Assembly: GCF_900114315.1 (NCBI RefSeq)
Contig: NZ_FOSQ01000001.1
Span: forward strand, 186,001 to 250,000
Source of the DNA: Falsiroseomonas stagni DSM 19981
GTDB lineage: Bacteria > Pseudomonadota > Alphaproteobacteria > Acetobacterales > Acetobacteraceae
Direction: 5' to 3'
DNA length: 64,000 nucleotides
Of the stretch, positions 1 to 64,000 are shown piece by piece. Position 1 is the first letter of the stretch. The number at the start of each line of letters is the position of its first letter. Made by a program: the position numbers and the translations under genes. The notes under the pieces were generated by a model. That model was not told the origin of the DNA. It searched no databases and saw nothing but the letters and a program-made list of their open reading frames with translations.

Positions 1-71
1 GTCCCAGCCTTCGCGGCGCCTCAGCCTTCACGGAGCCCCGGCGGGCGCTGTATCCTGCGCGGCCCCACCCG

Positions 72-1979
72 ATGGCGAAGGCTCCCCGGCCCTTCATGCG
101 CAACCTGCTGCACGCAACCGACCGCGATCGCCTGGCCGCCTGGTTCCGCGGTCCCATCGACCGTGTCGTCACGCTGGGCGGCCGTCCCGTGGGGGCGCTG
201 GCGGAAGGCGCGGCGGGGGGCAGCTACTGCGTCGCCCCGGCCAATGCACGGGCGGCGGAACTGCTGGCCATGCCCGACATCCATGATGCCGCGCCCGGCC
301 TCGTGGAAACCGCCATCGACTTCGCCATGGCGATGGAGGATGCGCCCGCGCCCTCCCGCTGCCTCGGCAACCACGGGCTGGTGGTGCAGCGGGATGATCC
401 GCGGGACCTGGTGGTGCTGACGCCCTTCCACGTCTTCACCGGCGACCTCTCCGCCGGGCTGCTGCACCAGCGCCCGCGCGGCCCCCTGGCCGGCCTGGTC
501 GCCGTGACCCACAGCGGCAACCTGGTGGAGTTCCAGCTCGGCCGTCGTCGCCATTGCGAGGATGTGGAGAACGCCATCACCGATTCCGGCCTGCGCCAGG
601 ACGGGGACGAGATCGTCCTGTGGCATGAAAGCCGCGTGATGGGCCGGGCTGGCTGGCTGCGGCCCCGCCCGGTGGAAGCCGGGCGACTGCGCTACGAATA
701 CGCCATCTCCGCCAGCTCCCCCCTCCTGCGCGTCACCGTCACCTTCACGGCCACCGCGGCGCTGCGGCGGCTGCGCGTGACGACGGCGGCCGATGGCCTG
801 TCCGACAGCGGCTTCGCCGACGTCTCGGTCCACGCCGCCGGGGCCTGGACCGCCTTCGCGCCCCCCGCCGCGGCGGGCACCGCCGCCGTGTCGCCGACCG
901 GGCCGGTCACCCATCTGGGGGTGGCGACCGATGGCTGGTGGCCGGATGGTCCCTCGCTGCATCTGCGTCCCGCCGATCCCGCCCGGGTGATGCACGCCAG
1001 CGCCACGGCCCTGAAGGCGGGCCAGCTGCACTGGCTGCTGCTCCGTCACGGTCCGATCGACCTGCCGCCCGGCGGGTCTCTGACGGTGCGGGAGGACCGG
1101 CTCCTCTCCATCGGCCTGACAGGGCCGGAGGCCGCGCGGGCAATGCTGCCGGGCGCGGGGATGGAGGGGCTGGACCGGCACCCCCTGCCGCCCCAGGGCG
1201 CCACGCTGAACGCCATCGGCACCCATCTGCTGTTCGCCGCCGCCGAGGCCTATCGCACCCCCGTGCCGGCGGAACGCCGGGCCGCGCTGGCTGCCTGGTT
1301 CGACGCCCAGCTGGCCCGGCTGCAGGCCGGCGATCCGGGGCTGGAGGACCTGGCCCAGGCGGCGCTGGGCGTGGAGGCGCGACTGCGCACGGAAGGCCGG
1401 CCCGGTCATGCCGCGGCACTCGGCGACCTGGCCGGGCGACTGCTGGCCCTGCAGGGGGAGGATGGCGCCTTCCGCGAACGTGATGGCGGTATCGCCAGCC
1501 CGGCCGCGCATGCCCAGGCGCTGCTGGCCCTGGCCCGCGCCTTGCCGCAGCTGGACCCCGCGCGCCTGGCCCCCGCCATCCACGCCGCGGTCGCCGCGGT
1601 CTGGCCCGCGACGGTGGAACTCGTGGCCGGGCCGCGCCTGGTGGCGGCGGAGGGGCTGCGGGTGGGCGATGCCATCCGGCAATCGGAGCTTCGCTACGCC
1701 GAAGGGGTCTCGCTGATGGCCCGGGCCGCCGGCGCGGTGGTGCTGGCCGCCACCGCCAGCCCCGGCGTGCTGGCGGAGGCCACGATCGGCCAGGCGGAGG
1801 AACTGCACCACCAGGCCATCGCGCTGCTCCGCCCCCTGGTGCGGCTGCAGGGCGGGGTGCTGGAGGTCATGCCCTCCCCCTTCGGCGGCGATCCCGAGCC
1901 CACGACCCAGGCGGCCGCGATCCTCGGCCTGATGGCGCCGGATGCCGTGATCCTGGGCCTCGCCGCGTCAGCGGCGTGA
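72..1979 (+). CDS. Two-domain protein of unknown function
   Basis: A 635-residue protein that I do not recognise. The first roughly 330 residues are rich in beta-type, alternating hydrophobic stretches. From about residue 370 onward there are repeated Ala/Leu-rich helical segments (AARLRTEG, QALLALARAL, EELHHQAIALL) of the kind found in alpha/alpha toroid domains of polysaccharide lyases and hydrolases. No signal peptide or membrane segment is visible, so it is probably cytosolic. The first ATG is used; a second one lies at codon 8. Its stop overlaps the GTG start of the DUF2272 lipoprotein, so the two are probably co-transcribed. A carbohydrate-related role is only a guess from the inferred fold layout. 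Confidence 0.75.
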   Translation: MAKAPRPFMRNLLHATDRDRLAAWFRGPIDRVVTLGGRPVGALAEGAAGGSYCVAPANARAAELLAMPDIHDAAPGLVETAIDFAMAMEDAPAPSRCLGNHGLVVQRDDPRDLVVLTPFHVFTGDLSAGLLHQRPRGPLAGLVAVTHSGNLVEFQLGRRRHCEDVENAITDSGLRQDGDEIVLWHESRVMGRAGWLRPRPVEAGRLRYEYAISASSPLLRVTVTFTATAALRRLRVTTAADGLSDSGFADVSVHAAGAWTAFAPPAAAGTAAVSPTGPVTHLGVATDGWWPDGPSLHLRPADPARVMHASATALKAGQLHWLLLRHGPIDLPPGGSLTVREDRLLSIGLTGPEAARAMLPGAGMEGLDRHPLPPQGATLNAIGTHLLFAAAEAYRTPVPAERRAALAAWFDAQLARLQAGDPGLEDLAQAALGVEARLRTEGRPGHAAALGDLAGRLLALQGEDGAFRERDGGIASPAAHAQALLALARALPQLDPARLAPAIHAAVAAVWPATVELVAGPRLVAAEGLRVGDAIRQSELRYAEGVSLMARAAGAVVLAATASPGVLAEATIGQAEELHHQAIALLRPLVRLQGGVLEVMPSPFGGDPEPTTQAAAILGLMAPDAVILGLAASAA

Positions 1980-2803
1980 AGGGGCACCGCGTCAGCGGCG
2001 TGAGGCGGTTGGGCGGGCTGGCGGCGTTGCTGGTGCTGGCCGGCTGCGCCACGCCGCCACCGGCACCCGCGCCGCCGCTGTCCTATCCCCCCGCCGCGGC
2101 CGACCGCGTGGTGCGCATCGCCCTGGCGGAGTGGCGGGATTGGGGAGAGGTCGCGCGCGACGCCTGGACGGACGCCGCGGAAGCCCCGGCGCGGGAAGCC
2201 GATCCCGTCAATTTTCCGCGCGTCATGGCCTATTGGCAGGCGGTGCCGGAGGATCACGGCGCCATCCCGCTGAACCGCCGGCGCTACGCCGCGGCCCTCG
2301 CCCGTCAGCCCGATGGCGCGGCGCTCTGGGCCACCCCCTACTGGTCCGCGGCCTTCATCTCCTGGGTCTTCCGCGCGGCGGGGGTGGATGTGGCGGAGTT
2401 CCCGCCCAGCGCCACCCACGCCTTCTACCTGGACGGGCTGATCGAGACCGCCCGGCGCTTCCCGGCCGAGGCCCCCTTCATCCCCCATGCGCCGGAGGAT
2501 CGCGCCCCCGCCCCCGGGGACCTGCTGTGCTTCGACCGCGGCGCCGCGCCGCTGCGCCACTGGACGGATCGCCTGGCGGAGGCCGGGCGCGCGCGGGCCA
2601 TGCATTGCGACATCGTGGTGGCGACGCCGCCTGGGCAGGTCCAGGCGGTGGGGGGCAATGTCCTCGATGCCGTGACGATGACGCGCTATCCCGCCAGCCC
2701 CGATGGCCGCCTGCTGCCGGCGCCGCCGGGCCGCCGGCCGCTGCTGCTGCTGGTGGAAAGCCGGCTCGGGCGGCTGCCGCCATGGCGGCCCGTGGCCGAT
2801 TGA
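1976..2803 (+). CDS. DUF2272 domain lipoprotein
   Basis: A 275-residue protein starting at GTG, overlapping the preceding stop (GTGA). The N-terminus has a lipoprotein signal: basic residues, a Leu/Ala-rich core, and the lipobox LAGC with Cys near residue 23. The mature part matches the DUF2272 family: an early ALAEWRDWG segment and a central YWSAAFISWVFRAAGV segment, where such proteins resemble an NlpC/P60-like cysteine or amidase fold. The later DLLCFDR and HCDIVVA segments supply the typical conserved D, C and H residues. Likely anchored in the inner or outer membrane facing the periplasm. The substrate is unknown; a peptidoglycan-related role would fit the fold but is inference. Confidence 0.82.
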   Translation: MKGHRVSGVRRLGGLAALLVLAGCATPPPAPAPPLSYPPAAADRVVRIALAEWRDWGEVARDAWTDAAEAPAREADPVNFPRVMAYWQAVPEDHGAIPLNRRRYAAALARQPDGAALWATPYWSAAFISWVFRAAGVDVAEFPPSATHAFYLDGLIETARRFPAEAPFIPHAPEDRAPAPGDLLCFDRGAAPLRHWTDRLAEAGRARAMHCDIVVATPPGQVQAVGGNVLDAVTMTRYPASPDGRLLPAPPGRRPLLLLVESRLGRLPPWRPVAD

Positions 2804-2861
2804 CCGCTGGCGTCCCGGCTGTATGCCAGGGGCAAGCCGCCCGCATCCCGGGCCCCGGAGC

Positions 2862-3989
2862 ATGACCGCCATGGCCGAACTCTTCGCGCCCCTCACGATT
2901 CGCACCGTCACCCTGCCGAACCGCATCGGCATCTCCCCCATGTGCCAGTACTGCGCGGGGCCGGATGGCAGGCCGACGGATTGGCACCTGGCCCACCTGT
3001 TGCAGCGCGCCATCGGCGGCGCGGGCATGGTGATGGCGGAAGCCACCGCCGTGACGGCGGATGGGCGCATCACCCCCGGCGACCTCGGCCTGTGGGAGGA
3101 TGCGCAGATCCCCGCCCATGCGCGGCTCGCCGCCGCCATCGCCCATGCCGGCGCGGTGCCGGCGATCCAGATCGGCCATGCCGGCCGCAAGGCCAGCCGC
3201 GCGCCCGCCTGGGACGATGCGCCGGCCGATCCGGGCTGGGAGATCAAGGCCCCCTCCGCCATCCCCATGGGCCACTTCACCACGCCGACCATGATGACGG
3301 CGGAGGAGATCGAGGCGCTGCCGGCGCTGTTCGCCGCCTGCGCGAAGCGGGCCGTGGCCGCGGGCTACCGGCTGGTCGAACTGCACGCCGCCCATGGCTA
3401 TTTGCTGCACCAGTTCCTCTCGCCCATCAGCAACACGCGCAATGACCGCTGGGGCGGGGATTTCGAGGGCCGGGCGCGCCTGCCGCTGGCCATCGCCCGG
3501 GCCGTGCGGGAAGCGGTGGGCGAGGATTTGCCTCTGTTCGTCCGCGTGTCGCACACCGACTGGATCGAGGGCGGGTGGACGACCGAAGAAACCATCGAAT
3601 TGTCGAAGCGCCTGCAGGCCGCTGGGATCGATGGCATGGACGTGTCCTCGGGCGGCATCGATCCCCGGCAGAAGATCGTGCTCGGCCCGGGCTACCAGGT
3701 ACCGGGGGCAGAGGCGGTGAAGCAGGGTGCCGGGATGGTGGTGGCCGCCGTCGGCCTGATCACGGAGCCGGAGCAGGCCCAGGCGATCATCACGGAAGGC
3801 CGCGCCGATCTGGTGCTGCTGGCCCGCGCCACGCTGCGCGATCCGTACTGGCCGATGCGCGCCGCGGTGGCGCTCGGCCGTGTCGATGCGGCGCGGACGC
3901 CGCCGCAATACGACCGCGCCTGGGGCAGTATCGCCCGCATGGGCATGCGGCGTGAGACCGGGACCCCGATGCCGGCGCTGGGCGAGTAA
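2862..3989 (+). CDS. NADH:flavin oxidoreductase (old yellow enzyme, YqjM-like)
   Basis: A 375-residue FMN-binding TIM-barrel ene-reductase. It begins LFAPLTIRTVTLPNRI and has the MCQYCA segment of the YqjM-type subgroup. HAAHGYLLHQFLSP is the substrate/FMN-binding His-x-x-His-type region, NTRNDRWGG follows, and the barrel closes with a glycine-rich phosphate-binding end. These enzymes use NAD(P)H to reduce activated C=C bonds of enones. I chose the ATG at 2862 because the family begins here; an in-frame extension upstream to 2703 would overlap the lipoprotein gene and does not look like coding sequence. A second ATG lies at 2871. The gene converges on the histidine kinase with only 6 bases between them. 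Confidence 0.9.
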   Translation: MTAMAELFAPLTIRTVTLPNRIGISPMCQYCAGPDGRPTDWHLAHLLQRAIGGAGMVMAEATAVTADGRITPGDLGLWEDAQIPAHARLAAAIAHAGAVPAIQIGHAGRKASRAPAWDDAPADPGWEIKAPSAIPMGHFTTPTMMTAEEIEALPALFAACAKRAVAAGYRLVELHAAHGYLLHQFLSPISNTRNDRWGGDFEGRARLPLAIARAVREAVGEDLPLFVRVSHTDWIEGGWTTEETIELSKRLQAAGIDGMDVSSGGIDPRQKIVLGPGYQVPGAEAVKQGAGMVVAAVGLITEPEQAQAIITEGRADLVLLARATLRDPYWPMRAAVALGRVDAARTPPQYDRAWGSIARMGMRRETGTPMPALGE

Positions 3990-3995
3990 GGGGCC

Positions 3996-5564
3996 CTACG
4001 GCCCGGCGATGGTGGTGAGCGCCGCCGCGACCTCCGCCGGGCCGAAGGGTTTTTCGAGCACGGGCGGCGGCTTGTCCGGGTCCAGCGAGGCCACCGCGGA
4101 AGGCCCTGCCACCGTATCGCCGGTGACGAAGCAGAAGCGGCCGCGCAGCCCGGGATGGGCGGCGATGGCGCGGCGATAGAAGGCGCCGCCGCCGCCGCCG
4201 GGCATGCGAAGGTCGCAGAAGACGCCATCCAGCCCGCCCTGCGCCAGGCGCGCCAGCGCCGCCGGGATGTCGGTCACCACCTCCGCCGCCACGCCCTGCA
4301 CGGCCAGCAGGTCGGCCAGCGCCTCCCCCACCTCCGGCTCGTCATCCACCACCAGCAGGCGGCGGCGCGGGGCGGCGCGGGGGGCTTCGGGCAGCGCGGC
4401 GGCGGTGCCACCACCACCCGGCGGCAGCCGCACCACGAAGCGGGCGCCGCCCAGCAACCCGTCCTCCAGCGTGATCGTGCCGCCATGGGCGCCGAGGATG
4501 TTGCGGCAGACCGCGAGGCCAAGGCCGGTACCCGCGCCCAGCGGCTTGGTGGTCACATAGGCCTCGAAGATCCGCTCCCGCATCGCGGGGACGACGCCGG
4601 GGCCGGTATCCTCCACCGCGAAGCCGGCGCCGCCATCGGGGGTGGCGAAGGTCTCGATGCGCAGGCGGCGTGGTTCCGGCTGGTCCGCCAGCGCGGCCTG
4701 GGCATTGACCAGCAGATTCACCGCCACCTGGCCGAGCTGGTCGGGGTCCGCCTCCACGCTCGGGAGCCCCGGCGACAGCGCGTGTTCCACCGCGATGCCG
4801 GCGCTGCGCAGCGCATAGGCAACCAGCTCCTGCGCGCCGCGGAGCATGCCGTTGAGGTCGACGGCGCTGCGGCTGGGCGGCTGCTGGCGCACCATCGCCA
4901 GGAAGGTCTTCACGATCCGCCCGCAGCGCGCGGCCGCGGCATGGATGCGCGCGGCGCGGTCGCGCACCGCCGGATCCTCCGCCACCGCTTCCAGCATGGT
5001 CGTCTGCGCGACCACGACGGCCAGCGGGTTGTTCAGCTCATGCGCCACGCCGGCCAGCAGGCTGCCGAGCGCCGACATCTTCTCCGTCTGGTGCAGGCGT
5101 TCGCGCTGGCGGGCGAGTTCGGCCTCCGCATCCCGCATCGGCGTCAGGTCGCGCAGCCAGGCCGTGAAGAAGGTGCGGCCGGCGGCCTTCACCTCATGGA
5201 TCGACATCTCGCAGGGGAAGACGCTGCCATCGGCGCGCATGGCCTCCATCTCCAGCCGCTGGCCGAGCACATGGGGGCAGCCGGTGGCGTGGTAGCGGGC
5301 GAGCCCGGCCTCATGCCCCGCGCGGTGATGCGGGGGCACGATGGTGTCGCCGATCGGGCGGCCCATGATCTCGTCCCGCCGGTGGCCGAAGATGCGTTCC
5401 GCCGCGGCGTTCCAGCCGATGACGCGGCAATCCCGGTCCGCGGTGATGACGGCATCCAGCGCGGCATCGATCACGCCCTGCTTCAGCGCCTCCGCTTCCG
5501 TCAGCCGGGCGAGCAGGGCGGGTTCGTCATGCGCCATCGGGGGTGCCATCGGGGGTGAAGACAT
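3996..5564 (-). CDS. Hybrid sensor histidine kinase (PAS-HisKA-HATPase-REC)
   Basis: Up to 522 residues with no membrane segment, so a cytosolic sensor. Order: a PAS domain (about 25-140) with the NAAAERIFG signature; HisKA with the phospho-accepting His in AGVAHELNNPLA (about H175); HATPase_c with DTGPGV and GTGLGLAVC boxes; and a C-terminal receiver domain (VVDDEP, phospho-acceptor Asp in FCDLRMPG, about D451, and the conserved Lys in LEKPF). It follows the response regulator gene and overlaps it, so the pair is translationally linked. Start choice is uncertain: ATGs at 5564, 5549 and 5537 are all in frame, and only the region after 5537 looks conserved. The signal it senses cannot be read from sequence. 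Confidence 0.9.
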   Translation of the reverse strand: MSSPPMAPPMAHDEPALLARLTEAEALKQGVIDAALDAVITADRDCRVIGWNAAAERIFGHRRDEIMGRPIGDTIVPPHHRAGHEAGLARYHATGCPHVLGQRLEMEAMRADGSVFPCEMSIHEVKAAGRTFFTAWLRDLTPMRDAEAELARQRERLHQTEKMSALGSLLAGVAHELNNPLAVVVAQTTMLEAVAEDPAVRDRAARIHAAAARCGRIVKTFLAMVRQQPPSRSAVDLNGMLRGAQELVAYALRSAGIAVEHALSPGLPSVEADPDQLGQVAVNLLVNAQAALADQPEPRRLRIETFATPDGGAGFAVEDTGPGVVPAMRERIFEAYVTTKPLGAGTGLGLAVCRNILGAHGGTITLEDGLLGGARFVVRLPPGGGGTAAALPEAPRAAPRRRLLVVDDEPEVGEALADLLAVQGVAAEVVTDIPAALARLAQGGLDGVFCDLRMPGGGGGAFYRRAIAAHPGLRGRFCFVTGDTVAGPSAVASLDPDKPPPVLEKPFGPAEVAAALTTIAGP

Positions 5565-6315
5565 AGCCCTGGCCGCGCAGGGTGCGGATCAGGCGCGGGT
5601 TGGCGGGATCGGCTTCGATCTTGCGGCGCAGCCGGGTGATGCGGACATCGATGGAACGGTCGAGCGGATCGGCATCCTTGCCACGCGCCAGCACCAGCAG
5701 CCTCTCGCGCGACAGGACCTGGCCCGGATGGGTGGCGAGGATGAGGAGGAGGTCCACCTCCATCGTCGTCAACGGCACCTCCCGCTGCGTCGGATCGAGC
5801 AGGCGGCGGCTGTCCTGGCAGAGGGTGAAGCCGGCGAAGCGGAGGTGCGTCGCGCGGGCGGCAGGTGCCGGCGGGGTGGTGCTGCGCGGCCCGACAGGCG
5901 CTTCCGGCGGCGCCGCGACCGGGGAAGGCGCCACGGGGACGGCGACGCGGCGACGCAACACGCTGCGCAGCCGCGCCAGCATCTCCCGCAATTCGAAGGG
6001 CTTGCCGATATAGTCGTCGGCGCCGACCTCCAGCCCGACGACGCGGTCCACCGTCTCGCCCAGCGCCGTGACCATGATGATGCCGGGCGGGCGGGGCAGG
6101 GCGCGCAGGCGGCGGGCGATGGAAAGCCCACCCTCCCGCGGCAGGTTCAGGTCCAGCAGCACGACATCGACATCGCCGCCCGCGAGGACGGCATCCAGCG
6201 CCGTGCTGTCGGCGCAGGCGAAGACAGCGAAACCCTGCAGCCGAAGGTAGTCGACGACCACCTCGCGCAGATCGGCTTCATCCTCGACCACCGCGATGCG
6301 GCTCGGCGACGCCAT
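5527..6315 (-). CDS. OmpR-family response regulator
   Basis: A 262-residue two-domain regulator. The receiver domain (1-120) has the acidic pair in VVEDEAD, phospho-acceptor Asp55 in VVLLDLNLP, the Thr in MVTALGE and Lys in IGKPFELREML. A Pro/Ala-rich linker (about 128-155) leads to a winged-helix trans_reg_C DNA-binding domain with VPLTTMEVDLLLIL, RSIDVRITRLRRKIE and IRTLRGQGYVF. It is the cognate partner of the overlapping hybrid kinase gene. The 108-bp region before it contains three palindromes and could hold its operator. Target genes are unknown; the neighbouring flavoprotein gene is a possible one because it shares the strand and lies just upstream. Confidence 0.93.
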   Translation of the reverse strand: MASPSRIAVVEDEADLREVVVDYLRLQGFAVFACADSTALDAVLAGGDVDVVLLDLNLPREGGLSIARRLRALPRPPGIIMVTALGETVDRVVGLEVGADDYIGKPFELREMLARLRSVLRRRVAVPVAPSPVAAPPEAPVGPRSTTPPAPAARATHLRFAGFTLCQDSRRLLDPTQREVPLTTMEVDLLLILATHPGQVLSRERLLVLARGKDADPLDRSIDVRITRLRRKIEADPANPRLIRTLRGQGYVFTPDGTPDGA

Positions 6316-6371
6316 GATTTCCCTTTGCTCCGGAGCAACAGGGGCAATCTACCGAGTGGAACCGGGCCATG

Positions 6372-6396
6372 TCACCGCGCCGGACCGGCGCGGTGA
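6372..6396. terminator. 25-nt perfect palindrome between flavoprotein and response regulator genes
   Basis: Two 12-base arms (TCACCGCGCCGG and its exact complement) around a single A. Two smaller perfect palindromes lie beside it, CGTTGCAACG at 6400-6409 and AAACAGTGTTT at 6414-6424. It sits 28 bases past the stop of the flavoprotein gene and 57 bases before the start of the response regulator gene, both on the minus strand. There is no T tract after it, so it is either a factor-dependent terminator or an operator; the sequence alone does not decide. Confidence 0.5.
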
Positions 6397-6423
6397 AACC
6401 GTTGCAACGATGCAAACAGTGTT

Positions 6424-7824
6424 TCAGCGGCCGGTCATGATCCGCTCGACCAGCTGCTTCGCCGTCGGCACGAAGCCGTTGGAGTAGAAGGGGTCGGTGC
6501 CGAAGCGGTAGGCGTTGTGGCCGGAGAACATGAGGTTCCGCTCCAGCCTGCCGCCATGGGCGATGTCCTGCAGGGTCTTCTGGATGCAGAAGCTGCGCGG
6601 ATCGGCCTTCTTGCCGGTGCTGTAGTCGGGCCCGTTCTGCGTCCAGTTGGAGAAGCGGCAATGGGACAGGCAGCCCATGCAATCCGTCTGGTCGTTCAGG
6701 ATCTCCCGCGCCGCGGCCGGGGTCTCGAATACCAGCGTGTCGTCGGGCGTGCGCAGTGCTTCCGTGAAGCCGGCCGCGATGTAGCCTTCAGCGCGGGGCA
6801 GGTCGTCCGGCTTCAGATAGACCAGGCGCTTGCGCGGGCCGATGCCGAGCGGCGCCGTGTGTGCCTCATTCGGCTCGGTCGTGAAGGGCACCTGGCGTTC
6901 GCTGCGCGCTTCCAGCTCGTTCAGGAAGTCGGTGCGCACGGCGGAGGAGTAGAAGCCCGTCGGGCTGAAGGGCTGCAGCAGCACGTCGCCCTCCTTCAGC
7001 TGGAGGAGGCGGGTCTTCCATTCCTCGCTGATCGGGCTTTCCTGCGTCAGCAGGGGACGGGTGCCGAACTGGAAGGCGACGGGGCCAAGCTCCTCGCTGT
7101 CGATCCAGTGCTCCCATTCCTCCAGCCACCAGACGCCGCCGGCCATGATGATCGGCACGTCGTGCAGGCCGAATTCGCGCATCTGCTGGCGCAGCTTCAG
7201 GACGCGGGGATAGGGATCCTCCGGCCGCTTCGGGTCTTCGCTGTTGGACAGGCCGTTATGGCCGCCGGCCAGCCAGGGGTCTTCATAGACCACGCCGCCC
7301 AGCAATTCGCGCTGCTTGTTGTAGGACCGCTTCCACAGCGCGGCGAAGGCGCGGGCGGAGGAGATGATGGGGTAGTAGTGGACGTTGTATTCGCGGGCGA
7401 GATCCGCCAGGCGATAGGGCATGCCGGCGCCGCAGGTGACGCCATGGACCAGGCCCTTGGCGCCTTCGAGGATGCCGCGCGCCACGCGTTCGGCGCCGCC
7501 CATCTCCCACAGGATGTTCATGTGGATGCGGCCCTGGCCGCCGGCGCGTTCATGCGCCTCCCGCGCCTGGGCGATGCCGCCGGCGATGCCGTAGGCCACC
7601 AGCTCCTCATGCCGCTCGCGCCGCGTGCGGCCGGTGTAGGTCTGCCGGATGACGTTGCCATCGGCATCGTAGCTGTCGGCGTTGACGGCGGAAAAGGTGC
7701 CGACGCCGCCGCCGGAGGCCCAGCCGCCGCAGGTGGCGCCGTTGGACACCGCCACGCCCTTGCCGCCTTCGACAAGCGGCAGGACTTCGACGCCGCCCAT
7801 GCGGATCGGGTTGATCGCCTTCAA
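6424..7824 (-). CDS. Nitronate monooxygenase-like flavoprotein
   Basis: A 466-residue member of the nitronate monooxygenase / 2-nitropropane dioxygenase TIM-barrel group. The opening segment PIRMGGVEVLPLVEGGKGVAV and the barrel segments GLVHGVTCGAGMP and PIIMAGGVWWLEEWE support an FMN site. It is about 100 residues longer than typical family members. The extra C-terminal part carries a C-x2-C-x3-C cluster (DCMGCLSHC) and a further Cys in SFCIQKTL, which could bind an Fe-S cluster or zinc. The reaction on a nitronate is therefore only inferred at family level. The gene lies between pnp and the two-component genes, on the same strand, with hairpins on both sides. Confidence 0.78.
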   Translation of the reverse strand: MKAINPIRMGGVEVLPLVEGGKGVAVSNGATCGGWASGGGVGTFSAVNADSYDADGNVIRQTYTGRTRRERHEELVAYGIAGGIAQAREAHERAGGQGRIHMNILWEMGGAERVARGILEGAKGLVHGVTCGAGMPYRLADLAREYNVHYYPIISSARAFAALWKRSYNKQRELLGGVVYEDPWLAGGHNGLSNSEDPKRPEDPYPRVLKLRQQMREFGLHDVPIIMAGGVWWLEEWEHWIDSEELGPVAFQFGTRPLLTQESPISEEWKTRLLQLKEGDVLLQPFSPTGFYSSAVRTDFLNELEARSERQVPFTTEPNEAHTAPLGIGPRKRLVYLKPDDLPRAEGYIAAGFTEALRTPDDTLVFETPAAAREILNDQTDCMGCLSHCRFSNWTQNGPDYSTGKKADPRSFCIQKTLQDIAHGGRLERNLMFSGHNAYRFGTDPFYSNGFVPTAKQLVERIMTGR

Positions 7825-7873
7825 GGCTCTAGGCTCCGGTGACTGTCTCAGACGAGGGGTGGCTCATGCGAAT

Positions 7874-7901
7874 GACGGGACGTCCCGGAAGACGTCCCGT
7901 C
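7874..7901. terminator. Stem-loop downstream of pnp
   Basis: A perfect 10-bp stem (GACGGGACGT at 7874-7883 with ACGTCCCGTC at 7892-7901) and an 8-base loop, placed between the pnp stop and the flavoprotein start. A second hairpin, 7-bp stem GGGCGGA/TCCGCCC at 7988-8006, lies closer to pnp. Both lack a T run. They make the 219-bp interval a likely transcript end and give pnp a protective 3' structure. I see no gene in this interval. Confidence 0.5.
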
Positions 7902-8043
7902 CTGCGTGAATATGGCGTGTCCGGTGCCCGAGCGGGAGGGGGGGACCCGGGATTACCCGAGTCCTGCCCTCAACGCCGGCCGGGACAGGGCGGAAACTCT
8001 CCGCCCCTTGTCGCTCACCCGCCGCTTGCGCGGCGCGGGTGGC

Positions 8044-10287
8044 TTATTCGCCGCCTTCGCGGCGGGGGCGGAAGCCACGCTCACCGCCGCGGTCGCGGCG
8101 CGGGCCGCGGTCACCGCCGCGATCGCCACGGTCACCGCCGCCGCCTTCGCCATCCTCGCGCGGGCGGCGGGCGCCGACCTGTTCGGTGATGTCGGCGCCG
8201 GTGGCCTGGTCGACCACGCGCATGGAGAGCTTCACCTTGCCGCGGTCGTCGAAGCCGATGACCTTCACCTTGACCGCATCGCCATCCTTGACGACGTCGC
8301 TGGTCTTCTGGACCCGCTCATTCGCCAGTTCGGAGATGTGGACCAGGCCGTCCTTGGCGCCGAGGAAGTTCACGAAGGCGCCGAATTCGGCCGTCTTCAC
8401 GACCTTGCCGTTGTAGATCTTGCCGATCTCCGGCTCCGCCACGATGCCCTGGATCCAGTCGATGGCCTTCTGCGCGGCCTCGATGCTGACGGCGGCGACC
8501 TTGATGGTGCCGTCATCCTCGATGTCGATCTTGCAGCCCGTCTGCTCCGTGATCTCGCGGATCACCTTGCCGCCGCTGCCGATGACGTCGCGGATCTTGT
8601 CCTTGTTGATGTTGATCACGGTGATGCGGGGCGCGGTGGCCGCCACGTCGCCGCGGGCGCCGGACAGGCCCTTCGCCATCTCGCCCAGGATGTGCAGGCG
8701 GCCGTCCTTGGCCTGGCCGAGCGCGATCTTCATGATGTCGAAGGTGATGGACGTGATCTTGATGTCCATCTGCAGCGCGGTGATGCCGTTCTCCGACCCC
8801 GCCACCTTGAAGTCCATGTCGCCCAGGTGGTCTTCGTCACCCAGGATGTCGGACAGCACGGCGAAGGCGCGGTCTTCCTTGATCAGGCCCATGGCGATGC
8901 CGGCGCAGGGGCGCTTCAGCGGCGTGCCGGCGTCCATCAGCGCGAGGCTGGTGCCGCAGACGGTGGCCATGGAGGAGGAGCCGTTGGACTCCGTGATCTC
9001 CGACACCACGCGCATGGTGTAGGGGAACTTCTCCTTCTCCGGCAGCAGCGGGTGGATGGCGCGCCAGGCCAGCTTCCCATGCCCGATTTCACGGCGCCCG
9101 GGCGAACCCATGCGGCCGGTCTCGTTCACGGAATACGGGGGAAAATTGTAGTGCAGCATGAAGTTCTCGCGGTATTCGCCCGCGAGGGCGTCGATGATCT
9201 GCTCATCCTGCCCGGTGCCCAGCGTGGCCACGCAGAGCGCCTGCGTCTCACCGCGCGTGAACAGGGCGGAGCCGTGCGAGCGCGGCAGGATGCCGACCTC
9301 GGCCACGATCGGGCGGACCGTCTTGGTATCGCGGCCGTCGATGCGAAGGCCGGTGTCCAGGATGGCGTTGCGGACGACGTCGGCTTCCAGCTCCTTCAGC
9401 AGACCCTTGGCGGCGCCGGCATCCAGGCCCTCGGCCTCCAGCGCGGCGACGACGGCCTTCTTGGCGGCGCCGACGGCGTTCTGGCGGGTCAGCTTCTCGA
9501 CGATCTTGTAGGCTTCGGCCATCGGCGTGCGGCCGAGTTCGGCGATGCGGGCCTTGAGCGTCCGGGTGGCCTCGCTCTCCTCCGGCAGGGCCCAGGCGTC
9601 CTTGGCGGCCACTTCGGCCAGCTCGATGATGCCCTGAATGACCGGCTGGAACGACTTGTGGCCGAACTCCACGGCGCCAAGCATCACGTCCTCGGACAGT
9701 TCCTTCGCCTCGGACTCCACCATCAGCACGCCTTCGGCGGTGCCGGCGACGACGAGGTCGAGGTCGCTCTGCGCCAGCTGGGCGGCGGTGGGGTTCAGGA
9801 CGTACTGGCCATCGATGTAGGCGACGCGCGCGCCGCCGACCGGGCCGAAGAAGGGGATGCCCGACAGCGTCAGCGCGGCGGAGCAGCCGACGAGGGCGAC
9901 GATGTCCGGATTGTTCTCGAGGTCATGCGACAGCACGGTCGCGACCACCTGGACCTCGTTGCGGAATCCGTCCGGGAAGAGCGGGCGCAGCGGGCGGTCG
10001 ATGAGGCGGGAGACCAGGGTCTCGTTCTCGGAGGGGCGACCCTCGCGCTTGAAGAAGCCGCCGGGGATCTTGCCCGCGGCGAAGGCCTTCTCCTGGTAGT
10101 TCACGGTCAGCGGGAAGAAGTCCTGGCCGGGCTTCACGCTCCGGGCGCCGACCACGGTGCAGAGCACGATGGTGTCGCCGAGCCGCGCCATCACGGCGCC
10201 ATCCGCCTGGCGGGCAATCTTCCCGGTCTCCAGCGTCAGCAGCTGGCCGCCCCAGGAGATGTCCTTGCGGAAGTATTTGTCGAACAT
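8044..10287 (-). CDS. pnp: Polyribonucleotide nucleotidyltransferase (PNPase)
   Basis: A 747-residue 3'-5' phosphorolytic exoribonuclease of the RNA degradosome. It has two RNase PH-like domains (start [28 protein letters not shown], and in the second core [11 protein letters not shown]-type and [13 protein letters not shown] segments), then a KH domain ([17 protein letters not shown]) and an S1 domain ([23 protein letters not shown]). The last 40 residues are an Arg/Gly/Asp-rich tail, as seen in many alphaproteobacterial PNPases. The ATG at 10287 gives the family N-terminus; the upstream open frame reads into non-conserved leader. Unlike the usual rpsO-pnp order, rpsO is not next to it here. 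Confidence 0.98.
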
Positions 10288-10647
10288 GCGTCGTCCTTCT
10301 CGGACCCGCCGGATGCGGGGCCACGTCATGACACCGCCCGCGCGGGTTTCCCGCGGACGGCTGAATGCGAGGAAGACGGATGCGCGCGATGTCGTTCCTG
10401 TCCGATCGGACAGGGATGGTCGGCGACTCGGGCGGCATGGGGAGGCGGAGGGCCCACCGCGTTGTCTGCGCAGTGGGAAGGCCGCCCATGTGGCCGGAGG
10501 CGCCGTCATCCTCCCATCCGGGAACGGCCCATCCTCGAAGCATCCGCTGCCATCGCAGCGAAGGCCGGGGCCCCGTCGGGGGACCGGCCCGGGCGGGGCT
10601 ATGGCATGGAAGGGGGCGAAAGGCCAGCGGAAAGGCCGCGCGCGGGG
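10288..10647. other. Non-coding leader between DUF5666 gene and pnp
   Basis: A 360-bp gap with no convincing gene. It holds an 18-nt perfect palindrome (CCTGTCCGATCGGACAGG, 10397-10414) within a longer imperfect hairpin of about 30 bases (10391-10420), and a 6-bp stem with a TTT loop (10341-10355). Both lie in the expected 5' leader of pnp, 54-130 bases before its start. In E. coli a leader hairpin of pnp is cut by RNase III and mediates autoregulation; a similar role here is inference. Confidence 0.5.
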
Positions 10648-11895
10648 TCAGCGCCCCCCCGGCCCACTGCCGGGGCCGCCACCCGGCCCCCCACCCGGCC
10701 CCCCACCCGGCCCCCCACCGGGGCCGCCACCCGGCCCCCCACCGGGGCCACTACCGGGGCCGCCTCCCGGGCCGCCGCCTGGCCCGCTACCTCCCCCGCC
10801 CCCCGGCTGCCCCGCGCCCGATGGCCCCACCCCGGGGGGCGCGGCGCCCGGCGGGCCGCCCAGGCCGCCAGCCCCGCCCGGGGGCCCGTTCCCGTCGGAC
10901 ATCGCCGGCGGGGGCATCGCGGCAATGGCCAGGAAGCGGCCATCGGCCTGGCGCGTCACTTCCACGACCAGGCGGGCTGCCGCCGCCTGCGCCAGGGTGT
11001 CCTGCGCCGGGAATGCGGGGGCGGCGACTGGCACGACCGGCCCGCCGGGACCCAGCCGCAGCCCATCCGTGCCGCCGCCGACGAAGGCTTCCACCAGCAG
11101 GCGCCTTGTGTCCGGCCCGAAACGCCGCGACGGGTCGGCCAGCGTCAGGTCCGACGCCACGGCATCAAGCACCAGCAGGCCATCGCGCCAGATCCCCGTG
11201 GCGACCACGGGCTGGCCGAGTGCCAGGCCGCCGACGCCCCCCAGCGCCAGGCGCGCGGCGCCGAGCCGGAGCCCGGCGTCATCCCGTTCCACCATGCCGC
11301 GCAGCAGGACCGGGCCAGGCGTGGCGGGGTCGATGCGGGTGGTCTCGATCACCCCATCCGGCCGCGCGAGGCCGCTGACGGCGACCCAGGTGCCGGGCGC
11401 CCAGCCCTTGCCGCCGCGGAGCGCCGGGGCGAAGCCGATGGGCTGGCCCGCGACGACAAGCCCGTCGGGCCGCGTCCCGGTGACGGGCCCCACCACCGCA
11501 TGCCGCACCGCGACAGTGTCGGCGCGCAGTACCGCGCCCTCGCCCAGGGCGCGGATGACGACGACCTGCCCGGCCCGCAGCGGGGCGCCGGGGCCGATGC
11601 CGCCATCGGGCGGCACCGCGGCCTGGCCGGTGCCATGTTCCACCGCCACGCCATTGACGCAGATGCTGGCGAAGCCGGTGACCACGCCGATCACGCCCGT
11701 CCCGCCGATGCCGCGGTCCCCGCCCGCCATGACGCCTGTGGCCACGGGCCCGCCGGTGCCGCCGATGCCGCGATCCCCGCTGCCGAGCACGGGACCGTCA
11801 TCCGGGCCGATCCGGCAGGCCGGGTGGGCCGGCGGCGCCGCGGGCGCGCAGGCCGCCATCGCCAGCAGCAGAAGCAGGGCAGCGCATCCCCTCAT
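10648..11895 (-). CDS. DUF5666-type lipoprotein with collagen-like Gly/Pro tail
   Basis: A 415-residue predicted lipoprotein. The signal region LLLLLAMAACAPAA ends in a lipobox-like Cys at about residue 16. The middle (about 95-310) contains several small-barrel units typical of DUF5666: LRAGQVVVIRALGEG, GPVTGTRPDGLVVAGQ and LALGQPVVATGIW. From about residue 330 the chain is almost only Gly, Pro and Ser in GGGP/GSGP repeats, likely extended and outside the membrane. The start overlaps the stop of the DUF6502 gene (ATGA), so the two are translationally coupled. The function of the family is not known to me; a cell-envelope role is inferred from the lipobox. Confidence 0.8.
   Translation of the reverse strand: MRGCAALLLLLAMAACAPAAPPAHPACRIGPDDGPVLGSGDRGIGGTGGPVATGVMAGGDRGIGGTGVIGVVTGFASICVNGVAVEHGTGQAAVPPDGGIGPGAPLRAGQVVVIRALGEGAVLRADTVAVRHAVVGPVTGTRPDGLVVAGQPIGFAPALRGGKGWAPGTWVAVSGLARPDGVIETTRIDPATPGPVLLRGMVERDDAGLRLGAARLALGGVGGLALGQPVVATGIWRDGLLVLDAVASDLTLADPSRRFGPDTRRLLVEAFVGGGTDGLRLGPGGPVVPVAAPAFPAQDTLAQAAAARLVVEVTRQADGRFLAIAAMPPPAMSDGNGPPGGAGGLGGPPGAAPPGVGPSGAGQPGGGGGSGPGGGPGGGPGSGPGGGPGGGPGGGPGGGPGGGPGGGPGSGPGGR
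10669..10790. repeat. GC-rich 12-bp-period tandem repeat coding the Gly/Pro tail
   Basis: About ten imperfect copies of a 12-base unit (CCACCCGGCCCC or CCACCGGGGCCG), read on the minus strand as Gly-Pro-Gly-Gly. It lies inside the coding region and keeps the frame. Such arrays can gain or lose units by slippage, so tail length may differ among strains. Confidence 0.8.
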
Positions 11896-12716
11896 GCCCG
11901 CGGCTCCGCCCGGGCAGCCGGTCGGGCCGCGGGGACCTCCGGTTCGGCATAGAGATAGATGCCGAGGTTGACCCGGCGGGTCGGCGTGCCCGGCGGCGGG
12001 TCGGGCTGGTTGTCCAGCAGCTGCAGGACCTCCCGGTTCACCTCCACCAGCAGGCGTTCCACTGCGGCCCGGCTCAGCGCCTCCATCCGATCCGCGACCG
12101 GCTCCGGCAGGCCGTCATAGTGCACGGCGCGTTCCAGGAAGGCGGGCGAGGCGCCCGCGACATTCGCGGTGGCGGCGGCCAGGTGGTCGTGTAGATTACG
12201 GGCAAAGTAGTGCAGCTGCGCCTCCGTCCCCGGCCGCGGCACGAAGGCCGAGGCCTGGAGGATGGCGCGATCCTCCCCGTCCAGGCGCACCAGGCCCTGG
12301 GCCAGCCAATCATCCAGCACGGCGCGGGGCCGGATGTCGCGCGTCACGGCGCTCACCAGCGCCTCGAAGGAGGGTTCGCCGGGCGGCGCCGTGCGGGGCA
12401 GGGGCAGGGGCCGCCCCTCGGCATCCGTGAAGGCGGGCAGGCCGAGCCAGCGGGCGACGAGCTGGCTGCCGCGCGTCACCACCGCCGGCACCGCGGGCGC
12501 ATCCGGGGGCTGTTCGCGCAGGCGCCGGATCTCCTTCCGGTGCACGCCCGTCATCAGGCTGAGGCGGCTGTCGGTGCGGGCGGCCGCGGTCGCGATCTCC
12601 TCCGCCGCCACCTGGACATAGAGGGCGCGGACCAGCTCCGCGAAGACGGGCCAGGTGAGGCCGGCGCGGATCATCAGCCGCAGTAGCGGGCGCAGCAGCC
12701 GGGCGAGCGGCCGCAT
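11892..12716 (-). CDS. DUF6502 family protein, possible DNA-binding regulator
   Basis: A 274-residue protein starting MRPLARLLRPLLRLMIRAGL. The early segment VAAEEIATAAARTDSR followed by LSLMTGVHRKEIRRLRE looks like a winged-helix or helix-turn-helix reader (TGVHRKEI resembles TGVSRATI in known HTH proteins) and is the hallmark of DUF6502. The middle contains VSAVTRDIRPRAVLDDWL, again wing-like, and the C-terminal half is helical. It is translationally coupled to the DUF5666 lipoprotein gene, a pairing I know from other Proteobacteria. The divergent region before it has an operator-like palindrome and repeated 12-mers, so it may control itself and the glycosyltransferase genes; that is inference. 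Confidence 0.82.
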   Translation of the reverse strand: MRPLARLLRPLLRLMIRAGLTWPVFAELVRALYVQVAAEEIATAAARTDSRLSLMTGVHRKEIRRLREQPPDAPAVPAVVTRGSQLVARWLGLPAFTDAEGRPLPLPRTAPPGEPSFEALVSAVTRDIRPRAVLDDWLAQGLVRLDGEDRAILQASAFVPRPGTEAQLHYFARNLHDHLAAATANVAGASPAFLERAVHYDGLPEPVADRMEALSRAAVERLLVEVNREVLQLLDNQPDPPPGTPTRRVNLGIYLYAEPEVPAARPAARAEPRA

Positions 12717-12822
12717 GAGGGCCGGCGCCAGGGGCGGGCCCTGGGGGGGGGTGCCCTGGGGGGTCGTGGGCGGGTCGGACAAGGGACGGACACTTCCGGG
12801 TGTGCGCCAGCGTAACACGTCG

Positions 12823-12877
12823 TGACGTGGGAAATCAGCCCACATCGTTGACGTGGGAAAATTTCCCACTCTATGGT
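12823..12877 (+). promoter_or_regulatory. Promoter with palindromic operator in the spacer
   Basis: Two direct copies of TGACGTGGGAAA (12823-12834 and 12849-12860), 26 bases apart. The second is half of a perfect palindrome, GTGGGAAA-A-TTTCCCAC (12853-12869). TTGACG at 12848-12853 and TATGGT at 12872-12877 form a sigma-70-like -35/-10 pair with an 18-bp spacer, so the palindrome fills the spacer as a repressor site would. Transcription would start near 12884, which favours the ATG at 12906 for the glycosyltransferase. The DUF6502 gene is divergent from it. Confidence 0.6.
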
Positions 12878-12905
12878 GCGGCCAGACCACAAGGCGGACC
12901 CCGTG

Positions 12906-14816
12906 ATGACCTCCTCCAAGCCCCTTGCTTCCCATCGGCCCGTTGCCCGCATCGCCGCCGCGCTGCTGGGGGAGTTGCGCCGGCACCCCGCGCTGCGCGC
13001 CGGCCTTCGCGGCCTGGCCCGTCCCGCGCTGCCGCTGCTGCGTCCCTGCCTGCGCGCCCTGCCGACGCCCGATGCGCTGGGCTACCAGCGTTGGATCGAG
13101 GCGCATGACACGCTGACGGAGGCCGAGGCGCAGGCGATGCGGCGGGAGGCGATGGAGCGGCGCAACCCGCCGCTGCTGTCCATCGCCATGCCGGTTCATG
13201 AGACGCCGCCGGCGCTGCTGCGCCAGGCGATCGAATCCCTGAAGGCGCAGACCTACCCCCATTGGGAACTCTGCGCGGTGGACGATGCCTCGCCATCCGG
13301 CCATGTGGAGGCGCTGCTGGCGGAGATGGCGGCGGTGGATCCGCGCATCCGCTGGCGCCGGCGCACGCGCAACGGCCACATCGCCCGCGCCACCAACGAT
13401 GCCATCGGCATGGCCCGCGGCGATTTCGTGCTGCTGATGGACCATGACGACCTGCTGCCGGCCCGCGCGCTGCATGACGTGGCGGCGCTGGTGCGCCAGC
13501 ACCCCGACCTCGACATCGCCTATTCGGACGAGGACAAGATCGATGCGCAGGGGCGGCGCTTCGCGCCCTATTTCAAGCCGGATTTCGACCCTGACCTGCT
13601 GCTGGCGCAGAACCTGGTCAGCCATCTCGGCGTCTATTCCAAGCGGCTGCTGCGGCGGATCGGCGGGCTGCGGCCGGGCTTCAATGGCAGCCAGGACCAT
13701 GACCTGGCGCTGCGCGCGGCGGCGGCGACGACACCGGCGCGCATCCATCACATCCCGCGCATCCTCTATCACTGGCGGCAGCCGGCCCAGGGCAGCTACT
13801 CGAAGCGGGAGGCCGCGCGCTGCGTCCGTGCCTCCCGCGCCGCGGTGATGGAAAGCCTGGCCGCCGCGGGCGAGGTGGGGGTGGTGCTGCAGCCGGCGCC
13901 GCTGGCGCCGAGCTGGCACCGCGTGGTGCATCCGGTGCGCATGCCGCGGCCGCTGGTCAGCGTGCTGGTGGCGATGCCGCGGGGCGGCCGGCTGCCGGAA
14001 TGCGCCGATGGCGTGCTGCGCAGGACCCAATGGGCGGAGCTGGAGATGATCGTCGCCGCGCCCATGCAGGAGCGCGGCGGCGATCCGGCCAGTCCGCCGG
14101 CGGGCGCCTTCCGCCCGCTCGATGCGCGGGTCCGCTTCCTGGACGTGCCGCCGGGCACCAGCCGCGCGGGCGCGCTGAACCTGGCGGCGGCGGAGGCGCG
14201 GGGTTCACTGCTGCTGCTGCTGGACCCCGCGATGGATGTCCTGTCCCCCTACTGGATCGGGGAACTGGCCGGCCAGGCGCTGCGCCAGCCCGTGGGCGCC
14301 GTGGGGGCGAAGCTGATGGGCCATGACGGGCGCCTGCTGCATGCGGGCTATGCGCTGGACCCGGCGGCGGTGGTGCGGCCCGTGGCGCCGGATGCCATGG
14401 CCGGGGAGGTCGGCCCGGGCGGCATGCTGGCGCTGGCGCGGCAGGTTTCCGCCGTGTCCGGTGCCGTCATGATGCTGCGCCGCGCGGTGTTCGAATCCGC
14501 CGGTGGGCTGGATGAGGAGGCGCTGCCGCATGCGATGCATGACGTGGATTTGTGCCTGCGGCTTCGCTGGCGCGGGATGCGCGTGCTGCACACGCCCTTC
14601 GCCATGCTGATGCATCGTGGCGTGCTGGACGCCCTGCCGGGGCCGCTGCCGGAAGGCTTGGCGGCCATGGAGGCGGCACGCGCGGTGATGCGCCAGCGCT
14701 GGGCGGAGACCCTGGCCGCCGATCCCTTCCACAACCCGAACCTGCCGCAGCTGGCGGCCTGCACGGCCGACAGCACCTTCTCCCGCTTCGGCTGGCCGCG
14801 GGAGGGCGCGGCATGA
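12906..14816 (+). CDS. Large GT2 glycosyltransferase with two catalytic-type domains
   Basis: A 636-residue protein. Domain one (about 85-300) is a GT-A fold family 2 transferase: PLLSIAMPVHETPPALLRQA, the nucleotide-binding VDDASPSG, and DxD-type DHDDLLP. NGSQDHDLALRAA supplies the catalytic-base region. Domain two (about 340-600) repeats the fold in weaker form (RPLVSVLVAMPRGGRLPE) with MHDVDLCLRLRWRGMRV as its acceptor-side motif. Proteins of this layout build or modify cell-surface O-antigen or rhamnose-rich glycans. There is no signal peptide; it is cytosolic or membrane-associated. The ATG at 12906 is preferred over an in-frame one at 12873 because the likely promoter's -10 element lies at 12872-12877. 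The next glycosyltransferase start overlaps its stop. Confidence 0.88.
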   Translation: MTSSKPLASHRPVARIAAALLGELRRHPALRAGLRGLARPALPLLRPCLRALPTPDALGYQRWIEAHDTLTEAEAQAMRREAMERRNPPLLSIAMPVHETPPALLRQAIESLKAQTYPHWELCAVDDASPSGHVEALLAEMAAVDPRIRWRRRTRNGHIARATNDAIGMARGDFVLLMDHDDLLPARALHDVAALVRQHPDLDIAYSDEDKIDAQGRRFAPYFKPDFDPDLLLAQNLVSHLGVYSKRLLRRIGGLRPGFNGSQDHDLALRAAAATTPARIHHIPRILYHWRQPAQGSYSKREAARCVRASRAAVMESLAAAGEVGVVLQPAPLAPSWHRVVHPVRMPRPLVSVLVAMPRGGRLPECADGVLRRTQWAELEMIVAAPMQERGGDPASPPAGAFRPLDARVRFLDVPPGTSRAGALNLAAAEARGSLLLLLDPAMDVLSPYWIGELAGQALRQPVGAVGAKLMGHDGRLLHAGYALDPAAVVRPVAPDAMAGEVGPGGMLALARQVSAVSGAVMMLRRAVFESAGGLDEEALPHAMHDVDLCLRLRWRGMRVLHTPFAMLMHRGVLDALPGPLPEGLAAMEAARAVMRQRWAETLAADPFHNPNLPQLAACTADSTFSRFGWPREGAA

Positions 14817-15721
14817 TCGCCGCCGGCATCGTGCTGTTCCACCCCGCGCCGGCGCTGCTGGAGGAGTCGCTGGCGGCGCTCGAGGCCTCCGTGACGCGGG
14901 TCTACCTGTTCCTCAACGCGCCACTGGATGCGGCGGCGCGCGCGGTGCTGGACCGCCCGGGCCGGCGGGCGCCGGTGCTGCTCGGGGATGGCAGCAACCA
15001 GGGCCTTGGCGTCGCCTACAACCGCATGGCGGCGGTGGCGCGGGCGGAGGGGTTCGAGGCGCTGCTGCTGCTGGACCAGGACAGTTCCCCCCCATCAGCG
15101 ATGGTGGCGGCACTGCGGGGCGCGCGGGCGCGGCTGATCGCGGCTGGCGAATGCCCGGCGGTGGTGGGCCCCATGCCCGTGGCGGCGCGGGGCTGCGGCT
15201 GCAAGGCGCCGCGGGCCTTCCGCCGGGGCGCGGCGGCGCCGGTCGCGGGCGCCGTGCCGCTCGAATTCGTCATCTCCTCCGGCTCGCTCATCGACCTCGC
15301 GGCCTTCGAGGCGGTGGGCTGGTTCCGCGAGGATTTCTTCATCGATGCCGTGGACATCGAATGGTGCCTGCGCGCCTGGGCGGGGCATTTCTCCTGCTGG
15401 ATGCTGGCGACCATGCCCATGCCGCACCGGCTGGGCAGCGGGGTGCTGCGCGTGCCGTTGCTCGGGCTGCGGCTGGCGCGGCAGCCGCCGCGGCGGCTGT
15501 ACACCCATGCGCGCAACCAGGTGGCGATGCTGCGCCTGGCCTCCGTGCCGGTGGCGTGGAAATGCCGCGCGGCGCTGACCATCGCGGCGCAATCCGTGCT
15601 GTACGCCGCGGCCGGGCGAAGCTGGCAGGCGCTGCGGGCCTTCTTCCTGGGCGTAACCGATGGGATGCGCGACCGGCTCGGGCCGGTCGCGCGGGATTTC
15701 GGCCGGGACAGCAGGGCTTGA
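14813..15721 (+). CDS. GT2 rhamnosyltransferase-like glycosyltransferase
   Basis: A 302-residue family 2 transferase of the RfbF/rhamnosyltransferase type. Motifs: IAAGIVLFHPAPALLEESL at the start, LGDGSNQGLGVAYNRM as the nucleotide-sugar site, LLLLDQDSSP as the DxD metal site, and FREDFFIDAVDIEWCLRA as the acceptor-side ED motif. It likely adds a deoxyhexose to a lipid-linked glycan. Its ATG overlaps the TGA of the larger glycosyltransferase (ATGA), so they form an operon and probably act in sequence on one polysaccharide. The gene ends 22 bases before the convergent MFS gene. Confidence 0.88.
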   Translation: MIAAGIVLFHPAPALLEESLAALEASVTRVYLFLNAPLDAAARAVLDRPGRRAPVLLGDGSNQGLGVAYNRMAAVARAEGFEALLLLDQDSSPPSAMVAALRGARARLIAAGECPAVVGPMPVAARGCGCKAPRAFRRGAAAPVAGAVPLEFVISSGSLIDLAAFEAVGWFREDFFIDAVDIEWCLRAWAGHFSCWMLATMPMPHRLGSGVLRVPLLGLRLARQPPRRLYTHARNQVAMLRLASVPVAWKCRAALTIAAQSVLYAAAGRSWQALRAFFLGVTDGMRDRLGPVARDFGRDSRA

Positions 15722-15743
15722 CGGTCGCTGCCCGGCCCGGCGG

Positions 15744-17000
15744 CTATTCCGCGGCCTGCGCCAGCCCGCGCGGCGCTTCCGGCGCGCGCGCCCAGAGTTC
15801 CGGCGCCAGCTCCTCCCGCCGGTCGGGGAAGGCCAGGGCGCAGAGGAAGGTGACGCCGCCGAAGGCCGACAGCACCAGCAACACGCTGCCAAGCCCGCCC
15901 GCCGTGCCGTGCAGCCAGGCGATGACGGGGCTGGCCGCGGCGGCGCCGAGGAAGCCTACGAAGAAGCGGATGGAATAGAGCCGCGTGCGCAGGGCGGGGC
16001 CGACATAGCGCGCCGTCATCGTCTCATTCACCGTGACCTGGCCGAAGATGGCCGCCGCCAGCAGGCCCGCGACGGGCAGTACCGCCCAGCCATCCAGGAA
16101 GGACAGCAGCGCGAGCCCGGGCAGCGGCACGCAGGCCAGCGGCAGGAAGACGCGCTTCAGCGTGTTGCGGTCGATCAGACGCCCGACCGTGAGTTGCGTG
16201 ATGCCGCCGCAGATGATGGCGAGGAAGGCGAGCACGCCGACCACTGGCAGCAGCTCCGGCGAATTGGCCAGCCGCTCCTCCATCAGCTTCGGCAGCAGGA
16301 TGGTGAAGGCGTTGAAGATGAAGCCGGAGACGGCGGCCAGGCTCATCAGCACCACCACGGCGCGGCGGACGATGGCGGGCGGGATCTCCGGGAAGGGCTT
16401 GGAGCCCGCCTTGGCCTTGGCGCTGTCCTCCGGGCCTTCGCGCAGGTAGAGCAGGCCGACGGCGAGGCAGAGCAGGCCCGGGATGATGAAGGCCCAGCGC
16501 CAGCCGATGGCGGCGGCCAGGAAGGCCGTGACGGCCGGGGCCAGCGCCACGCCGGCATTGCCGAAGACGCCGTTGATGCCCATGGCGCGGCCCACCTTCT
16601 CCCCGGCCGCATCCACCAGCATGGCGGTGCCGATGGGGTGGTAGATGGCGCTGAAGGCGCCCATGAAACCGAGTGCGAGGGCCAGCGTGACAGGCCCCGT
16701 CGCGAAGCCCGCCGCCACCATCGCGGCCCCGGTGCCGAGGAAGAAGGCCGCCATCAGCGCCGGCCGGCCGAAGCGGTCCGCCAGATTGCCCATGGGCAGC
16801 GACCCGATGCCGTAGACCACGAACATGCCCGTGCCGAGCGCGACGATCGGGCCGTAGCCGGTGCCGAAGACCTCCGGTTCCTGCAGCAGGATGCCGAGCA
16901 CGGCGGTGGCCAGGATCAGCAGCCCGTAATGGGTGAAGATATGCGCCGCGTTGATGAACCAGATCGTCCGCCGGGCCGCGTCCATGAGTGCCGTTTCCAA
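15744..17000 (-). CDS. MFS transporter
   Basis: A 418-residue, twelve-segment major facilitator protein in the inner membrane. The loop between helices 2 and 3 has the family signature GNLADRFGRP. A cytosolic loop of charged residues (EGPEDSAKAKAGSKPF) near residue 200 separates the two halves, and GRLIDRNTLKRV repeats the signature in the second half. The start IWFINAAHIFTHYG resembles the fosmidomycin-resistance branch, but the substrate cannot be assigned. It is divergent from an AraC-type gene with 54 bp between them, so that regulator probably controls it. A second ATG lies at 16985. Confidence 0.88.
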   Translation of the reverse strand: METALMDAARRTIWFINAAHIFTHYGLLILATAVLGILLQEPEVFGTGYGPIVALGTGMFVVYGIGSLPMGNLADRFGRPALMAAFFLGTGAAMVAAGFATGPVTLALALGFMGAFSAIYHPIGTAMLVDAAGEKVGRAMGINGVFGNAGVALAPAVTAFLAAAIGWRWAFIIPGLLCLAVGLLYLREGPEDSAKAKAGSKPFPEIPPAIVRRAVVVLMSLAAVSGFIFNAFTILLPKLMEERLANSPELLPVVGVLAFLAIICGGITQLTVGRLIDRNTLKRVFLPLACVPLPGLALLSFLDGWAVLPVAGLLAAAIFGQVTVNETMTARYVGPALRTRLYSIRFFVGFLGAAAASPVIAWLHGTAGGLGSVLLVLSAFGGVTFLCALAFPDRREELAPELWARAPEAPRGLAQAAE

Positions 17001-17054
17001 CTATCCTGACTGGGACCATGCTAGGCTGGCGCATCGGAGACGTCCCGACAGTCC

Positions 17055-17849
17055 ATGTCGCCAAACCGCCAAACCGACCGTGCGCCTGCCCCGCGGCGCG
17101 ACCTGCCGCAGGACGGGGTGGACCGGCCGCTCGCCGCCTTCGCGCGGGACTACGCGGATGGGGAGGGTGTTCCCCGCCACGCGCATGACCGCGCGCAACT
17201 CCTCTGGGCCACGCGGGGCACCATGCGCATCGCCACCGACGCGGCGGGTTTCGTGGTGCCGCCGGGCCATGCGCTGTGGATGCCGGCGCGGGAGCCGCAT
17301 CGCGTGGAGACGGAAGGCGGCGTCGCGATGCGGGCGCTGTTCCTGCGCGCCGATGCCGCGGCGGCGGGGCCGGGGGAGGCGACGGTGCTCGCCGTCTCGC
17401 CCCTGTTGCGCGAACTCATCCTGGCTGCCTGCGCGGAGCCGCTGGAATGGGACCCCGCGGGACGCGGCGGGCACCTGGCGGCGTTGATCCTCGATGAGAT
17501 CGCCCGCGCGCCGGCGCTGCCCTTCCGCGTGCCGGAACCCCGCGACGCCCGGCTGAAGCGCCTGGCGGCGGCGCTGCGGCAGGATCCCGCCAGCCCGCGC
17601 CGGCTGGAGGATTGGGCCGAACAGGCCGGCGCAAGCCCGCGGACGCTGGAACGGCTCTTCCTGGCGGAGACCGGCATGGGCTTCGCGCGCTGGCGGCAGA
17701 CTCTGCGGCTGGCGGAGGCGGCATCGCGGCTGGCCAGCGGGGAAACGCCGGCGCGGGCGGCGGCGGCGGTGGGCTATGCCAGCGCGCCGGCCTTCGGCGC
17801 GGCCTTCCGCGCGGCCTTCGGCATCACGCCGGGGGCGGCGCGCCGGTGA
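17055..17849 (+). CDS. AraC-family transcriptional regulator
   Basis: A 264-residue regulator. The N-terminal half is a cupin-like ligand domain (HAHDRAQLLWATRGTMRI and VPPGHALWMPAREPHRVE contain the paired His residues). The C-terminal 100 residues hold two helix-turn-helix units: LEDWAEQAGASPRTLERLF and ARAAAAVGYASAPAFGAAF followed by RAAFGITPGAAR. It is the cupin-AraC type that commonly regulates an adjacent, divergent MFS exporter, as here. The ligand is unknown. Its 3' end overlaps a possible small minus-strand gene. Confidence 0.92.
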   Translation: MSPNRQTDRAPAPRRDLPQDGVDRPLAAFARDYADGEGVPRHAHDRAQLLWATRGTMRIATDAAGFVVPPGHALWMPAREPHRVETEGGVAMRALFLRADAAAAGPGEATVLAVSPLLRELILAACAEPLEWDPAGRGGHLAALILDEIARAPALPFRVPEPRDARLKRLAAALRQDPASPRRLEDWAEQAGASPRTLERLFLAETGMGFARWRQTLRLAEAASRLASGETPARAAAAVGYASAPAFGAAFRAAFGITPGAARR

Positions 17850-18102
17850 TGGGCGGTGGCGTCTCCTCGGCCGGCGCGGCGGCGCGACCGGCGCCGTAGC
17901 GCGGGCGAGGGGGGCGGGGCGGCCAGGCGGCGGCCTCGACCTGGTCCGCCACGGCGGCGATCCTCGCGGCCACCACCGGATGGCCGCCATCCAGCGCCCC
18001 GATCGCCAGGCGGCGCAGCTCCGCCAGGATGGTCTCCAGCGACGGCGCCGCCGGGGACGGGGTGTTCACCGGCGGTATGCAATCCGTGTCCGAGCGCTTC
18101 AT
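17824..18102 (-). CDS. Small Pro/Ala-rich protein, doubtful
   Basis: A possible 92-residue product with start MKRSDTDCIPPVNTP. It has a helical middle, SLETILAELRRLAIGALD and ARIAAVADQVEAAA, and then a proline-rich tail. It has normal GC-rich third positions, and no better gene covers 17850-18102. Against it: no clear ribosome binding site, overlap of 26 bases with the convergent AraC gene, and no family that I recognise. An in-frame upstream ATG lies at 18120. Confidence 0.35.
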   Translation of the reverse strand: MKRSDTDCIPPVNTPSPAAPSLETILAELRRLAIGALDGGHPVVAARIAAVADQVEAAAWPPRPPRPRYGAGRAAAPAEETPPPITGAPPPA

Positions 18103-18246
18103 CGGCGTAACATTGCGCACCGGCTTTCATCCGCCCAGGGGCGACGAGGGGACCGCCCGCCCCCCCGGTCATCACAAGAAAGCGATCCGGTTGCGGGAAC
18201 TTCCGCGCTGCCGCGTTGGTGCCCCAATCGGGACGGGAGGAGACGC

Positions 18247-18429
18247 ATGCGCAGCGCATCGGCTGAACATCTGCCTGAGGCAGCCGGCCTGGCCGCGACC
18301 ATGATGGCAGGCCCGTCGCCGCTGAAGGCGGTGATCGTGATCCTGCTGGTCTGGGCGGTCGCCACCACGGTCTTCGTCGGCGGGCTGGGCGCCTGGGTGG
18401 CGATGTGGCGGCGCTGGCGGATCCGGTAG
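18247..18429 (+). CDS. Small single-span membrane protein
   Basis: A 60-residue product preceded by a good ribosome binding site (GGGAGGAG, ending 5 bases before ATG). After about 25 polar residues comes one strong membrane span, VIVILLVWAVATTVFVGGL, then a basic end, WRRWRIR, so the C-terminus is predicted inside. No family is recognised. It lies just before the LexA box of the radical SAM gene, in the same orientation but probably in a separate unit. Confidence 0.55.
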   Translation: MRSASAEHLPEAAGLAATMMAGPSPLKAVIVILLVWAVATTVFVGGLGAWVAMWRRWRIR

Positions 18430-18459
18430 CGGGCGGCAGCCCTTGCGCCCCGGCGACTT

Positions 18460-18474
18460 GAACATAACATGAAC
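18460..18474 (+). promoter_or_regulatory. LexA (SOS) box
   Basis: GAACATAACATGAAC is exactly GAAC-N7-GAAC, the reverse complement of the alphaproteobacterial LexA consensus GTTC-N7-GTTC. It ends 25 bases before the ATG of the radical SAM repair gene, where a repressor would block transcription. The surrounding sequence is AT-rich for this genome, as is usual in promoters. Confidence 0.78.
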
Positions 18475-18499
18475 GAAAACCTGCTGGATTCCGTCCCCC

Positions 18500-19750
18500 A
18501 TGGAGCTGCGCGAGAAGCTCGAAATCCTGGCCGATGCCGCGAAGTATGACGCATCCTGCGCTTCCTCCGGCACCACGCAGCGCAACAGCCTGAAGGGCGG
18601 CCTCGGCAGCACGGAGGGGTCGGGCATCTGCCATGCCTATGCGCCGGACGGCCGCTGCATCTCCCTCCTCAAGATCCTGCTGACCAATGCCTGCGTCTTC
18701 GACTGCGCCTATTGCGTGAACCGAGCATCCTCCAACGTCCGCCGCGCCCGGTTCTCGGTGCGGGAGGTGGTGGACCTGACGCTGGCCTTCTATCGCCGCA
18801 ACACGATCGAGGGGCTGTTCCTGTCCTCCGGCATCATCCGGTCCCCGGACTACACGATGGAACAACTGGTGCTGGTGGCGCGGACGCTGCGGGAGGAGCA
18901 TGGATTTCGCGGCTACATCCACCTGAAGACCATCCCCGATGCCGCGCCGGAACTGCTGGCGGAGGCGGGGCGCCACGCCGACCGCCTGTCCATCAACGTG
19001 GAACTGCCGAAGGCGGAGAGCCTGACGGCGCTGGCGCCGGAGAAGGATTTCCGCCGCATCCGGGTGGCGATGGCGGGGCTGCGCGGGCGGATCGAGGAAT
19101 CGCAGGACGCCGTGAAGACCGCCCGCCGCGCGCAGCCCAAGCGCTTCGCGCCCGCGGGGCAATCCACCCAGATGATCGTGGGCGCGGACGGGGCGGATGA
19201 CGGCGTGATCCTCGGCACCGCGACGGACCTCTATGCGGGGTACCGGATGCGCCGCGTCTACTACTCCGCCTATTCGCCCATCCCCGATGCATCCCGCCTG
19301 CTGCCGCCGATCGCGCCGCCGCTGGTGCGCGAACACCGCCTCTACCAGGCCGACTGGCTGCTGCGCTTCTACGGCTTTTCGCGTGAGGAGATCATGGCGG
19401 GCGGGGAGGGCGGCATGCTGGACCTGGAACTGGACCCCAAGACCGCCTGGGCGCTGAAGCACCGGGAACACTTCCCCGTCGATGTGAACACCGCGCCGCG
19501 GGAGGCGCTGCTGCGCGTGCCGGGGCTGGGGGCCAGGACCGTGGACCGGATCATCGCCGCGCGCCGGCACATGCTGGTGCGGGCGGAGGATTTGGCGCGG
19601 CTGCGCGTGTCGCTCCCCAAGGTGCTGCCCTTCGTGCTCCTGCCAGGGCATCGCGCGCGGGGGCTGGAGCGGCCGGGGCTGCGCGGGCTGCTGGTGCCGG
19701 AAACCGCCTTCGCCCGCGCGGCGAGGCCGGTACAGATGTCGCTGTTCTGA
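18500..19750 (+). CDS. Putative DNA modification/repair radical SAM protein (UDG-linked type)
   Basis: A 416-residue radical SAM protein. The CxxxCxxC cluster-binding motif is in NACVFDCAYCVN (about residues 68-75). Downstream are GLFLSSGII, YIHLKTIPDA and RLSINVELP, typical barrel strands of this group. The C-terminal third has a helix-hairpin-helix DNA-binding unit (NTAPREALLRVPGLGARTVDRI). The length and order match the family annotated as 'putative DNA modification/repair radical SAM protein', which is usually encoded next to a uracil-DNA-glycosylase-like partner. The SOS box in front supports a role in DNA damage. The partner gene is not found on either side here. The actual substrate lesion is not known. 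Confidence 0.93.
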   Translation: MELREKLEILADAAKYDASCASSGTTQRNSLKGGLGSTEGSGICHAYAPDGRCISLLKILLTNACVFDCAYCVNRASSNVRRARFSVREVVDLTLAFYRRNTIEGLFLSSGIIRSPDYTMEQLVLVARTLREEHGFRGYIHLKTIPDAAPELLAEAGRHADRLSINVELPKAESLTALAPEKDFRRIRVAMAGLRGRIEESQDAVKTARRAQPKRFAPAGQSTQMIVGADGADDGVILGTATDLYAGYRMRRVYYSAYSPIPDASRLLPPIAPPLVREHRLYQADWLLRFYGFSREEIMAGGEGGMLDLELDPKTAWALKHREHFPVDVNTAPREALLRVPGLGARTVDRIIAARRHMLVRAEDLARLRVSLPKVLPFVLLPGHRARGLERPGLRGLLVPETAFARAARPVQMSLF

Positions 19751-19885
19751 CATCCCTGCCGAACGGGGCGAGGCCGGGATCGCTGCCCCGGCCCGCCTTG
19801 CGGCCTGCCGGTTTGCGGCAGCGCCCTGTCCCCGCAGGGCGGCGGCGGCGCGATCCCGCATCGCGGGCGTTCGCCGCCGCCGCCT

Positions 19886-19921
19886 CATGGCCGGCCGGGG
19901 TGGGAGGGGTGGCCGGCCATG
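19886..19921. terminator. Bidirectional terminator-like hairpin
   Basis: A perfect 11-bp stem (CATGGCCGGCC with GGCCGGCCATG) and a 14-base purine-rich loop, between the convergent radical SAM and DUF4394 genes. A smaller hairpin (CGCCCTG/CAGGGCG) lies near 19822-19842. The 221-bp gap holds no gene that I can support. Confidence 0.6.
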
Positions 19922-19971
19922 GTGGGCTCCACCACCGCGTCACGCCGCAGGCGTGCCGCGGTGGAACCGCA

Positions 19972-20784
19972 TCACCGCATCGCGGCGATATCGATCACCT
20001 CGGCCGGGGGCAGGCCGGCCACGGCGCCGGTCGCGGTCAGGCGGCCATTCGCCATGTCGATGGTGTGCAGCGTGCCGCTGGCCAGCACGAAGCCCGTATT
20101 GCCGCCCTGCGCATCGGTCAGGATGTCGAAGGCCGTGCTGGCGGGCAGCGTCATGCCGACCATGCCGCGGGGCTGCTGCACGCCGTCATTCGGCGGCGCC
20201 TGCAGGTTGAAGCTGCCGAGCAGGGTATCGAGCGTGTAGAGCGCCGTCGTCGGCGCGCCCGGCTGCCCGGCTGCCGGCGCATTGGCGGGCGGCGCGACGC
20301 TGTTGCTGTAGGCGCCGGCGGTGATGCGCGGCGTGGTGTTGGCGTTGGCGCCTTCGCCATACTTCAGCGTGCCGTCGCGCACGACTTCCCCGGTATCGAC
20401 GTTCACGCGGAAATTCGTGCCGTTCATGCCCATCAGGCGCAGCCGGTTGGCGACCGGGTTGAAATCCACCACGGCGCGGCCGCCGCCATCGAAGGGCATG
20501 GCGAGGCGGGAGACCTGCGTGGCACGACCCGTCGCGGGATCGATGGCGACGATCTGGCTGCGATCCGTCACGCCATAGAGGCGGCCATCCTGCGGCCGCT
20601 GGTCGATGCCGATGACGCGGCCCTCGGCACCGGTGATGCGGACCGGCGCGCTCGCGCGGCGGGTTTCGCCATCGATGCGGACCAGGCTGTTCTCGGCCGT
20701 CAGGCCGATCAGCGTCGTGGCGCTGGCGGGGGCGGCGGCGATGAGGGCGGCGGCGAACAGGCTGTAGCGCAGGGTCGGGGACAT
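19972..20784 (-). CDS. DUF4394 domain secreted protein
   Basis: A 270-residue protein with a Sec-type signal peptide (SLFAAALIAAAPASA, cleavage after about residue 22). The rest is a beta-propeller-like DUF4394 domain: repeated units such as IGLTAENSLVRIDGET, VIGIDQRPQDGRLYGV and QIVAIDPATGRATQV, then FNPVANRLRLMGMNG, the family's most recognisable stretch. Exported to the periplasm. It lies on the same strand as, and 99 bp after, the ECF sigma/anti-sigma pair, with a small hairpin (20850-20867) in the gap. I infer that it belongs to the same regulon. The biochemical function is unknown. Confidence 0.88.
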   Translation of the reverse strand: MSPTLRYSLFAAALIAAAPASATTLIGLTAENSLVRIDGETRRASAPVRITGAEGRVIGIDQRPQDGRLYGVTDRSQIVAIDPATGRATQVSRLAMPFDGGGRAVVDFNPVANRLRLMGMNGTNFRVNVDTGEVVRDGTLKYGEGANANTTPRITAGAYSNSVAPPANAPAAGQPGAPTTALYTLDTLLGSFNLQAPPNDGVQQPRGMVGMTLPASTAFDILTDAQGGNTGFVLASGTLHTIDMANGRLTATGAVAGLPPAEVIDIAAMR

Positions 20785-20883
20785 CGCGTTTCTCCGTTGT
20801 CGGGCACGGGGCCGATCGGGCCTCGCTGGCGGCGTTACGGAGGGCGGGTGCGGCTGGACGCAGCCGCTACGAAATAATCGCGA

Positions 20884-21579
20884 TCACGAACCCGTGGCCG
20901 GCGCCAGGCGGCCGATGAACTGGATCGGGCCGGTCGGGCGGCCGATCGGCGACCCCCCCGGCGGTTCGAGCGTGATCTCGATCAGCATCCCCGGGCTGGG
21001 GCGGATCGTGGCCGGCCGGACGGTGATGCGGCCATCCGCCGGGATCAGGCCGAGCGAGGTCGGCGCCGTCGCGCCCTGCGGCAGCGCCCACAATTCCAGC
21101 ACCCGGTCCGGCGGTGCCGGCCGCGTGTTGAGGGAGGCGAGGCGGATGCCGGCGCGATCGGCCTCCACCAGCCAGGCCGGCTGTTCGCGATCGGTCAGCA
21201 GCACGGTCATCAGCCGCGGCTCCGGCGCCGGGCGCAGGACCATGAACGCGGCCAGGCCGGCGGCGACGGCGGTGGCGCCGATGGCCCCCGCGCGCCAGGG
21301 GTCGAGCAGCTTCCGCCACCAGGGCGCGGCGGGGAGGGCCGGCGCGGGGTCCAGAGCGGCCTCGATCCGGCGCCACAGATCGGGCGGCGGGGCTTCCGGC
21401 GTGGCGAGGGTGGCAAGGGGGGCGAGCTTCGCCTCCCACGCCGCGACCGCTTCCGCCAGCGCGGCATCGAGGGGTAGCGCGGCGGCGACGGCGGCGGCCT
21501 CCCGCGCTTCCAGCGTGCCGAGGACGTATTCGGCGGCCAGCGCCTCCCTCTCCTCTGGTGTCATGCCCAGGGGGGTCAT
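20884..21579 (-). CDS. Anti-sigma factor, RskA type
   Basis: A 231-residue membrane protein. The first 80 residues form an anti-sigma domain (EREALAAEYVLGTLEAREA and LPLDAALAEAVAAWEAKLAPL). A single membrane span follows (GAIGATAVAAGLAAFMVL, about 95-112). The periplasmic RskA_C part is about 110 residues, with LELWALPQG, TSLGLIPADG and EPPGGSPIGRPTGPIQF, which are standard for the family. It holds the ECF sigma factor at the membrane until a signal releases it. The start at 21579 overlaps the sigma stop (ATGA); an alternative ATG is at 21564. Confidence 0.93.
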   Translation of the reverse strand: MTPLGMTPEEREALAAEYVLGTLEAREAAAVAAALPLDAALAEAVAAWEAKLAPLATLATPEAPPPDLWRRIEAALDPAPALPAAPWWRKLLDPWRAGAIGATAVAAGLAAFMVLRPAPEPRLMTVLLTDREQPAWLVEADRAGIRLASLNTRPAPPDRVLELWALPQGATAPTSLGLIPADGRITVRPATIRPSPGMLIEITLEPPGGSPIGRPTGPIQFIGRLAPATGS

Positions 21580-22115
21580 GCCAGGCACTCCCGCAGCCGC
21601 AGCAACCCGCGGCGGATCCACGCCTTCACGGTGCCGAGCGGCAGGTCGAGCCGCGCCGCGATCTGGGCATGGGACAGGCCATGCACGAAGGCCAGCACGA
21701 TCCCGCGGCGGTTCCGCTCCTCCAGCCCCGAAAGGCATTCGCGCAGCCGCGCGCCCTCGGCCTCCGCCGCGATGCGGTCCAGCGCGTCGGATTCCACGGG
21801 GGTGTCGCCGAGGGTGGGGTCGTCGGTCGGGATCTCCCGCCCCCTGGCGCGGGCCAGGTCGAGGGCGGCGTAGCGGACGATGGCGGCCAGCCAGGCTTCC
21901 GCGCTGCCGCGGCTGGGGTCGAACTGGTCCGCCCGGCGGGCGATCTTCAGGAAGGCGTCCTGCAGCGCATCCGCCGCGGCGTCCCGGTCCCGCAGGATGG
22001 CATTGGCCACGCCGAACAGTCGCGTCGACTGGCGTTCATAGACCGCCCGCAAGGCGTGCCGGTCGCCCCCGGCGACGGCTGACAGCAGCGGGGAAAGGTC
22101 GGTCGCGGCGTCCAT
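21576..22115 (-). CDS. ECF RNA polymerase sigma factor (SigK-like)
   Basis: A 179-residue group IV sigma factor. Region 2: AVYERQSTRLFGVANAILR and AADALQDAFLKIARRADQFD for core binding and -10 recognition. Region 4: LSGLEERNRRGIVLAF and the HTH GLSHAQIAARLDLPLGTVKAWIRRGL for -35 recognition. The coupled RskA-type anti-sigma gene shows how it is controlled. The ATG at 22115 gives the family N-terminus; an upstream in-frame extension is not conserved. Likely targets include its own unit with DUF4394, but I cannot define its promoter motif. Confidence 0.94.
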   Translation of the reverse strand: MDAATDLSPLLSAVAGGDRHALRAVYERQSTRLFGVANAILRDRDAAADALQDAFLKIARRADQFDPSRGSAEAWLAAIVRYAALDLARARGREIPTDDPTLGDTPVESDALDRIAAEAEGARLRECLSGLEERNRRGIVLAFVHGLSHAQIAARLDLPLGTVKAWIRRGLLRLRECLA

Positions 22116-22480
22116 GCGGGCGGAGAATGCCCACGGCGCCCACCAGGGTGCAACGGGGGCATCCGGTGCCTGCGGATCGGGCAGGACTGCCGAAAGCGCG
22201 GCCAGCGCCGGGGGGCAACGGCGGCGAAAGGCCATCCGCGGGGCTGGCACGGGCCTTGCGAGACCGCGGCCCATGCCACCCTGGCCGCCCCTTCCCGCCC
22301 GTCCCGCCGCCGGCCGCCCCAGGCGCCCTGGCCGGCCGGCGCGCGCCCATGGGCTGGCCCGGGCGCGCGGCCGGTGGCGACCAACGGCCTGATCCCGTGG
22401 CCGTCGCGTCCCGCACCGGGACGCGCGGTGGGTGTCCCACACCCTGATCATCCCCGAACCGGAACCCTGGCGGAGTTGCC
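22116..22480. other. Divergent intergenic region with sigma-54 promoter
   Basis: A 365-bp gap between the ECF sigma gene (minus) and the 13-gene catabolic cluster (plus). Besides the sigma-54 promoter, annotated separately, it contains GC-rich inverted segments around 22320-22380. A candidate activator half-site pair, GCGCC-N6-GGTGC at 22136-22151, is one base off the NtrC spacing. I see no gene in it. Confidence 0.6.
22245..22259 (+). promoter_or_regulatory. Sigma-54 (RpoN) -24/-12 promoter
   Basis: TGGCACG-GGCC-TTGC matches the sigma-54 consensus TGGCACG-N4-TTGC at all eleven fixed positions, with GG and GC exactly 12 bases apart; only the last weak A/T position is G. It points toward the catabolic cluster; transcription would begin near 22271, leaving a leader of about 210 bases. 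Sigma-54 promoters need an ATP-dependent activator such as NtrC, and no activator gene is in the cluster. Confidence 0.68.
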
Positions 22481-23938
22481 ATGACCTGCCCGCAAGGCCT
22501 GCCCGCGCTGGAGCGCCTGGTGGCGCGCGAACTTGCCCAGACTGCCTTCCCGACCGCCCCCTGGGTGGCGCCCCTGGTCGCGCCCGATGGGGCGGAGGCG
22601 CTGGACTGCGCCATCATCGGTGGTGGCCAATACGGCCTGGCATTGGCCGGGCTGCTGAAACGCGAATGCGTGACGCGCATCGCCGTCTTCGATGCGGCGC
22701 GGGCGGGGATGGAAGGCCCCTGGATGAGTTTCGCGCGCATGACGATGCTGCGCACGCCGAAGGACCTGGCCGGCCCGGAATGCGGCCTGCCATCCCTGAC
22801 CTTCCGCGCCTGGTGGGAAGCCCAGCATGGGCAGGCGTCGTGGGAAGCGATGTATCGCATCCCCCGCACCGCCTGGGCCACCTACCTCACCTGGTTCCGC
22901 CGCGTCCTGGACCTGCCGGTGCGCAATGGCTGGCGGCTGCGGGAGATGCAGCCGACGGCCGATGGCACGATGATCGGGCTGCTGTTCGAAACGCCGGACG
23001 GCCCGCTGCTGCGCCACGCCCGCAGCGTGGTGATGGCGACCGGCACCGGCGGCGCCGGCGGCCATGCGATTCCCGCCCCGATCGCCCGCGCCCTGCCACC
23101 CGGCCGCGTGCTGCATGCGAATGACATCCTGGACCTCGGCGCCTTCGCCGGTGAACGGGTGGGCGTGCTGGGGGCGGGGGCGACCGCCTTCGATGTCGCG
23201 ATCGCGGCGCTGCAGGCCGGTGCGACGCGCGCGGAGGTCTGCGTGCGGCGGCCCGAATTGCCGCGCGACAATCCGCGGCGCTGGATGGAAAGCGCCGGGC
23301 ACCTGGCCCATTACGTGGACCTGCCGGATGCCGCGAAATGGGCCTATGCGACCCGGCTGCGCCAGATCGGCCAGCCGCCGCCGCAGCCCACCTTCGATGC
23401 CGCGATGGCCGAGCCCGGCTTCCGGCTGCGCACCGGCATGCCCTGGGACCAGGTGCGCTGGACGGGCGGCGAGATCATCGTCGAAGGCAATGGCAAGCGC
23501 CTGGTCTTCGACCGGCTGGTGATCGCCACCGGCTTCACCGCCGACATGGCGATGAGGTCCGAATACGCCGCGCTGTTGCCGCATGCCGCGCTGTGGCGGG
23601 ACCGCTTCACGCCGCCGGCCGAACAGGCGGATGCCAGGCTCGGCCGGCAGCCCTACCTCGACCGCTTCGGCGGCTTCACCGAAAGGCTGCCGGGGGCGGC
23701 GCCGTGGCTCGGACGGATCTTCACCATCACCAACAACGCCTCGCTCAGCCTGGGGCCCGTCGCGGCGTCGATCAGCGCGATGAAATACGTCGCGCCGCGG
23801 CTGGTGGAGGGGGTGAAACGCCGGCTGTTCCTGGACCAGCAGGAAAGCGACTGGGCCTGGTTCCTGGGCGGCGACCACGCCGAACTCGCCCCCTTCAACC
23901 TGCCCCCTTCCACCCTGCCGGAGACCGTAGCCGCATGA
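22481..23938 (+). CDS. FAD/NAD(P)-binding oxidoreductase, monooxygenase-like (first copy)
   Basis: A 485-residue flavoprotein with two Rossmann folds. The FAD site CAIIGGGQYGLALAG is at about residues 43-57, and the NAD(P) site VGVLGAGATAFDVA is at about 228-241. LVIATGFTAD is the hallmark ATG-type segment before the C-terminal part. It resembles flavin-containing or N-hydroxylating monooxygenases (SidA/PvdA-like) but is not close enough to name a substrate. It is the first gene after the sigma-54 promoter. A clear homologue is encoded later in the same cluster (28905-30368), sharing stretches such as LRTPK, GPE and RAW at matching positions. It overlaps the next start by 4 bases. Confidence 0.85.
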   Translation: MTCPQGLPALERLVARELAQTAFPTAPWVAPLVAPDGAEALDCAIIGGGQYGLALAGLLKRECVTRIAVFDAARAGMEGPWMSFARMTMLRTPKDLAGPECGLPSLTFRAWWEAQHGQASWEAMYRIPRTAWATYLTWFRRVLDLPVRNGWRLREMQPTADGTMIGLLFETPDGPLLRHARSVVMATGTGGAGGHAIPAPIARALPPGRVLHANDILDLGAFAGERVGVLGAGATAFDVAIAALQAGATRAEVCVRRPELPRDNPRRWMESAGHLAHYVDLPDAAKWAYATRLRQIGQPPPQPTFDAAMAEPGFRLRTGMPWDQVRWTGGEIIVEGNGKRLVFDRLVIATGFTADMAMRSEYAALLPHAALWRDRFTPPAEQADARLGRQPYLDRFGGFTERLPGAAPWLGRIFTITNNASLSLGPVAASISAMKYVAPRLVEGVKRRLFLDQQESDWAWFLGGDHAELAPFNLPPSTLPETVAA

Positions 23939-24438
23939 GCGACCCACGCATCATCCCCGTGAAGCCGGGAGCGGCGACGGTGGAAGCCCTGGCGCCCTTC
24001 GGCACGCTGGTGGAGGCCGGGGAGGACGGCACGCCCTTCGGCCCCGCCGATGCGCGGCTTGAACTGGGGCGCGGCACGCCGCGGCTCTACATCATGCGGC
24101 TGGTGAAGCGCCCGATGCTGGTGCGCGGCATCACGCGCCACACCCGGGTGACGCAATGCCTGGCGGCGACGATGGGGGGCGAGTGGTTCATCGGCCTGGC
24201 GCCCGCCGGCGATGCCGACATGCCCGATGCCAAGCCCGACCCGGCCGCGATCCGCATCTTCCGCATCCCCGGCGACAAGGCGCTGGCCCTGCATCGCGGC
24301 ACCTGGCATGCGGGACCGTTCTTCGAGGCTGAGACGCAGGATTTCCTGAACCTCGAACTCTCGGACACGAATGAGGTGGACCACCACACGGTGCGCCTCG
24401 ATGCCGAATTCGGCGTCGCCTTCGCGATCGAGCCGTGA
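23935..24438 (+). CDS. allA: Ureidoglycolate lyase family protein
   Basis: A 167-residue cupin-fold protein of the ureidoglycolate lyase (AllA) family, which splits ureidoglycolate into glyoxylate and urea in allantoin use. Seen here: FGTLVEAGEDG, the repeated beta strands through TRHTRVTQCLAAT, the conserved HRGTWHAGPFF loop and FLNLELSDTNEVDHHT near the end. The ATG overlaps the upstream stop, and its own stop overlaps the next start, so it is embedded in the operon. The family match is good; whether its substrate is ureidoglycolate or another ureido acid is open, since the usual allantoin genes (allantoicase, uricase) are not present in the cluster. Confidence 0.82.
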   Translation: MSDPRIIPVKPGAATVEALAPFGTLVEAGEDGTPFGPADARLELGRGTPRLYIMRLVKRPMLVRGITRHTRVTQCLAATMGGEWFIGLAPAGDADMPDAKPDPAAIRIFRIPGDKALALHRGTWHAGPFFEAETQDFLNLELSDTNEVDHHTVRLDAEFGVAFAIEP

Positions 24439-25307
24439 TGCGGGACCACGGGCGCTACGCCTATTCCGCCATCGCGCAACGGCCGGCCTGGGACTGGCCG
24501 GGCGGGAAGCGGCTCGCGGTGTTCATCGCGGTGAACCTGGAGGCCTTTCCCTTTGCGGAAGGCATGGGCATCCCGCTCGTGAATCCGCTGCCGGAGCCCG
24601 ATGTGCAGAACTACGGCTTCCGCGATTGGGGCAACCGCGTCGGCGTCTGGAACCTGCTCGATTCGCTGGACGAATACGCGCTGCCTGCCGCCGCGCTGAT
24701 GAACACCGCGATCTACGACCTCTGCCCGCCCGTCGCCGAGGCCTTCCGCGCCAGGGGCGATGAGGTGGTGGGCCATGGCCGCACCAATGCCGAACGGCAA
24801 TGCGACATGGATGAGGCGACGGAGCGCGCGATGATCGCCGCATGCCGCGCGCGCATCGCGGCGGAGGAAGGCGTGGCGCCCCGTGGCTGGATGGGCCCCT
24901 GGGTGGCGGAGACGCATGTGACGCCGGACCTGCTGGCGGAGGCGGGCTTCGACTATGTCATGGACTGGACGCATGATGACCAGCCGACGCGCCTGGTCAC
25001 GCGCGGCGCCGGGTCGCTGGTGACGGTGCCCTATTCGAAGCCGACCAACGACATCCCCATCCTGCACGCTGCGAAATGGCCGCCCGCGGATTGGGCCGAT
25101 GCGCTGATCGACCAGTTCGAGGAGCAGCGGCGCTTGTCGAAAAAATGGCCGCTGACCTTCAACCTGTCGCTGCATCCCTTCCTCGTGGGGCATGCCTTTC
25201 GCCTGAAACACCTCCGCCGCGTCTTCGCGCATATCGCGGCGGCACAGGAGGAAGTGTGGCTCTGCCGGCCTGGCGACATCGCGCGCCATGCGGCGACGGT
25301 GGTGTGA
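24435..25307 (+). CDS. Polysaccharide deacetylase-like hydrolase, PuuE (allantoinase) type
   Basis: A 290-residue NodB-fold hydrolase. Start is GTG at 24435, overlapping the upstream stop, or ATG at 24438. It has the layout of the PuuE/cyclic imide hydrolase branch: AVFIAVNLEAFPF in place of the usual TFDDGP-type motif, EVVGHGRTNAER in place of the metal-binding HTxxH, RGWMGPWVAETHVTPDLLAEAGFDY and NLSLHPFLVG near the end. PuuE enzymes open hydantoin or imide rings such as allantoin without a classical metal site. Next to a ureidoglycolate lyase this fits ring opening followed by ureido-acid cleavage; the exact ring is not known. Confidence 0.85.
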   Translation: MMRDHGRYAYSAIAQRPAWDWPGGKRLAVFIAVNLEAFPFAEGMGIPLVNPLPEPDVQNYGFRDWGNRVGVWNLLDSLDEYALPAAALMNTAIYDLCPPVAEAFRARGDEVVGHGRTNAERQCDMDEATERAMIAACRARIAAEEGVAPRGWMGPWVAETHVTPDLLAEAGFDYVMDWTHDDQPTRLVTRGAGSLVTVPYSKPTNDIPILHAAKWPPADWADALIDQFEEQRRLSKKWPLTFNLSLHPFLVGHAFRLKHLRRVFAHIAAAQEEVWLCRPGDIARHAATVV

Positions 25308-25310
25308 GGG

Positions 25311-25964
25311 ATGGATTTCGAGTGGACACTCTTCGTCGAGAGCCTGCCCGCGCTGGCGCGCGGCGCGGCGACGACGGCGGAGCTGGCCTTCGTCTCCATC
25401 TGCGGGGGGCTGGTGCTGGGGCTGATGGGCGGGCTGGCGCGCGTCTCCGGCATCGCGGCGCTGAACGCCTTCGCGCTGTTCTGCGTCACGCTGCTGCGGG
25501 GCGTGCCGCTGCTGGTGACGATGCTGTTCTTCTACTACGGCCTGCCCTCCCTGGGATTGCTGCTGGAGGCGAAGACCGTCGCGATCCTGGCGCTGTCGCT
25601 GACCAACGGCGCCTATGTGACGGAGATCGTGCGCGCCGGCATCCAGTCCATCGATCGCGGGCAGATGCGCGCGGCGCGGTCGCTCGGCATGGGGTGGGCA
25701 CTGGCGATGCGGCGGATCGTGCTGCCGCAGGCGCTGCGGCGCGTGCTGCCGCCGATCGGGAATGAGGCGATCACCCTGCTGAAGAACACGGCGCTGGTCA
25801 GCGTCATCGCCATCCCGGACCTGCTGCGGGCGGGGACGGACATCATGACCTGGCAGGCCAATACCTTCAGCCCCTTCGCGGGCGTGGCGCTGATGTACCT
25901 GATGATGACCCTGCCGCTGGTCTGGCTGGTGGCGCGGCTGGAATCCCGCTGGAGGGTGGCATGA
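25311..25964 (+). CDS. ABC transporter permease, polar amino acid type
   Basis: A 217-residue inner-membrane permease with about five spans. The cytoplasmic EAA-type coupling loop is RAARSLGMGWALAMRRIVLPQALRRVLPP in outline, and the N-terminal region FVESLPALARGAATTAEL is typical of HisM/TcyB-like permeases. The later GNEAITLLKNTALVSVIAI confirms the family. Only one permease gene is present, so it probably works as a homodimer with the ATPase and binding protein encoded at 27205 and 27990. The start lies 3 bases past the previous stop. Confidence 0.94.
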   Translation: MDFEWTLFVESLPALARGAATTAELAFVSICGGLVLGLMGGLARVSGIAALNAFALFCVTLLRGVPLLVTMLFFYYGLPSLGLLLEAKTVAILALSLTNGAYVTEIVRAGIQSIDRGQMRAARSLGMGWALAMRRIVLPQALRRVLPPIGNEAITLLKNTALVSVIAIPDLLRAGTDIMTWQANTFSPFAGVALMYLMMTLPLVWLVARLESRWRVA

Positions 25965-27208
25965 GCGCAGTGCTGTTCCGGGGTGCGACGCTGCTGCGCG
26001 GCGGCGATGACTGGGCGCCCGTCGCGGGTGTGGACCTGCTGCTGCGCGACGGCGTCGTCGCCGAGGGGCCTGTGGAGGCCGCGGCGGTCATCGACGCGTC
26101 GCACCTCCTTCTGCTGCCCGCCTTCGTCAACGCCCATACCCATTCGCCCGAAGCTCTCGCACGCGGGCGGGCGCCGATGGCGCGGCTGGATGACTGGCTC
26201 GCGGTGGAATACGCCGATGGCCAGGATGCGCTGCCCGCTTCGCGCATCCGCCAGGCCATCCTGATCAGCTGCGCGGAGGCGATCCGCGGTGGCGCGGTGC
26301 AGGTGACGGACCATTTCCGCCAGATCCCGCCGAGCGTGGAGAGCGTGGCCGCGGCGGCCAGCGCCTGGGCGGAGGGCGGCATCCGCGCGCGCGTCGCGAT
26401 GATGCTGCGCGACCTGCCCTCGCCCTCCGCCAGCTTCACGCCGCCCAGCACCGACCAGGCGCTGGCGGTGGCGGCGGCGCTGCTGCGCGATCCGCCGCCG
26501 GGCGCGACGGTCGGCCTCGGCCCCTCCGCCCCGCAGCGCTGCAGCGACGATCTGCTGCGCGGCGTGGCGCGGCTGGCGGAGCGGCACGGGGCCTTCGTGC
26601 ATCTCCATCTCTGCGAGACCGCGAAGGATGCGGTGGATTGCCGCGCCCGGGCGGGTGGCGATGATCCCGTGGCCTGGCTGGAACGCCTCGGCCTGGCGGG
26701 TTCCCATGTGGAATACGCGCATTGCGTCCATCTGAGGGATGCGGAGCTGGACCGCATGGTGGCGCGGGGCACGACCATGGTGCACAACCCGCTGGCCAAT
26801 CTTCGCCTCGGCAGCGGCATCGCGCCCGTGGCGCGCGGACTGGCCCGCGGCGTCAGGCTGCGCGTGGGATCGGACGGCCCGGGCAGCAACGATACGCAGG
26901 ACATGCTGGAGGCCGCGAAGTTCGCCATGCTGCTGCCGCGCGCCGGGCGCCCCGATGCGGAATGGCCGACGCCTGCGCAGACGCTGGAGATGGCGACGGG
27001 CGGGCATAGGCTGGTGGCGGGCGCGCGGGCGGATGTGATTGCCTTCGACCTCCGCGCCGCCGCCTTCGCTGGCGCCAAGCCCGATGAGATCGCCACGCGC
27101 CTGCTGCTGGCGGCACGCCCGCGGGACCTGACGCATGTGCTGCGGGATGGCGACTTCCTGATGCGGGACGGCGCGCTGGTGCCGCCCGCCCTGGCGGCGC
27201 TGCGATGA
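25961..27208 (+). CDS. Amidohydrolase, cytosine deaminase/TrzA-like
   Basis: A 415-residue metal-dependent hydrolase of the amidohydrolase superfamily. The metal ligands appear as [10 protein letters not shown] (His59 and His61), [11 protein letters not shown], the later EYAHCVHL, and the catalytic Asp in [31 protein letters not shown] is a strong hallmark of the ATZ/TRZ-like deaminases and dechlorinases. It probably deaminates or hydrolyses an N-heterocycle. It is placed between the ABC permease and ATPase genes with 4-base overlaps on both sides, which ties it tightly to import of the substrate. Exact substrate unknown. Confidence 0.88.
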
Positions 27209-27975
27209 GCGTCATCGCGGTCCGCAACCTGCACAAATCCTATGGCAAGACGCCCGTGCTGCGGGGCGTGGACCTGGCGGTCGCAAAGGGGGAGACGGTC
27301 TGTGTCATCGGTCCCTCCGGCAGCGGGAAGTCGACGCTGCTGCAATGCCTGAACGGCCTGGAGCCCTTTGAATCCGGGGAGGTGATCGTCGCTGGCCAGC
27401 ATATCGGTTGGGGCCGTGGCGGCGCCCGCATCCCGGAGCGCGAGATGACCTTCGCGCGCCGGCGCATCGGCATCGTCTTCCAGCAGTTCAACCTCTTCCC
27501 CCACATGTCGGCGCTGGCCAATGTCATGGAAGCGCCCGTCCAGGTGCTGAAGCGCCCGCGCGCGGTGGTAGAGGCGGAGGCGCGGGCACTGCTGGCGCGG
27601 GTCGGGCTTGCGCACAAGGCGGATGCCTACCCGGCCGACCTCTCCGGCGGGCAGCAGCAGCGCGTCGCCATCGCCCGCGCGCTCGCCATGCAGCCGGAGG
27701 TGATGCTGTTCGACGAGGTGACCTCCGCCCTCGATCCCGAGTTGGTGGGCGAAGTGCTGGCCGTGATGCGCGGCCTGGCGAAGGACGGCATGACCATGCT
27801 CGTCGTGACGCATGAGATGGGCTTCGCGCGCGAAGCGGCGGACCGCGTGATCTTCATGGATGGCGGGCTGGTGGTGGAACAGGGGCCACCCGCCGAGGTG
27901 CTGGGCCGTCCGCGGGAAGCGCGGACACGGGAATTCCTGGGCCGCGTGCTGAGGCCCGAATCGATCGAGGCATGA
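27205..27975 (+). CDS. ABC transporter ATP-binding protein, polar amino acid type
   Basis: A 256-residue ATPase. Walker A is [12 protein letters not shown] (about residues 37-48), the Q-loop lies in [14 protein letters not shown], the signature is [16 protein letters not shown], Walker B is [14 protein letters not shown] and the H-loop is [15 protein letters not shown]. These sequences match GlnQ/HisP-like energisers. It powers the importer formed with the permease at 25311 and the binding protein at 27990. It overlaps the amidohydrolase gene by 4 bases at its start. Confidence 0.96.
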
Positions 27976-27989
27976 GGGGGACTGGAACG

Positions 27990-28763
27990 ATGAACCGCAT
28001 CCGGATCACGCGCCGCGCGCTGCTGGCGACCACGCTGGCGACACCGGCGCTGGCGCAGGAGGGTGACACGCTTGCCAAGGCGCGCGCCGCCGGCGTCCTC
28101 GTCGTCGGCAATGGCGGCGCCTTCCCGCCCTTCGAGTTCATGGAGAATGGCCGCCTGACGGGCTACGACGTCGATCTCGGCGAGGAACTCGGCCGGCGCA
28201 TGGGCCTGCGCATCCAGTGGCAGGTGATCGCCTTCGCGGGGCTGATCGCGGGCCTCACCTCCGGCCGTGTGGATTGCCTGATCACGGCCATGGCCTGGAC
28301 GCCGGACCGCGCGGAACGCATCGCCTTCTCCATCCCCTACTACAAGACCGGGATCGCGGCGGGCTACCGCCCGGGGCTTGCGATCGACCGGCCGGAGGAT
28401 CTGGCGGGGCGCATCGTCGGCGTGCAGGTCGGCACGTCAGGCGAGCAGTTCGTGCGGCAGAACCACGCCAGCAGCGTGAGGGAGATCCGCGTCTACAACG
28501 AATTCCCGCTGGCCCTGCAGGATCTGGTGGTGGGGCGGATCGAGGCGGTGGTGAACACCCAGCCCGTGCTGCGCTGGAACATCGCGCGCAACACGCGCGT
28601 GCGGCTCGGCGTCTCCCCGGTCTGGGATGCGCGGGATATCGGCATCAACACGCGGCATGCGGATGTGGCGCTGATGGCGGAGATCAACCGGCACCTCGCG
28701 GCCATGCAGGCGGATGGCTTCCTGCCGGGGCTGGACCAGAAGTGGTTCGGCCAGGCCTCATGA
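27990..28763 (+). CDS. ABC transporter substrate-binding protein, polar amino acid type
   Basis: A 257-residue periplasmic binding protein. The signal peptide is RRALLATTLATPALAQ with cleavage after about residue 23; the RR pair is not followed by a full Tat motif. The mature part has GNGGAFPPFEF, YDVDLGEELGRRMG and WTPDRAERIAFSIPYYKTG, typical of the family 3 solute receptors. I chose the ATG at 27990 because it has a GAGGGGGA ribosome site upstream; an earlier ATG at 27972 overlaps the ATPase stop. A 141-bp gap follows, the longest inside the cluster. Confidence 0.93.
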   Translation: MNRIRITRRALLATTLATPALAQEGDTLAKARAAGVLVVGNGGAFPPFEFMENGRLTGYDVDLGEELGRRMGLRIQWQVIAFAGLIAGLTSGRVDCLITAMAWTPDRAERIAFSIPYYKTGIAAGYRPGLAIDRPEDLAGRIVGVQVGTSGEQFVRQNHASSVREIRVYNEFPLALQDLVVGRIEAVVNTQPVLRWNIARNTRVRLGVSPVWDARDIGINTRHADVALMAEINRHLAAMQADGFLPGLDQKWFGQAS

Positions 28764-28904
28764 CATCTTCGCGCCTGCGCGCCGCCATGATAGATTTCCA
28801 ATGTCCTGGTGAGCCGGAGAAACGGGCCTGGGCGACATGGCGTGGCGGCGTCCCGCAGGGGATGCATCGTCGCGCGCCCGTCGCCAGGAGCTGACCCGCA
28901 GGCC

Positions 28905-30368
28905 ATGGATGCGCTGCCCCCGTTCCACCTGATGCCCCTGCCGGATGCGGAAGCGCGGCTGGCTGCGCTGGCGGACCGCGTGGCGTGGGAATTATCCACG
29001 CTCGCCTATCCCGCGCGGGACTGGGTGCGGCCGCGCGGCGATGGCGTGCGGGACGTGGTGGTGGTGGGCGGCGGGCAATGCGGCCTCGCCCTGTCATTCG
29101 CGCTGCGGCGCGCGCGCGTCACGAACACCGAAGTGCTGGAGGCCGGCACGCCCGCCGGCATCTGGCTGCGCTTCGCCCGCATGCACACGCTGCGCACGCC
29201 GAAGCATGTGACGGGGCCGGAACTCGGCGTGCCGTCGCTCTCCGTGCGCGCCTGGTTCGAGGCCCGCTTTGGCGAACACGCCTGGGCTTCCCTGGCGAAG
29301 ATCCCGCGCGCGGTGTGGCAGGCCTATCTCGACTGGCTGCAAGGCATGCTGGCGCTGCCGGTGGAAGCCGGCTGGCGGGTGGGCGCGGTGACGCCGGAGG
29401 CGGATGACCTGCTTGCCGTCACCGCCGAACGGGATGATGGGATGCGGGCGCGCTGGCTCTCGCGGCATGTGGTGATGGCGACGGGGGTGGATGGCGCGGG
29501 GGCCTGGCAGGTGCCGGGGATCGTCGCGCAATCGCTGCCGGCGGATCGCTACGCCCATACCGCGCAGCCCATCGATTTCGCGGCGCTGGCGGGGCGGCGC
29601 GTGGCGGTTCTGGGTGCGGGGGCCTCGGCCTTCGACAATGCGGCGATGGCGCTGGAACATGGCGCGGCGCGGCTGGACCTGCTGGCGCGGCGGCCCCGGC
29701 TGCCGGCGGTCAATCCCTATCGCTGGATGGAGTTCGCCGGCTTCCTCAACCACTTCGCGGACCTGCCGGATGCGCTGAAGTGGCGCTTCATGCGGACCAT
29801 CTTCGCGATGAACCAGCCACCGCCGCAGGAGACATTCTCCAGATGCGCGGCGCATGCCGTCTTTCATCTGCATCTCGCGGCGCCCCTGCGGGCGCTGCGG
29901 ATGGAGGGTGACGCGATCATCCTGGAGACGCCGCGCGGCGCCGTCACGGCGGATTTCCTCATCGTCGGCACGGGGCTGGTGGTGGAGCCCGCGCTGCGGA
30001 CGGAACTCGCCGCCGCCGCGCCCCATATCGCCCGGTGGCGGGACCGCTTCACCCCGCCGGCGGGGGAGGAGGATGCCGCGCTCGGCGCCTTCCCCTACCT
30101 CACCGCCGATTTCGCCTTCACGGAACGGGTGGAGGGCAGCGCGCCCTGGCTGCGGCGGCTGCGCAGTTCGTCCTTCGCCGCCATGGCCAGCACCGCCTCC
30201 TCCGGCGGCATCTCCACCTTGCGGCCGACGGTCGACCGCATCGCGCGCGGCATCACGCGCGACCTGTTCCTGGACCAGGCGGAAGCGGACCATGCCGCGC
30301 TGGCCGCCTATGACGAGCGTGAGCTGGTCGACCTGACCCTGGCATCGGAAGGGACACGCCCATGGTGA
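28905..30368 (+). CDS. FAD/NAD(P)-binding oxidoreductase, monooxygenase-like (second copy)
   Basis: A 487-residue homologue of the cluster's first gene, with the same two Rossmann folds: VVVVGGGQCGLALSFAL near residue 45 and VAVLGAGASAFDNAAMAL near 230. Matching landmarks are FARMHTLRTPKHVTGPELG and NPYRWMEFAGFLNHF. The pair probably arose by duplication and may act as two oxygenation steps, or as a heteromer. The ATG at 28905 is preferred; the in-frame extension to 28809 overlaps non-conserved sequence. The stop overlaps the HpaB-type gene by 7 bases. Confidence 0.85.
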   Translation: MDALPPFHLMPLPDAEARLAALADRVAWELSTLAYPARDWVRPRGDGVRDVVVVGGGQCGLALSFALRRARVTNTEVLEAGTPAGIWLRFARMHTLRTPKHVTGPELGVPSLSVRAWFEARFGEHAWASLAKIPRAVWQAYLDWLQGMLALPVEAGWRVGAVTPEADDLLAVTAERDDGMRARWLSRHVVMATGVDGAGAWQVPGIVAQSLPADRYAHTAQPIDFAALAGRRVAVLGAGASAFDNAAMALEHGAARLDLLARRPRLPAVNPYRWMEFAGFLNHFADLPDALKWRFMRTIFAMNQPPPQETFSRCAAHAVFHLHLAAPLRALRMEGDAIILETPRGAVTADFLIVGTGLVVEPALRTELAAAAPHIARWRDRFTPPAGEEDAALGAFPYLTADFAFTERVEGSAPWLRRLRSSSFAAMASTASSGGISTLRPTVDRIARGITRDLFLDQAEADHAALAAYDERELVDLTLASEGTRPW

Positions 30369-31822
30369 AGGACGGCGCCGCCCATCTGCGCGGCCTGCGT
30401 GACGCGCGCACCATCTTCATCGATGGACGGCGTGTGGCGGATGTGACGACGGACCCCGCCTTCGCCGGCGCGGTGGCCTCGGCCGCGTCGCTCTACGACC
30501 TCCAGGCTGAGGATCCGGAGGGCATGACCTTCGACCTCGGCGATGGCACGCGCACGGGGCTCGCCTGGATGTTGCCCCGCAACCACGCGGAACTCGTGAA
30601 GCGCCGCGTGGCGATGGAACGCATCGCGGCGCGGAGCTGCGGGATGATGGGGCGGAGCCCCGACCACGTCGCCTCCACCTTCGTGGGCTTCATGGCCGGC
30701 CGCCACGCCTATGATTCGCGGGGTGGCGCGGCGCTGTCATCCTATTTCGAGGCAGCGCGCCGCGCCGATCACTGGATCGGCTACGTCATCATCAATCCGC
30801 AGGCCGACAAGTCCCGCCAGGCGAAGGACCAGCCCGGCGGCGACCTGGTCGCGCGGATCGTGGATGAGGATGCCGGCGGCATCACCATCCGCGGCGCCAA
30901 GATGCTGGCGACGGCGGGTGTGATGGCGAATGAGCTGATGGTCTCCGGCATCGTCGCCCTGATGCCGGGGGATGAGCCCTACGCCTTCACGGCCGTCATG
31001 CCCCTGGCGACGAAGGGCATCAAGCTGCTGTCCCGCCGCAGCTACGAGGCTGCCGTCACCTCCGTCTTCGACTATCCCCTCTCCGCCCGCTTCGACGAGA
31101 ATGATGCCGTCGTCTTCTTCGAGGATGTGAAGATCCCCTGGGACCGCGTCTTCGTGCACCGGGACCTGCGCATGATGCAGGCGCAATGGCACGAGACGCG
31201 CGCCCATGTGATGCAGAACTACCAATGCATCGTGCGGCTTTCCGTCAAGCTGCGCTTCCTGCTCGGCCTCGCGCATCGCATCGCGGAGACCAACGGCATC
31301 CTGGGCTTCCCCCAGACGCGGGAGACGCTCGGCCTGCTCGCCGCCAAGGCCAGCAGCATCGAGGCGATGGTGGTTGCCATGGAGGCGCAGGGCGAGGATT
31401 TCCACGGGGTCTTCGTGCCGGATCGGCGGCTGCTGGTCTCCGCGCAGGTGCTGGCCCAGACGATCTATCCGGAATTCATCGAGGCGATCCGCGGCCTGTC
31501 CGGCGGCGGGCTCGTCATGGTCCCATCCTCCGCCGCCGATTTCGATGGCGGGGAGGTGGAGCGCATCATCCAGGCCAGCCAGCGATCCCCGGTGGCAGGC
31601 AGCGAGGACCGGGTGAAGCTGATGAAGCTGGCCTGGGACGCCGTCGGGTCCGAATTCGGCTCGCGACACCTGCAATACGAGATGTTTTACTCAGGCCCGC
31701 AATTCGCGATCCGCGGTAACTCCTACCGCTTCCACGATTGGACGGGACCAAAGGCCATGGTGCAGGGCTTCATGGACAGCTACGGGCTTGACCGCGCCCC
31801 GGCGAAGGCGGCCGCGGAATGA
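30362..31822 (+). CDS. HpaB-family FADH2-dependent oxygenase
   Basis: A 486-residue member of the 4-hydroxyphenylacetate 3-hydroxylase large-subunit family. Features are GLRDARTIFIDGRRV at the start, YFEAARRADHWIGYVIINPQ in the middle, then FEDVKIPWDRVFVHRD, GFPQTRETLGLLAAKAS and HDWTGPKAMVQGFM. These enzymes hydroxylate phenols or N-heteroaromatics with reduced flavin supplied by a separate reductase. No reductase is in the cluster; an HpaC-like gene at 43210 is a candidate partner. It overlaps both neighbours by 4-7 bases. The substrate is not predicted by the sequence. Confidence 0.9.
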   Translation: MVKDGAAHLRGLRDARTIFIDGRRVADVTTDPAFAGAVASAASLYDLQAEDPEGMTFDLGDGTRTGLAWMLPRNHAELVKRRVAMERIAARSCGMMGRSPDHVASTFVGFMAGRHAYDSRGGAALSSYFEAARRADHWIGYVIINPQADKSRQAKDQPGGDLVARIVDEDAGGITIRGAKMLATAGVMANELMVSGIVALMPGDEPYAFTAVMPLATKGIKLLSRRSYEAAVTSVFDYPLSARFDENDAVVFFEDVKIPWDRVFVHRDLRMMQAQWHETRAHVMQNYQCIVRLSVKLRFLLGLAHRIAETNGILGFPQTRETLGLLAAKASSIEAMVVAMEAQGEDFHGVFVPDRRLLVSAQVLAQTIYPEFIEAIRGLSGGGLVMVPSSAADFDGGEVERIIQASQRSPVAGSEDRVKLMKLAWDAVGSEFGSRHLQYEMFYSGPQFAIRGNSYRFHDWTGPKAMVQGFMDSYGLDRAPAKAAAE

Positions 31823-32991
31823 CGCCCGACCGGATCAGGGCCTCCGCCTTCGTCGCGCATGGCGATGTGCGGGTGGAAGGCGCGGCGGAAGGCCCGCTCT
31901 CGGGCCTCACCTTCGCGGTGAAGGACCTGTTCGACGTGGCGGGCACCATCAGCGGCTGGGGCAACCCGGACCGCGTGGAGCAGACGCCGCCTTCCGCCAC
32001 CACGGCCAGCGCGCTGCTGCCGGCACTCGCCGCCGGCGCGACGATGATCGGCAAGACGCATACGGATGAGATCGCCTGCGGGCTGTTCGGGGAGAACCCG
32101 CATTACGGCGCGCCGATCAACCCGGTGGCGCCGGACCGCGTGCCGGGGGGGTCCTCGTCCGGCTCCGTCGTCGCCGTGGCGGGGGGGTTCTGCGACTTCG
32201 CCTTCGGCACGGATACGGGCGGCTCCGTCCGCGTGCCATCCTCCTTCTGCGGCGTCTTCGGCATCCGGACCTCGCATGGCCGCGTCTCCACCGCCGGGCT
32301 GATGCCGATGGCGCCGAGCATCGACACGGTCGGCTGGTTCGCCCGCGATGCGGGGCTGTTGCGGAAGGTGGGGTCGCTGTTCTTCGGCAGCGCGCCTTCC
32401 GTGACGCCACGGCTGCTCTTTGCCGAGGACGCCTTCGAGATTCCCGTGCCGCTGCTGGGCGAGGTGATGCGCGACGCCGCGTCGAAGCTCGGGCCGATGG
32501 ACAGCGTGCGGGCCTATGGCGATTGGGGGCACGGCTATTGGCTGGAGACCTTCAAGCCGCTGCAACTCGGCGAGTTGTGGGCGACCCATGGCAGCTGGGC
32601 GACGGCGCCGGGACGGCGGCTGAGCCCCGCGGTGCGGGACCGCATCGCGCTCGCCTCCACCGTGCCGATGGCCGACATCGCCGCGGCCTGGGTGCGGCGG
32701 GAGAAGCTGTCCGAGCATATCCGCGCGCTGCTCGGCCAGGACGGCATCCTGGTGATCCCGACGGCCCATGACCTGCCGCCGCTCCGCAACGCGCCGGTCT
32801 CCGCGCAATTCGCCTTCCGCGACAACACGCTGGCGCTGACCTGCATCGCCAGCCTCTGCCGCCTGCCGCAGGTCAACATCCCGGCCGGCACGCTGGATGG
32901 CATTCCCTTCGGCCTGTCGCTGGTCGCGGCGCCCTACCAGGACGCGATGCTGCTGGCGGCGGCGGAGGCCCTGGCGCCGGCGCTGGCGTGA
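31819..32991 (+). CDS. Amidase (amidase signature family)
   Basis: A 390-residue amidase signature hydrolase. The catalytic Lys is in LTFAVKDLFDV (Lys35), the cis-Ser in VPGGSSSGSVVAV, and the nucleophilic Ser in GTDTGGSVRVPSSFCG. It is shorter than the usual 450-500 residues because the segment after the core is compact. It should release ammonia from an amide intermediate, in keeping with a pathway that strips nitrogen. The ATG overlaps the HpaB stop and the stop overlaps the GTG of the next gene. Substrate unknown. Confidence 0.93.
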   Translation: MTPDRIRASAFVAHGDVRVEGAAEGPLSGLTFAVKDLFDVAGTISGWGNPDRVEQTPPSATTASALLPALAAGATMIGKTHTDEIACGLFGENPHYGAPINPVAPDRVPGGSSSGSVVAVAGGFCDFAFGTDTGGSVRVPSSFCGVFGIRTSHGRVSTAGLMPMAPSIDTVGWFARDAGLLRKVGSLFFGSAPSVTPRLLFAEDAFEIPVPLLGEVMRDAASKLGPMDSVRAYGDWGHGYWLETFKPLQLGELWATHGSWATAPGRRLSPAVRDRIALASTVPMADIAAAWVRREKLSEHIRALLGQDGILVIPTAHDLPPLRNAPVSAQFAFRDNTLALTCIASLCRLPQVNIPAGTLDGIPFGLSLVAAPYQDAMLLAAAEALAPALA

Positions 32992-34475
32992 CGACGCTGC
33001 TGGTCACCGGCGGGCTGGTCTGGGACGGCGGCACGGCGGCGCCGCGGGACCTGCTGCTGCGGGAAGGCCGCATCGCCGCGGTGCTGGCGCCGGGGGAGGG
33101 GCCTGACGACGGGCCGCGCTTCGATGCGCGGGACCGGCTGGTGCTGCCGGGCCTGGTCAACGCGCATACCCATGGGCACGCCACCCTCATGAAAGGGGTG
33201 GCGGATCGGTGGATGCTGGAATCCTCGCTGACCAACGGCGCCTGGATGGGCGGCCGCCGGGACCGCGATATCATCCGGCTGTCCACCCTGCTTGGCGCGG
33301 TGGAGATGCTCGAGGCCGGCTGTACCGCCTGCTACGACCTGTTCTTCGAATTCCCCGGCCCCAGCGCGGAAGGGCTGGCGACGGTCGCCGCGGCCTATGC
33401 GGAGGCAGGCATGCGGGCGGTGGTCGCGCCGATGGTGGCGGACCGCGCGCTGTTCGAGATCCTGCCAGGCTTCCTCGACACGCTGCCGGACGATCTGCGC
33501 GAACAGGCCGCCGCCTTCCGGCTGGCGCCAGCCGCGCAGACGCTGGCGGCGCTGCGCGATTCCTTCTCAGGTGTCACGCCACCGGATGGCATCCGCTTCG
33601 CGCTGGCGCCGACCATCCCGCATCACTGCACCGATGATTTCGTCACGGGCTGCCGTGACCTGGCGGCCGCGCGCGGCCTGCGGCTGCACATGCACATCGC
33701 GGAGTCCAGGCTGCAGGCGCTGATCGCGCGCAAGATGTGGGGCGCCGGGCCGGTGCACCACATCGCCCGCCTCGGCCTGCTGGGGCCGCATTTCACCGCG
33801 GCCCATGCGGTGTGGCTGGAGGCGGCGGAGCTGGACCTGCTGGCCGCGCATGGCGCCACCGTGGCGCATATGCCGGCGAGCAACATGCGGCTCGGCGCGG
33901 GTGTGGCGAGCATCAGCGCGATGCGCGCGCGGGGCATCACGGTCGGCCTCGGCACCGATGGCTGCAATTCCGCGGACAGCCTGGACATGGCGGAGGCGAT
34001 GCGTCTGGCCTCCCACCTCTCCCGCCTTCGCGACGTGCCGCGCGATGAATGGCTGGCGGCTGCCGATGTGTTGCGCATGGCGACGGAAGGCGGCGCCGCG
34101 GTGCTGGGGATCGAGGGCGGGCGCATCGCGCCCGGCGCGCCCGCGGACCTCGCCCTGCTCGACCTCGGCCACCGCGCCTTCGTGCCGCTGCATGACGCAG
34201 CAAACCAGGCCGTGACCTGCAACACCGCCGGCAGCGTCAGGGAGGTCTTCGTCGGCGGGCGCCAGGTGGTGGCGCAGGGCCGCTGCCTTGCACCCGTTGC
34301 CGCGACGCTGCGCGACCGCGCGCGGGATGCGCTGGCGGCGTTGATGGAACGCCTGGCGCCATCGCGCGCGCTGGCGGCACGGCTGGAGCCGCATGTCGTC
34401 GCCTATGCCGAGCGGGAGGGGCGTGCCGCGCTGCCCTTCGCGCGGAAAATCCCCGTGGAGAGCAGCCTCGCATGA
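32988..34475 (+). CDS. Amidohydrolase, TrzA/AtzA-like (second in the cluster)
   Basis: A 495-residue hydrolase starting at GTG. Metal-site segments: GLVNAHTHGHATLMKGV, LRLHMHIAES, FTAAHAVWLE and GLGTDGCNSADSLDMAEAM. HMPASNMRLGAGVASI is the ATZ/TRZ hallmark. It is longer than the other amidohydrolase in the cluster (415 residues) and only distantly related to it, so the two likely act on different intermediates, one as a deaminase and one as a ring or side-chain hydrolase. Start and stop overlap both neighbours by 4 bases. Confidence 0.9.
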   Translation: MTTLLVTGGLVWDGGTAAPRDLLLREGRIAAVLAPGEGPDDGPRFDARDRLVLPGLVNAHTHGHATLMKGVADRWMLESSLTNGAWMGGRRDRDIIRLSTLLGAVEMLEAGCTACYDLFFEFPGPSAEGLATVAAAYAEAGMRAVVAPMVADRALFEILPGFLDTLPDDLREQAAAFRLAPAAQTLAALRDSFSGVTPPDGIRFALAPTIPHHCTDDFVTGCRDLAAARGLRLHMHIAESRLQALIARKMWGAGPVHHIARLGLLGPHFTAAHAVWLEAAELDLLAAHGATVAHMPASNMRLGAGVASISAMRARGITVGLGTDGCNSADSLDMAEAMRLASHLSRLRDVPRDEWLAAADVLRMATEGGAAVLGIEGGRIAPGAPADLALLDLGHRAFVPLHDAANQAVTCNTAGSVREVFVGGRQVVAQGRCLAPVAATLRDRARDALAALMERLAPSRALAARLEPHVVAYAEREGRAALPFARKIPVESSLA

Positions 34476-35455
34476 CATCGCCGCTTCGCCTGACCATCGG
34501 CGTCTCCGATTGCGACCGTGCCCGCGCGCTGGCGGAAGGCCGCGTGCCGATCGCTTGTGTCGAGGCAGCGACGACCGTCATGCCGCTGCAGCCGCTATTC
34601 AACCTGCAGATGACCACCCATGAATTCGATTGCTGCGAATTCCCGATCGCCACCTGGCTGCGGCATTTCGACCGGCCGGTGCAGGATTACGTCGGCATCC
34701 CCGTCTTCCCCTCCCGCCATTTCCGCTTCTCCTGCGTCTATGTGAACAAGGCGAAGGGGCTGACGAAGCCCGCGGACCTCGCGGGCAGGCGCGTCGGCGC
34801 CATGGTGTGGGACATGGCCGCCGCGGTCTGGCTGCGCGGCATCTTCGCGGAGTACTACGGCCTTCCCGTCGCCGCGCCGATCTATGTCAATGCGGGGCTG
34901 AACGCGGCTCGCGCGGGGGAGGACCATCCGCAGGACTATCCGCCCGGCGTCACCATCGAACATGTCACGGACAGGTCGCTGTCGGCGATGCTGGAGAGCG
35001 GCGAGATCGATGCGATCTACACCGCCCGCGCGCCCGACAGCTTTTTCGAGTCACCCGACAAGGTCGGACGGCTCTTCGCCGATCCGATGGCGGCGGAGAT
35101 CGACTATTTCCAGCGTTCCGGCATCTTCCCGCCGATGCACCTGGTGGCAGTGAAGAAGCCCATCGCCGAGGCGAATCCCTGGCTGCCACGCGCGCTCTAC
35201 GACGCCTTCGCCGAATCGCAGCGCCAGTCGCGGCTGCGGCTGCATGACAGCGCGACGCTCGCCTTCGGCCTGCCCTTCCTGGTGCAACACCTTGAGGAGA
35301 CGGAGCGCGTGTTGGGCGCGGATTTCTGGTCCACCGGCTTCGCCGCCAACCGCCACGTCTTCGCGACGCTGATCCGTTACATGCGGGATGAGGGACTGCT
35401 GAAGCGCGACCTGGCGCCGGAGGATCTGTTCCCTGCTTCCCTGCTGGAAACCTGA
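34472..35455 (+). CDS. 4,5-dihydroxyphthalate decarboxylase-like protein
   Basis: A 327-residue protein with the two-lobed periplasmic-binding-protein fold but no signal peptide, as in the 4,5-dihydroxyphthalate decarboxylase family. Segments: LTIGVSDCDRARAL at the start, FDCCEFPIATWLRHF, PVFPSRHFRFSCVYVN and LAGRRVGAMVWDMAAAVW, then the family's MHLVAVKKPI. It may decarboxylate a hydroxylated ring acid formed by the HpaB-type oxygenase. No other dihydroxyphthalate pathway gene is nearby, so the family name should not be read as its substrate. It overlaps the amidohydrolase stop. Confidence 0.82.
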   Translation: MTSPLRLTIGVSDCDRARALAEGRVPIACVEAATTVMPLQPLFNLQMTTHEFDCCEFPIATWLRHFDRPVQDYVGIPVFPSRHFRFSCVYVNKAKGLTKPADLAGRRVGAMVWDMAAAVWLRGIFAEYYGLPVAAPIYVNAGLNAARAGEDHPQDYPPGVTIEHVTDRSLSAMLESGEIDAIYTARAPDSFFESPDKVGRLFADPMAAEIDYFQRSGIFPPMHLVAVKKPIAEANPWLPRALYDAFAESQRQSRLRLHDSATLAFGLPFLVQHLEETERVLGADFWSTGFAANRHVFATLIRYMRDEGLLKRDLAPEDLFPASLLET

Positions 35456-35458
35456 CCG

Positions 35459-36469
35459 ATGGTCACGACCGATGACCGCGCGACGCGCGTGCGCGAATCC
35501 GCCCAGAAGTTCCGCGCGCCCTTCACGCTTGAGCCCTCGCTGGCACTGTATTGCCCGCAGGACAATGTCGACAGCCTCGCGCATCCCCGCATCAGGGCGT
35601 GGTTCGACTTCGTCGGCCGGGACTACAACCCTGTGCTGCCGGATGCGCCGCGCCGCGTGCTGCTGCTGCTGCCTTGTACGCGAACGAAGCCCTACATCCT
35701 GTCCACCGAGCACAGGCGCATCAATGCCGCGTTGATCGCGGCTGGCTTCGTGCCGATGGCGCCGGCCGATCCGACTCTGCTGGCGTTGCGGGAGGAGGGG
35801 GAGAGCGAGGCGTTGTTCAGCCTGGCGCCGCTGCTGCATCCCGATGGCATCGTGGTGCATCGCGCGGTCATCAGCGAACCGCTGGGCCTGGTGCCCTATG
35901 AGCACATGCTGGCCTATCCCGGCGGCGTTTCGCCGGCCGTGCTCTATGACGATCCCGGCCTGTTCGAGGAGCGGGGCAATGCGGTCTCCCCCTGGCGGGC
36001 TGACCATACCGCCGTCCGGGTCAGCGCCACGCGGTGGAAGTGGGGTCCCGCCGAGAAGCGCGCCTATGTCGTGATGCACAACGAGATGGCACGGGTGGTG
36101 GCGGAGGCCTTGGCGCGGTTCGGCGGCGTCTATACGCGGCGGATCAGCTGGGTGGCGCCGGGCCTCACGCATCGCAGCTTCGTCGTGGCGAAAGGTGAGC
36201 GCGCCGCCCATGGCATCGTCGCGCAGCGCCAGGTGGGGGCGGAGCGCTTGCCGCTGGTGGGCGCGAATGACCTGCTGCCGGCGGATCTGCGCCTGACGGC
36301 CTTGCCGACGCGGGACCAGTGCCAGGATGGGCTGTCGCGCCTGGCGGTCCGCCTGGGCAAGACCCCCGCGGAGGCTGCCGGCCATTTCGGCCGCGGTGGC
36401 GGTGACGCGACGCCCTTGGCGCTGCCCGAACTGCTCGCGGACCTACTGACGGCGCTCCGCGCCCATTGA
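35459..36469 (+). CDS. Stand-alone archaeosine-synthase-like (DUF5591) protein
   Basis: A 336-residue protein that carries the signature PC-x3-KPY-x2-S-x2-H exactly: PCTRTKPYILSTEH, residues 72-85. This motif defines archaeosine synthase ArcS and related archaeal proteins, where the enzyme adds lysine to the nitrile of preQ0-modified tRNA. The N-terminal part (1-60) has a CPQDNVDSLAHPRIRAWF segment of the same domain. No tRNA-ribosyltransferase or PUA domain is present. Being the last gene of a bacterial degradation cluster suggests an acyl, amidine or nitrile chemistry on a small molecule rather than on tRNA; that is inference. It starts 3 bases after the previous stop and is followed by two hairpins. 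Confidence 0.75.
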   Translation: MVTTDDRATRVRESAQKFRAPFTLEPSLALYCPQDNVDSLAHPRIRAWFDFVGRDYNPVLPDAPRRVLLLLPCTRTKPYILSTEHRRINAALIAAGFVPMAPADPTLLALREEGESEALFSLAPLLHPDGIVVHRAVISEPLGLVPYEHMLAYPGGVSPAVLYDDPGLFEERGNAVSPWRADHTAVRVSATRWKWGPAEKRAYVVMHNEMARVVAEALARFGGVYTRRISWVAPGLTHRSFVVAKGERAAHGIVAQRQVGAERLPLVGANDLLPADLRLTALPTRDQCQDGLSRLAVRLGKTPAEAAGHFGRGGGDATPLALPELLADLLTALRAH

Positions 36470-36476
36470 CGGTGGT

Positions 36477-36523
36477 GCAGGAGGCCGCTGCCTCCTGCCG
36501 GGGTCCAGGGGCGGCGCCCCTGG
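36477..36523. terminator. Double hairpin between the catabolic cluster and dnaA
   Basis: Hairpin one: GCAGGAGGC (36477-36485) with GCCTCCTGC (36490-36498), a perfect 9-bp stem with a CGCT loop. Hairpin two: CCAGGGGC (36505-36512) with GCCCCTGG (36516-36523). They fill the 61 bp between the convergent DUF5591 and dnaA genes and should end transcription both ways. The second hairpin is close in sequence to one at 50766-50786. Confidence 0.7.
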
Positions 36524-36530
36524 CCTTCCT

Positions 36531-38039
36531 TCACGTCTCCAGCATCCGCCGCAGCAGTTCCACGTCTTCCGCGAAGGCGCTGTCCGCCTGCATCAGCTCC
36601 GCCACGCGGCTGACCGCGTGCATCACCGTGGTGTGGTCCCGTCCGCCGAAGCGGCGGCCGATTTCCGGCAGGGACCGGCTGGTGAGTTGCTTGGCCAGGT
36701 ACATCGCCACCTGTCGCGGCCGGGCCACGTTGCGGGCCCGGCGGGGGGAGGACATGTCGGTCAGGCGGATGTTGTAGTGTTCCGCGACGCGCTTCTGGAT
36801 TTCCTCGATCGTCACGCGGCGGTCATGGGCGCGGAGGATGTCGTGCAGCACTTCCTGCGCGCCTTCCAGCGTCACGGGCCGGCCGAACAGGTTCGCGTGG
36901 GCGATCAGGCGGTTCAGCGCGCCTTCCAGTTCACGCACGTTGGACGTGATCTTGTGGGCGAGGAATTCCATCACCTTGGGCGGCACCGGCACGCCCTGGC
37001 TCTGTGCCTTGGCCTGCAGGATGGAGATGCGGAGTTCGTAGGTGGTGGCGTGCAGGTCGGCGACCATGCCGCAGCCGAGACGGGTGCGGAGGCGATCCTC
37101 GATGCCGGAGAGATCGGAGGGCGACTTGTCCGCGCTCACGATGATCTGCTTGCCGGCGTCCACCAGGGCGTTGAAGGTGTGGAAGAATTCTTCCTGCGTG
37201 TTGTCCTTGCCGATCAGGAACTGCAGGTCGTCGATCAGCAGCACGTCGACGCTGCGGAGGCTTTCCTTGAATTCCATCGTGGATTGGGACCGCAGTGCCG
37301 CGATGAAGCGGTACATGAACTTCTCGGCCGACATGTAGGCGACGGAGAGGGGTGGGCGGCCCTCGGCGGCGCCGATCTCCCGGATCGCCCAGGCGGCGGC
37401 GTGCATCAGGTGGGTCTTGCCCAGCCCGACGCCGCCATAGAGGAACAGCGGGTTGAAGCCCGGGCTGGCCGGCCTTTCCGCCACGCGGCGGGCGCAGGCA
37501 TAGGCGAATTCGTTGGGCTTGCCGACGACGAAGGTATCGAAGGTGAAGCGCGGGTCGAGCGGCGCGGTCCAGTCGCTGCGCGGGTCGGCGGGGCGCAGCT
37601 CGGCGGCTGGCGCGGCGCGGCCGAGTGGCTCCGCCAGGCCGGCGGGCGCCTCGGCGGGTTCGGGGGCGCGGATCGTGGCCGGGCGCGGCGCCTGGCGGGG
37701 CGCCTCCGCCACGGCGGGAGTCGCAGCGGGTGCGGGCTCGGCGGCGCGGGGTTCGGGCGTCACGCGGAAATCGACGCGGCGGATGGCGGGGATCTCGGCC
37801 TGCCAGAGCGCCCGCAGGCGGTCGCCGTAATGCCCGCGGACCCAGTCGCGCAGGAAACGGGTCGGCAAAAGAACGATCGCTTCCTCGCCCTGGATGGCGG
37901 ACAGCGTCATCTGGCGGAGCCAGGTGCGATACTCGACCTCGCCCACTTCCTCCCGCAGCCGGCCGCGGATGCGCGCCCAGACCTCCGCCAGCTGTGCCGG
38001 GGGGGAGGACGGAGACGACGGACCGACCGCATTCTCCAT
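36531..38039 (-). CDS. dnaA: Chromosomal replication initiator DnaA
   Basis: About 502 residues from the ATG at 38039; a GTG at 38048 would add three. Domain I (AQLAEVWARIRGRLREEVG) is followed by a long Pro/Ala-rich domain II (about 85-155). The AAA+ domain has Walker A GGVGLGKTHLMHAA, Walker B VLLIDDLQFLIG and sensor II VRELEGALNRL. Domain IV carries the DnaA-box reader GGRDHTTVMHAVSRV. It binds oriC and loads helicase. The alphaproteobacterial neighbour rpsT lies upstream. I see no cluster of DnaA boxes in the flanks, so oriC is probably elsewhere. Confidence 0.98.
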   Translation of the reverse strand: MENAVGPSSPSSPPAQLAEVWARIRGRLREEVGEVEYRTWLRQMTLSAIQGEEAIVLLPTRFLRDWVRGHYGDRLRALWQAEIPAIRRVDFRVTPEPRAAEPAPAATPAVAEAPRQAPRPATIRAPEPAEAPAGLAEPLGRAAPAAELRPADPRSDWTAPLDPRFTFDTFVVGKPNEFAYACARRVAERPASPGFNPLFLYGGVGLGKTHLMHAAAWAIREIGAAEGRPPLSVAYMSAEKFMYRFIAALRSQSTMEFKESLRSVDVLLIDDLQFLIGKDNTQEEFFHTFNALVDAGKQIIVSADKSPSDLSGIEDRLRTRLGCGMVADLHATTYELRISILQAKAQSQGVPVPPKVMEFLAHKITSNVRELEGALNRLIAHANLFGRPVTLEGAQEVLHDILRAHDRRVTIEEIQKRVAEHYNIRLTDMSSPRRARNVARPRQVAMYLAKQLTSRSLPEIGRRFGGRDHTTVMHAVSRVAELMQADSAFAEDVELLRRMLET

Positions 38040-38349
38040 AGGACGCACCTGCCAACCTCATGGGCCCTGACGGGCAATGTCGATGTGAACTGCGTGCTGC
38101 GGAGGACCCGCCATGGGGGGAGCAGTGGCGCGCTTTCCGGGGGGATGCACCCTGCTTCCCGGAACCTACAGCGCCACACTTGGCCCACGCAAATGATTAC
38201 TGCACCCTGACCAAGTCATGATCGTGAGGGTGAAAGTATTCAGTTTGCAGCACAGAAATGAGACCACGCAGAATCGCCCGACAGCCGGCGCCATTCATGC
38301 GCGCCGCCGGGTTGGATTGAACGAGGCTTGGAGAAGAACGCCGCAGTGT
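38040..38349. promoter_or_regulatory. dnaA upstream region
   Basis: About 310 bp between dnaA and the rpsT terminator, with no gene. It is relatively AT-rich at 38190-38275. An imperfect inverted repeat, CACCCTGAC (38203-38211) and GTGAGGGTG (38224-38232), 8 of 9 pairs, may be an operator. One GAATC at 38271-38275 is a possible CcrM (GANTC) methylation site, which in Caulobacter affects dnaA expression. I find no TTATCCACA-type DnaA box here. Confidence 0.45.
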
Positions 38350-38373
38350 CCGGCCGTTGCTGTCAACGGCCGG
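38350..38373 (-). terminator. Terminator of rpsT
   Basis: A perfect 10-bp stem, CCGGCCGTTG (38350-38359) with CAACGGCCGG (38364-38373), and a 4-base loop CTGT, 13 bases past the rpsT stop codon. There is no clear T run after the stem on the minus strand, but the position and strength fit a terminator. Confidence 0.75.
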
Positions 38374-38385
38374 CCAGGACGGGTA

Positions 38386-38664
38386 TCAGGCCTGGGCGGA
38401 AGCGCCGATGGCCTTGATGCGCGCAGACAGGCGCGACAGCTTGCGGGCCACGGTGTTGGCGTGGAACACGCCCTTGCCGGCCGCGCGCTGCAGTTCGGGC
38501 TGCGCCGCCTGGAAGGCCGTCGCCGCCGCATTCTTGTCGCCGCCGGCAATCGCCAGCTCGACCTTCCGGAGGAAGGTCCGGACCCGCGACTTGCGAGCGC
38601 GGTTGCGCTCCGTGCGCTTCTCGGTCTGACGGATGCGCTTGCGCGCGGAGGCCGTGTTCGCCAT
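38386..38664 (-). CDS. rpsT: 30S ribosomal protein S20
   Basis: A 92-residue, very basic helical protein: [20 protein letters not shown] at the start and [20 protein letters not shown] later, both standard for S20, which binds the 5' domain of 16S rRNA. The ATG at 38664 gives the family N-terminus; an upstream in-frame start would add non-conserved residues. In alphaproteobacteria it commonly sits upstream of dnaA, as here. A strong stem-loop follows it. Confidence 0.98.
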
Positions 38665-38839
38665 GGGTTGCTGTATCTGACCAGTCGGGATGTTTCGGGA
38701 GCCTCCGGGCGGACCCATCGGCGAAGGCGCGGTTTCTATCCCCCGGGCGTTGTCCGAGTCAATGGACGGACGTCACGCGGGGGCAACAGGGCGGTCACGT
38801 CCTGATCGTGACCGCCCGCGTGCCGGCGGCCGATGCCAC

Positions 38840-39616
38840 CTAACGGTTCGTGAAGGACGGCTTCCGCTTCTCCGCGAAGGCGGACATGCCTTCCTTCTGA
38901 TCTTCCGTGGAAAACAAGCTCAGGAACAGGCGCCGCTCGAAGCGCACGCCTTCCCGCAGCGTCGTCTCATAGGCCACGTTGATCGCTTCCTTCGCCATGG
39001 CGACGGAGGGCGCGGAGAGGCTGGCCATCTTCTCCCCCATCTTCACGGCTTCTACGATGAGGTCGGCCGCGGGAACGATGCGGCAGACCAGGTTGGCGCG
39101 CTCCGCCTCCACGGCGTCCATCATCCGGCCCGTCAGTACCATTTCCATGGCCTTGGACTTGCCGATGGACCGCACGAGGCGCTGCGTGCCGCCCGCGCCG
39201 GGGATGATGCCGAGGTTGATCTCCGGCTGGCCGAACTTCGCATTGTCCGCGGCCAGGATCAGGTCGCACATCATCGCCAGCTCACACCCACCGCCGAGCG
39301 CGAAGCCGGCCACGGCGGCGATCACGGGCTTCTGGATGGTCAGGACCGTTTCCCAGCGCTTGCCGATGAAATCGTCGAAATGGACGGCCGGGTAGGTCCG
39401 GTCCTTCATTTCCTTGATGTCGGCGCCCGCGGCGAAGGCTTTCGGGCTGCCGGTGATGACGATGGCGCCGACCGTGGGATCGGCATCGAAGCCGCGCAGC
39501 GCGTCGCCGAGCTCCGTCATCAGCTGGTCGCACAGCGCATTCAGCGCCTGCGGCCGGTTCAGCGTGATGACGCCGACGCGGCCTTGGGTCTCGACCAGGA
39601 TCATTTCGTAGGCCAT
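38840..39616 (-). CDS. Enoyl-CoA hydratase
   Basis: A 258-residue crotonase-fold enzyme that adds water to trans-2-enoyl-CoA in beta-oxidation. [17 protein letters not shown] begins the fold. The oxyanion-hole segments are [11 protein letters not shown] and [15 protein letters not shown], with the two catalytic Glu in CELAMM and in [15 protein letters not shown]. The ATG at 39616 (MAYEMILVE) is preferred to one at 39643. It lies 89 bp after mutM on the same strand and belongs to the conserved dnaA-rpsT-enoyl-CoA hydratase-mutM order. Confidence 0.95.
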
Positions 39617-39705
39617 GCGGCGACGCTCCCTTGGATGGCCCAAGGGGTAGCGCAGGACCGCCGGTGCCTCAACGTCGGTGCCTCAATGACGGAGCAGGGC
39701 CTGGG

Positions 39706-40605
39706 CTACCGCTGCGTCTTGCCGCAATAGAAGGTGCTGCGGCCGGACTGGACGATGCGCGCCACGCCCGTGCAGCCGCTGTCGGGGCCCGGGCAGAGGG
39801 GGCAGGGCTGGCCTTCGCGGTCATAGACGGAAAACCGGTCCTGGAACCGGCCCAGCTCCCCATCCGCCCGGACATAGTCGCGCAGCGACGACCCACCGGC
39901 GCCGATCGCCTCCTCCAGCACCGCCTTGATGGCGGGCACGAGCTTCGCCGCCCGGGCACCGGCGACGGTTTGGGCAAGGCGGCGGGGGGAGATGCCGGCG
40001 CGGAACAGCGCCTCTGCCACATAGATGTTGCCGAGGCCCGCCACCACGCCCTGATCCAGCAACGCGGCCTTGATGGGGGTCTTCTTGCCCGCCAGCGCCG
40101 CCGATAGGGCAGCCGCGGTGAAATCCGCCTCCAGCGGTTCCGGCCCCATGCCGTCCAGCAGCTTGTGCCGGTCCTCCTGGTCCGTCGGCATCAAATCCAC
40201 GCAGCCGAAGCGGCGGGGGTCCACGAAGCCGATTCGTGTGCCGTCCTCGGTCTCCATGAACAGGTGCTCATGCGCCTCCGGCGGGCCGTTATGGCCGCGG
40301 GCGTCGGAGAACCGGCCGGTCGGGCCCATCCAGGGCACCGGCGGGCCCTCCATCGGCCGGGCCACCATGCGGCCGGACATGCCGAGGTGGATCAGCAGGC
40401 TCTCCGCCGTGTCCAGCCGGGCCAGCATGTATTTGCCCCGGCGCCGGAACCCCACCACCCGAGCGCCGGTCAGCCTCTCCCCCAGTCGGGGCGGGAAGGG
40501 CCAGCGCAGGTCGGGGCGCGTGGTCTCGGCACGGATGATCCGGCGGCCTTGCAACACGGCCGCCAGCCCCCTCATCACCGTCTCCACCTCCGGCAATTCC
40601 GGCAT
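39706..40605 (-). CDS. mutM: Formamidopyrimidine-DNA glycosylase
   Basis: A 299-residue base-excision repair enzyme that removes oxidised purines such as 8-oxoguanine. The catalytic N-terminus is [13 protein letters not shown], where Pro2 is the nucleophile and Glu3 assists. The helix-two-turn-helix is in [21 protein letters not shown], and the C-terminal zinc finger is around 265-299. That finger is unusual: C268-x2-C271 is followed by a six-residue insertion with an extra Cys (C278), then TFYC at C294, but the expected last Cys (position 297) is Thr. The extra Cys may replace it. It is divergent from ubiE with 81 bp between. Confidence 0.96.
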
Positions 40606-40686
40606 TTTTTCTCCAGGCTGCCGCGGGATGGTGGCACGGCGGGGCGCTTGCTTGCCGGGAGGGGGCGCAAGTTGCAAGGTAGGCCG

Positions 40687-41424
40687 ATGACCGACACGAC
40701 CGATTTCGGGTTCCGGGAGGTTCCCCGCGACCAAAAAGCCAGCCTGGTGCGCCAGGTGTTCGAAAGCGTGGCCCCGCGCTACGACCTGATGAACGACCTG
40801 ATGTCGCTCGGCATCCACCGGATCTGGAAGCGCATCTTCGTCAACGCCATCGGTGCCTCCAAGCGGGAAACGCTGCTGGACCTGGCCGGCGGCACCGGGG
40901 ACATCGCCTTCGGCGCGCTGGCTGGCGGCGCGAAGCGGGTGATCCTGACCGATGTGAACCCCGCCATGCTTGAGGTCGCCCAGAAGCGGGCGCTGGACCG
41001 CGGCATCGTGGACGGCATCGACTACGCCGTGGTGGATGCCGAACACATTCCCCTGCCGGATCGCAGCGTGGAGAAGATCTCCATCGCCTTCGGGCTTCGC
41101 AATTGCACGGACAAGGACGCCGTGCTGCGGGAAGCGCGGCGCGTGCTGCGGCCCGGCGGGCGGTTCCACTGCCTGGAATTCTCCCGCGTCGAAATCGCGC
41201 CGCTGGCGAGCATCTACGACACCTGGTCCTTCAAGGTGCTGCCGGAGATCGGCGCACGCGTCGCCAATGACCGGGACAGCTACGAATACCTCGCCGAAAG
41301 CATCCGCCGCTTCCCGGACCAGGAAACGCTGTGCGAGATGATGCGCGCGGCGGGGCTGGAACGGGTGGCGCACCGCAACCTCTCGGGCGGGATCGTCGCG
41401 ATCCATACGGGATGGCGACTGTAG
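40687..41424 (+). CDS. ubiE: Demethylmenaquinone/ubiquinone C-methyltransferase
   Basis: A 245-residue SAM-dependent methyltransferase acting on the 2-polyprenyl-6-methoxy-benzoquinol ring. Motif I is [29 protein letters not shown] and [14 protein letters not shown] are UbiE-specific, and [17 protein letters not shown] is the conserved C-terminal box. The ATG at 40687 gives the family start ([15 protein letters not shown]). Usually ubiB follows ubiE in alphaproteobacteria; here the next gene is a thioesterase that overlaps its end by 13 bases. Confidence 0.97.
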
Positions 41425-41900
41425 AAGCCGAAGCGCGGGTCCGTGCCGCCTTCGCGCGGCAGGGATTCATGCGCAACCTCGATGCGCGGATGGTCGAACT
41501 GTCCGCGGGCCGCTGCACCATCGAATGCGCCTTCCGCGACGATCTGACGCAGCATCATGGCCTGTTCCATGCGGGCGTGGTGACGACGATCGCCGACAAT
41601 GCCTGCGGCTTCGCGGCCCTGTCCCTGATGCCGGAGGGGGCGGAGGTGCTCAGCGTGGAGTTCAAGACCAGCTTCCTGCGCCCCGCTGCCGGCGTCGCGA
41701 TCGTGGCGCGGGGCGAGGTCGTGAAGCCCGGCCGCACGCTGACCTTCTGCCGCGCCGATGTCTTCGCGCGGGACGCGGCGGGGCGGGAGGTGCTGGCCGC
41801 CACCATGACCGCCACGATGATCGCCGCCGCCCCTGAAGCGCGTGCGACGCACGCGACGCTTGAAGCGCGTGCGACGCACGCGACGCCGGAGCCCCGCTGA
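41412..41900 (+). CDS. PaaI-type hotdog thioesterase
   Basis: A 162-residue hotdog-fold protein. The conserved acyl-CoA thioesterase segment is [23 protein letters not shown], and [15 protein letters not shown] is the second strand pair. It probably hydrolyses aryl- or acyl-CoA. The C-terminus is extended by two tandem copies of EARATHAT, which come from a 27-bp duplication and are unlikely to be part of the fold. The start overlaps ubiE and its stop shares one base with the coaBC start, so the three are one operon. Confidence 0.9.
41834..41887 (+). repeat. 27-bp tandem duplication in the thioesterase gene
   Basis: Two consecutive 27-base units (41834-41860 and 41861-41887) differing only at their last base. 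The first eight residues coded are identical in both. Each unit contains GTGCGACGCAC, itself a near-palindrome. The period is a multiple of three, so the frame is kept. Confidence 0.9.
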
Positions 41901-43075
41901 TGTCCCGCATCCTCCTGGTCGTCTCCGGCAGCGTCGCCGCCTACAAGGCGCTGGAACTGACGCGCCTGCTGCGGAAGGCGGGGCATGAGGTCTCCCCCAT
42001 CCTCACCGCCGGCGGCGCCCGCTTCGTGACGAAGGAAGCCCTGGCCGGGATTTCCGGCGCGCGGGTGCATGACGACCTCTGGGCCGCGGAGGCGGAGATC
42101 GGTCATATCCGCCTGGCGCGCTGGCCGGATCTGGTGGTGGTGGCGCCGGCCTCGGCCAACATGATCGCGCGCATGGCGAACGGCCTGGCGGATGACCTCG
42201 CCTCCACCGTGCTGCTGGCCACGCGGGCGCCGGTGCTGGTGGCGCCGGCCATGAACCCGGCCATGTGGGCGCATCCCGCGACGCAGGCCAATATGGCGGC
42301 GCTGCGCGCGCGCGGCGTGGCGGTGGCGGGGCCGGAGGAAGGCGCGATGGCGGAGCCCGAGAGCGGCCCCGGGCGCCTGGTGGAACCCGCCACCCTGGCC
42401 GCGACCATCGGGGCGATGCTGGCCGACGGCCCGCTGAAGGGCCGCCACGTCATCGTCACCAGCGGGCCGACGCAGGAAGCCATCGATCCTGTCCGCTACA
42501 TCGCCAACCGCAGCAGCGGCAAGCAGGGCCATGCCATCGCCGCGGCGCTGGCGGCCCTCGGCGCGCGCGTCACGCTGGTCAGCGGACCCGTGGCGCAGCC
42601 GGACCCCGCCGGAGTCACGGTGCGGCGGATCGAAAGCGCGCGCGAGATGCTGGCCGCGGTGCAGGCCGCGCTGCCCGCCGATGCCGCCATCTTCGCCGCC
42701 GCCGTCGCGGATTTCCGGCCCGAGGCCGCGCCGACGCAGAAGATCAAGAAGGAACCCGGCGCACCCCCGCCGGAGATCCGCCTGGCGCTGAACCCGGACA
42801 TCCTGGCGACCGTCGCGCAGCACGCCACGCTGCGCCCCCGCCTGGTGGTCGGCTTCGCGGCGGAGACGGAGACGGTCGTGCAACACGCCACCGCCAAGCG
42901 CCTGCGCAAGGGCTGCGACTGGATCGTAGCGAACGACGTCTCCGGCGATGTCATGGGCGGCGCGGAGAATGCCGTGCACCTCGTGACCGAGGCGGGTGTC
43001 GAGGATTGGCCGCGCCTGCCGAAGGAAGAGGTGGCGAGGCGCCTGGCCGCGCGCGTGGCGGAAGCCCTGGGCTGA
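41900..43075 (+). CDS. coaBC: Bifunctional phosphopantothenoylcysteine decarboxylase/synthetase
   Basis: A 391-residue bifunctional coenzyme A enzyme. CoaC domain (1-175): ILLVVSGSVAAYKALEL binds FMN, VVAPASANMIARMANGLADD is the PASANT-type stretch, and APAMNPAMW is the PxMNxxMW motif. CoaB domain (about 180-391): VTSGPTQEAIDPVRYIANRS binds CTP, with QKIKKE and IVANDVSG. In the substrate-recognition clamp the usual ACGE-type stretch reads AEPESGPGRLVEP, so the Cys reported as catalytic in E. coli Dfp is not there. I cannot tell whether that is a lineage trait. Its ATG overlaps the thioesterase stop by one base. Confidence 0.96.
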   Translation: MSRILLVVSGSVAAYKALELTRLLRKAGHEVSPILTAGGARFVTKEALAGISGARVHDDLWAAEAEIGHIRLARWPDLVVVAPASANMIARMANGLADDLASTVLLATRAPVLVAPAMNPAMWAHPATQANMAALRARGVAVAGPEEGAMAEPESGPGRLVEPATLAATIGAMLADGPLKGRHVIVTSGPTQEAIDPVRYIANRSSGKQGHAIAAALAALGARVTLVSGPVAQPDPAGVTVRRIESAREMLAAVQAALPADAAIFAAAVADFRPEAAPTQKIKKEPGAPPPEIRLALNPDILATVAQHATLRPRLVVGFAAETETVVQHATAKRLRKGCDWIVANDVSGDVMGGAENAVHLVTEAGVEDWPRLPKEEVARRLAARVAEALG

Positions 43076-43209
43076 CGCGACGGCCCGGGTAGCGGACCAC
43101 GCAAACGATGGACCGGGGCTCGCCAGGGCGTATCCTGGCCCCCATCTGCGACGCGCAACGAGGATTTCCCCCATGCTTTCAGCCTTCACCCGCAAAGGGT
43201 CTGCCCCTC

Positions 43210-43722
43210 ATGCCGTCTGAAGCGCCGGCCATCGAGACGCTGTCCCCCGTCGACCAGAAGCAGTTCCGTGGCGGCATGGCCCTGCTGGCTGCCGCGGTGA
43301 ACCTCGTCACCACCGGCGGCCCGGCCGGGGAGGGCGGGTTCACCGCCTCCGCCGTCACCAGCGTGACGGATGATCCGGCGACGCTGCTGGTCTGCGTGCG
43401 TCGGGCCGGGTCCGCCACGCCGCTGGTGCGCGCGAATGGCGTGGTCTGCGTCAACACGCTCTCCGCGGGGCAGGAAGCGCTGTCCAGCGCCTTCGGCAGC
43501 AGCACCGGCACGCTGGCGGACCGCTTCGCGCTGGGCGAATGGACGAGGCTGGTGACGGGCGCGCCGGTGCTGCGGGGGGCCATCGCCAATTTCGACTGCC
43601 GCATCGCGCAGGTGACGGAAGTGGGCACCCATAGTGTGCTGTTCTGCCAGGTGCTGGCGGTGAACACCCTGCCGGAAGCCGCGCCGCTGCTCTACTTCAA
43701 CCGCGCCTACCGCACGGTCTGA
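43210..43722 (+). CDS. Flavin reductase, HpaC-like
   Basis: A 170-residue split-barrel flavin reductase. MALLAAAVNLVTTGGPAGEGG and FTASAVTSVTDDPATLLVCV bind FMN or FAD. NGVVCVNTLSAGQEALSSAF and HSVLFCQVLAV complete the fold. It makes free FADH2/FMNH2 with NAD(P)H for two-component oxygenases. The only such oxygenase in this window is the HpaB-type enzyme at 30362, so they may be partners. The ATG at 43210 is preferred to an in-frame start at 43108, since the family begins with SPVDQKQFRGGMALL. Confidence 0.9.
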   Translation: MPSEAPAIETLSPVDQKQFRGGMALLAAAVNLVTTGGPAGEGGFTASAVTSVTDDPATLLVCVRRAGSATPLVRANGVVCVNTLSAGQEALSSAFGSSTGTLADRFALGEWTRLVTGAPVLRGAIANFDCRIAQVTEVGTHSVLFCQVLAVNTLPEAAPLLYFNRAYRTV

Positions 43723-43729
43723 TCGCGTC

Positions 43730-45289
43730 ATGACGCAGGACATGGCCGCGCGGCTGGACGCGCTGGCCGCTTCCTTGCCGCGCCGCTACCCCGGCCCGGG
43801 CGGTGCCATCGCCGTGCTGCGCCAGGGCGAGGTGCTGCTGCGCCGCGCCTGGGGCTTCGCCAATGCCGAACGGCGCATCCCCTTCACGCCGCACAGCCTG
43901 TTCCGGATGTGCTCCATCACCAAGCAGTTCACCTGCGCGGCGATGCTGGCGGCGCTGCCCGATCCGGGGCGGCTCAACGCCGCCATCCGCGCGCGGCTGC
44001 CGCGTCTGGCGGGCGAGGTGCCGGATGTCCTGCACCTCGCGCACAACCAGTCGGGCCTGCGGGATTATTGGGCCGTCGCGATGCTGCACGGATCCCCGGC
44101 GGAGGCGCCTTTCGGGGATGTGGAGGCCGGGCGCGTCATCGGCGCGACGCAATCCCTGCACTTCGCGCCCGGCACCCGCTATTCCTACGTCAACCAGAAT
44201 TTCCGCCTGATCTCCGACGCGTTGGAGGAGGTGACGGGGCGCGGCTTCGCCGAATTGCTGCGCGACCACGTCTTCCAGCCCGCGGGCATGCACAGCGCGA
44301 TGCTCGCCGCCGATACGCGCGCCATGCCGGACGGGACGGAGGGCTATGAGGGATCGGTCGCCACTGGCTTCCGCGCGGCGGAGAACCGCATCCTCTGGAC
44401 CGGCGATGCCGGAATGGGCGCGAGCCTCGACGACATGATCGCCTGGGAACGCCACATCGACGCAACGCGCGACGATGCCGCTTCGCTCTACAACCGTCTC
44501 TCCGTGCCGGTCGCCTTCGCCGATGGCGCGGCGGCGCCCTACGGCTTCGGGCTCGGTCGCGGGCGCGAATTCGGCCGCGCGACGACGGGGCATGGCGGGG
44601 CGCTGCGGGGATGGCGGAGCCACCGGCTGCATATGGCGGCGGAACGCCTCTCTGTCGTGGTGGTGTTCAACCATCTCTCGGATGCCCATGCCGCGGCGCT
44701 GGACGCGCTGGCGGCGGTGCTGGGGGAGGCGCGGCCCACCGCCGCCGCCTGGCCCATGCCGGCGTGGCTCGGCGCCTACCAGGACCCGGAGACCGCGCTG
44801 TCCGTCCGCATCGATGAAGCCGGCCCCGGCCTGCTGCGCCTGCGCTTCGGCCATTCGGCGGAACGGCTGGAGATGCGGGAGGATGGCAGCGCCGATAACG
44901 GGCGCACCCGCCTGACCATGACGCCAGCCGGCCTGCGCATGGAACGGCCGCAGGAGAACCAGGTTGCGCTGCTGCGCCCCTGCGCGGGGAATGCGGCGCC
45001 CGATATCGCCGGCGACTACCGCTGCGCCGAACTGGACGCGGTGCTGACCATCCTCGATGCCGGCGGCGTGCCGCACGGCGCCTTCAGCGGCTTCCTGGGC
45101 CAGGGCCGGATGGAGGCGCTGGAGCCCGTCGGCCCCGATCTCTGGGTGCTGCCCTGCCCCCGCGCGCTGGACCATACGCCGCCCGGCGACTGGACGCTCG
45201 CCTTCAGGCGCGACGGTGCCGGACGGGTGGCGGGCGTGACGGTGGGGTGCTGGCTGGCCCGGGGGCTTGCCTACGAACGCGTGACCTGA
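43730..45289 (+). CDS. dap: D-aminopeptidase (serine, penicillin-recognising family)
   Basis: A 519-residue enzyme matching the Ochrobactrum anthropi D-aminopeptidase (520 residues, EC 3.4.11.19) in length and in the exact numbering of its active site: S62-x-x-K65 in CSITKQF and Y153-x-N155 in YSYVNQN. An HGG segment later (TTGHGGALRG) supplies the third motif. An N-terminal beta-lactamase-like domain is followed by two beta-barrel domains, as in that family. It frees N-terminal D-residues from short peptides and may help recycle D-alanine. It starts 7 bases after the flavin reductase and ends 61 bp before an MFS gene. Confidence 0.93.
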   Translation: MTQDMAARLDALAASLPRRYPGPGGAIAVLRQGEVLLRRAWGFANAERRIPFTPHSLFRMCSITKQFTCAAMLAALPDPGRLNAAIRARLPRLAGEVPDVLHLAHNQSGLRDYWAVAMLHGSPAEAPFGDVEAGRVIGATQSLHFAPGTRYSYVNQNFRLISDALEEVTGRGFAELLRDHVFQPAGMHSAMLAADTRAMPDGTEGYEGSVATGFRAAENRILWTGDAGMGASLDDMIAWERHIDATRDDAASLYNRLSVPVAFADGAAAPYGFGLGRGREFGRATTGHGGALRGWRSHRLHMAAERLSVVVVFNHLSDAHAAALDALAAVLGEARPTAAAWPMPAWLGAYQDPETALSVRIDEAGPGLLRLRFGHSAERLEMREDGSADNGRTRLTMTPAGLRMERPQENQVALLRPCAGNAAPDIAGDYRCAELDAVLTILDAGGVPHGAFSGFLGQGRMEALEPVGPDLWVLPCPRALDHTPPGDWTLAFRRDGAGRVAGVTVGCWLARGLAYERVT

Positions 45290-45350
45290 CCGGGGAACCG
45301 ATCCGCCTGCGGGCGTTACGGGGGCTTCTGATGGCTTCCGGGACTTTCGC

Positions 45351-46691
45351 ATGTCGGTTTCCACCGCCACCACGGCACCAGGCTTCGCCACCACTGTCTC
45401 CACCCTTGCCGCCCTGCTGCTGGGCTATGCCAGCATGCAGATGGGCAACACGCTGCAGGGCACGCTGCTCGGCGTCCGCGGCAATATCGAGGGCTTCGAC
45501 GCCGCCATCATCGGCTTCGTCGGCGCCGCCTTCTGGGGCGGCGTCGTCGTGGGATCGCTGCGCGCGGGTTCGCTGATCCGCCGTGTCGGCCATACGCGCA
45601 CCTTCGCGGCGCTCGCCGCCATCGCCTCCACCGCCGCGCTGCTGCACCTGCTCGTGATGCATCCGATTGCGTGGATCGCGACGCGTGCGCTGACAGGCTT
45701 CTGCTTCGCGGGCCTGTTCATGACGGTGGAGAGCTGGCTGAACGCGGAAGCCACCGCCGTCAATCGCGGCCGCGTCCTCGGCCTCTATGGCATGGCGGGG
45801 CTGGTCGCGGGCATTGGCGGGCAGCTGCTGCTGACCCTGGTCGATGCCGGCGGCTTCACGGCCTTCTGCATCGTGGCGGTGCTGATCTCCCTCGCCTTGG
45901 TGCCGATCGCCGTTTCGGGCGCCAGCGCGCCGGGCCAGGCGGTGGGGGAGGCGCGGATCGACCTTCTCCGCCTCTATCGCGGATCGCCCTTCGGCGTGGT
46001 GGCGGCGGCGCTCTGCGGCTTCACCACCGCCAGTTTCTTCGCGCTGGCGCCGCTGCTGCTGGCCAATGGCGGCATGGCGGGCAGCGGCATCGCCTTCGTC
46101 ATGGCGAGTGCCACGCTGGGCGGCTTCCTGATGTCCTGGCCGATGGGAAGGCTGTCCGACCGCATCGACCGGCGCATCGTCGCCGTTTCCATGGCCGGCG
46201 TGGCCGCCGTGGTGGTGCCGCTGCTGGTGAATCTGGTGCCGGAGGGTTCGGGCCTGCCCCTGATCTGTGTGTGCGCCGCCATCTTCGGCGCCAGCGTGAT
46301 GCCGACCTACGGCATCGTCGCCGCGCATGTGAACGACACCGTCTCTCCCGGCGACTACGTCTCCGCCGCCGGGGGGCTGCTGGTGCTGCAGGGGCTGGGC
46401 GCGACGCTGGGGCCGATCATCGCCGGCGCCGCCATGTCGGCCGCGGGCGCGCAGGGGCTCGCCTTCGCCATGGCCGCCGCGCAGGCGCTGGTGCTGGCCT
46501 GGGGCCTGTGGCGGATGCGCCAGCGCCCCGCGCCGCCGCAGGAGGAGAAGGGCAGCTTCGCGCTCGCGCCTGCCGTGCCGGTCGGCACCGCCCTGCATCC
46601 GGAGACCGGGGGTGAGGAGGCTGGGGGCCAGCATGCGATGGCTGCCGCGGGGCCCAGCGCCGATGGAGGCCCGGGGCGCCGTCTGCCATAA
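45351..46691 (+). CDS. MFS transporter, YcaD-like
   Basis: A 446-residue transporter with twelve predicted spans. GLFMTVESWLNAEATAVNRGRVLGLYG is typical of the YcaD group, and GRLSDRIDRRIV is the inter-helix signature of the second half. The last 50 residues are polar and low-complexity (EEAGGQHAMAAAGP), an unusual tail predicted in the cytosol. The substrate is not predictable. It lies between the D-aminopeptidase gene and dut, all on the same strand. Confidence 0.88.
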   Translation: MSVSTATTAPGFATTVSTLAALLLGYASMQMGNTLQGTLLGVRGNIEGFDAAIIGFVGAAFWGGVVVGSLRAGSLIRRVGHTRTFAALAAIASTAALLHLLVMHPIAWIATRALTGFCFAGLFMTVESWLNAEATAVNRGRVLGLYGMAGLVAGIGGQLLLTLVDAGGFTAFCIVAVLISLALVPIAVSGASAPGQAVGEARIDLLRLYRGSPFGVVAAALCGFTTASFFALAPLLLANGGMAGSGIAFVMASATLGGFLMSWPMGRLSDRIDRRIVAVSMAGVAAVVVPLLVNLVPEGSGLPLICVCAAIFGASVMPTYGIVAAHVNDTVSPGDYVSAAGGLLVLQGLGATLGPIIAGAAMSAAGAQGLAFAMAAAQALVLAWGLWRMRQRPAPPQEEKGSFALAPAVPVGTALHPETGGEEAGGQHAMAAAGPSADGGPGRRLP

Positions 46692-46739
46692 GGCGCCACG
46701 GGCCGCGCGGCGCGGCCGTTTGCGCGGGAAGCCTGACGG

Positions 46740-47201
46740 ATGGATGTGGAACTGAAGGTGCTGGATGCACGGCTCGCCCAATGGGGCCTGCCGCGCTACC
46801 AGAGCGAGATGGCCGCGGCGGTGGACCTCATGGCCTGCCTCGATGCGCCGCTGACCATCATGCCGGGCGCGGCGCCCGTGCTCGTCTCCTCCGGCATCGC
46901 GGTGCACATGGCGGATGCGGGGATGGCGGCGCTGGTGCTGCCACGATCCGGCATGGGGCACAAGCGCGGCCTGGTGCTGGGCAACCTCGTCGGCCTGATC
47001 GACCCCGACTACATGGGCCCCATCATGGTCAGCTGCTGGAACCGCAACGGCCCGGGCAGCGAGCCGATCGTGCTGGAACCCGGCGAGCGTTTCGCGCAGA
47101 TGGTCTTCGTGCCCGTGCTGCGGCCCAGCTTCCAGGTCGTGGAAGAATTTTCGTCTGTCTCCGCGCGCGGCGCCGGCGGCTTCGGCTCCACTGGTTTGTA
47201 G
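46740..47201 (+). CDS. dut: Deoxyuridine 5'-triphosphate nucleotidohydrolase
   Basis: A 153-residue trimeric dUTPase that keeps uracil out of DNA and supplies dUMP. The five conserved motifs are seen: AAAVDLMA, PRSGMGHKRGLVLGN, GLIDPDYMGPI, PGERFAQMVFVP and the C-terminal arm RGAGGFGSTG. In related genomes it follows coaBC directly; here three genes lie between them. The stop is followed by two GC-rich hairpins. Confidence 0.97.
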   Translation: MDVELKVLDARLAQWGLPRYQSEMAAAVDLMACLDAPLTIMPGAAPVLVSSGIAVHMADAGMAALVLPRSGMGHKRGLVLGNLVGLIDPDYMGPIMVSCWNRNGPGSEPIVLEPGERFAQMVFVPVLRPSFQVVEEFSSVSARGAGGFGSTGL

Positions 47202-47238
47202 GGGCTCCGCCCCGTAAGGCGTTCAGGGGCTCCGCCCC
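47201..47238. repeat. Two copies of GGGGCTCCGCCCC hairpin after dut
   Basis: GGGGCTCCGCCCC occurs at 47201-47213 and again at 47226-47238. Each folds into a GGGGC/GCCCC-type stem with a 3-base loop. They begin at the dut stop codon and probably end its transcript. Repeated GC-rich hairpins of this type recur elsewhere in the window (36505, 50766). Confidence 0.6.
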
Positions 47239-47325
47239 CGGCGGCTTGTAGCGCCCCCGCCCCGGGCGCAGGCTGCCCCCCTGAAGCGACCGCCCGGCAA
47301 GGGTGGCGCGCCACGGAGGAATGCC

Positions 47326-48312
47326 ATGCTGAACCCCAGGCGCCGGGGGCTGCTCGCCCTCGGCCTTGCCGCGCCCGGGCTTGCGCTCGGGCTCGGCGCC
47401 CGCGCGCAATCCACCTATCCCAACCGGCCCATCCGCCTGGTCGTCCCCTTTCCGCCGGGCGGCACGGTGGACGTGACCGCGCGCACCATCGCGCAGAAGC
47501 TGGCGGAACAACTCGGCAATGCCAGCATCATCATCGACAGCGTCCCTGGCGCCGGCGGCAATGTCGGCACGCAGCGCGTGGCGCGCGCGACGCCGGATGG
47601 CTACACGCTGCTGTTCAACGCGCCCAACCACACCATCAATCCGAGCCTGAGCCCCAACAGCGGGTTCGAGCCGGAGCGCGACTTCATCCCCATCTCCCTC
47701 GTCGCGCAGATCCCGGAGATCCTGATCGCGCCGCGCAGCGCGCCCTTTACCAATTTCGCTGAATTCGTGGCCCATGCGCGGGCGAACCCCGGCGCGCTCA
47801 GCTATTCCTCCGCCGGCATCGGGTCCCATCCGCATGTCACGATGGAATTGATGAACCGGCGCCTGGGGATCGAGGTGCTGCACGTCCCCTATCGCGGCGC
47901 CGCGCCGGCGCTGACGGATCTGGTGGCGGGGCGCGTGGCGCTGAAGCTCGACAGCCTCGCGACCTCCGCCGCGCATATCGCGGCCGGCACCATCAGGGTG
48001 CTTGCCATCGCCAGCGCGCAGCGCTCGCCTTTGCTGCCGGATGTGCCGACGGTGGCGGAGATGGGTCTGCCGGGCTTCGAGGGCATCCTCTGGATGGGCA
48101 TCCTGGCACCCACCGGCACGCCGGCCGAGGCGATCGAGACGCTGTCCCGTGCCGCCAGGGCGACGGTGCGCGCGCCGGATGTGGTGGAGCGCCTGACCGC
48201 GCAGGGCGTGGAGCCCGTGGGCAATACGCCCGACGAATTCCGGGCCCTCATCGCGCGGGAGATCCCGCTATGGCGCGAGGTCATCCGCGCCGCCAACATC
48301 CGTGCCGAATAA
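47326..48312 (+). CDS. Tripartite tricarboxylate-type (Bug) substrate-binding protein
   Basis: A 328-residue periplasmic binding protein. Signal peptide: NPRRRGLLALGLAAPGLALG, cleaved after about residue 27; the RRR is Tat-like. The mature start YPNRPIRLVVPFPPGGTVD is the Bug family hallmark. VPGAGGNVGTQRVARATPDGYT and FEGILWMGILAPTGTP are also standard. No membrane subunits are nearby, as is common for these orphan receptors. A good ribosome site (GGAGGA) precedes the ATG. The downstream amidohydrolase gene starts 10 bases after it and may use the same substrate. Confidence 0.94.
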   Translation: MLNPRRRGLLALGLAAPGLALGLGARAQSTYPNRPIRLVVPFPPGGTVDVTARTIAQKLAEQLGNASIIIDSVPGAGGNVGTQRVARATPDGYTLLFNAPNHTINPSLSPNSGFEPERDFIPISLVAQIPEILIAPRSAPFTNFAEFVAHARANPGALSYSSAGIGSHPHVTMELMNRRLGIEVLHVPYRGAAPALTDLVAGRVALKLDSLATSAAHIAAGTIRVLAIASAQRSPLLPDVPTVAEMGLPGFEGILWMGILAPTGTPAEAIETLSRAARATVRAPDVVERLTAQGVEPVGNTPDEFRALIAREIPLWREVIRAANIRAE

Positions 48313-48322
48313 GGGCCGCCTC

Positions 48323-49204
48323 ATGTCCCCGCCCCTCACGCCACCGCCCGATCCCAACCCGCGCAAGCCGCGCCTGGTCTGCCCGCCGGGCTCCGTCGAT
48401 TGCCAGGTGCATCTGTTCGGCCCCGCCGCCGATTATCCCTTCGATCCCGGCAGCCGCTACATCTCGGAGGATGCACTGCCGGAGACGAGTATCGCGCTGC
48501 AGGACGCGCTCGGCCTGTCGCACGCCATCATCGTCAGCGGTGGTGGCTACGGCATGGATACGAAGCATCTCGAGGACACGCTGCGGCGCTTCCCCGATCG
48601 CTTCCGCGGCGTGGCGCTGCTGCCGCCGGAAACGACGCAGGCGGAGATGGCGCGGCTGCATGGCCTCGGCGTGCGGGGGCTTCGCTTCGTCAGCCCGGCG
48701 CATGGCGCGCATCTGCCGCATCTGTCGGAACGCGCGGCGGCGATGGCGGCGGAACTGGGCTGGGTGGTGCAGTTCTATCCCGCGCAGGGTGATCTCGGCG
48801 ACTTCGCGGATCGGCTGATGGCGCTGCGCGGGCCGGTGGTGCTGGATCATTTCGGCGCGGTGCCGGCGGCGGGCGGCGTGGACCAGCCGGCCTTCCGCAC
48901 CATGCTGCGCATGCTGGATAGTGGCCGCGTCTGGGTGCGGCTGTCCGGCCCCATGCGCTGCACGAAGGAGGACTTCCCCTATCCCTCCGTCACGCCACTC
49001 GCCAAGGCGCTGGTGGCGCATGCGCCGGAGCGTCTTATCTGGGGGTCGGACTGGCCGCATGTGAACATGCGCGGCAGGCTGATGCCGAATGATGGCGACC
49101 TGCTGGACCAGATGCTGGACTGGGCGCCGGAGGAGGCGGTGCGCAACCGCATCCTGTCGGACAACGCCCGGGCCCTGTATGACATCAAGGCCCCCGGGGC
49201 GTGA
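48323..49204 (+). CDS. Amidohydrolase, 2-pyrone-4,6-dicarboxylate lactonase-like
   Basis: A 293-residue amidohydrolase-2 protein. VDCQVHLFGPAADYPF is the metal-site start, with Gln in place of the first His of the usual HxH. VVLDHFG, RLIWGSDWPHVN (Asp ligand) and LSDNARALYDI at the end complete the site. The family hydrolyses lactones such as 2-pyrone-4,6-dicarboxylate. The coupled Bug receptor gene suggests a carboxylate substrate. The ATG at 48323 is chosen; an in-frame one is at 48302, which overlaps the upstream stop. Confidence 0.86.
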   Translation: MSPPLTPPPDPNPRKPRLVCPPGSVDCQVHLFGPAADYPFDPGSRYISEDALPETSIALQDALGLSHAIIVSGGGYGMDTKHLEDTLRRFPDRFRGVALLPPETTQAEMARLHGLGVRGLRFVSPAHGAHLPHLSERAAAMAAELGWVVQFYPAQGDLGDFADRLMALRGPVVLDHFGAVPAAGGVDQPAFRTMLRMLDSGRVWVRLSGPMRCTKEDFPYPSVTPLAKALVAHAPERLIWGSDWPHVNMRGRLMPNDGDLLDQMLDWAPEEAVRNRILSDNARALYDIKAPGA

Positions 49205-49240
49205 TCCCCGGGAGCCATGATGGTCACGATGCCGGTCGGT

Positions 49241-49678
49241 TCAGGCGCGCGCTTCGACCGCGCCGCGGCCCAGCAGCTTTTTGATGTCGAGCGCGAAGGC
49301 CCCCGCGCCGAGCCCTGCCTGCACCAGCAGCAGCACCGTCCACATCGCCGGGAATTCCCAGCCGCCGCCCGGCGCATTGAACAGCCAGCCCTTGCCCACA
49401 TGCTGGATGGTGGCGCCGATCATGATCGGCAGCGCGGCCAGGCTGACCAGGCGCGTCCAGACGCCGGCGATCAGCGCGATGCCCGCCGCGGTTTCTGCGA
49501 TGGCGACGACCGCGCCCAGGATCGGCGGATAGCCGATGGAGCCGAAGTAACCCATCGTGCCGGCCAGGCCGAAGGTCATGATCTTCAGCAGCAGGCCATG
49601 GGCCAGGAAGGCCACGCCCAGAGTCACGCGCAGCAGCGCGGCGGCATAGGGAGTGGTGGTGCGGGTGTCGGTGAACAT
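49241..49678 (-). CDS. DoxX family membrane protein
   Basis: A 145-residue inner-membrane protein with four spans. AALLRVTLGVAFLAHGLLLK is the DoxX signature first span; GAVVAIAETAAGIALIAG and MWTVLLLVQAGLGAGAFAL follow. Members act in redox or sulfur stress systems, but the reaction is undefined. The ATG at 49678 is used. It is divergent from a LysR gene across a 132-bp region with a T-N11-A box, so that regulator likely controls it. Confidence 0.9.
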   Translation of the reverse strand: MFTDTRTTTPYAAALLRVTLGVAFLAHGLLLKIMTFGLAGTMGYFGSIGYPPILGAVVAIAETAAGIALIAGVWTRLVSLAALPIMIGATIQHVGKGWLFNAPGGGWEFPAMWTVLLLVQAGLGAGAFALDIKKLLGRGAVEARA

Positions 49679-49775
49679 CGTCGTGGTTCCGTCTTGTGCG
49701 GGGCGCGGTGGGCGCCCCTGATGGCCAGCGGTATCGCCCGCGAGCGGCTTTCCCTTCCAACAGCGGTACGGAACA

Positions 49776-49802
49776 CCCATCATCACCACCGCGAATGATG
49801 GG
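49776..49802. promoter_or_regulatory. LysR-type T-N11-A operator
   Basis: CCCATCAT (49776-49783), 11 bases, then ATGATGGG (49795-49802): perfect 8-base arms with T-N11-A at the centre, the classical recognition site of LysR regulators. It lies just before the LysR start and about 100 bp from the DoxX start, suitable for autoregulation and divergent control. Confidence 0.7.
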
Positions 49803-49810
49803 GTGATGAG

Positions 49811-50743
49811 TTGGCGGACCTCCAGAACCTCGACCTGAACCTGCTGCGCGTCTTCGATGCGGTGGCGCGGGAGAGGCATGTGACCCGCGCGGCGGAGAAG
49901 CTGAATCTCTCCCAGCCCGCCGTTTCCAACGCCCTGTCGCGCCTGCGCACCGCGCTGAAGGATGAATTGTTCCTGCGCCGCCCCGGCGGCGTGGAGCCCA
50001 CGGCGCTGGCGCTCTCGCTGGAGGGCCCGGTGGCGCAGGTGCTGGACACGCTGCGCACCACGCTGGCGGACCATGCGCCCTTCGACCCCGCGACCACGGA
50101 TCGCGTCTTCACCCTGGCGCTCAGCGAATATGCCGAAAGCGTGTTGGTGCCGCCGCTGCTGGAGTTGATGGCCAAGGACGCGCCCCGCGCGCTGGTCGCG
50201 GTACGGCATGCCGATCGCACCAATGCGATGGAAATCCTGGATGCCGGGACAGCGGAGCTCGCGATCGCCGTGCTGCCGGAACCGCCGGCGCTCTACACCC
50301 GTGTGCGCCTGCTGCCGGAGGGATTTCTCACCCTGGTGCGGCCCGGCCATCCGCTGGCGGAAGGGCCGATGACGCTGGAGCGTTTCACCGCCTTCCCGCA
50401 TCTGCTGCATTCCGCCAACGGGTCGCGCGATGGGGCGCTGGATGGGCCGCTGACGGAGGCCGGCTATCCGCGCCGGCTGGGTGCCGTGGTCGCGCATCTC
50501 GGTGCGGTGCCGGAGATCCTGATGCGGACGGACATGGTGATGTCGCTGTCCGGCCGCCTCGCGCAGCGGCTGGCGGAGACCTATGGCCTGGTGTTGCGGC
50601 CCTGCCCGGTCGAGTTGAACCATACGCGGCTGAGCCTGGTCTTCCATCGCCGCTTCGAGGCTGATCCCGGCCATGCCTGGCTGCGCCGCCTGCTGCTGAG
50701 CGTGGCGCGGGAGGTCGGCCCCGTGCCCGGCGTCGGCGCGTGA
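49811..50743 (+). CDS. LysR-family transcriptional regulator
   Basis: A 310-residue regulator. The winged HTH at 5-65 reads NLDLNLLRVFDAVARERHVT and LSQPAVSNALSRLR, of the NodD/LinR-like subgroup with LFLRRPGGVEPT. A two-lobed effector domain follows. The start must be TTG at 49811: an in-frame stop (TGA at 49796) lies just upstream and no ATG or GTG fits between. DoxX is the likely target. The ligand is unknown. Confidence 0.93.
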   Translation: MADLQNLDLNLLRVFDAVARERHVTRAAEKLNLSQPAVSNALSRLRTALKDELFLRRPGGVEPTALALSLEGPVAQVLDTLRTTLADHAPFDPATTDRVFTLALSEYAESVLVPPLLELMAKDAPRALVAVRHADRTNAMEILDAGTAELAIAVLPEPPALYTRVRLLPEGFLTLVRPGHPLAEGPMTLERFTAFPHLLHSANGSRDGALDGPLTEAGYPRRLGAVVAHLGAVPEILMRTDMVMSLSGRLAQRLAETYGLVLRPCPVELNHTRLSLVFHRRFEADPGHAWLRRLLLSVAREVGPVPGVGA

Positions 50744-50765
50744 GGGTTGTTCCACTGCCGACGGT

Positions 50766-50821
50766 CCAGGGGCGTCACGCCCCTGGCGGATGGGGCATGG
50801 GGAAGGCAGCGCCTTCCCCAT
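50766..50821. terminator. Two strong hairpins between lysR and the GMC gene
   Basis: Hairpin one: CCAGGGGCGT with ACGCCCCTGG (50766-50786), 10 perfect pairs. Hairpin two: ATGGGGAAGGC (50797-50807) with GCCTTCCCCAT (50811-50821), 11 perfect pairs and a 3-base loop. They end the LysR transcript or form the leader of the GMC gene, whose ATG is 10 bases beyond. Hairpin one shares GGTCCAGGGGCG with 36502-36513. Confidence 0.65.
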
Positions 50822-50830
50822 ATCACCGCG

Positions 50831-52411
50831 ATGTTTGATGTCGTCGTGGTCGGTGCCGGCAGCGCCGGCTGCCTCCTCGCCGACAGGCTCTCCGCCGGCG
50901 GCGCGACGGTCGCGGTGATCGAGGCCGGGGGGCGGGACCGTCACCCCTGGCTGCACATCCCCGCCGGCTATGCCCGCATCCTGACCCATCCTACCCTGAC
51001 CTGGGGCTTCAGCACCGCGCCCGATGCGGCGACGGGCAACCGGGCGCTGGATTATCCGCGCGGGCGGGTGCTGGGGGGCTCGTCCAGCATCAACGGGCTC
51101 GGTCATGTCTGGGGCGATCCCAGCGACTATGACCTCTGGGCGCAGAAGGGTTGCGCGGGCTGGTCCTGGGCGGACCTCGCGCCGCATTTCGCCGCCTATG
51201 AACGGGCGGAGGAGCAGGGCCCCCATCGCGGCCGGGACGGCCAGCTATCCGTCGAGCATCTGGCGGAGATGCCGCCTTTGGTCGCGAAGCTGCGCGATGC
51301 CGCCGCCGCCATCGGCCTGCCCACGCCGCGCGACATGAACGGCCCGGTGCGGGAGGGATTTTCCACGTTCCAGCAGACCCGGCGCGGGCGGCGGCGGCAT
51401 TCCGCGGCCAGTGCCTTCCTGCGGCCTGCGCTGGCGCGCGGCGTGGCGCTGTTCGACAACGCGCTCGCCCTGCGGATCGTGATCCAGGACGGCCGCGCCA
51501 CGGGCGTCGCCATCCGGCGCGGCGGCGTGGAGACCATCGTCGCGGCGCGGCGGGAGGTGATCCTGAGCGCGGGCGCCATCGGCTCGCCGCACCTGCTGAT
51601 GCTCTCCGGCCTCGGCCCCGCCGACCATCTGCGGGATCACGGGGTCGAGATCGTCAGGGACATCCCCGGCATCGGCCAAAACCTGCAGGATCACTACATC
51701 GCCCGCATGACCTGGCGGCTGACGGACCATCGCTGGTCCGCCAATCGCCGCATCGCCTGGCCGCGGCTGGCGCTGGAACTCGCGCGCTGGGCGTTGCGCG
51801 GCGACGGGGTGCTGACGTGGTCGCCCGGCATGGTCGGTGTCTTCGCCAGGACCCTGCCGGGGCTGGAGGCGCCGGACATCCAGCTCAATGGCGGCCCCGT
51901 CTCCTGGGCCGAGGGGCGGATCGGCGTGCCGGACCCGGAGCCGGGGCTGACGCTCGGTGCCTGGCAGTGCCGGCCGCTGTCGCGCGGCAGCGTGACGCTG
52001 GCCTCGCCCGATCCGGCGCGGGCGCCCGTCATCGCGCCGCGCTTCCTGACGGCGCCGGAGGACCGCGCCGCGGTCGTGCGCGGCATCCGCCTGGCCCGGC
52101 GCTGGATGGCGGCGGAGCCGCTGCGGGGCATCGTGGCCGGGGAGCTGCGCCCCGGCGCGGCGCTGCAATCGGATGATGAACTGGCGGCCTTCGCGGCGGA
52201 GACGGGCGGGACCGTCTACCACCCCTCCTGCACCGTCCGGATGGGCGGCGAGGGGTCTGGCGCACCGCTCGACCCGCAATTGCGGCTGCGCGGCGTGGCC
52301 GGGTTGCGGGTGGTGGATGCCTCCGTCTTTCCGGACATTCCCGTCTGCAACATCAACGCGACGGTGCTGGCGGTGGCGCAGAAGGCCTCGGGGATGATCC
52401 TGGCGGGCTAG
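50831..52411 (+). CDS. GMC family FAD-dependent oxidoreductase
   Basis: A 526-residue flavoprotein of the glucose-methanol-choline family. The FAD-binding start is FDVVVVGAGSAGCLLADRLS. LDYPRGRVLGGSSSINGLGHV and ILSAGAIGSPHLLMLSGLGP are PROSITE-type GMC signatures. Near the end are the catalytic region YHPSCTVRMG and VCNINATVLAVAQKAS. It oxidises an alcohol, probably with a quinone or other acceptor. The ATG at 50831 gives the Rossmann start; the upstream frame reads through the hairpins and is not coding. Confidence 0.94.
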   Translation: MFDVVVVGAGSAGCLLADRLSAGGATVAVIEAGGRDRHPWLHIPAGYARILTHPTLTWGFSTAPDAATGNRALDYPRGRVLGGSSSINGLGHVWGDPSDYDLWAQKGCAGWSWADLAPHFAAYERAEEQGPHRGRDGQLSVEHLAEMPPLVAKLRDAAAAIGLPTPRDMNGPVREGFSTFQQTRRGRRRHSAASAFLRPALARGVALFDNALALRIVIQDGRATGVAIRRGGVETIVAARREVILSAGAIGSPHLLMLSGLGPADHLRDHGVEIVRDIPGIGQNLQDHYIARMTWRLTDHRWSANRRIAWPRLALELARWALRGDGVLTWSPGMVGVFARTLPGLEAPDIQLNGGPVSWAEGRIGVPDPEPGLTLGAWQCRPLSRGSVTLASPDPARAPVIAPRFLTAPEDRAAVVRGIRLARRWMAAEPLRGIVAGELRPGAALQSDDELAAFAAETGGTVYHPSCTVRMGGEGSGAPLDPQLRLRGVAGLRVVDASVFPDIPVCNINATVLAVAQKASGMILAG

Positions 52412-52415
52412 ACAT

Positions 52416-52470
52416 CGACACTTGAATAGCTGTGCATGTGTCGCTAGTTGCCGCCCCTCAATGCGAGGGG
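52416..52470 (+). promoter_or_regulatory. Structured leader of mntP
   Basis: Between the GMC stop and mntP two stems can form: CGACAC (52416-52421) with GTGTCG (52438-52443), and CCCCTC (52454-52459) with GAGGGG (52465-52470). The right arm of the second stem is the ribosome binding site (GAGGGGAG, 9 bases before ATG), so folding would hide it. This could regulate translation by manganese or temperature. It does not match the yybP-ykoY manganese riboswitch core that I know. Confidence 0.5.
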
Positions 52471-52481
52471 AGTGCCCGACC

Positions 52482-53048
52482 ATGTCGCCGATGACCACCC
52501 TCGCCCTGGCCATCAGCATGTCCGTCGATGCCTTCGCCGCCGCCATCGGCAAGGGTGCGGCGCTGGATCGCCCCCGATTCGGGGAAGCGCTGCGGACCGG
52601 CCTGGTCTTCGGGGCGGTGGAGGCCGTGACGCCGGTGATCGGCTGGGCGCTCGGCATGGCGGCCAGCGCGCATGTGGCCGCGGTGGATCATTGGCTGGCC
52701 TTTGTCATCCTGGGCCTGGTCGGTGGCCGGATGCTCTGGGGCGCGGCGCAGCCGGCCGAGGGCCCGGTGGAGCGGCCGCGCCGGCACGGCACGGCGCTGC
52801 TGCTGGCCACCGCCATCGGCACCAGCCTGGACGCCATGGCGGTCGGCGTGACGCTCGCCTTCCTCGACGTGGACATCACCGTGGCGGCGGCGGCGATCGG
52901 CCTGGCGACGGCGGTGATGGCGACGGTCGGCATGCTGGTCGGCCGCTGGCTCGGCGGCCGCTTCGGCCGGGTGGCGGAGGCGCTGGGCGGCGTGGCGCTG
53001 GTGCTGCTCGGCGTGAAGATCCTGCTGGAACACACGATCCTCGCGTAG
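52482..53048 (+). CDS. mntP: Manganese efflux pump MntP
   Basis: A 188-residue membrane protein with six predicted spans in two homologous halves. LALAISMSVDAFAAAIGKG and LATAIGTSLDAMAVGV each contain the conserved Asp of MntP that lines the cation path. GRMLWGA and VALVLLGVKILLEH are family ends. It exports Mn2+ when levels are toxic. The ATG at 52482 is chosen on its ribosome site; the upstream in-frame start at 52422 codes a non-conserved Cys-rich stretch. Confidence 0.95.
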   Translation: MSPMTTLALAISMSVDAFAAAIGKGAALDRPRFGEALRTGLVFGAVEAVTPVIGWALGMAASAHVAAVDHWLAFVILGLVGGRMLWGAAQPAEGPVERPRRHGTALLLATAIGTSLDAMAVGVTLAFLDVDITVAAAAIGLATAVMATVGMLVGRWLGGRFGRVAEALGGVALVLLGVKILLEHTILA

Positions 53049-53129
53049 CGGCGCGATGGCTTGAGCCGGCACCGCCGGAAAGCCTGGATCGCCCGCTTCC
53101 TGCCCCCTCGCCTCACCGCCCCGCCGGGA

Positions 53130-54113
53130 TCAGCCTTCCTCGAAGCGCAGGCCGCGGGCGCGGATCAGGGCGCCCCACTTCTCGGTCTCGGATCGCTTAT
53201 GCGCCTCCGCCCCCGCCATGTCCGTGCCCTGGAGCAGGAAGCCCACCTCCGCTGCGCGGGCGCGGACATCGGGCTGCGCCAGGCCATGCGCGGCGGCGGC
53301 GGCCAGGCGGCGCGCCACCGGGTCCGGCGTTGCGGCGGGCACCCACCACATCACCCAGCTATTCGCCTCGAAGCCCGGGGCCACGGTTTCCGCCATGGTC
53401 GGCACGTCCGGCAGTGCCGGCACGCGCGCGGGCGTGCAGACCGCCAGCGCCTGGAGCCCGCCCTGGCGGATCTGGCCGAGGGCGGCCGGCATGTCCGCGA
53501 ACATGAAGTCCACGACTCCGGCGCGGAGGTCCGTCAGCGCCGGCGCGGTGCCGCGGTAGCTGACCAGCGTGAAGTCGCCCCCGCTGGCGCCGCGATACAG
53601 CTCCGCCGCCAGCTGGTGCGGCGTGCCGGAACCGCCGGTGGCGCCGGACAGCCGGCCGGGATTGGCCTTCAGGTGGCGGTCGAATTCGCGCACATCCGCC
53701 CAGCGCCCGCTGCGCACCACCAGGATGAAGGGCGTCGTCGCCAGCCAGGTCAGGGCCTTGAACTCGCCCAGATCATAGCCGGGGTCGCGCATCATGAAGG
53801 GCGCGATGACGGAGGAGATGGGCGCCAGCAGCACCGTCGTGCCATCCGCCGCGGCGCGCGCCACGCTGCGCGTGCCGACGGCCGCGCCCGCGCCGGGGCG
53901 GTTCTCCACGATCATGGGCTGGCCGAGGAAGCCCTGCATATGGGGCGCCATGACGCGGGCCAGGATGTCCGGGCTGCCGCCCGGGGCGAAGGGGTTGATC
54001 AGCCGCACCGGGCCGGGCGGCGTCCATTCCTGCGCCAGAGCGGGGGTGGCGAGGCCGGCCAGGCTGCCGGCCGCGGCAAGGCGCAGCGCCGCGCGCCGCG
54101 AAAGATCGGTCAT
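53130..54113 (-). CDS. Tripartite tricarboxylate-type (Bug) substrate-binding protein
   Basis: A 327-residue periplasmic binding protein with signal peptide RRAALRLAAAGSLAGLATPALA. The mature start PGPVRLINPFAPGGSPDIL and IVENRPGAGAAVGTRSVARAAAD are Bug hallmarks; LPDVPTMAETVAPGFEANSW confirms the family. It is an orphan receptor with no membrane subunits nearby. The gene is divergent from the penicillin-binding protein gene across 89 bp, which contain a 7-bp hairpin (GGCAGCC/GGCTGCC, 54140-54160). Confidence 0.94.
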   Translation of the reverse strand: MTDLSRRAALRLAAAGSLAGLATPALAQEWTPPGPVRLINPFAPGGSPDILARVMAPHMQGFLGQPMIVENRPGAGAAVGTRSVARAAADGTTVLLAPISSVIAPFMMRDPGYDLGEFKALTWLATTPFILVVRSGRWADVREFDRHLKANPGRLSGATGGSGTPHQLAAELYRGASGGDFTLVSYRGTAPALTDLRAGVVDFMFADMPAALGQIRQGGLQALAVCTPARVPALPDVPTMAETVAPGFEANSWVMWWVPAATPDPVARRLAAAAAHGLAQPDVRARAAEVGFLLQGTDMAGAEAHKRSETEKWGALIRARGLRFEEG

Positions 54114-54202
54114 GGAGGAGGTCCCTGTTCGATGAGGCGGGCAGCCTTCTGCGGGCTGCCATCACGATCGCAAATGGACGTTCCGTCATTGAAAGGCAAG
54201 GA

Positions 54203-56131
54203 ATGCCTGCGCCGCTGGGGTGCCGGGGGGCGGCCATGCTACAGCGGACGCGGATGGCCCGAATCGCCCGCAAGCCGGAACCGCCTGCCAGCCCTCGGGC
54301 CACCGCCCGGCGCCCCGCCCCGCCGGCGCCGCCGAAGCGCCCCCGCCGTGCCTGGCGGTGGCTGCGCTGGCTGGTGCTGCTGACCATCTGGGGCGGCGTC
54401 GCCCTGGCCGGGCTGCTGGTCTTCCTGACCTGGGACCTGCCGCGCACGGACCTGGCGCTGACCACGACGCGCCGCGCAGGCGTGACGCTGGAAGCCACCG
54501 ATGGCCGGATCATCGCCACCTCCGGCGACGTGGTGGGGGACATCGTTCGGCTGCGGGACCTGCCCGCGCATCTGCCCGCCGCGGTGATCGCCATCGAGGA
54601 CCGCCGCTTCCGGGACCATTTCGGTATCGACCCCATCGGCATCGCCCGCGCCGCCTATGTGAACTTCACCACCGGCCGCGTCGCCCAGGGCGGATCGACG
54701 CTGACGCAACAACTCGCGAAGAACCTGTTCCTGACGCCGGAACGGAGCTTCCGGCGCAAGGCGCAGGAAGCCGTCATGGCGCTGTGGCTGGAATGGAAGT
54801 TCAGCAAGGACGAGCTTCTCGAGATCTATCTCAACCGCGTCTATCTCGGCGCCGGCGCCTATGGGGTGGATGCGGCGGCGCGGCTCTATTTCGGCGTGCC
54901 GGCGTCGCGGCTGAACCTCTGGCAATCCGCCATCCTGGCCGGTCTGCCCAAGGCGCCATCGCGCCTCAATCCCCGTTCGGCGCCCGAAGCCGCGGCGGGC
55001 CGGGCGGCGGAGGTGCTGGACGCCATGGCCGATACCGGCGTGATCACCGCCCGCCAGGCGACGCAGGCGGCGGAGGCGATCCGCATCCCGCCGCGCCCGT
55101 CCCGCGATTCCGGCTGGTTCGCGGATTGGGTGATGGATGACCTCGGCAGCCGCTTCCCCGGCAATGCTGATCTGGTCCTGCGCACAACGCTCGATTTGCG
55201 GATGCAGGCGGTGGTGGAGGCGCGGCTGGAGGCGCTGCTGGCGGGGCCAGGGCAGCGCGCCCGGGTGGGGCAGGGGGCGGTGGTGGCGATGGAGGCCGCG
55301 ACCGGCAACATCCGCGCCATGGCCGGCGGGCGTGACTATCGCAGCACCCAGTTCAACCGGGCGACCCAGGCGCGCCGCCAGCCTGGCTCCGCCTTCAAGC
55401 CCTTCGTGTTCCTGACGGCGCTGGAGGCCGGCGCTTCGGCCCAGGACCCGGTGGCCGATGGCCCGCTGACGCTGGGCGGCTGGTCCCCCGGCAATGGCGC
55501 CTGGCGCCCCCGCGGCGAGATCACGCTGGAGGAGGCGCTGGCCCATTCCGTCAACACCGCCGCCGTCCGGGTGCTGCAACGCGGCGGCGGCGCGCGGGCG
55601 GCGATCGAGACAGCACGCCGCTTCGGCCTGCCCGGCCCCTTCCAGCGGGACGCCACCATCGCGCTCGGCACCGGGGAGGTGACGCTGCTGGACCTGACCG
55701 CCGCCTATGCCCCCTTCGCCAATGGCGGGCTGCTGCCGGACCCGCGGGGCCTCGCCAGCGCCCGCGCCGATGGCCGGGCCGTGCCGGTGGCGCCCCCGGC
55801 CTCCCACCGCGTCACCACGCCGGAAGCCGCGCAGGCGATGCGACGGATGCTGGAAGCGGTGGTGGCGCGCGGCACCGGCCGCACCGCCCAGCCGCCGGGC
55901 GGCCGCGCGGTGGCGGGCAAGACGGGCACGACCCAGGATTTCCGGGATGCCTGGTTCGTCGGTCTCGCGCCCGGTTCGGGCGCGGGACTCGTCATCGGCA
56001 TCTGGCTCGGCAACGATGACGGGTCCCCGATGGTTGATGTGGCTGGCGGCACACTGCCCGCCCGGTTGTTCCGGGACATCCTGGAGGGACTCGCCCAATC
56101 GGAGCCGCCGAACCCGCCCGGTGGCGGATGA
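54203..56131 (+). CDS. Bifunctional class A penicillin-binding protein
   Basis: A 642-residue peptidoglycan synthase. After a basic, proline-rich cytosolic tail (1-50) comes one membrane span (about 51-76). The GT51 transglycosylase domain has the catalytic Glu132 in AIEDRRFRDHFGID, the GGSTLTQQLAKN motif and EIYLNRVYLG. The transpeptidase domain has S396 in SAFKP, SVNTAAVRV and K573 in KTGTTQD. It is shorter than E. coli PBP1a because the OB-like insert is lacking. In-frame ATGs at 54236 and 54254 are alternatives. A small kinase-like gene follows 14 bases later. Confidence 0.95.
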   Translation: MPAPLGCRGAAMLQRTRMARIARKPEPPASPRATARRPAPPAPPKRPRRAWRWLRWLVLLTIWGGVALAGLLVFLTWDLPRTDLALTTTRRAGVTLEATDGRIIATSGDVVGDIVRLRDLPAHLPAAVIAIEDRRFRDHFGIDPIGIARAAYVNFTTGRVAQGGSTLTQQLAKNLFLTPERSFRRKAQEAVMALWLEWKFSKDELLEIYLNRVYLGAGAYGVDAAARLYFGVPASRLNLWQSAILAGLPKAPSRLNPRSAPEAAAGRAAEVLDAMADTGVITARQATQAAEAIRIPPRPSRDSGWFADWVMDDLGSRFPGNADLVLRTTLDLRMQAVVEARLEALLAGPGQRARVGQGAVVAMEAATGNIRAMAGGRDYRSTQFNRATQARRQPGSAFKPFVFLTALEAGASAQDPVADGPLTLGGWSPGNGAWRPRGEITLEEALAHSVNTAAVRVLQRGGGARAAIETARRFGLPGPFQRDATIALGTGEVTLLDLTAAYAPFANGGLLPDPRGLASARADGRAVPVAPPASHRVTTPEAAQAMRRMLEAVVARGTGRTAQPPGGRAVAGKTGTTQDFRDAWFVGLAPGSGAGLVIGIWLGNDDGSPMVDVAGGTLPARLFRDILEGLAQSEPPNPPGGG

Positions 56132-56145
56132 AGGAGTGACCGGCC

Positions 56146-56733
56146 TTGCCTGACGACCTGACCACGCAGCGCCATGACCGGCTGCGCCGCATCGCGCCCG
56201 CCGTGCAGCATGACATCAACAACGCGATGATGGTGCTGGCCTCCAACCTGGAACTGCTTGGCCGCAGCGTCGCGGATGGCGCGCCGCGCCGGCAGTTGGA
56301 CCGCTGCATCGAGGCATCGAAGCGGCTGGACGCGACGATGCGCGGCTTCCTCGATGCCGCGCGGCGCCCGGTGGAGGAGCCCACCCGCGCCTCCCTGGCC
56401 CAGGCGCTGCGGCAGGTGCTGCCGCTGCTGGCCGTGGCGGCCGGCGCGCGGCACGGGGTGGATGTGGCGGTGGCCGATGGCCTGCCGGAGGTCGCGCTGG
56501 ACCGCGCCCGGCTGGACCTGGCCCTGCTGGCCCTGGTGCAGGATGCGGTGCCGCTGCTGGCGCAGGGCGCGCGGATCGCCCTGGCGGCGGAGAAGCGGGA
56601 TGGCGCGGTGGCGCTGGTGGTGACGCTGCCCGACGGCATCGCCCCGTCCGAACGCGCCATGGACCTGCTGGAGGCCGCCACGGGCGGCACGCTGGAAGCC
56701 GGGCCGGTGCTGGCCTGGCCGGTCAAGGCTTGA
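56146..56733 (+). CDS. Histidine-kinase-like protein lacking a clear ATP site
   Basis: A 195-residue protein starting at TTG, with a perfect AAGGAG ribosome site 9 bases before it; no ATG or GTG fits. The N-terminus HDRLRRIAPAVQHDINNAMMVLAS resembles a HisKA box (H-D-INN in place of H-E-LNN). The remainder resembles HATPase in layout, but the N, G1 and G2 boxes are not visible. It could be a ChpT-like phosphotransferase or a degenerate kinase. Its coupling to the penicillin-binding protein gene suggests a link to cell-wall synthesis, which is inference. Its 3' end overlaps the convergent Nudix gene by 11 bases. Confidence 0.7.
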   Translation: MPDDLTTQRHDRLRRIAPAVQHDINNAMMVLASNLELLGRSVADGAPRRQLDRCIEASKRLDATMRGFLDAARRPVEEPTRASLAQALRQVLPLLAVAAGARHGVDVAVADGLPEVALDRARLDLALLALVQDAVPLLAQGARIALAAEKRDGAVALVVTLPDGIAPSERAMDLLEAATGGTLEAGPVLAWPVKA

Positions 56734-57280
56734 CCAACCCCTTCACCAGCAGCAGCCCCCAGGCGGCGACGGTGATCGCGTCCCGGATCTCGCCATCGCG
56801 GAGCATGCGCTCGAATTCGGCGCGCGGGATGCGGCGGCTGATGAGGTCCTGCTCCTCCGTCTCCGGCGTGGCCTCGCCCCGCGCCAGGCCGGTGGCCAGC
56901 ACAATATGCGCGCCCTGGTTCATCGTGCCGGGTGCTTCGTACATCCGGCCGACCTGGACGAGGCTGGCGGCGACCAGGCCGGTCTCCTCCCGCAATTCAT
57001 GCGCCGCCACCACCAGCGGGTCCGTGCCGCGCGGCCCCCACATGCCCATGGGGAATTCCCAGAGCCTTTCGCCCACGGGGTAGCGGTACTGCTGCACCAG
57101 CTCCACCGCGCCGTCGTCATGGATCGGCACCACCAGGGTGAAGTCGTCCTTCTCCACCACGCCATAGAGGCCGGGGGAGCCGTCTCGGCGGCGGATCGCA
57201 TCCTCCCGCACCCGCATCCAGCGATTCTCGTAGGCGATGCGGGTGGAGGTCGCGACGATGTCGGGGGTCTGGTCGGTCAT
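56723..57280 (-). CDS. Nudix hydrolase, ADP-ribose pyrophosphatase-like
   Basis: A 185-residue Nudix fold protein. NRWMRVREDAIRRRDG, VVEKDDFTLVVPIHDDGAVE and QYRYPVGERLWEFPMG match ADP-ribose/NDP-sugar pyrophosphatases. The Nudix box is not canonical: the end HELREETGL keeps E-E-x-G-U, but the Arg of REU is His, and the first Glu and Gly positions are not conserved. Activity may be altered. The ATG at 57280 is preferred to an in-frame start at 57319. The upstream EamA gene ends 20 bases away on the same strand. Confidence 0.88.
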   Translation of the reverse strand: MTDQTPDIVATSTRIAYENRWMRVREDAIRRRDGSPGLYGVVEKDDFTLVVPIHDDGAVELVQQYRYPVGERLWEFPMGMWGPRGTDPLVVAAHELREETGLVAASLVQVGRMYEAPGTMNQGAHIVLATGLARGEATPETEEQDLISRRIPRAEFERMLRDGEIRDAITVAAWGLLLVKGLVKP

Positions 57281-57299
57281 GCCATTCGGTCCTTCCGCA

Positions 57300-58175
57300 T
57301 CAGCCACGCGACCGCGCATGCAACAGCAGGGCCAGTCCGGATAGCGTCAGTACGCCGCCGACGATGTCGCTCAAGAACAGCCTCTCCCCCAGCAGGGCCC
57401 AGCCGAACACTGCGGCGACCGGCGGCGCCAGCAATTGCAGGGCGGAGGCGGTGGAGGTCGGCACCCGCTTCAGCATGATGAAATACAGCGCATAGGCCCC
57501 AATGCCGACGACCAGCATGGACCAGAGCAGCGCCGCCAGGGTGCCGGCCCGCGGCATCCCCGGCGGCCCGACTTCCAGCATGACGGCGAGGCTGAGGCAG
57601 AGCAGGGCGGAGACGGTGGTCTGGCCGAGGCTTGCCGACCACATATCCACCCGCCCCTTGGCGGGGGCGAAGATCAGCAGCCCCACGGCCTGCCCGGCCG
57701 CGGCGGCGATGGCCAGGGCGATGCCCGCGGCCTCCGCCCCATCCAGCCCATCCAGCGCCCGCAGCAGCCCCAGCAACGCCACGCCCGCCCAGCCGAGGGC
57801 CAAGCCGATCCAGGCCAGGCGGGGCAGGGGACGGCGCAAGAACAGGCTCTCCCCGGCCGCGACCAGCAGGGGCGTTGTGGCGCAGATCAGAGCCACCAAC
57901 CCGGTCGGGATGCGCGCCATGGCCAGCCAGGCGCAGGCGAGGTAGCCGCCCATGCCGAACAGGCCGAGCGCCGCGATCCGCCCCGCATCGGCGGCCGAGG
58001 GTATCCGCCCGCGCATCGCCACCGCGATGGCCAGCAGGATCGGCGCCGTGAGCGCGAAGCGGATGCCGAGCGCCCAGAGCGGCGGCCATTCCCGCACCAC
58101 CACCCCGGCGACCGTGAAGGCCGAGGCCCATATCGCGACGAAGCTGCCGCCGATCAGCCAGCCGCCCCGCCCCAC
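57300..58175 (-). CDS. EamA/DMT-superfamily transporter
   Basis: A 291-residue inner-membrane protein with ten spans in two EamA repeats. The first begins GGSFVAIWASAFTVAGVVVREWPPLWA; the second ends SALQLLAPPVAAVFGWALLGERL, the typical last helix pair. Such proteins export amino acids or metabolites. It starts at GTG, 3 bases after the folD stop, so it is co-transcribed with folD. The substrate is not known. Confidence 0.92.
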   Translation of the reverse strand: MGRGGWLIGGSFVAIWASAFTVAGVVVREWPPLWALGIRFALTAPILLAIAVAMRGRIPSAADAGRIAALGLFGMGGYLACAWLAMARIPTGLVALICATTPLLVAAGESLFLRRPLPRLAWIGLALGWAGVALLGLLRALDGLDGAEAAGIALAIAAAAGQAVGLLIFAPAKGRVDMWSASLGQTTVSALLCLSLAVMLEVGPPGMPRAGTLAALLWSMLVVGIGAYALYFIMLKRVPTSTASALQLLAPPVAAVFGWALLGERLFLSDIVGGVLTLSGLALLLHARSRG

Positions 58176-58178
58176 GGG

Positions 58179-59033
58179 CTATCCCCCCCTTGGCGCCCTT
58201 CTGGCGATCGCCGCGTCCAGCGTGTTCTCCAGCAGGCAGGCGATCGTCATCGGGCCGACCCCGCCGGGCACGGGGCTGATGGCCTCGGCCCGCGCGGCGG
58301 CTTCGGCATAGGCGACGTCGCCCACCAGCCGGCCATCCGCCAGGCGGTTGATGCCGACATCGATGACGGTGGCGCCTTCCGCGATCCAGTCGCCGCGCAC
58401 CATCTCCGCCCGCCCGACCGCGGCCACCAGGATTTCCGCCCGCCGGCATTCCGCCGGCAGGTCACGGGTGCGCGAATGCACGATGGTGACGGTGCAATCG
58501 GCGGCAAGAAGGAGTTGGGCCATCGGCCGGCCGACGATGTTGGACCGCCCCAGCACCACGGCCCGCGCCCCAGGCAGGACGGCGCCCGAGGCCGCCAGCA
58601 GGTGCATCACGCCCTTCGGCGTGCAGGGCACCAGCCCCGCCTGGCCGGAGGCCAGCCGCCCGGCATTGAGGGGATGGAAACCGTCCGCATCCTTCTCCGG
58701 CGCGACGGCGGAAATCACCACCTCCGCGCGGATCTGCGGCGGCAGGGGGAGCTGCACCAGGATGCCATCCACCGCCGGGTCGGCATTCAGCTGCGCGACC
58801 ACCGCCAGCAGCTCTGCCTCCGTCGTCTCCGCCGGCAGGGCGATGGTGGCACTGTCGAAGCCCACCTCCTTCGCCGCCTTGTCCTTGTTGCGGACATAGA
58901 CGCCCGATGCCGGGTCATCCCCCACCCGCACCACCCGCAGCCCGGGGCGGTAGCCGAGGCCGGCCACCCGGGCAGCAATGCGCTGGCGAAGTCCGGCGGC
59001 AACCGCCTTGCCGTCGATGATGCGGGCCGTCAT
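58179..59033 (-). CDS. folD: Methylenetetrahydrofolate dehydrogenase/cyclohydrolase FolD
   Basis: A 284-residue bifunctional enzyme of one-carbon metabolism. The catalytic Tyr/Lys are in [45 protein letters not shown] (NADP site) and [18 protein letters not shown] are the family signatures. The ATG at 59033 overlaps the stop of the DUF167 gene (ATGA). It interconverts 5,10-methylene-, methenyl- and 10-formyl-tetrahydrofolate. Confidence 0.97.
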
Positions 59034-59332
59034 GCGATGAGCTTTTCCAGTTTCGGGACCAGTTCCGCCGGATCGCCGGCGATGCGGAACACCTTCTGGC
59101 GCGACCCGCCCCCTTGCAGCAAGCCCACCGCGGAGGGCGCGACGCCGAGCACCCGGGCCAGGGCCTGGCCGATGGCGCGATTGGCGCGACCATCTTCCGC
59201 CACCTCCGCCACCGCCACGCGGATGGCGGCGCCGTCCGGCGAAAGCCCGCCCACCGCGGGCCGCTTCGCCCGCGGCTGCGCCTTCACCGCCAGATCCACG
59301 CCATCGACGCGGAGGCGCCATGGCGGGTTCAC
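59030..59332 (-). CDS. DUF167 (YggU) family protein
   Basis: A 100-residue protein with the DUF167 fold: [17 protein letters not shown] at the start and [24 protein letters not shown] in the middle. It starts at GTG, one base after the YggT stop, and overlaps folD by 4 bases. YggT, YggU and FolD are encoded in this order in many Acetobacteraceae and Rhodospirillales. Function unknown. Confidence 0.93.
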
Positions 59333-59333
59333 G

Positions 59334-59648
59334 TCAGAAGTAGAGGCCGCCCCGCAGCAGGTAGCCCTGGATGGCGCCCAGCGCGATCTGCGCGGCCGTG
59401 ATCAGCAGCAGCACCACCAACGGGGACAGATCGATCCCGCCGAGATTCGGCAGCTTGCCCCGCACCGGTCGCAGGGCCGGTTCCGTCACCCGGTAGAGGA
59501 AATCCGCGATCGTCCAGACGATGCGGTTCCGGCCATCGAGGACGTTGAAGGCCAGCAGCGTCTGCACGATGGCCGCCAGGATCACGGCCCACCAGAAAAG
59601 GTCGAGCCCCGCCCTGAGGAGGAAGAACACGGCATCGAGCAGCATCAT
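59334..59648 (-). CDS. YggT family integral membrane protein
   Basis: A 104-residue protein with two membrane spans, DLFWWAVILAAIVQTLLAF and LSPLVVLLLITAAQIALGA. Between them is RIVWTIADFLYRVTEPALRPVRGKLP, the family's most conserved stretch. YggT proteins are linked to osmotic or cell-division functions. The ATG at 59648 (or 59645) is chosen; the frame is open further upstream but not conserved. Confidence 0.93.
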   Translation of the reverse strand: MMLLDAVFFLLRAGLDLFWWAVILAAIVQTLLAFNVLDGRNRIVWTIADFLYRVTEPALRPVRGKLPNLGGIDLSPLVVLLLITAAQIALGAIQGYLLRGGLYF

Positions 59649-59761
59649 CGCACCCCTGGTGTTGCGGCCGGAACCTAGTGGGCCAGGGGTTACCGAACAA
59701 GGCGCAAGACCCCCGCTTGACACCTGCCCATCGCCCGACGATAAACCGCGCCCTGCGGTGC

Positions 59762-59837
59762 GGGGGTGTAGCTCAGTTGGTAGAGCGCGTCGTTCGCAAT
59801 GACGAGGTCAGCGGTTCGATCCCGCTCACCTCCACCA
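59762..59837 (+). tRNA. tRNA-Ala (anticodon CGC)
   Basis: A 76-base cloverleaf with encoded CCA. Acceptor stem GGGGGTG/CACCTCC has the G3-U70 pair that marks alanine tRNAs. D arm GCTC-AGTTGGTA-GAGC, anticodon arm CGTCG-TTCGCAA-TGACG with anticodon CGC, variable AGGTC, T arm AGCGG-TTCGATC-CCGCT. Its 3' end serves as the integration site of the element that follows. Confidence 0.96.
59813..59837 (+). other. Probable left attachment site in the tRNA-Ala 3' end
   Basis: Tyrosine recombinases of this kind recombine within the T-loop to 3' end of a tRNA gene and leave it intact. Here the T loop (TTCGATC) to CCA end is the candidate core. The assignment rests on the adjacent integrase; no second copy was found in the window to fix its exact edges. 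Confidence 0.45.
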
Positions 59838-59903
59838 CCGCTGTATATTCCCCAATGGCTTAGCGCATGCCGGCGGTGACCCCTGCTACACAGGGCTCAC
59901 CAC

Positions 59904-61667
59904 ATGGCATCACTGTGTCCGAGCTATATCCAGGTCCGTGATGGACGATACTACTTCCGCCTGCGCGTGCCCCAGAGCCTGGTCCAAGGCCTCGGCCGTC
60001 GTGAGCTGGTCCGCACCCTCGGCACTTCGGACGGCATCAAGGCGCGCGCAGTCGCGTCCCGCATCGCTCTCCGTCTCCCACAGATTTGGCAACTGATGAG
60101 CCGAAATCGTGCCCGGTCAGCCGAGGAGCTGAAGGCGCTGGCCGTCAGGTGGCTCGAGGAAGAAATCGCGCGCGAGTGGGCGCGTCTTGACGCTGGTGGC
60201 TTCAGCGTTGGCCTCGGGGACGGCGCGCTGTCGGTGAGCGATGCAAGGGACGAGCACCGCCGTCTTTTCGGCCGCGACGCCGAGTTGGCTCTGGAGGCCG
60301 CCCAGGAGGAATATCGGCGCCACGACTTCAGCCGCATGACGGAGGCGGCCGAGCGGCTCCTCGTCCAGGACGGCGCGGCCACGCCGCTGAAGTCGCGCGA
60401 GGTCGCCATCGTGGCGAAGGCGGTGATGGAAGCCTTTGGGCAGCTCCAGGAAAGCAAGATCGCCTGGACCGACGGCGAGGTGGATCGCCTCCCGCCCATG
60501 CTGGTCGAAGGCCGCGACAACCCCGACGTCGCGCCGACGGTTCTCCCCGCAGTCGGCGTCGATGCACCGCAGGTGGGCGCGCCAAAGTCATCCGCGCCTA
60601 GCCGCACGGTGCAGAGCGCCATCGACGACTACCTCGCTCACCGGCGGCAGGCTGGGATCAAGGAGAAGCAGGTCACCGACGCGGAAGGGGATTTGAGGAT
60701 CCTGGTCGAAGCGTTCGGCGCCGCCAAACTCATCGCCGAGATCGGCACCGTCGAGTCCGGCAGGATCTGGTCGGCGTTGGTTTCGTTGCCGCCTCACCAT
60801 CGACGCCGCCCTGACCTTGCGGGTCTCGACCTCTTCGAGAAGGCGCGGAAGGCGAAGGAGCTGAAGCTGGAGCCCCTGCACCCCGGTAGCATCAAGTCGT
60901 ATCTCGGCTCTTTGAAGAACCTCTTCGAGCATGAGCGGATGGCCGGCCATGTGACGGTGAACCCGTTCGCGGAGAAGGCGGTGATTAAGACTGCCCGGCG
61001 GAAGAAGTTGGAGAAGGAGTTCCGCAGCCACGAAATTGAAACGCTGTTCCGCGGCACCGTCTTCGCCGGGGCCAAGAGCGCGGAGCGGCCCTATGATCCT
61101 GGGTCGTTCCTGGTGAATGACTGGCGCTTCTGGGCGCCGGTCATCGCGCTCATGACCGGCGCCCGCATCGGCGAGATCGCCCAGCTGCGCCCATGCGATG
61201 TGCATGAACGCGACGGTATCCTGGTCTTCGACTTCAACGAAGACCAGGGCAAGTCGCTGAAGACCGACAGCTCGAAGCGGCTAGTTCCAGTTCATTCGAG
61301 GCTGATCGCGATGGGCGTGGTCGAGTTGGCGAGCAAGCGTAAGGCCTTGCCGCTGCTTCTGCCCGATGTGCCAAAGCCCATCGCAGGTGATCACGGTGCG
61401 GGCCTCAGCAAGTGGATGAGCGAGCGGTATCTGGTGCGAGTCGGACTGAAGACTCGCCCCGGGCTAGGCTTTCACAGCTTCCGGCATAGCCTCAAGACAC
61501 TGCTGCGTTCAGCGGGCGTCACTGACAGCGTTTCGAGCCATATCATCGGCCATAGTCCGCGCAGCGTTGATGAGCGGTATGGATCCGTCGAGCTGAAGAC
61601 GGCGCAGGATGCCATCGAGAAGATCACGCTCCCGCAAGCGGTGATGGACCTGCGGCCGCGCTTCTGA
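59904..61667 (+). CDS. Site-specific tyrosine recombinase (integrase)
   Basis: A 587-residue integrase. The N-terminus (YIQVRDGRYYFRLRVPQSLV) is a DUF6538-type arm-binding domain. A SAM-like core-binding domain lies around residues 230-380 (TVQSAIDDYLAHRRQAG). The catalytic domain has Arg in MTGARIGEIAQL, Lys in SLKTDSSKRLVPVH, H524-x-x-R527 in HSFRHSLKTLL, His550 in HIIGHSP and the nucleophile Tyr559 in DERYGS. All six positions are present, so it should be active. It reads away from the tRNA gene that it targets. The following 240 bp hold no gene. Confidence 0.95.
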   Translation: MASLCPSYIQVRDGRYYFRLRVPQSLVQGLGRRELVRTLGTSDGIKARAVASRIALRLPQIWQLMSRNRARSAEELKALAVRWLEEEIAREWARLDAGGFSVGLGDGALSVSDARDEHRRLFGRDAELALEAAQEEYRRHDFSRMTEAAERLLVQDGAATPLKSREVAIVAKAVMEAFGQLQESKIAWTDGEVDRLPPMLVEGRDNPDVAPTVLPAVGVDAPQVGAPKSSAPSRTVQSAIDDYLAHRRQAGIKEKQVTDAEGDLRILVEAFGAAKLIAEIGTVESGRIWSALVSLPPHHRRRPDLAGLDLFEKARKAKELKLEPLHPGSIKSYLGSLKNLFEHERMAGHVTVNPFAEKAVIKTARRKKLEKEFRSHEIETLFRGTVFAGAKSAERPYDPGSFLVNDWRFWAPVIALMTGARIGEIAQLRPCDVHERDGILVFDFNEDQGKSLKTDSSKRLVPVHSRLIAMGVVELASKRKALPLLLPDVPKPIAGDHGAGLSKWMSERYLVRVGLKTRPGLGFHSFRHSLKTLLRSAGVTDSVSSHIIGHSPRSVDERYGSVELKTAQDAIEKITLPQAVMDLRPRF

Positions 61668-61860
61668 CGCACTGCACTCCCGGGAAATCCTACGCCCTCT
61701 CCAAGGGTGCATCAGCCCTCGTTCAGGACGTGGCGGCATCAGGGTCATACGCCGCAACGCACGATAGGACTTCGATAGTTCAGCGCTGAGTAAAGCGAAG
61801 TTCGCAAATCGGAGATAGCGATTTGGCTTGGGGCCGGTTATGCTGCACTCGCTATAGTCT

Positions 61861-61905
61861 CTTCATCCCCGATCGTCGGGGTCAGCGATGAAGGAACACC
61901 CCGAC
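61861..61905 (+). promoter_or_regulatory. Leader able to form alternative hairpins
   Basis: CTTCAT (61861-61866) pairs with ATGAAG (61888-61893) around an inner stem CCCCGA/TCGGGG (61867-61881). Alternatively GTCGGGG (61875-61881) pairs with CCCCGAC (61899-61905), directly before the ATG at 61907. The two folds exclude each other, and the ribosome site (AAGGA) lies in the loop of the second. A TATAGT element at 61853-61858 may be the -10 of its promoter. Confidence 0.45.
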
Positions 61906-61906
61906 C

Positions 61907-62245
61907 ATGCGGAACGACGAAGCACCACCCCACCAGGCAGAACACGATGGCATAAAGCTCGATGGCAGAGCCGGTGCCACTTTGCGCGTTCTTGCCGTGC
62001 TTCAGCCAATGGTGCGCCAAGCGCCTGCGGAGTCTGAAGCAGATCGTAGTTTGCCGGGTAACGACGCCCGTCGACACGCCATTCTCTATCGCTGCAGCGC
62101 AGGATCACACGACGCGATCCATGCCGTTGCGCGGCAGCGCGGCACGACGCCTCGCCAGTTGATTACGCAGGCTCTGCTGGCGTTCGGCGTTCCAGTCCTG
62201 GCCAGTGGCATCGACGATACAAGTGGCCGAGGGGAACCAGAATGA
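61907..62245 (+). CDS. Small protein with ribbon-helix-helix-like C-terminus
   Basis: A 112-residue protein. The first 55 residues look disordered. The end reads HAILYRCS, then GSHDAIHAVARQRGTTPRQLITQALLAF: a strand and two helices in the manner of ribbon-helix-helix repressors. No named family is recognised. It is translationally coupled (4-base overlap, ATGA) to the next gene. Together they may regulate the element or be a toxin/antitoxin-like pair; evidence for the latter is weak. Confidence 0.6.
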   Translation: MRNDEAPPHQAEHDGIKLDGRAGATLRVLAVLQPMVRQAPAESEADRSLPGNDARRHAILYRCSAGSHDAIHAVARQRGTTPRQLITQALLAFGVPVLASGIDDTSGRGEPE

Positions 62246-62625
62246 TGCTGGCCGAACGTGCCGTGGCGGCGGCCGAGTTCGACCGGGATGCCGATCAGAC
62301 GATGCCCTTCCTACTGCATCGGTCTCCGGCGCCGGCGGGCGCGTTCAATCGCGAGATCATCCGCCGTATCGCTGACGCGGGGCTGGCCGTATCAGCGGTT
62401 GCTGGTGCTGCTGGGGTTCCCGCGGCCCTTCTCGACGGCCGCGATGCCAAGCGCATCCCGCTGGGGTGGGTGGCGGCGATCGCGACGGCGACCAGGTCCG
62501 ATGCGCGATCGCTGAAGCGGATCTGGGCGGAAGAACATGAGCCAGCGTTGGCGGCGCGCCTTGTGCCGCAGGAGGCGAACGGCATCTGGTTCGACGCCTT
62601 GGGGCCTGCAGGTAGGTGTCGATGA
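62242..62625 (+). CDS. Small HTH-like protein of the element
   Basis: A 127-residue protein. The middle, NREIIRRIADAGLAVSAVAG, then AAGVPAALLDGRDAKRIPLGWV and IATATRSDARSLKRIWAEEHEP, resembles an XRE-type helix-turn-helix and its dimer helices. I do not recognise a family. ATG at 62242 overlaps the upstream stop. Downstream, 62626-62918 has open frames on the minus strand but no supported gene. Confidence 0.6.
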   Translation: MMLAERAVAAAEFDRDADQTMPFLLHRSPAPAGAFNREIIRRIADAGLAVSAVAGAAGVPAALLDGRDAKRIPLGWVAAIATATRSDARSLKRIWAEEHEPALAARLVPQEANGIWFDALGPAGRCR

Positions 62626-62920
62626 AGCCCTGGTCTGCGTCGGAAAATGCCGCGCCTCGCCATGGCTCTGAGCCAGTGTCCGACCATTCCCAATCGCCGC
62701 GGCAGCCGTTTCCAGCCGTAGGCGGTTCGGCGAGAGCACGAATAGCCAACTGATGATGCCGACCACGACGAACCAATCGTTGGGTCGTCTCCCATCGATT
62801 CACCAGCAGCAGCAGAAGAGGGGCGCATGACCAAAAGGTGCACGTCACGCGGAGACTAGGTGAGCCCCAATGAGGCCATCCAGGTCCTCCGGCGGATAAC
62901 CCCAATCGCGCCGCCTGCTA

Positions 62921-62931
62921 GAGCGTGATCG
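62921..62931 (+). repeat. Left terminal inverted repeat of the IS630 element
   Basis: GAGCGTGATCG just after the TA target dinucleotide. It is the exact complement of 63960-63970. Confidence 0.88.
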
Positions 62932-63012
62932 TCATAGACGGAATCGGGTTGGGGATTCCGGCTGGGGCTGATTTCTGATTCAAGCTGCTGGCTGGGCGGA
63001 GGCCAGCAGCCC

Positions 63013-63381
63013 ATGACGAGAGCGTTGTCGACTGATCTGCGCGACCGTGTGGTGGCGGCGCTTGCTGATGGGGCGAGTTGCCGGGCGGCAGCGAAGACCT
63101 TTTCGGTCAGCGTGGCGAGCGTTGTGCGCTGGTCGCAGTTGCACCGCGCGACCGGCAGCACGGCGCCACGTCCACCCGGCGCCCGTCGGCGCCCGGTCCT
63201 GCTGCCGGAACGTGACTGGCTGCTGGCGCGCGTCGCTGCAGCCCCCGACCTGACCTTGCGCGCCCTGCAGGCGGAGCTCGCCGAGCGTGGCATGGTTGCG
63301 AGCTACGGCGCGGTATGGGCGTTCCTCGCTGCCGAGGGGCTCACCTTCAAAAAAAAGCTTGCACGCCGCCGAGCAGCATAG
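63013..63381 (+). CDS. IS630 transposase, N-terminal part (OrfA)
   Basis: A 122-residue product with the HTH DNA-binding half of an IS630 transposase: ALSTDLRDRVVAALADGASC, RAAAKTFSVSVASVVRWSQ and the second winged helix LQAELAERGMVASYGAVWAFL. It ends soon after an A8 tract (63349-63356). A +1 shift on this tract would continue into the catalytic part (FKKSLHAAEQ), as is typical for programmed slippage in this family. Confidence 0.85.
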   Translation: MTRALSTDLRDRVVAALADGASCRAAAKTFSVSVASVVRWSQLHRATGSTAPRPPGARRRPVLLPERDWLLARVAAAPDLTLRALQAELAERGMVASYGAVWAFLAAEGLTFKKKLARRRAA

Positions 63382-63956
63382 GCCCGACGTCGCCGCCAAG
63401 CGCGACCGCTGGCGCCGCCACCAGAGCCGCTTTCCCGCCTCGCGCCTCGTCTTCGTGGACGAGACCTGGGCCAAGACCAACATGACCCGAACCCATGGCC
63501 GCGCCCCCCCTTGGCCAGCGCCTGGTGGCCCGCGTTCCGCACGGCCACTGGAAGACCATGACCTTCCTTGCCGCGCTGCGGTCTGATCGGATCGAGGCGC
63601 CCTGCGTCGTCGATGGCCCTATTAACGGTGTGATCTTCCTCGCCTGGGTCCAGCAATTCCTCGTCCCTACGCTCAAGCCAGGTGACATCGTCGTGCTCGA
63701 CAACCTGGGCAGCCACAAGGGCATCGCCGTCCGCCGCGCCATCTGCGCCGCAGGGGCTCACCTGCTCTTCCTGCCGCCCTACAGCCCCGACCTAAACCCG
63801 ATCGAGATGATGTTCGCCAAGCTCAAGACCCTGCTCCGCAAGGCCGACGAGCGCTCAATCGCTGCCGTCTGGCATCGCATTGGCTCGTTGCTTGGCGAGT
63901 TCTCACCAACCGAGTGCGCCAATTACTTCGCCCATGCCGGATACGCTTCAGTGTAA
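63357..63956 (+). pseudogene. IS630 transposase, catalytic part, frameshifted
   Basis: The DDE half: [14 protein letters not shown] has the first Asp, [12 protein letters not shown] the second, and [17 protein letters not shown] the Glu. After the A8 shift the frame runs to a C7 tract (63504-63510), where one extra C breaks it: removing one C would give THGRAPLGQRL, which joins the following frame that continues to the stop at 63956. The mutation or a sequencing error should leave the transposase inactive. Confidence 0.82.
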
Positions 63957-63959
63957 GCC

Positions 63960-63970
63960 GATCACGCTCT
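63960..63970 (-). repeat. Right terminal inverted repeat of the IS630 element
   Basis: CGATCACGCTC, complementary to the left end, directly before the TA target dinucleotide and 3 bases after the transposase stop. Confidence 0.88.
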
Positions 63971-64000
63971 AGACTGCGCGGGATGGCAGCTGGGGAGGGG

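Follow-up and report, generated by a model that had tools for sequence, protein, structure and literature searches.

Archaeosine synthase (ArcS; TgtA2, archaeosine synthase alpha subunit, NF040592/PF17884), which is mainly euryarchaeal, attaches an amine to the preQ0 nitrile group. Its architecture includes TGT-like and PUA domains, and PC-x3-KPY-x2-S-x2-H is its signature. Proteins with the ArcS core (DUF5591) have so far been associated with archaeal tRNA modification and, by homology, with phage DNA modification. The genome of Vibrio phage nt-1 encodes an ArcS homologue, and dPreQ0, dADG and dG+ are present in the phage DNA, according to the excerpted text of PMC6884629, in which the authors also suggest an amidohydrolase reaction for some phage ArcS proteins. 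The ArcS of T. kodakarensis does not use the free preQ0 base and needs a 5′-phosphate for efficiency (PMC11298593, excerpted text). Our literature search found no paper on a catabolic ArcS-domain protein and none in which the motif string occurs together with archaeosine.

Here we describe a bacterial ArcS-core protein (the target) encoded in a 64-kb stretch of DNA from Falsiroseomonas stagni, which we call the window. Like the target, the nt-1 homologue (AGN30171.1, 226 aa) is a stand-alone DUF5591 protein, but its signature is altered (LCTTTRPYENSRKW, i.e. LC-x3-RPY-x2-S-x2-W) and it sits among preQ0-synthesis genes for DNA modification (PMC6884629, excerpted text). The target therefore has a precedent as an ArcS domain free of RNA-binding parts, and is not unique in standing alone. 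Sulfolobus viruses STSV1 and STSV2 encode short stand-alone DUF5591-like proteins (185-187 aa; L068:1899-2456 and L070:1899-2462) that share with the target the exact signature and an SEP-x4-VP block, but are viral and have no catabolic neighbours within the 4.2-kb stretches examined. AF0587 (PDB 2q07) and a pair of haloarchaeal TGT-DUF5591 fusions have the exact pattern too; 2q07 was deposited as of unknown function, and 200 of the 336 target residues lie outside the core aligned with it. ArcS itself shares with the target the signature, the DUF5591 core and a second block (SEP/SSPL-VP, Y-D), whereas the target has neither a TGT nor a PUA domain, carries an insertion of ~30-40 residues after the signature, and belongs to a family with additional conserved N- and C-terminal blocks and a place in bacterial catabolic operons.

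Signature conservation and the ArcS core

The six frames of the window contain one match to PC-x3-KPY-x2-S-x2-H (expected 5e-6 from residue frequencies), and the target fits the pattern exactly, as the first-pass annotation had reported (Table 1). The exact signature is kept in 50/50 homologous ORFs, which were chosen by a pattern including PC-x3-KP[YF] and obtained at all 50 loci, and its seven residues are invariant in 48/48 rows of an alignment (A2) built from match coordinates, independent of the motif. In A2, the invariant polar residues of the family are C73, K77, Y79, S82, E84, H85, R135, E140, D164, D165, H207, N208, H238 and R239; many of the invariant positions fall beyond the ArcS core. 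Other conserved stretches read SEPxxxVPY, YDDPGLF and LTHRSF. The gene is under purifying selection (Ks 0.37-0.44, Ka 0.047-0.051, against three close relatives). A Pfam search of the target protein up to E = 1 returned DUF5591 as the sole domain, with TGT, PUA, tRNA-binding and DNA-binding domains absent, in agreement with the earlier description of a protein that stands alone.

The DUF5591 profile search that the annotation had proposed as a check on its ArcS assignment places the target above the Pfam cut-off (PF17884, E = 1.6e-7, 31.8 bits versus 26), with residues 63-92 only in the match, and DUF5591 is matched by 48/48 aligned family members (Pfam, E up to 1). Searching PDB sequences with the family profile gave a single match, AF0587 (E = 0.0022), which shares with the target a second collinear block (SEPLGLVPYE/SSPLVVPRE, YDDP/YDTP) that is not significant by itself. 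When the family profile was compared with a profile of six DUF5591 sequences (from phage nt-1, STSV1, STSV2, two haloarchaeal TGT fusions and part of AF0587), the match reached 97.2% (E = 3.9e-11) and spanned residues 40-166, beyond which the likeness to DUF5591 proteins is structural only. Judged from these comparisons, the target is homologous to the ArcS core domain.

Two outcomes that the annotation had listed as telling against it, a fold unrelated to ArcS and a position within a characterised enzyme family, were both looked for, and neither was encountered. Foldseek comparison of the target model gave low TM-scores with 2q07 (0.24/0.30, rmsd 5.2) and with the nt-1 homologue (0.41/0.58, rmsd 5.4; best hit in the library of viral folds), and no fold match under E = 0.001 in either library. 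At these low scores the fold is not unrelated, and the model indicates that it is common to the target and the ArcS core. In a tree rooted on the six DUF5591 sequences, the 48 members group together as a single clade that excludes this outgroup (support 0.90, short alignment region). We accordingly count the target as a DUF5591 member by Pfam cut-off, signature and common fold, the last as modelled.

The gene cluster and its counterparts at related loci

Six genes on one strand (28809-36469) end with the target; four of their junctions overlap by 4-7 bases and the last has a 3-bp gap. The annotation had placed the target at the end of a degradation operon, and both parts of that description stand: dnaA follows on the opposite strand, and the degradative setting is borne out by the family matches of the cluster genes (Table 1) and by the neighbour counts at related loci given below. 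The decarboxylase-like partner has no obvious signal peptide by eye.

Table 1. Target gene, signature and neighbouring cluster genes in the window.
Feature	Position	Strand	Basis or remark
Stand-alone ArcS-core (DUF5591) protein, 336 aa (target)	35459..36469	+	ORF
PC-x3-KPY-x2-S-x2-H signature, residues 72-85 = PCTRTKPYILSTEH	35672..35713	+	exact fit to pattern
4,5-dihydroxyphthalate-decarboxylase-like, immediate upstream partner	34472..35455	+	phmmer 9jp7, E 7.2e-58, residues 4-327
Amidohydrolase, 8-oxoguanine deaminase / MTA-SAH deaminase / atrazine chlorohydrolase kind	32988..34475	+	under NCBIfam equivalog cut-offs
Amidase-signature amidase	31819..32991	+	PF01425 2.2e-56; NF006169 over cut-off
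HpaB-family flavin-dependent monooxygenase	30362..31822	+	family matches
FAD/NAD(P)-dependent oxidoreductase, start uncertain	28809..30368	+	PF13738, PF13434
ABC transporter solute-binding protein, family 3	27972..28763	+	
ABC transporter ATPase	27205..27975	+	
Second deaminase-like amidohydrolase	25961..27208	+	
ABC transporter permease	25311..25964	+	PF00528
PuuE-allantoinase-like hydrolase, polysaccharide-deacetylase kind	24435..25307	+	TIGR03212 1.6e-25, under cut-off; PuuE 3cl6 1.4e-18
Ureidoglycolate-lyase-like, start uncertain	23902..24438	+	PF04115 1.6e-7, over cut-off
Second FAD/NAD(P)-dependent oxidoreductase, which may open the cluster	22481..23938	+	

Three further features of the window lie outside the cluster. 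The dnaA gene (36531-38048, −) is convergent with the target gene and 61 bp behind it, and a catabolic operon here abuts a core replication gene. Divergent from the cluster start are a sigma-70-family factor and an RskA-like anti-sigma gene (20884-22451, −), a possible regulator. An ORF at 10648-11895 (−) has a long Gly/Pro repeat tail (GGGPGGGPGSGPGG...).

We compared the neighbourhoods of 50 loci (the window, L017-L064 and L011), with gene clusters defined by all-against-all comparison and families named from representatives. The most frequent clusters were deaminase-like (37 loci), decarboxylase-like (32), HpaB (31), FAD enzyme (30) and amidase (27), followed by PuuE-like (21), aldehyde dehydrogenase (17), aminotransferase (14) and HDAC-like (10). 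The decarboxylase-like gene lies within 300 bp and on the same strand as the target homologue at 30/50 loci, and the FAD gene lies upstream at 17/50. Linkage of the family with genes for heterocycle oxidation, deamination and ring opening is recurrent. At least one ring gene (deaminase-like, allantoinase-like, hydantoinase-like, other amidohydrolase, AtzD-family or xanthine-dehydrogenase-like cluster) occurs at 44/50 loci, a raw count over clusters of which several are broad families; two of the six loci that lack the counted genes span at most 12 kb. HpaB, decarboxylase-like and amidase genes were not found in the available stretch of the Actinomycetota and Chloroflexota loci, which instead carry hydantoinase-like, isochorismatase, DUF1989, aldehyde dehydrogenase or HDAC-like genes.

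The locus in genome G593 (L011:1-20000) looks like a dense purine and pyrimidine degradation region around the target homologue. Its purine set comprises urate oxidase, a xanthine/uracil permease, allantoicase, PuuE fused to OHCU decarboxylase and a Mo-hydroxylase, and it also holds AtzD/barbiturase-family, hydantoinase-like and isochorismatase genes; an AtzD-family gene is found at L050 as well. The HDAC-like deacetylase gene recurs at L035-L038, L040, L043, L049 and L062-L064, in most cases accompanied by a gene for a class III aminotransferase or an aldehyde dehydrogenase, a polyamine-type branch.

Distribution of the family and its relation to preQ0 synthesis

The genome from which the window comes has one DUF5591 match. 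Within the order sample, 7/299 genomes match DUF5591, one of them (L008) by chance, leaving 6 carriers; the class and phylum samples contain 3/385 and 1/398 carriers (own genome counted in all three samples). A scan of GTDB species genomes gave 48 loci, most in Alphaproteobacteria and the others in Actinomycetota and Chloroflexota, where many come from metagenome-assembled genomes. PLSDB has one plasmid carrier, Rhizobium sp. ACO-34A, with the same kind of cluster. The target gene co-occurs with its decarboxylase-like neighbour, which at ≥70% identity is present in exactly the 6 carriers among the 299 genomes (next best among the matches listed, 39%), and HpaB at this identity is present in 7/299, the 6 carriers plus G218, there on a 4.3-kb contig; five of the six carriers belong to one genus, so these co-occurrences are not independent events.

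The ArcS equivalog models score the target at 30.9 bits versus a cut-off of 440 (NF040592) and 25.2 versus 600 (NF053620), and, with regard to the ArcS partner RaSEA, no radical-SAM family appears among the neighbour proteins scanned. We searched for QueC and TGT in 35 of the 49 carriers (own genome plus 48 loci), a sample in which genome incompleteness can hide QueC. Full-length QueC is present in 14/35, own genome included, 19 have partial weak matches only and 2 have none (some genomes are incomplete); unlike the setting of ArcS, 21/35 carriers of the target family thus lack a full-length QueC. Although 30/35 exceed the Pfam cut-off, we counted 14 as real, and the other 16 are short partial matches that cover little of the profile (E = 1e-5 to 3e-4), for which reason we presume them to be different ATP-pyrophosphatase-group proteins. 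TGT was matched in 34/35 carriers, one in part, and is present in the own genome. With full-length QueC in only 14/35 carriers, the family does not look tied in general to archaeosine or queuosine synthesis, and its gene appears not to rely on preQ0 of the cell's own making. This distribution, together with the inability of T. kodakarensis ArcS to use free preQ0 base (PMC11298593, excerpted text), counts against a plain ArcS reaction for the target.

Possible roles of the target

We consider it fairly probable that the target is a free-standing ArcS-core enzyme of a catabolic pathway, whose substrate would be a small metabolite of purine, deazapurine or pyrimidine type and not tRNA or DNA. The annotation's interpretation is partly supported: homology, fold, lack of a tRNA-binding domain and degradative setting bear it out, and the nitrile, amide or deazapurine-type molecule it had in mind is a candidate substrate. 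The basis of the catabolic reading is the bacterial family, the heterocycle-breaking neighbours in three phyla and the many carriers without full-length QueC. The presence of heterocycle-degrading genes beside its relatives suggests that a fold known from RNA modification has taken on a small-molecule substrate. We infer that the protein is an enzyme, with a pocket that would be lined by the loop bearing the signature, which follows the first strand of the core, and by the conserved SEPxxxVPY, YDDPGLF and LTHRSF stretches. By analogy with ArcS, which adds an amine to the preQ0 nitrile, it may, tentatively, form or cleave a C-N bond at the carbon of an exocyclic nitrile, amidine or amide group. 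Ring breakdown would follow, with the product taken over by the amidase, the decarboxylase-like protein, the deaminases and the monooxygenase of HpaB type. If the catabolic reading is true, the ArcS-core fold also serves the catabolism of a free metabolite. The family points to an uncharacterised N-heterocycle degradation pathway, and the target, as a stand-alone protein with a confident model, is suited to the study of the ArcS-core mechanism.

A narrower version, which we offer as a long-shot guess, makes the family a nitrile/amidine-handling enzyme in an undescribed bacterial 7-deazapurine degradation pathway, with preQ0, 7-carboxy-7-deazaguanine, queuine breakdown products and pyrrolopyrimidine antibiotics as candidate substrates. 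The cyano group would be converted to an amidine or amide, the amidase would yield the acid, and a dihydroxyphthalate-decarboxylase-like step would remove the carboxyl, followed by deamination, HpaB-type oxidation and allantoinase-like ring opening; the core of an archaeal tRNA-modification enzyme would here have turned into a catabolic one.

The main reading and its alternatives are not exclusive, because the alternatives differ in reaction and partly share the catabolic setting. The target could be a hydrolase that opens a ring or hydrolyses an amide or amidine, with no link to a nitrile and the ArcS fold only a scaffold. Many neighbours are C-N bond hydrolases, the ArcS core leaves out many of the invariant residues, and an amidohydrolase reaction has been suggested for some phage ArcS (PMC6884629, excerpted text); however, the operons already contain several hydrolases for such steps and the ArcS signature itself is invariant, and we regard this as rather unlikely. 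A nucleosidase that cleaves an N-glycosidic bond and passes the free base to the deaminases is improbable; what speaks for it is some resemblance of the core to uracil-DNA glycosylases in fold, together with possible uptake of nucleosides by the operon. In the fold-match list that superfamily does not rank above unrelated folds, and no sequence match to it was found. We give little credence to a sensor-like role in the pathway, in which the target would bind a ligand or regulate without catalysing a reaction and which the operon position would suit equally, since the invariant polar residues from C73 to R239 look like an active site and Pfam up to E = 1 finds no DNA-binding domain. Hardly credible is a true archaeosine-type or DNA-modification enzyme beside the operon by chance, for which the fold and motif, the dG+ and stand-alone ArcS homologue of nt-1 (PMC6884629, excerpted text) and the full-length QueC and TGT of the own genome speak, but against which stand the low ArcS equivalog score, the absence of TGT and PUA domains, the presence of full-length QueC in only 14/35 carriers searched and the catabolic gene linkage in three phyla.

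The TGT-DUF5591 fusion genes of haloarchaea lie on plasmids (L066:1519-3483 and 4197-6207; L067:1474-3477). The L066 fusion gene adjoins a second TGT gene and lies near an AAA-domain gene, and the L067 fusion is upstream of a DEAD/DEAH helicase; at a guess, these loci may be DNA modification systems.
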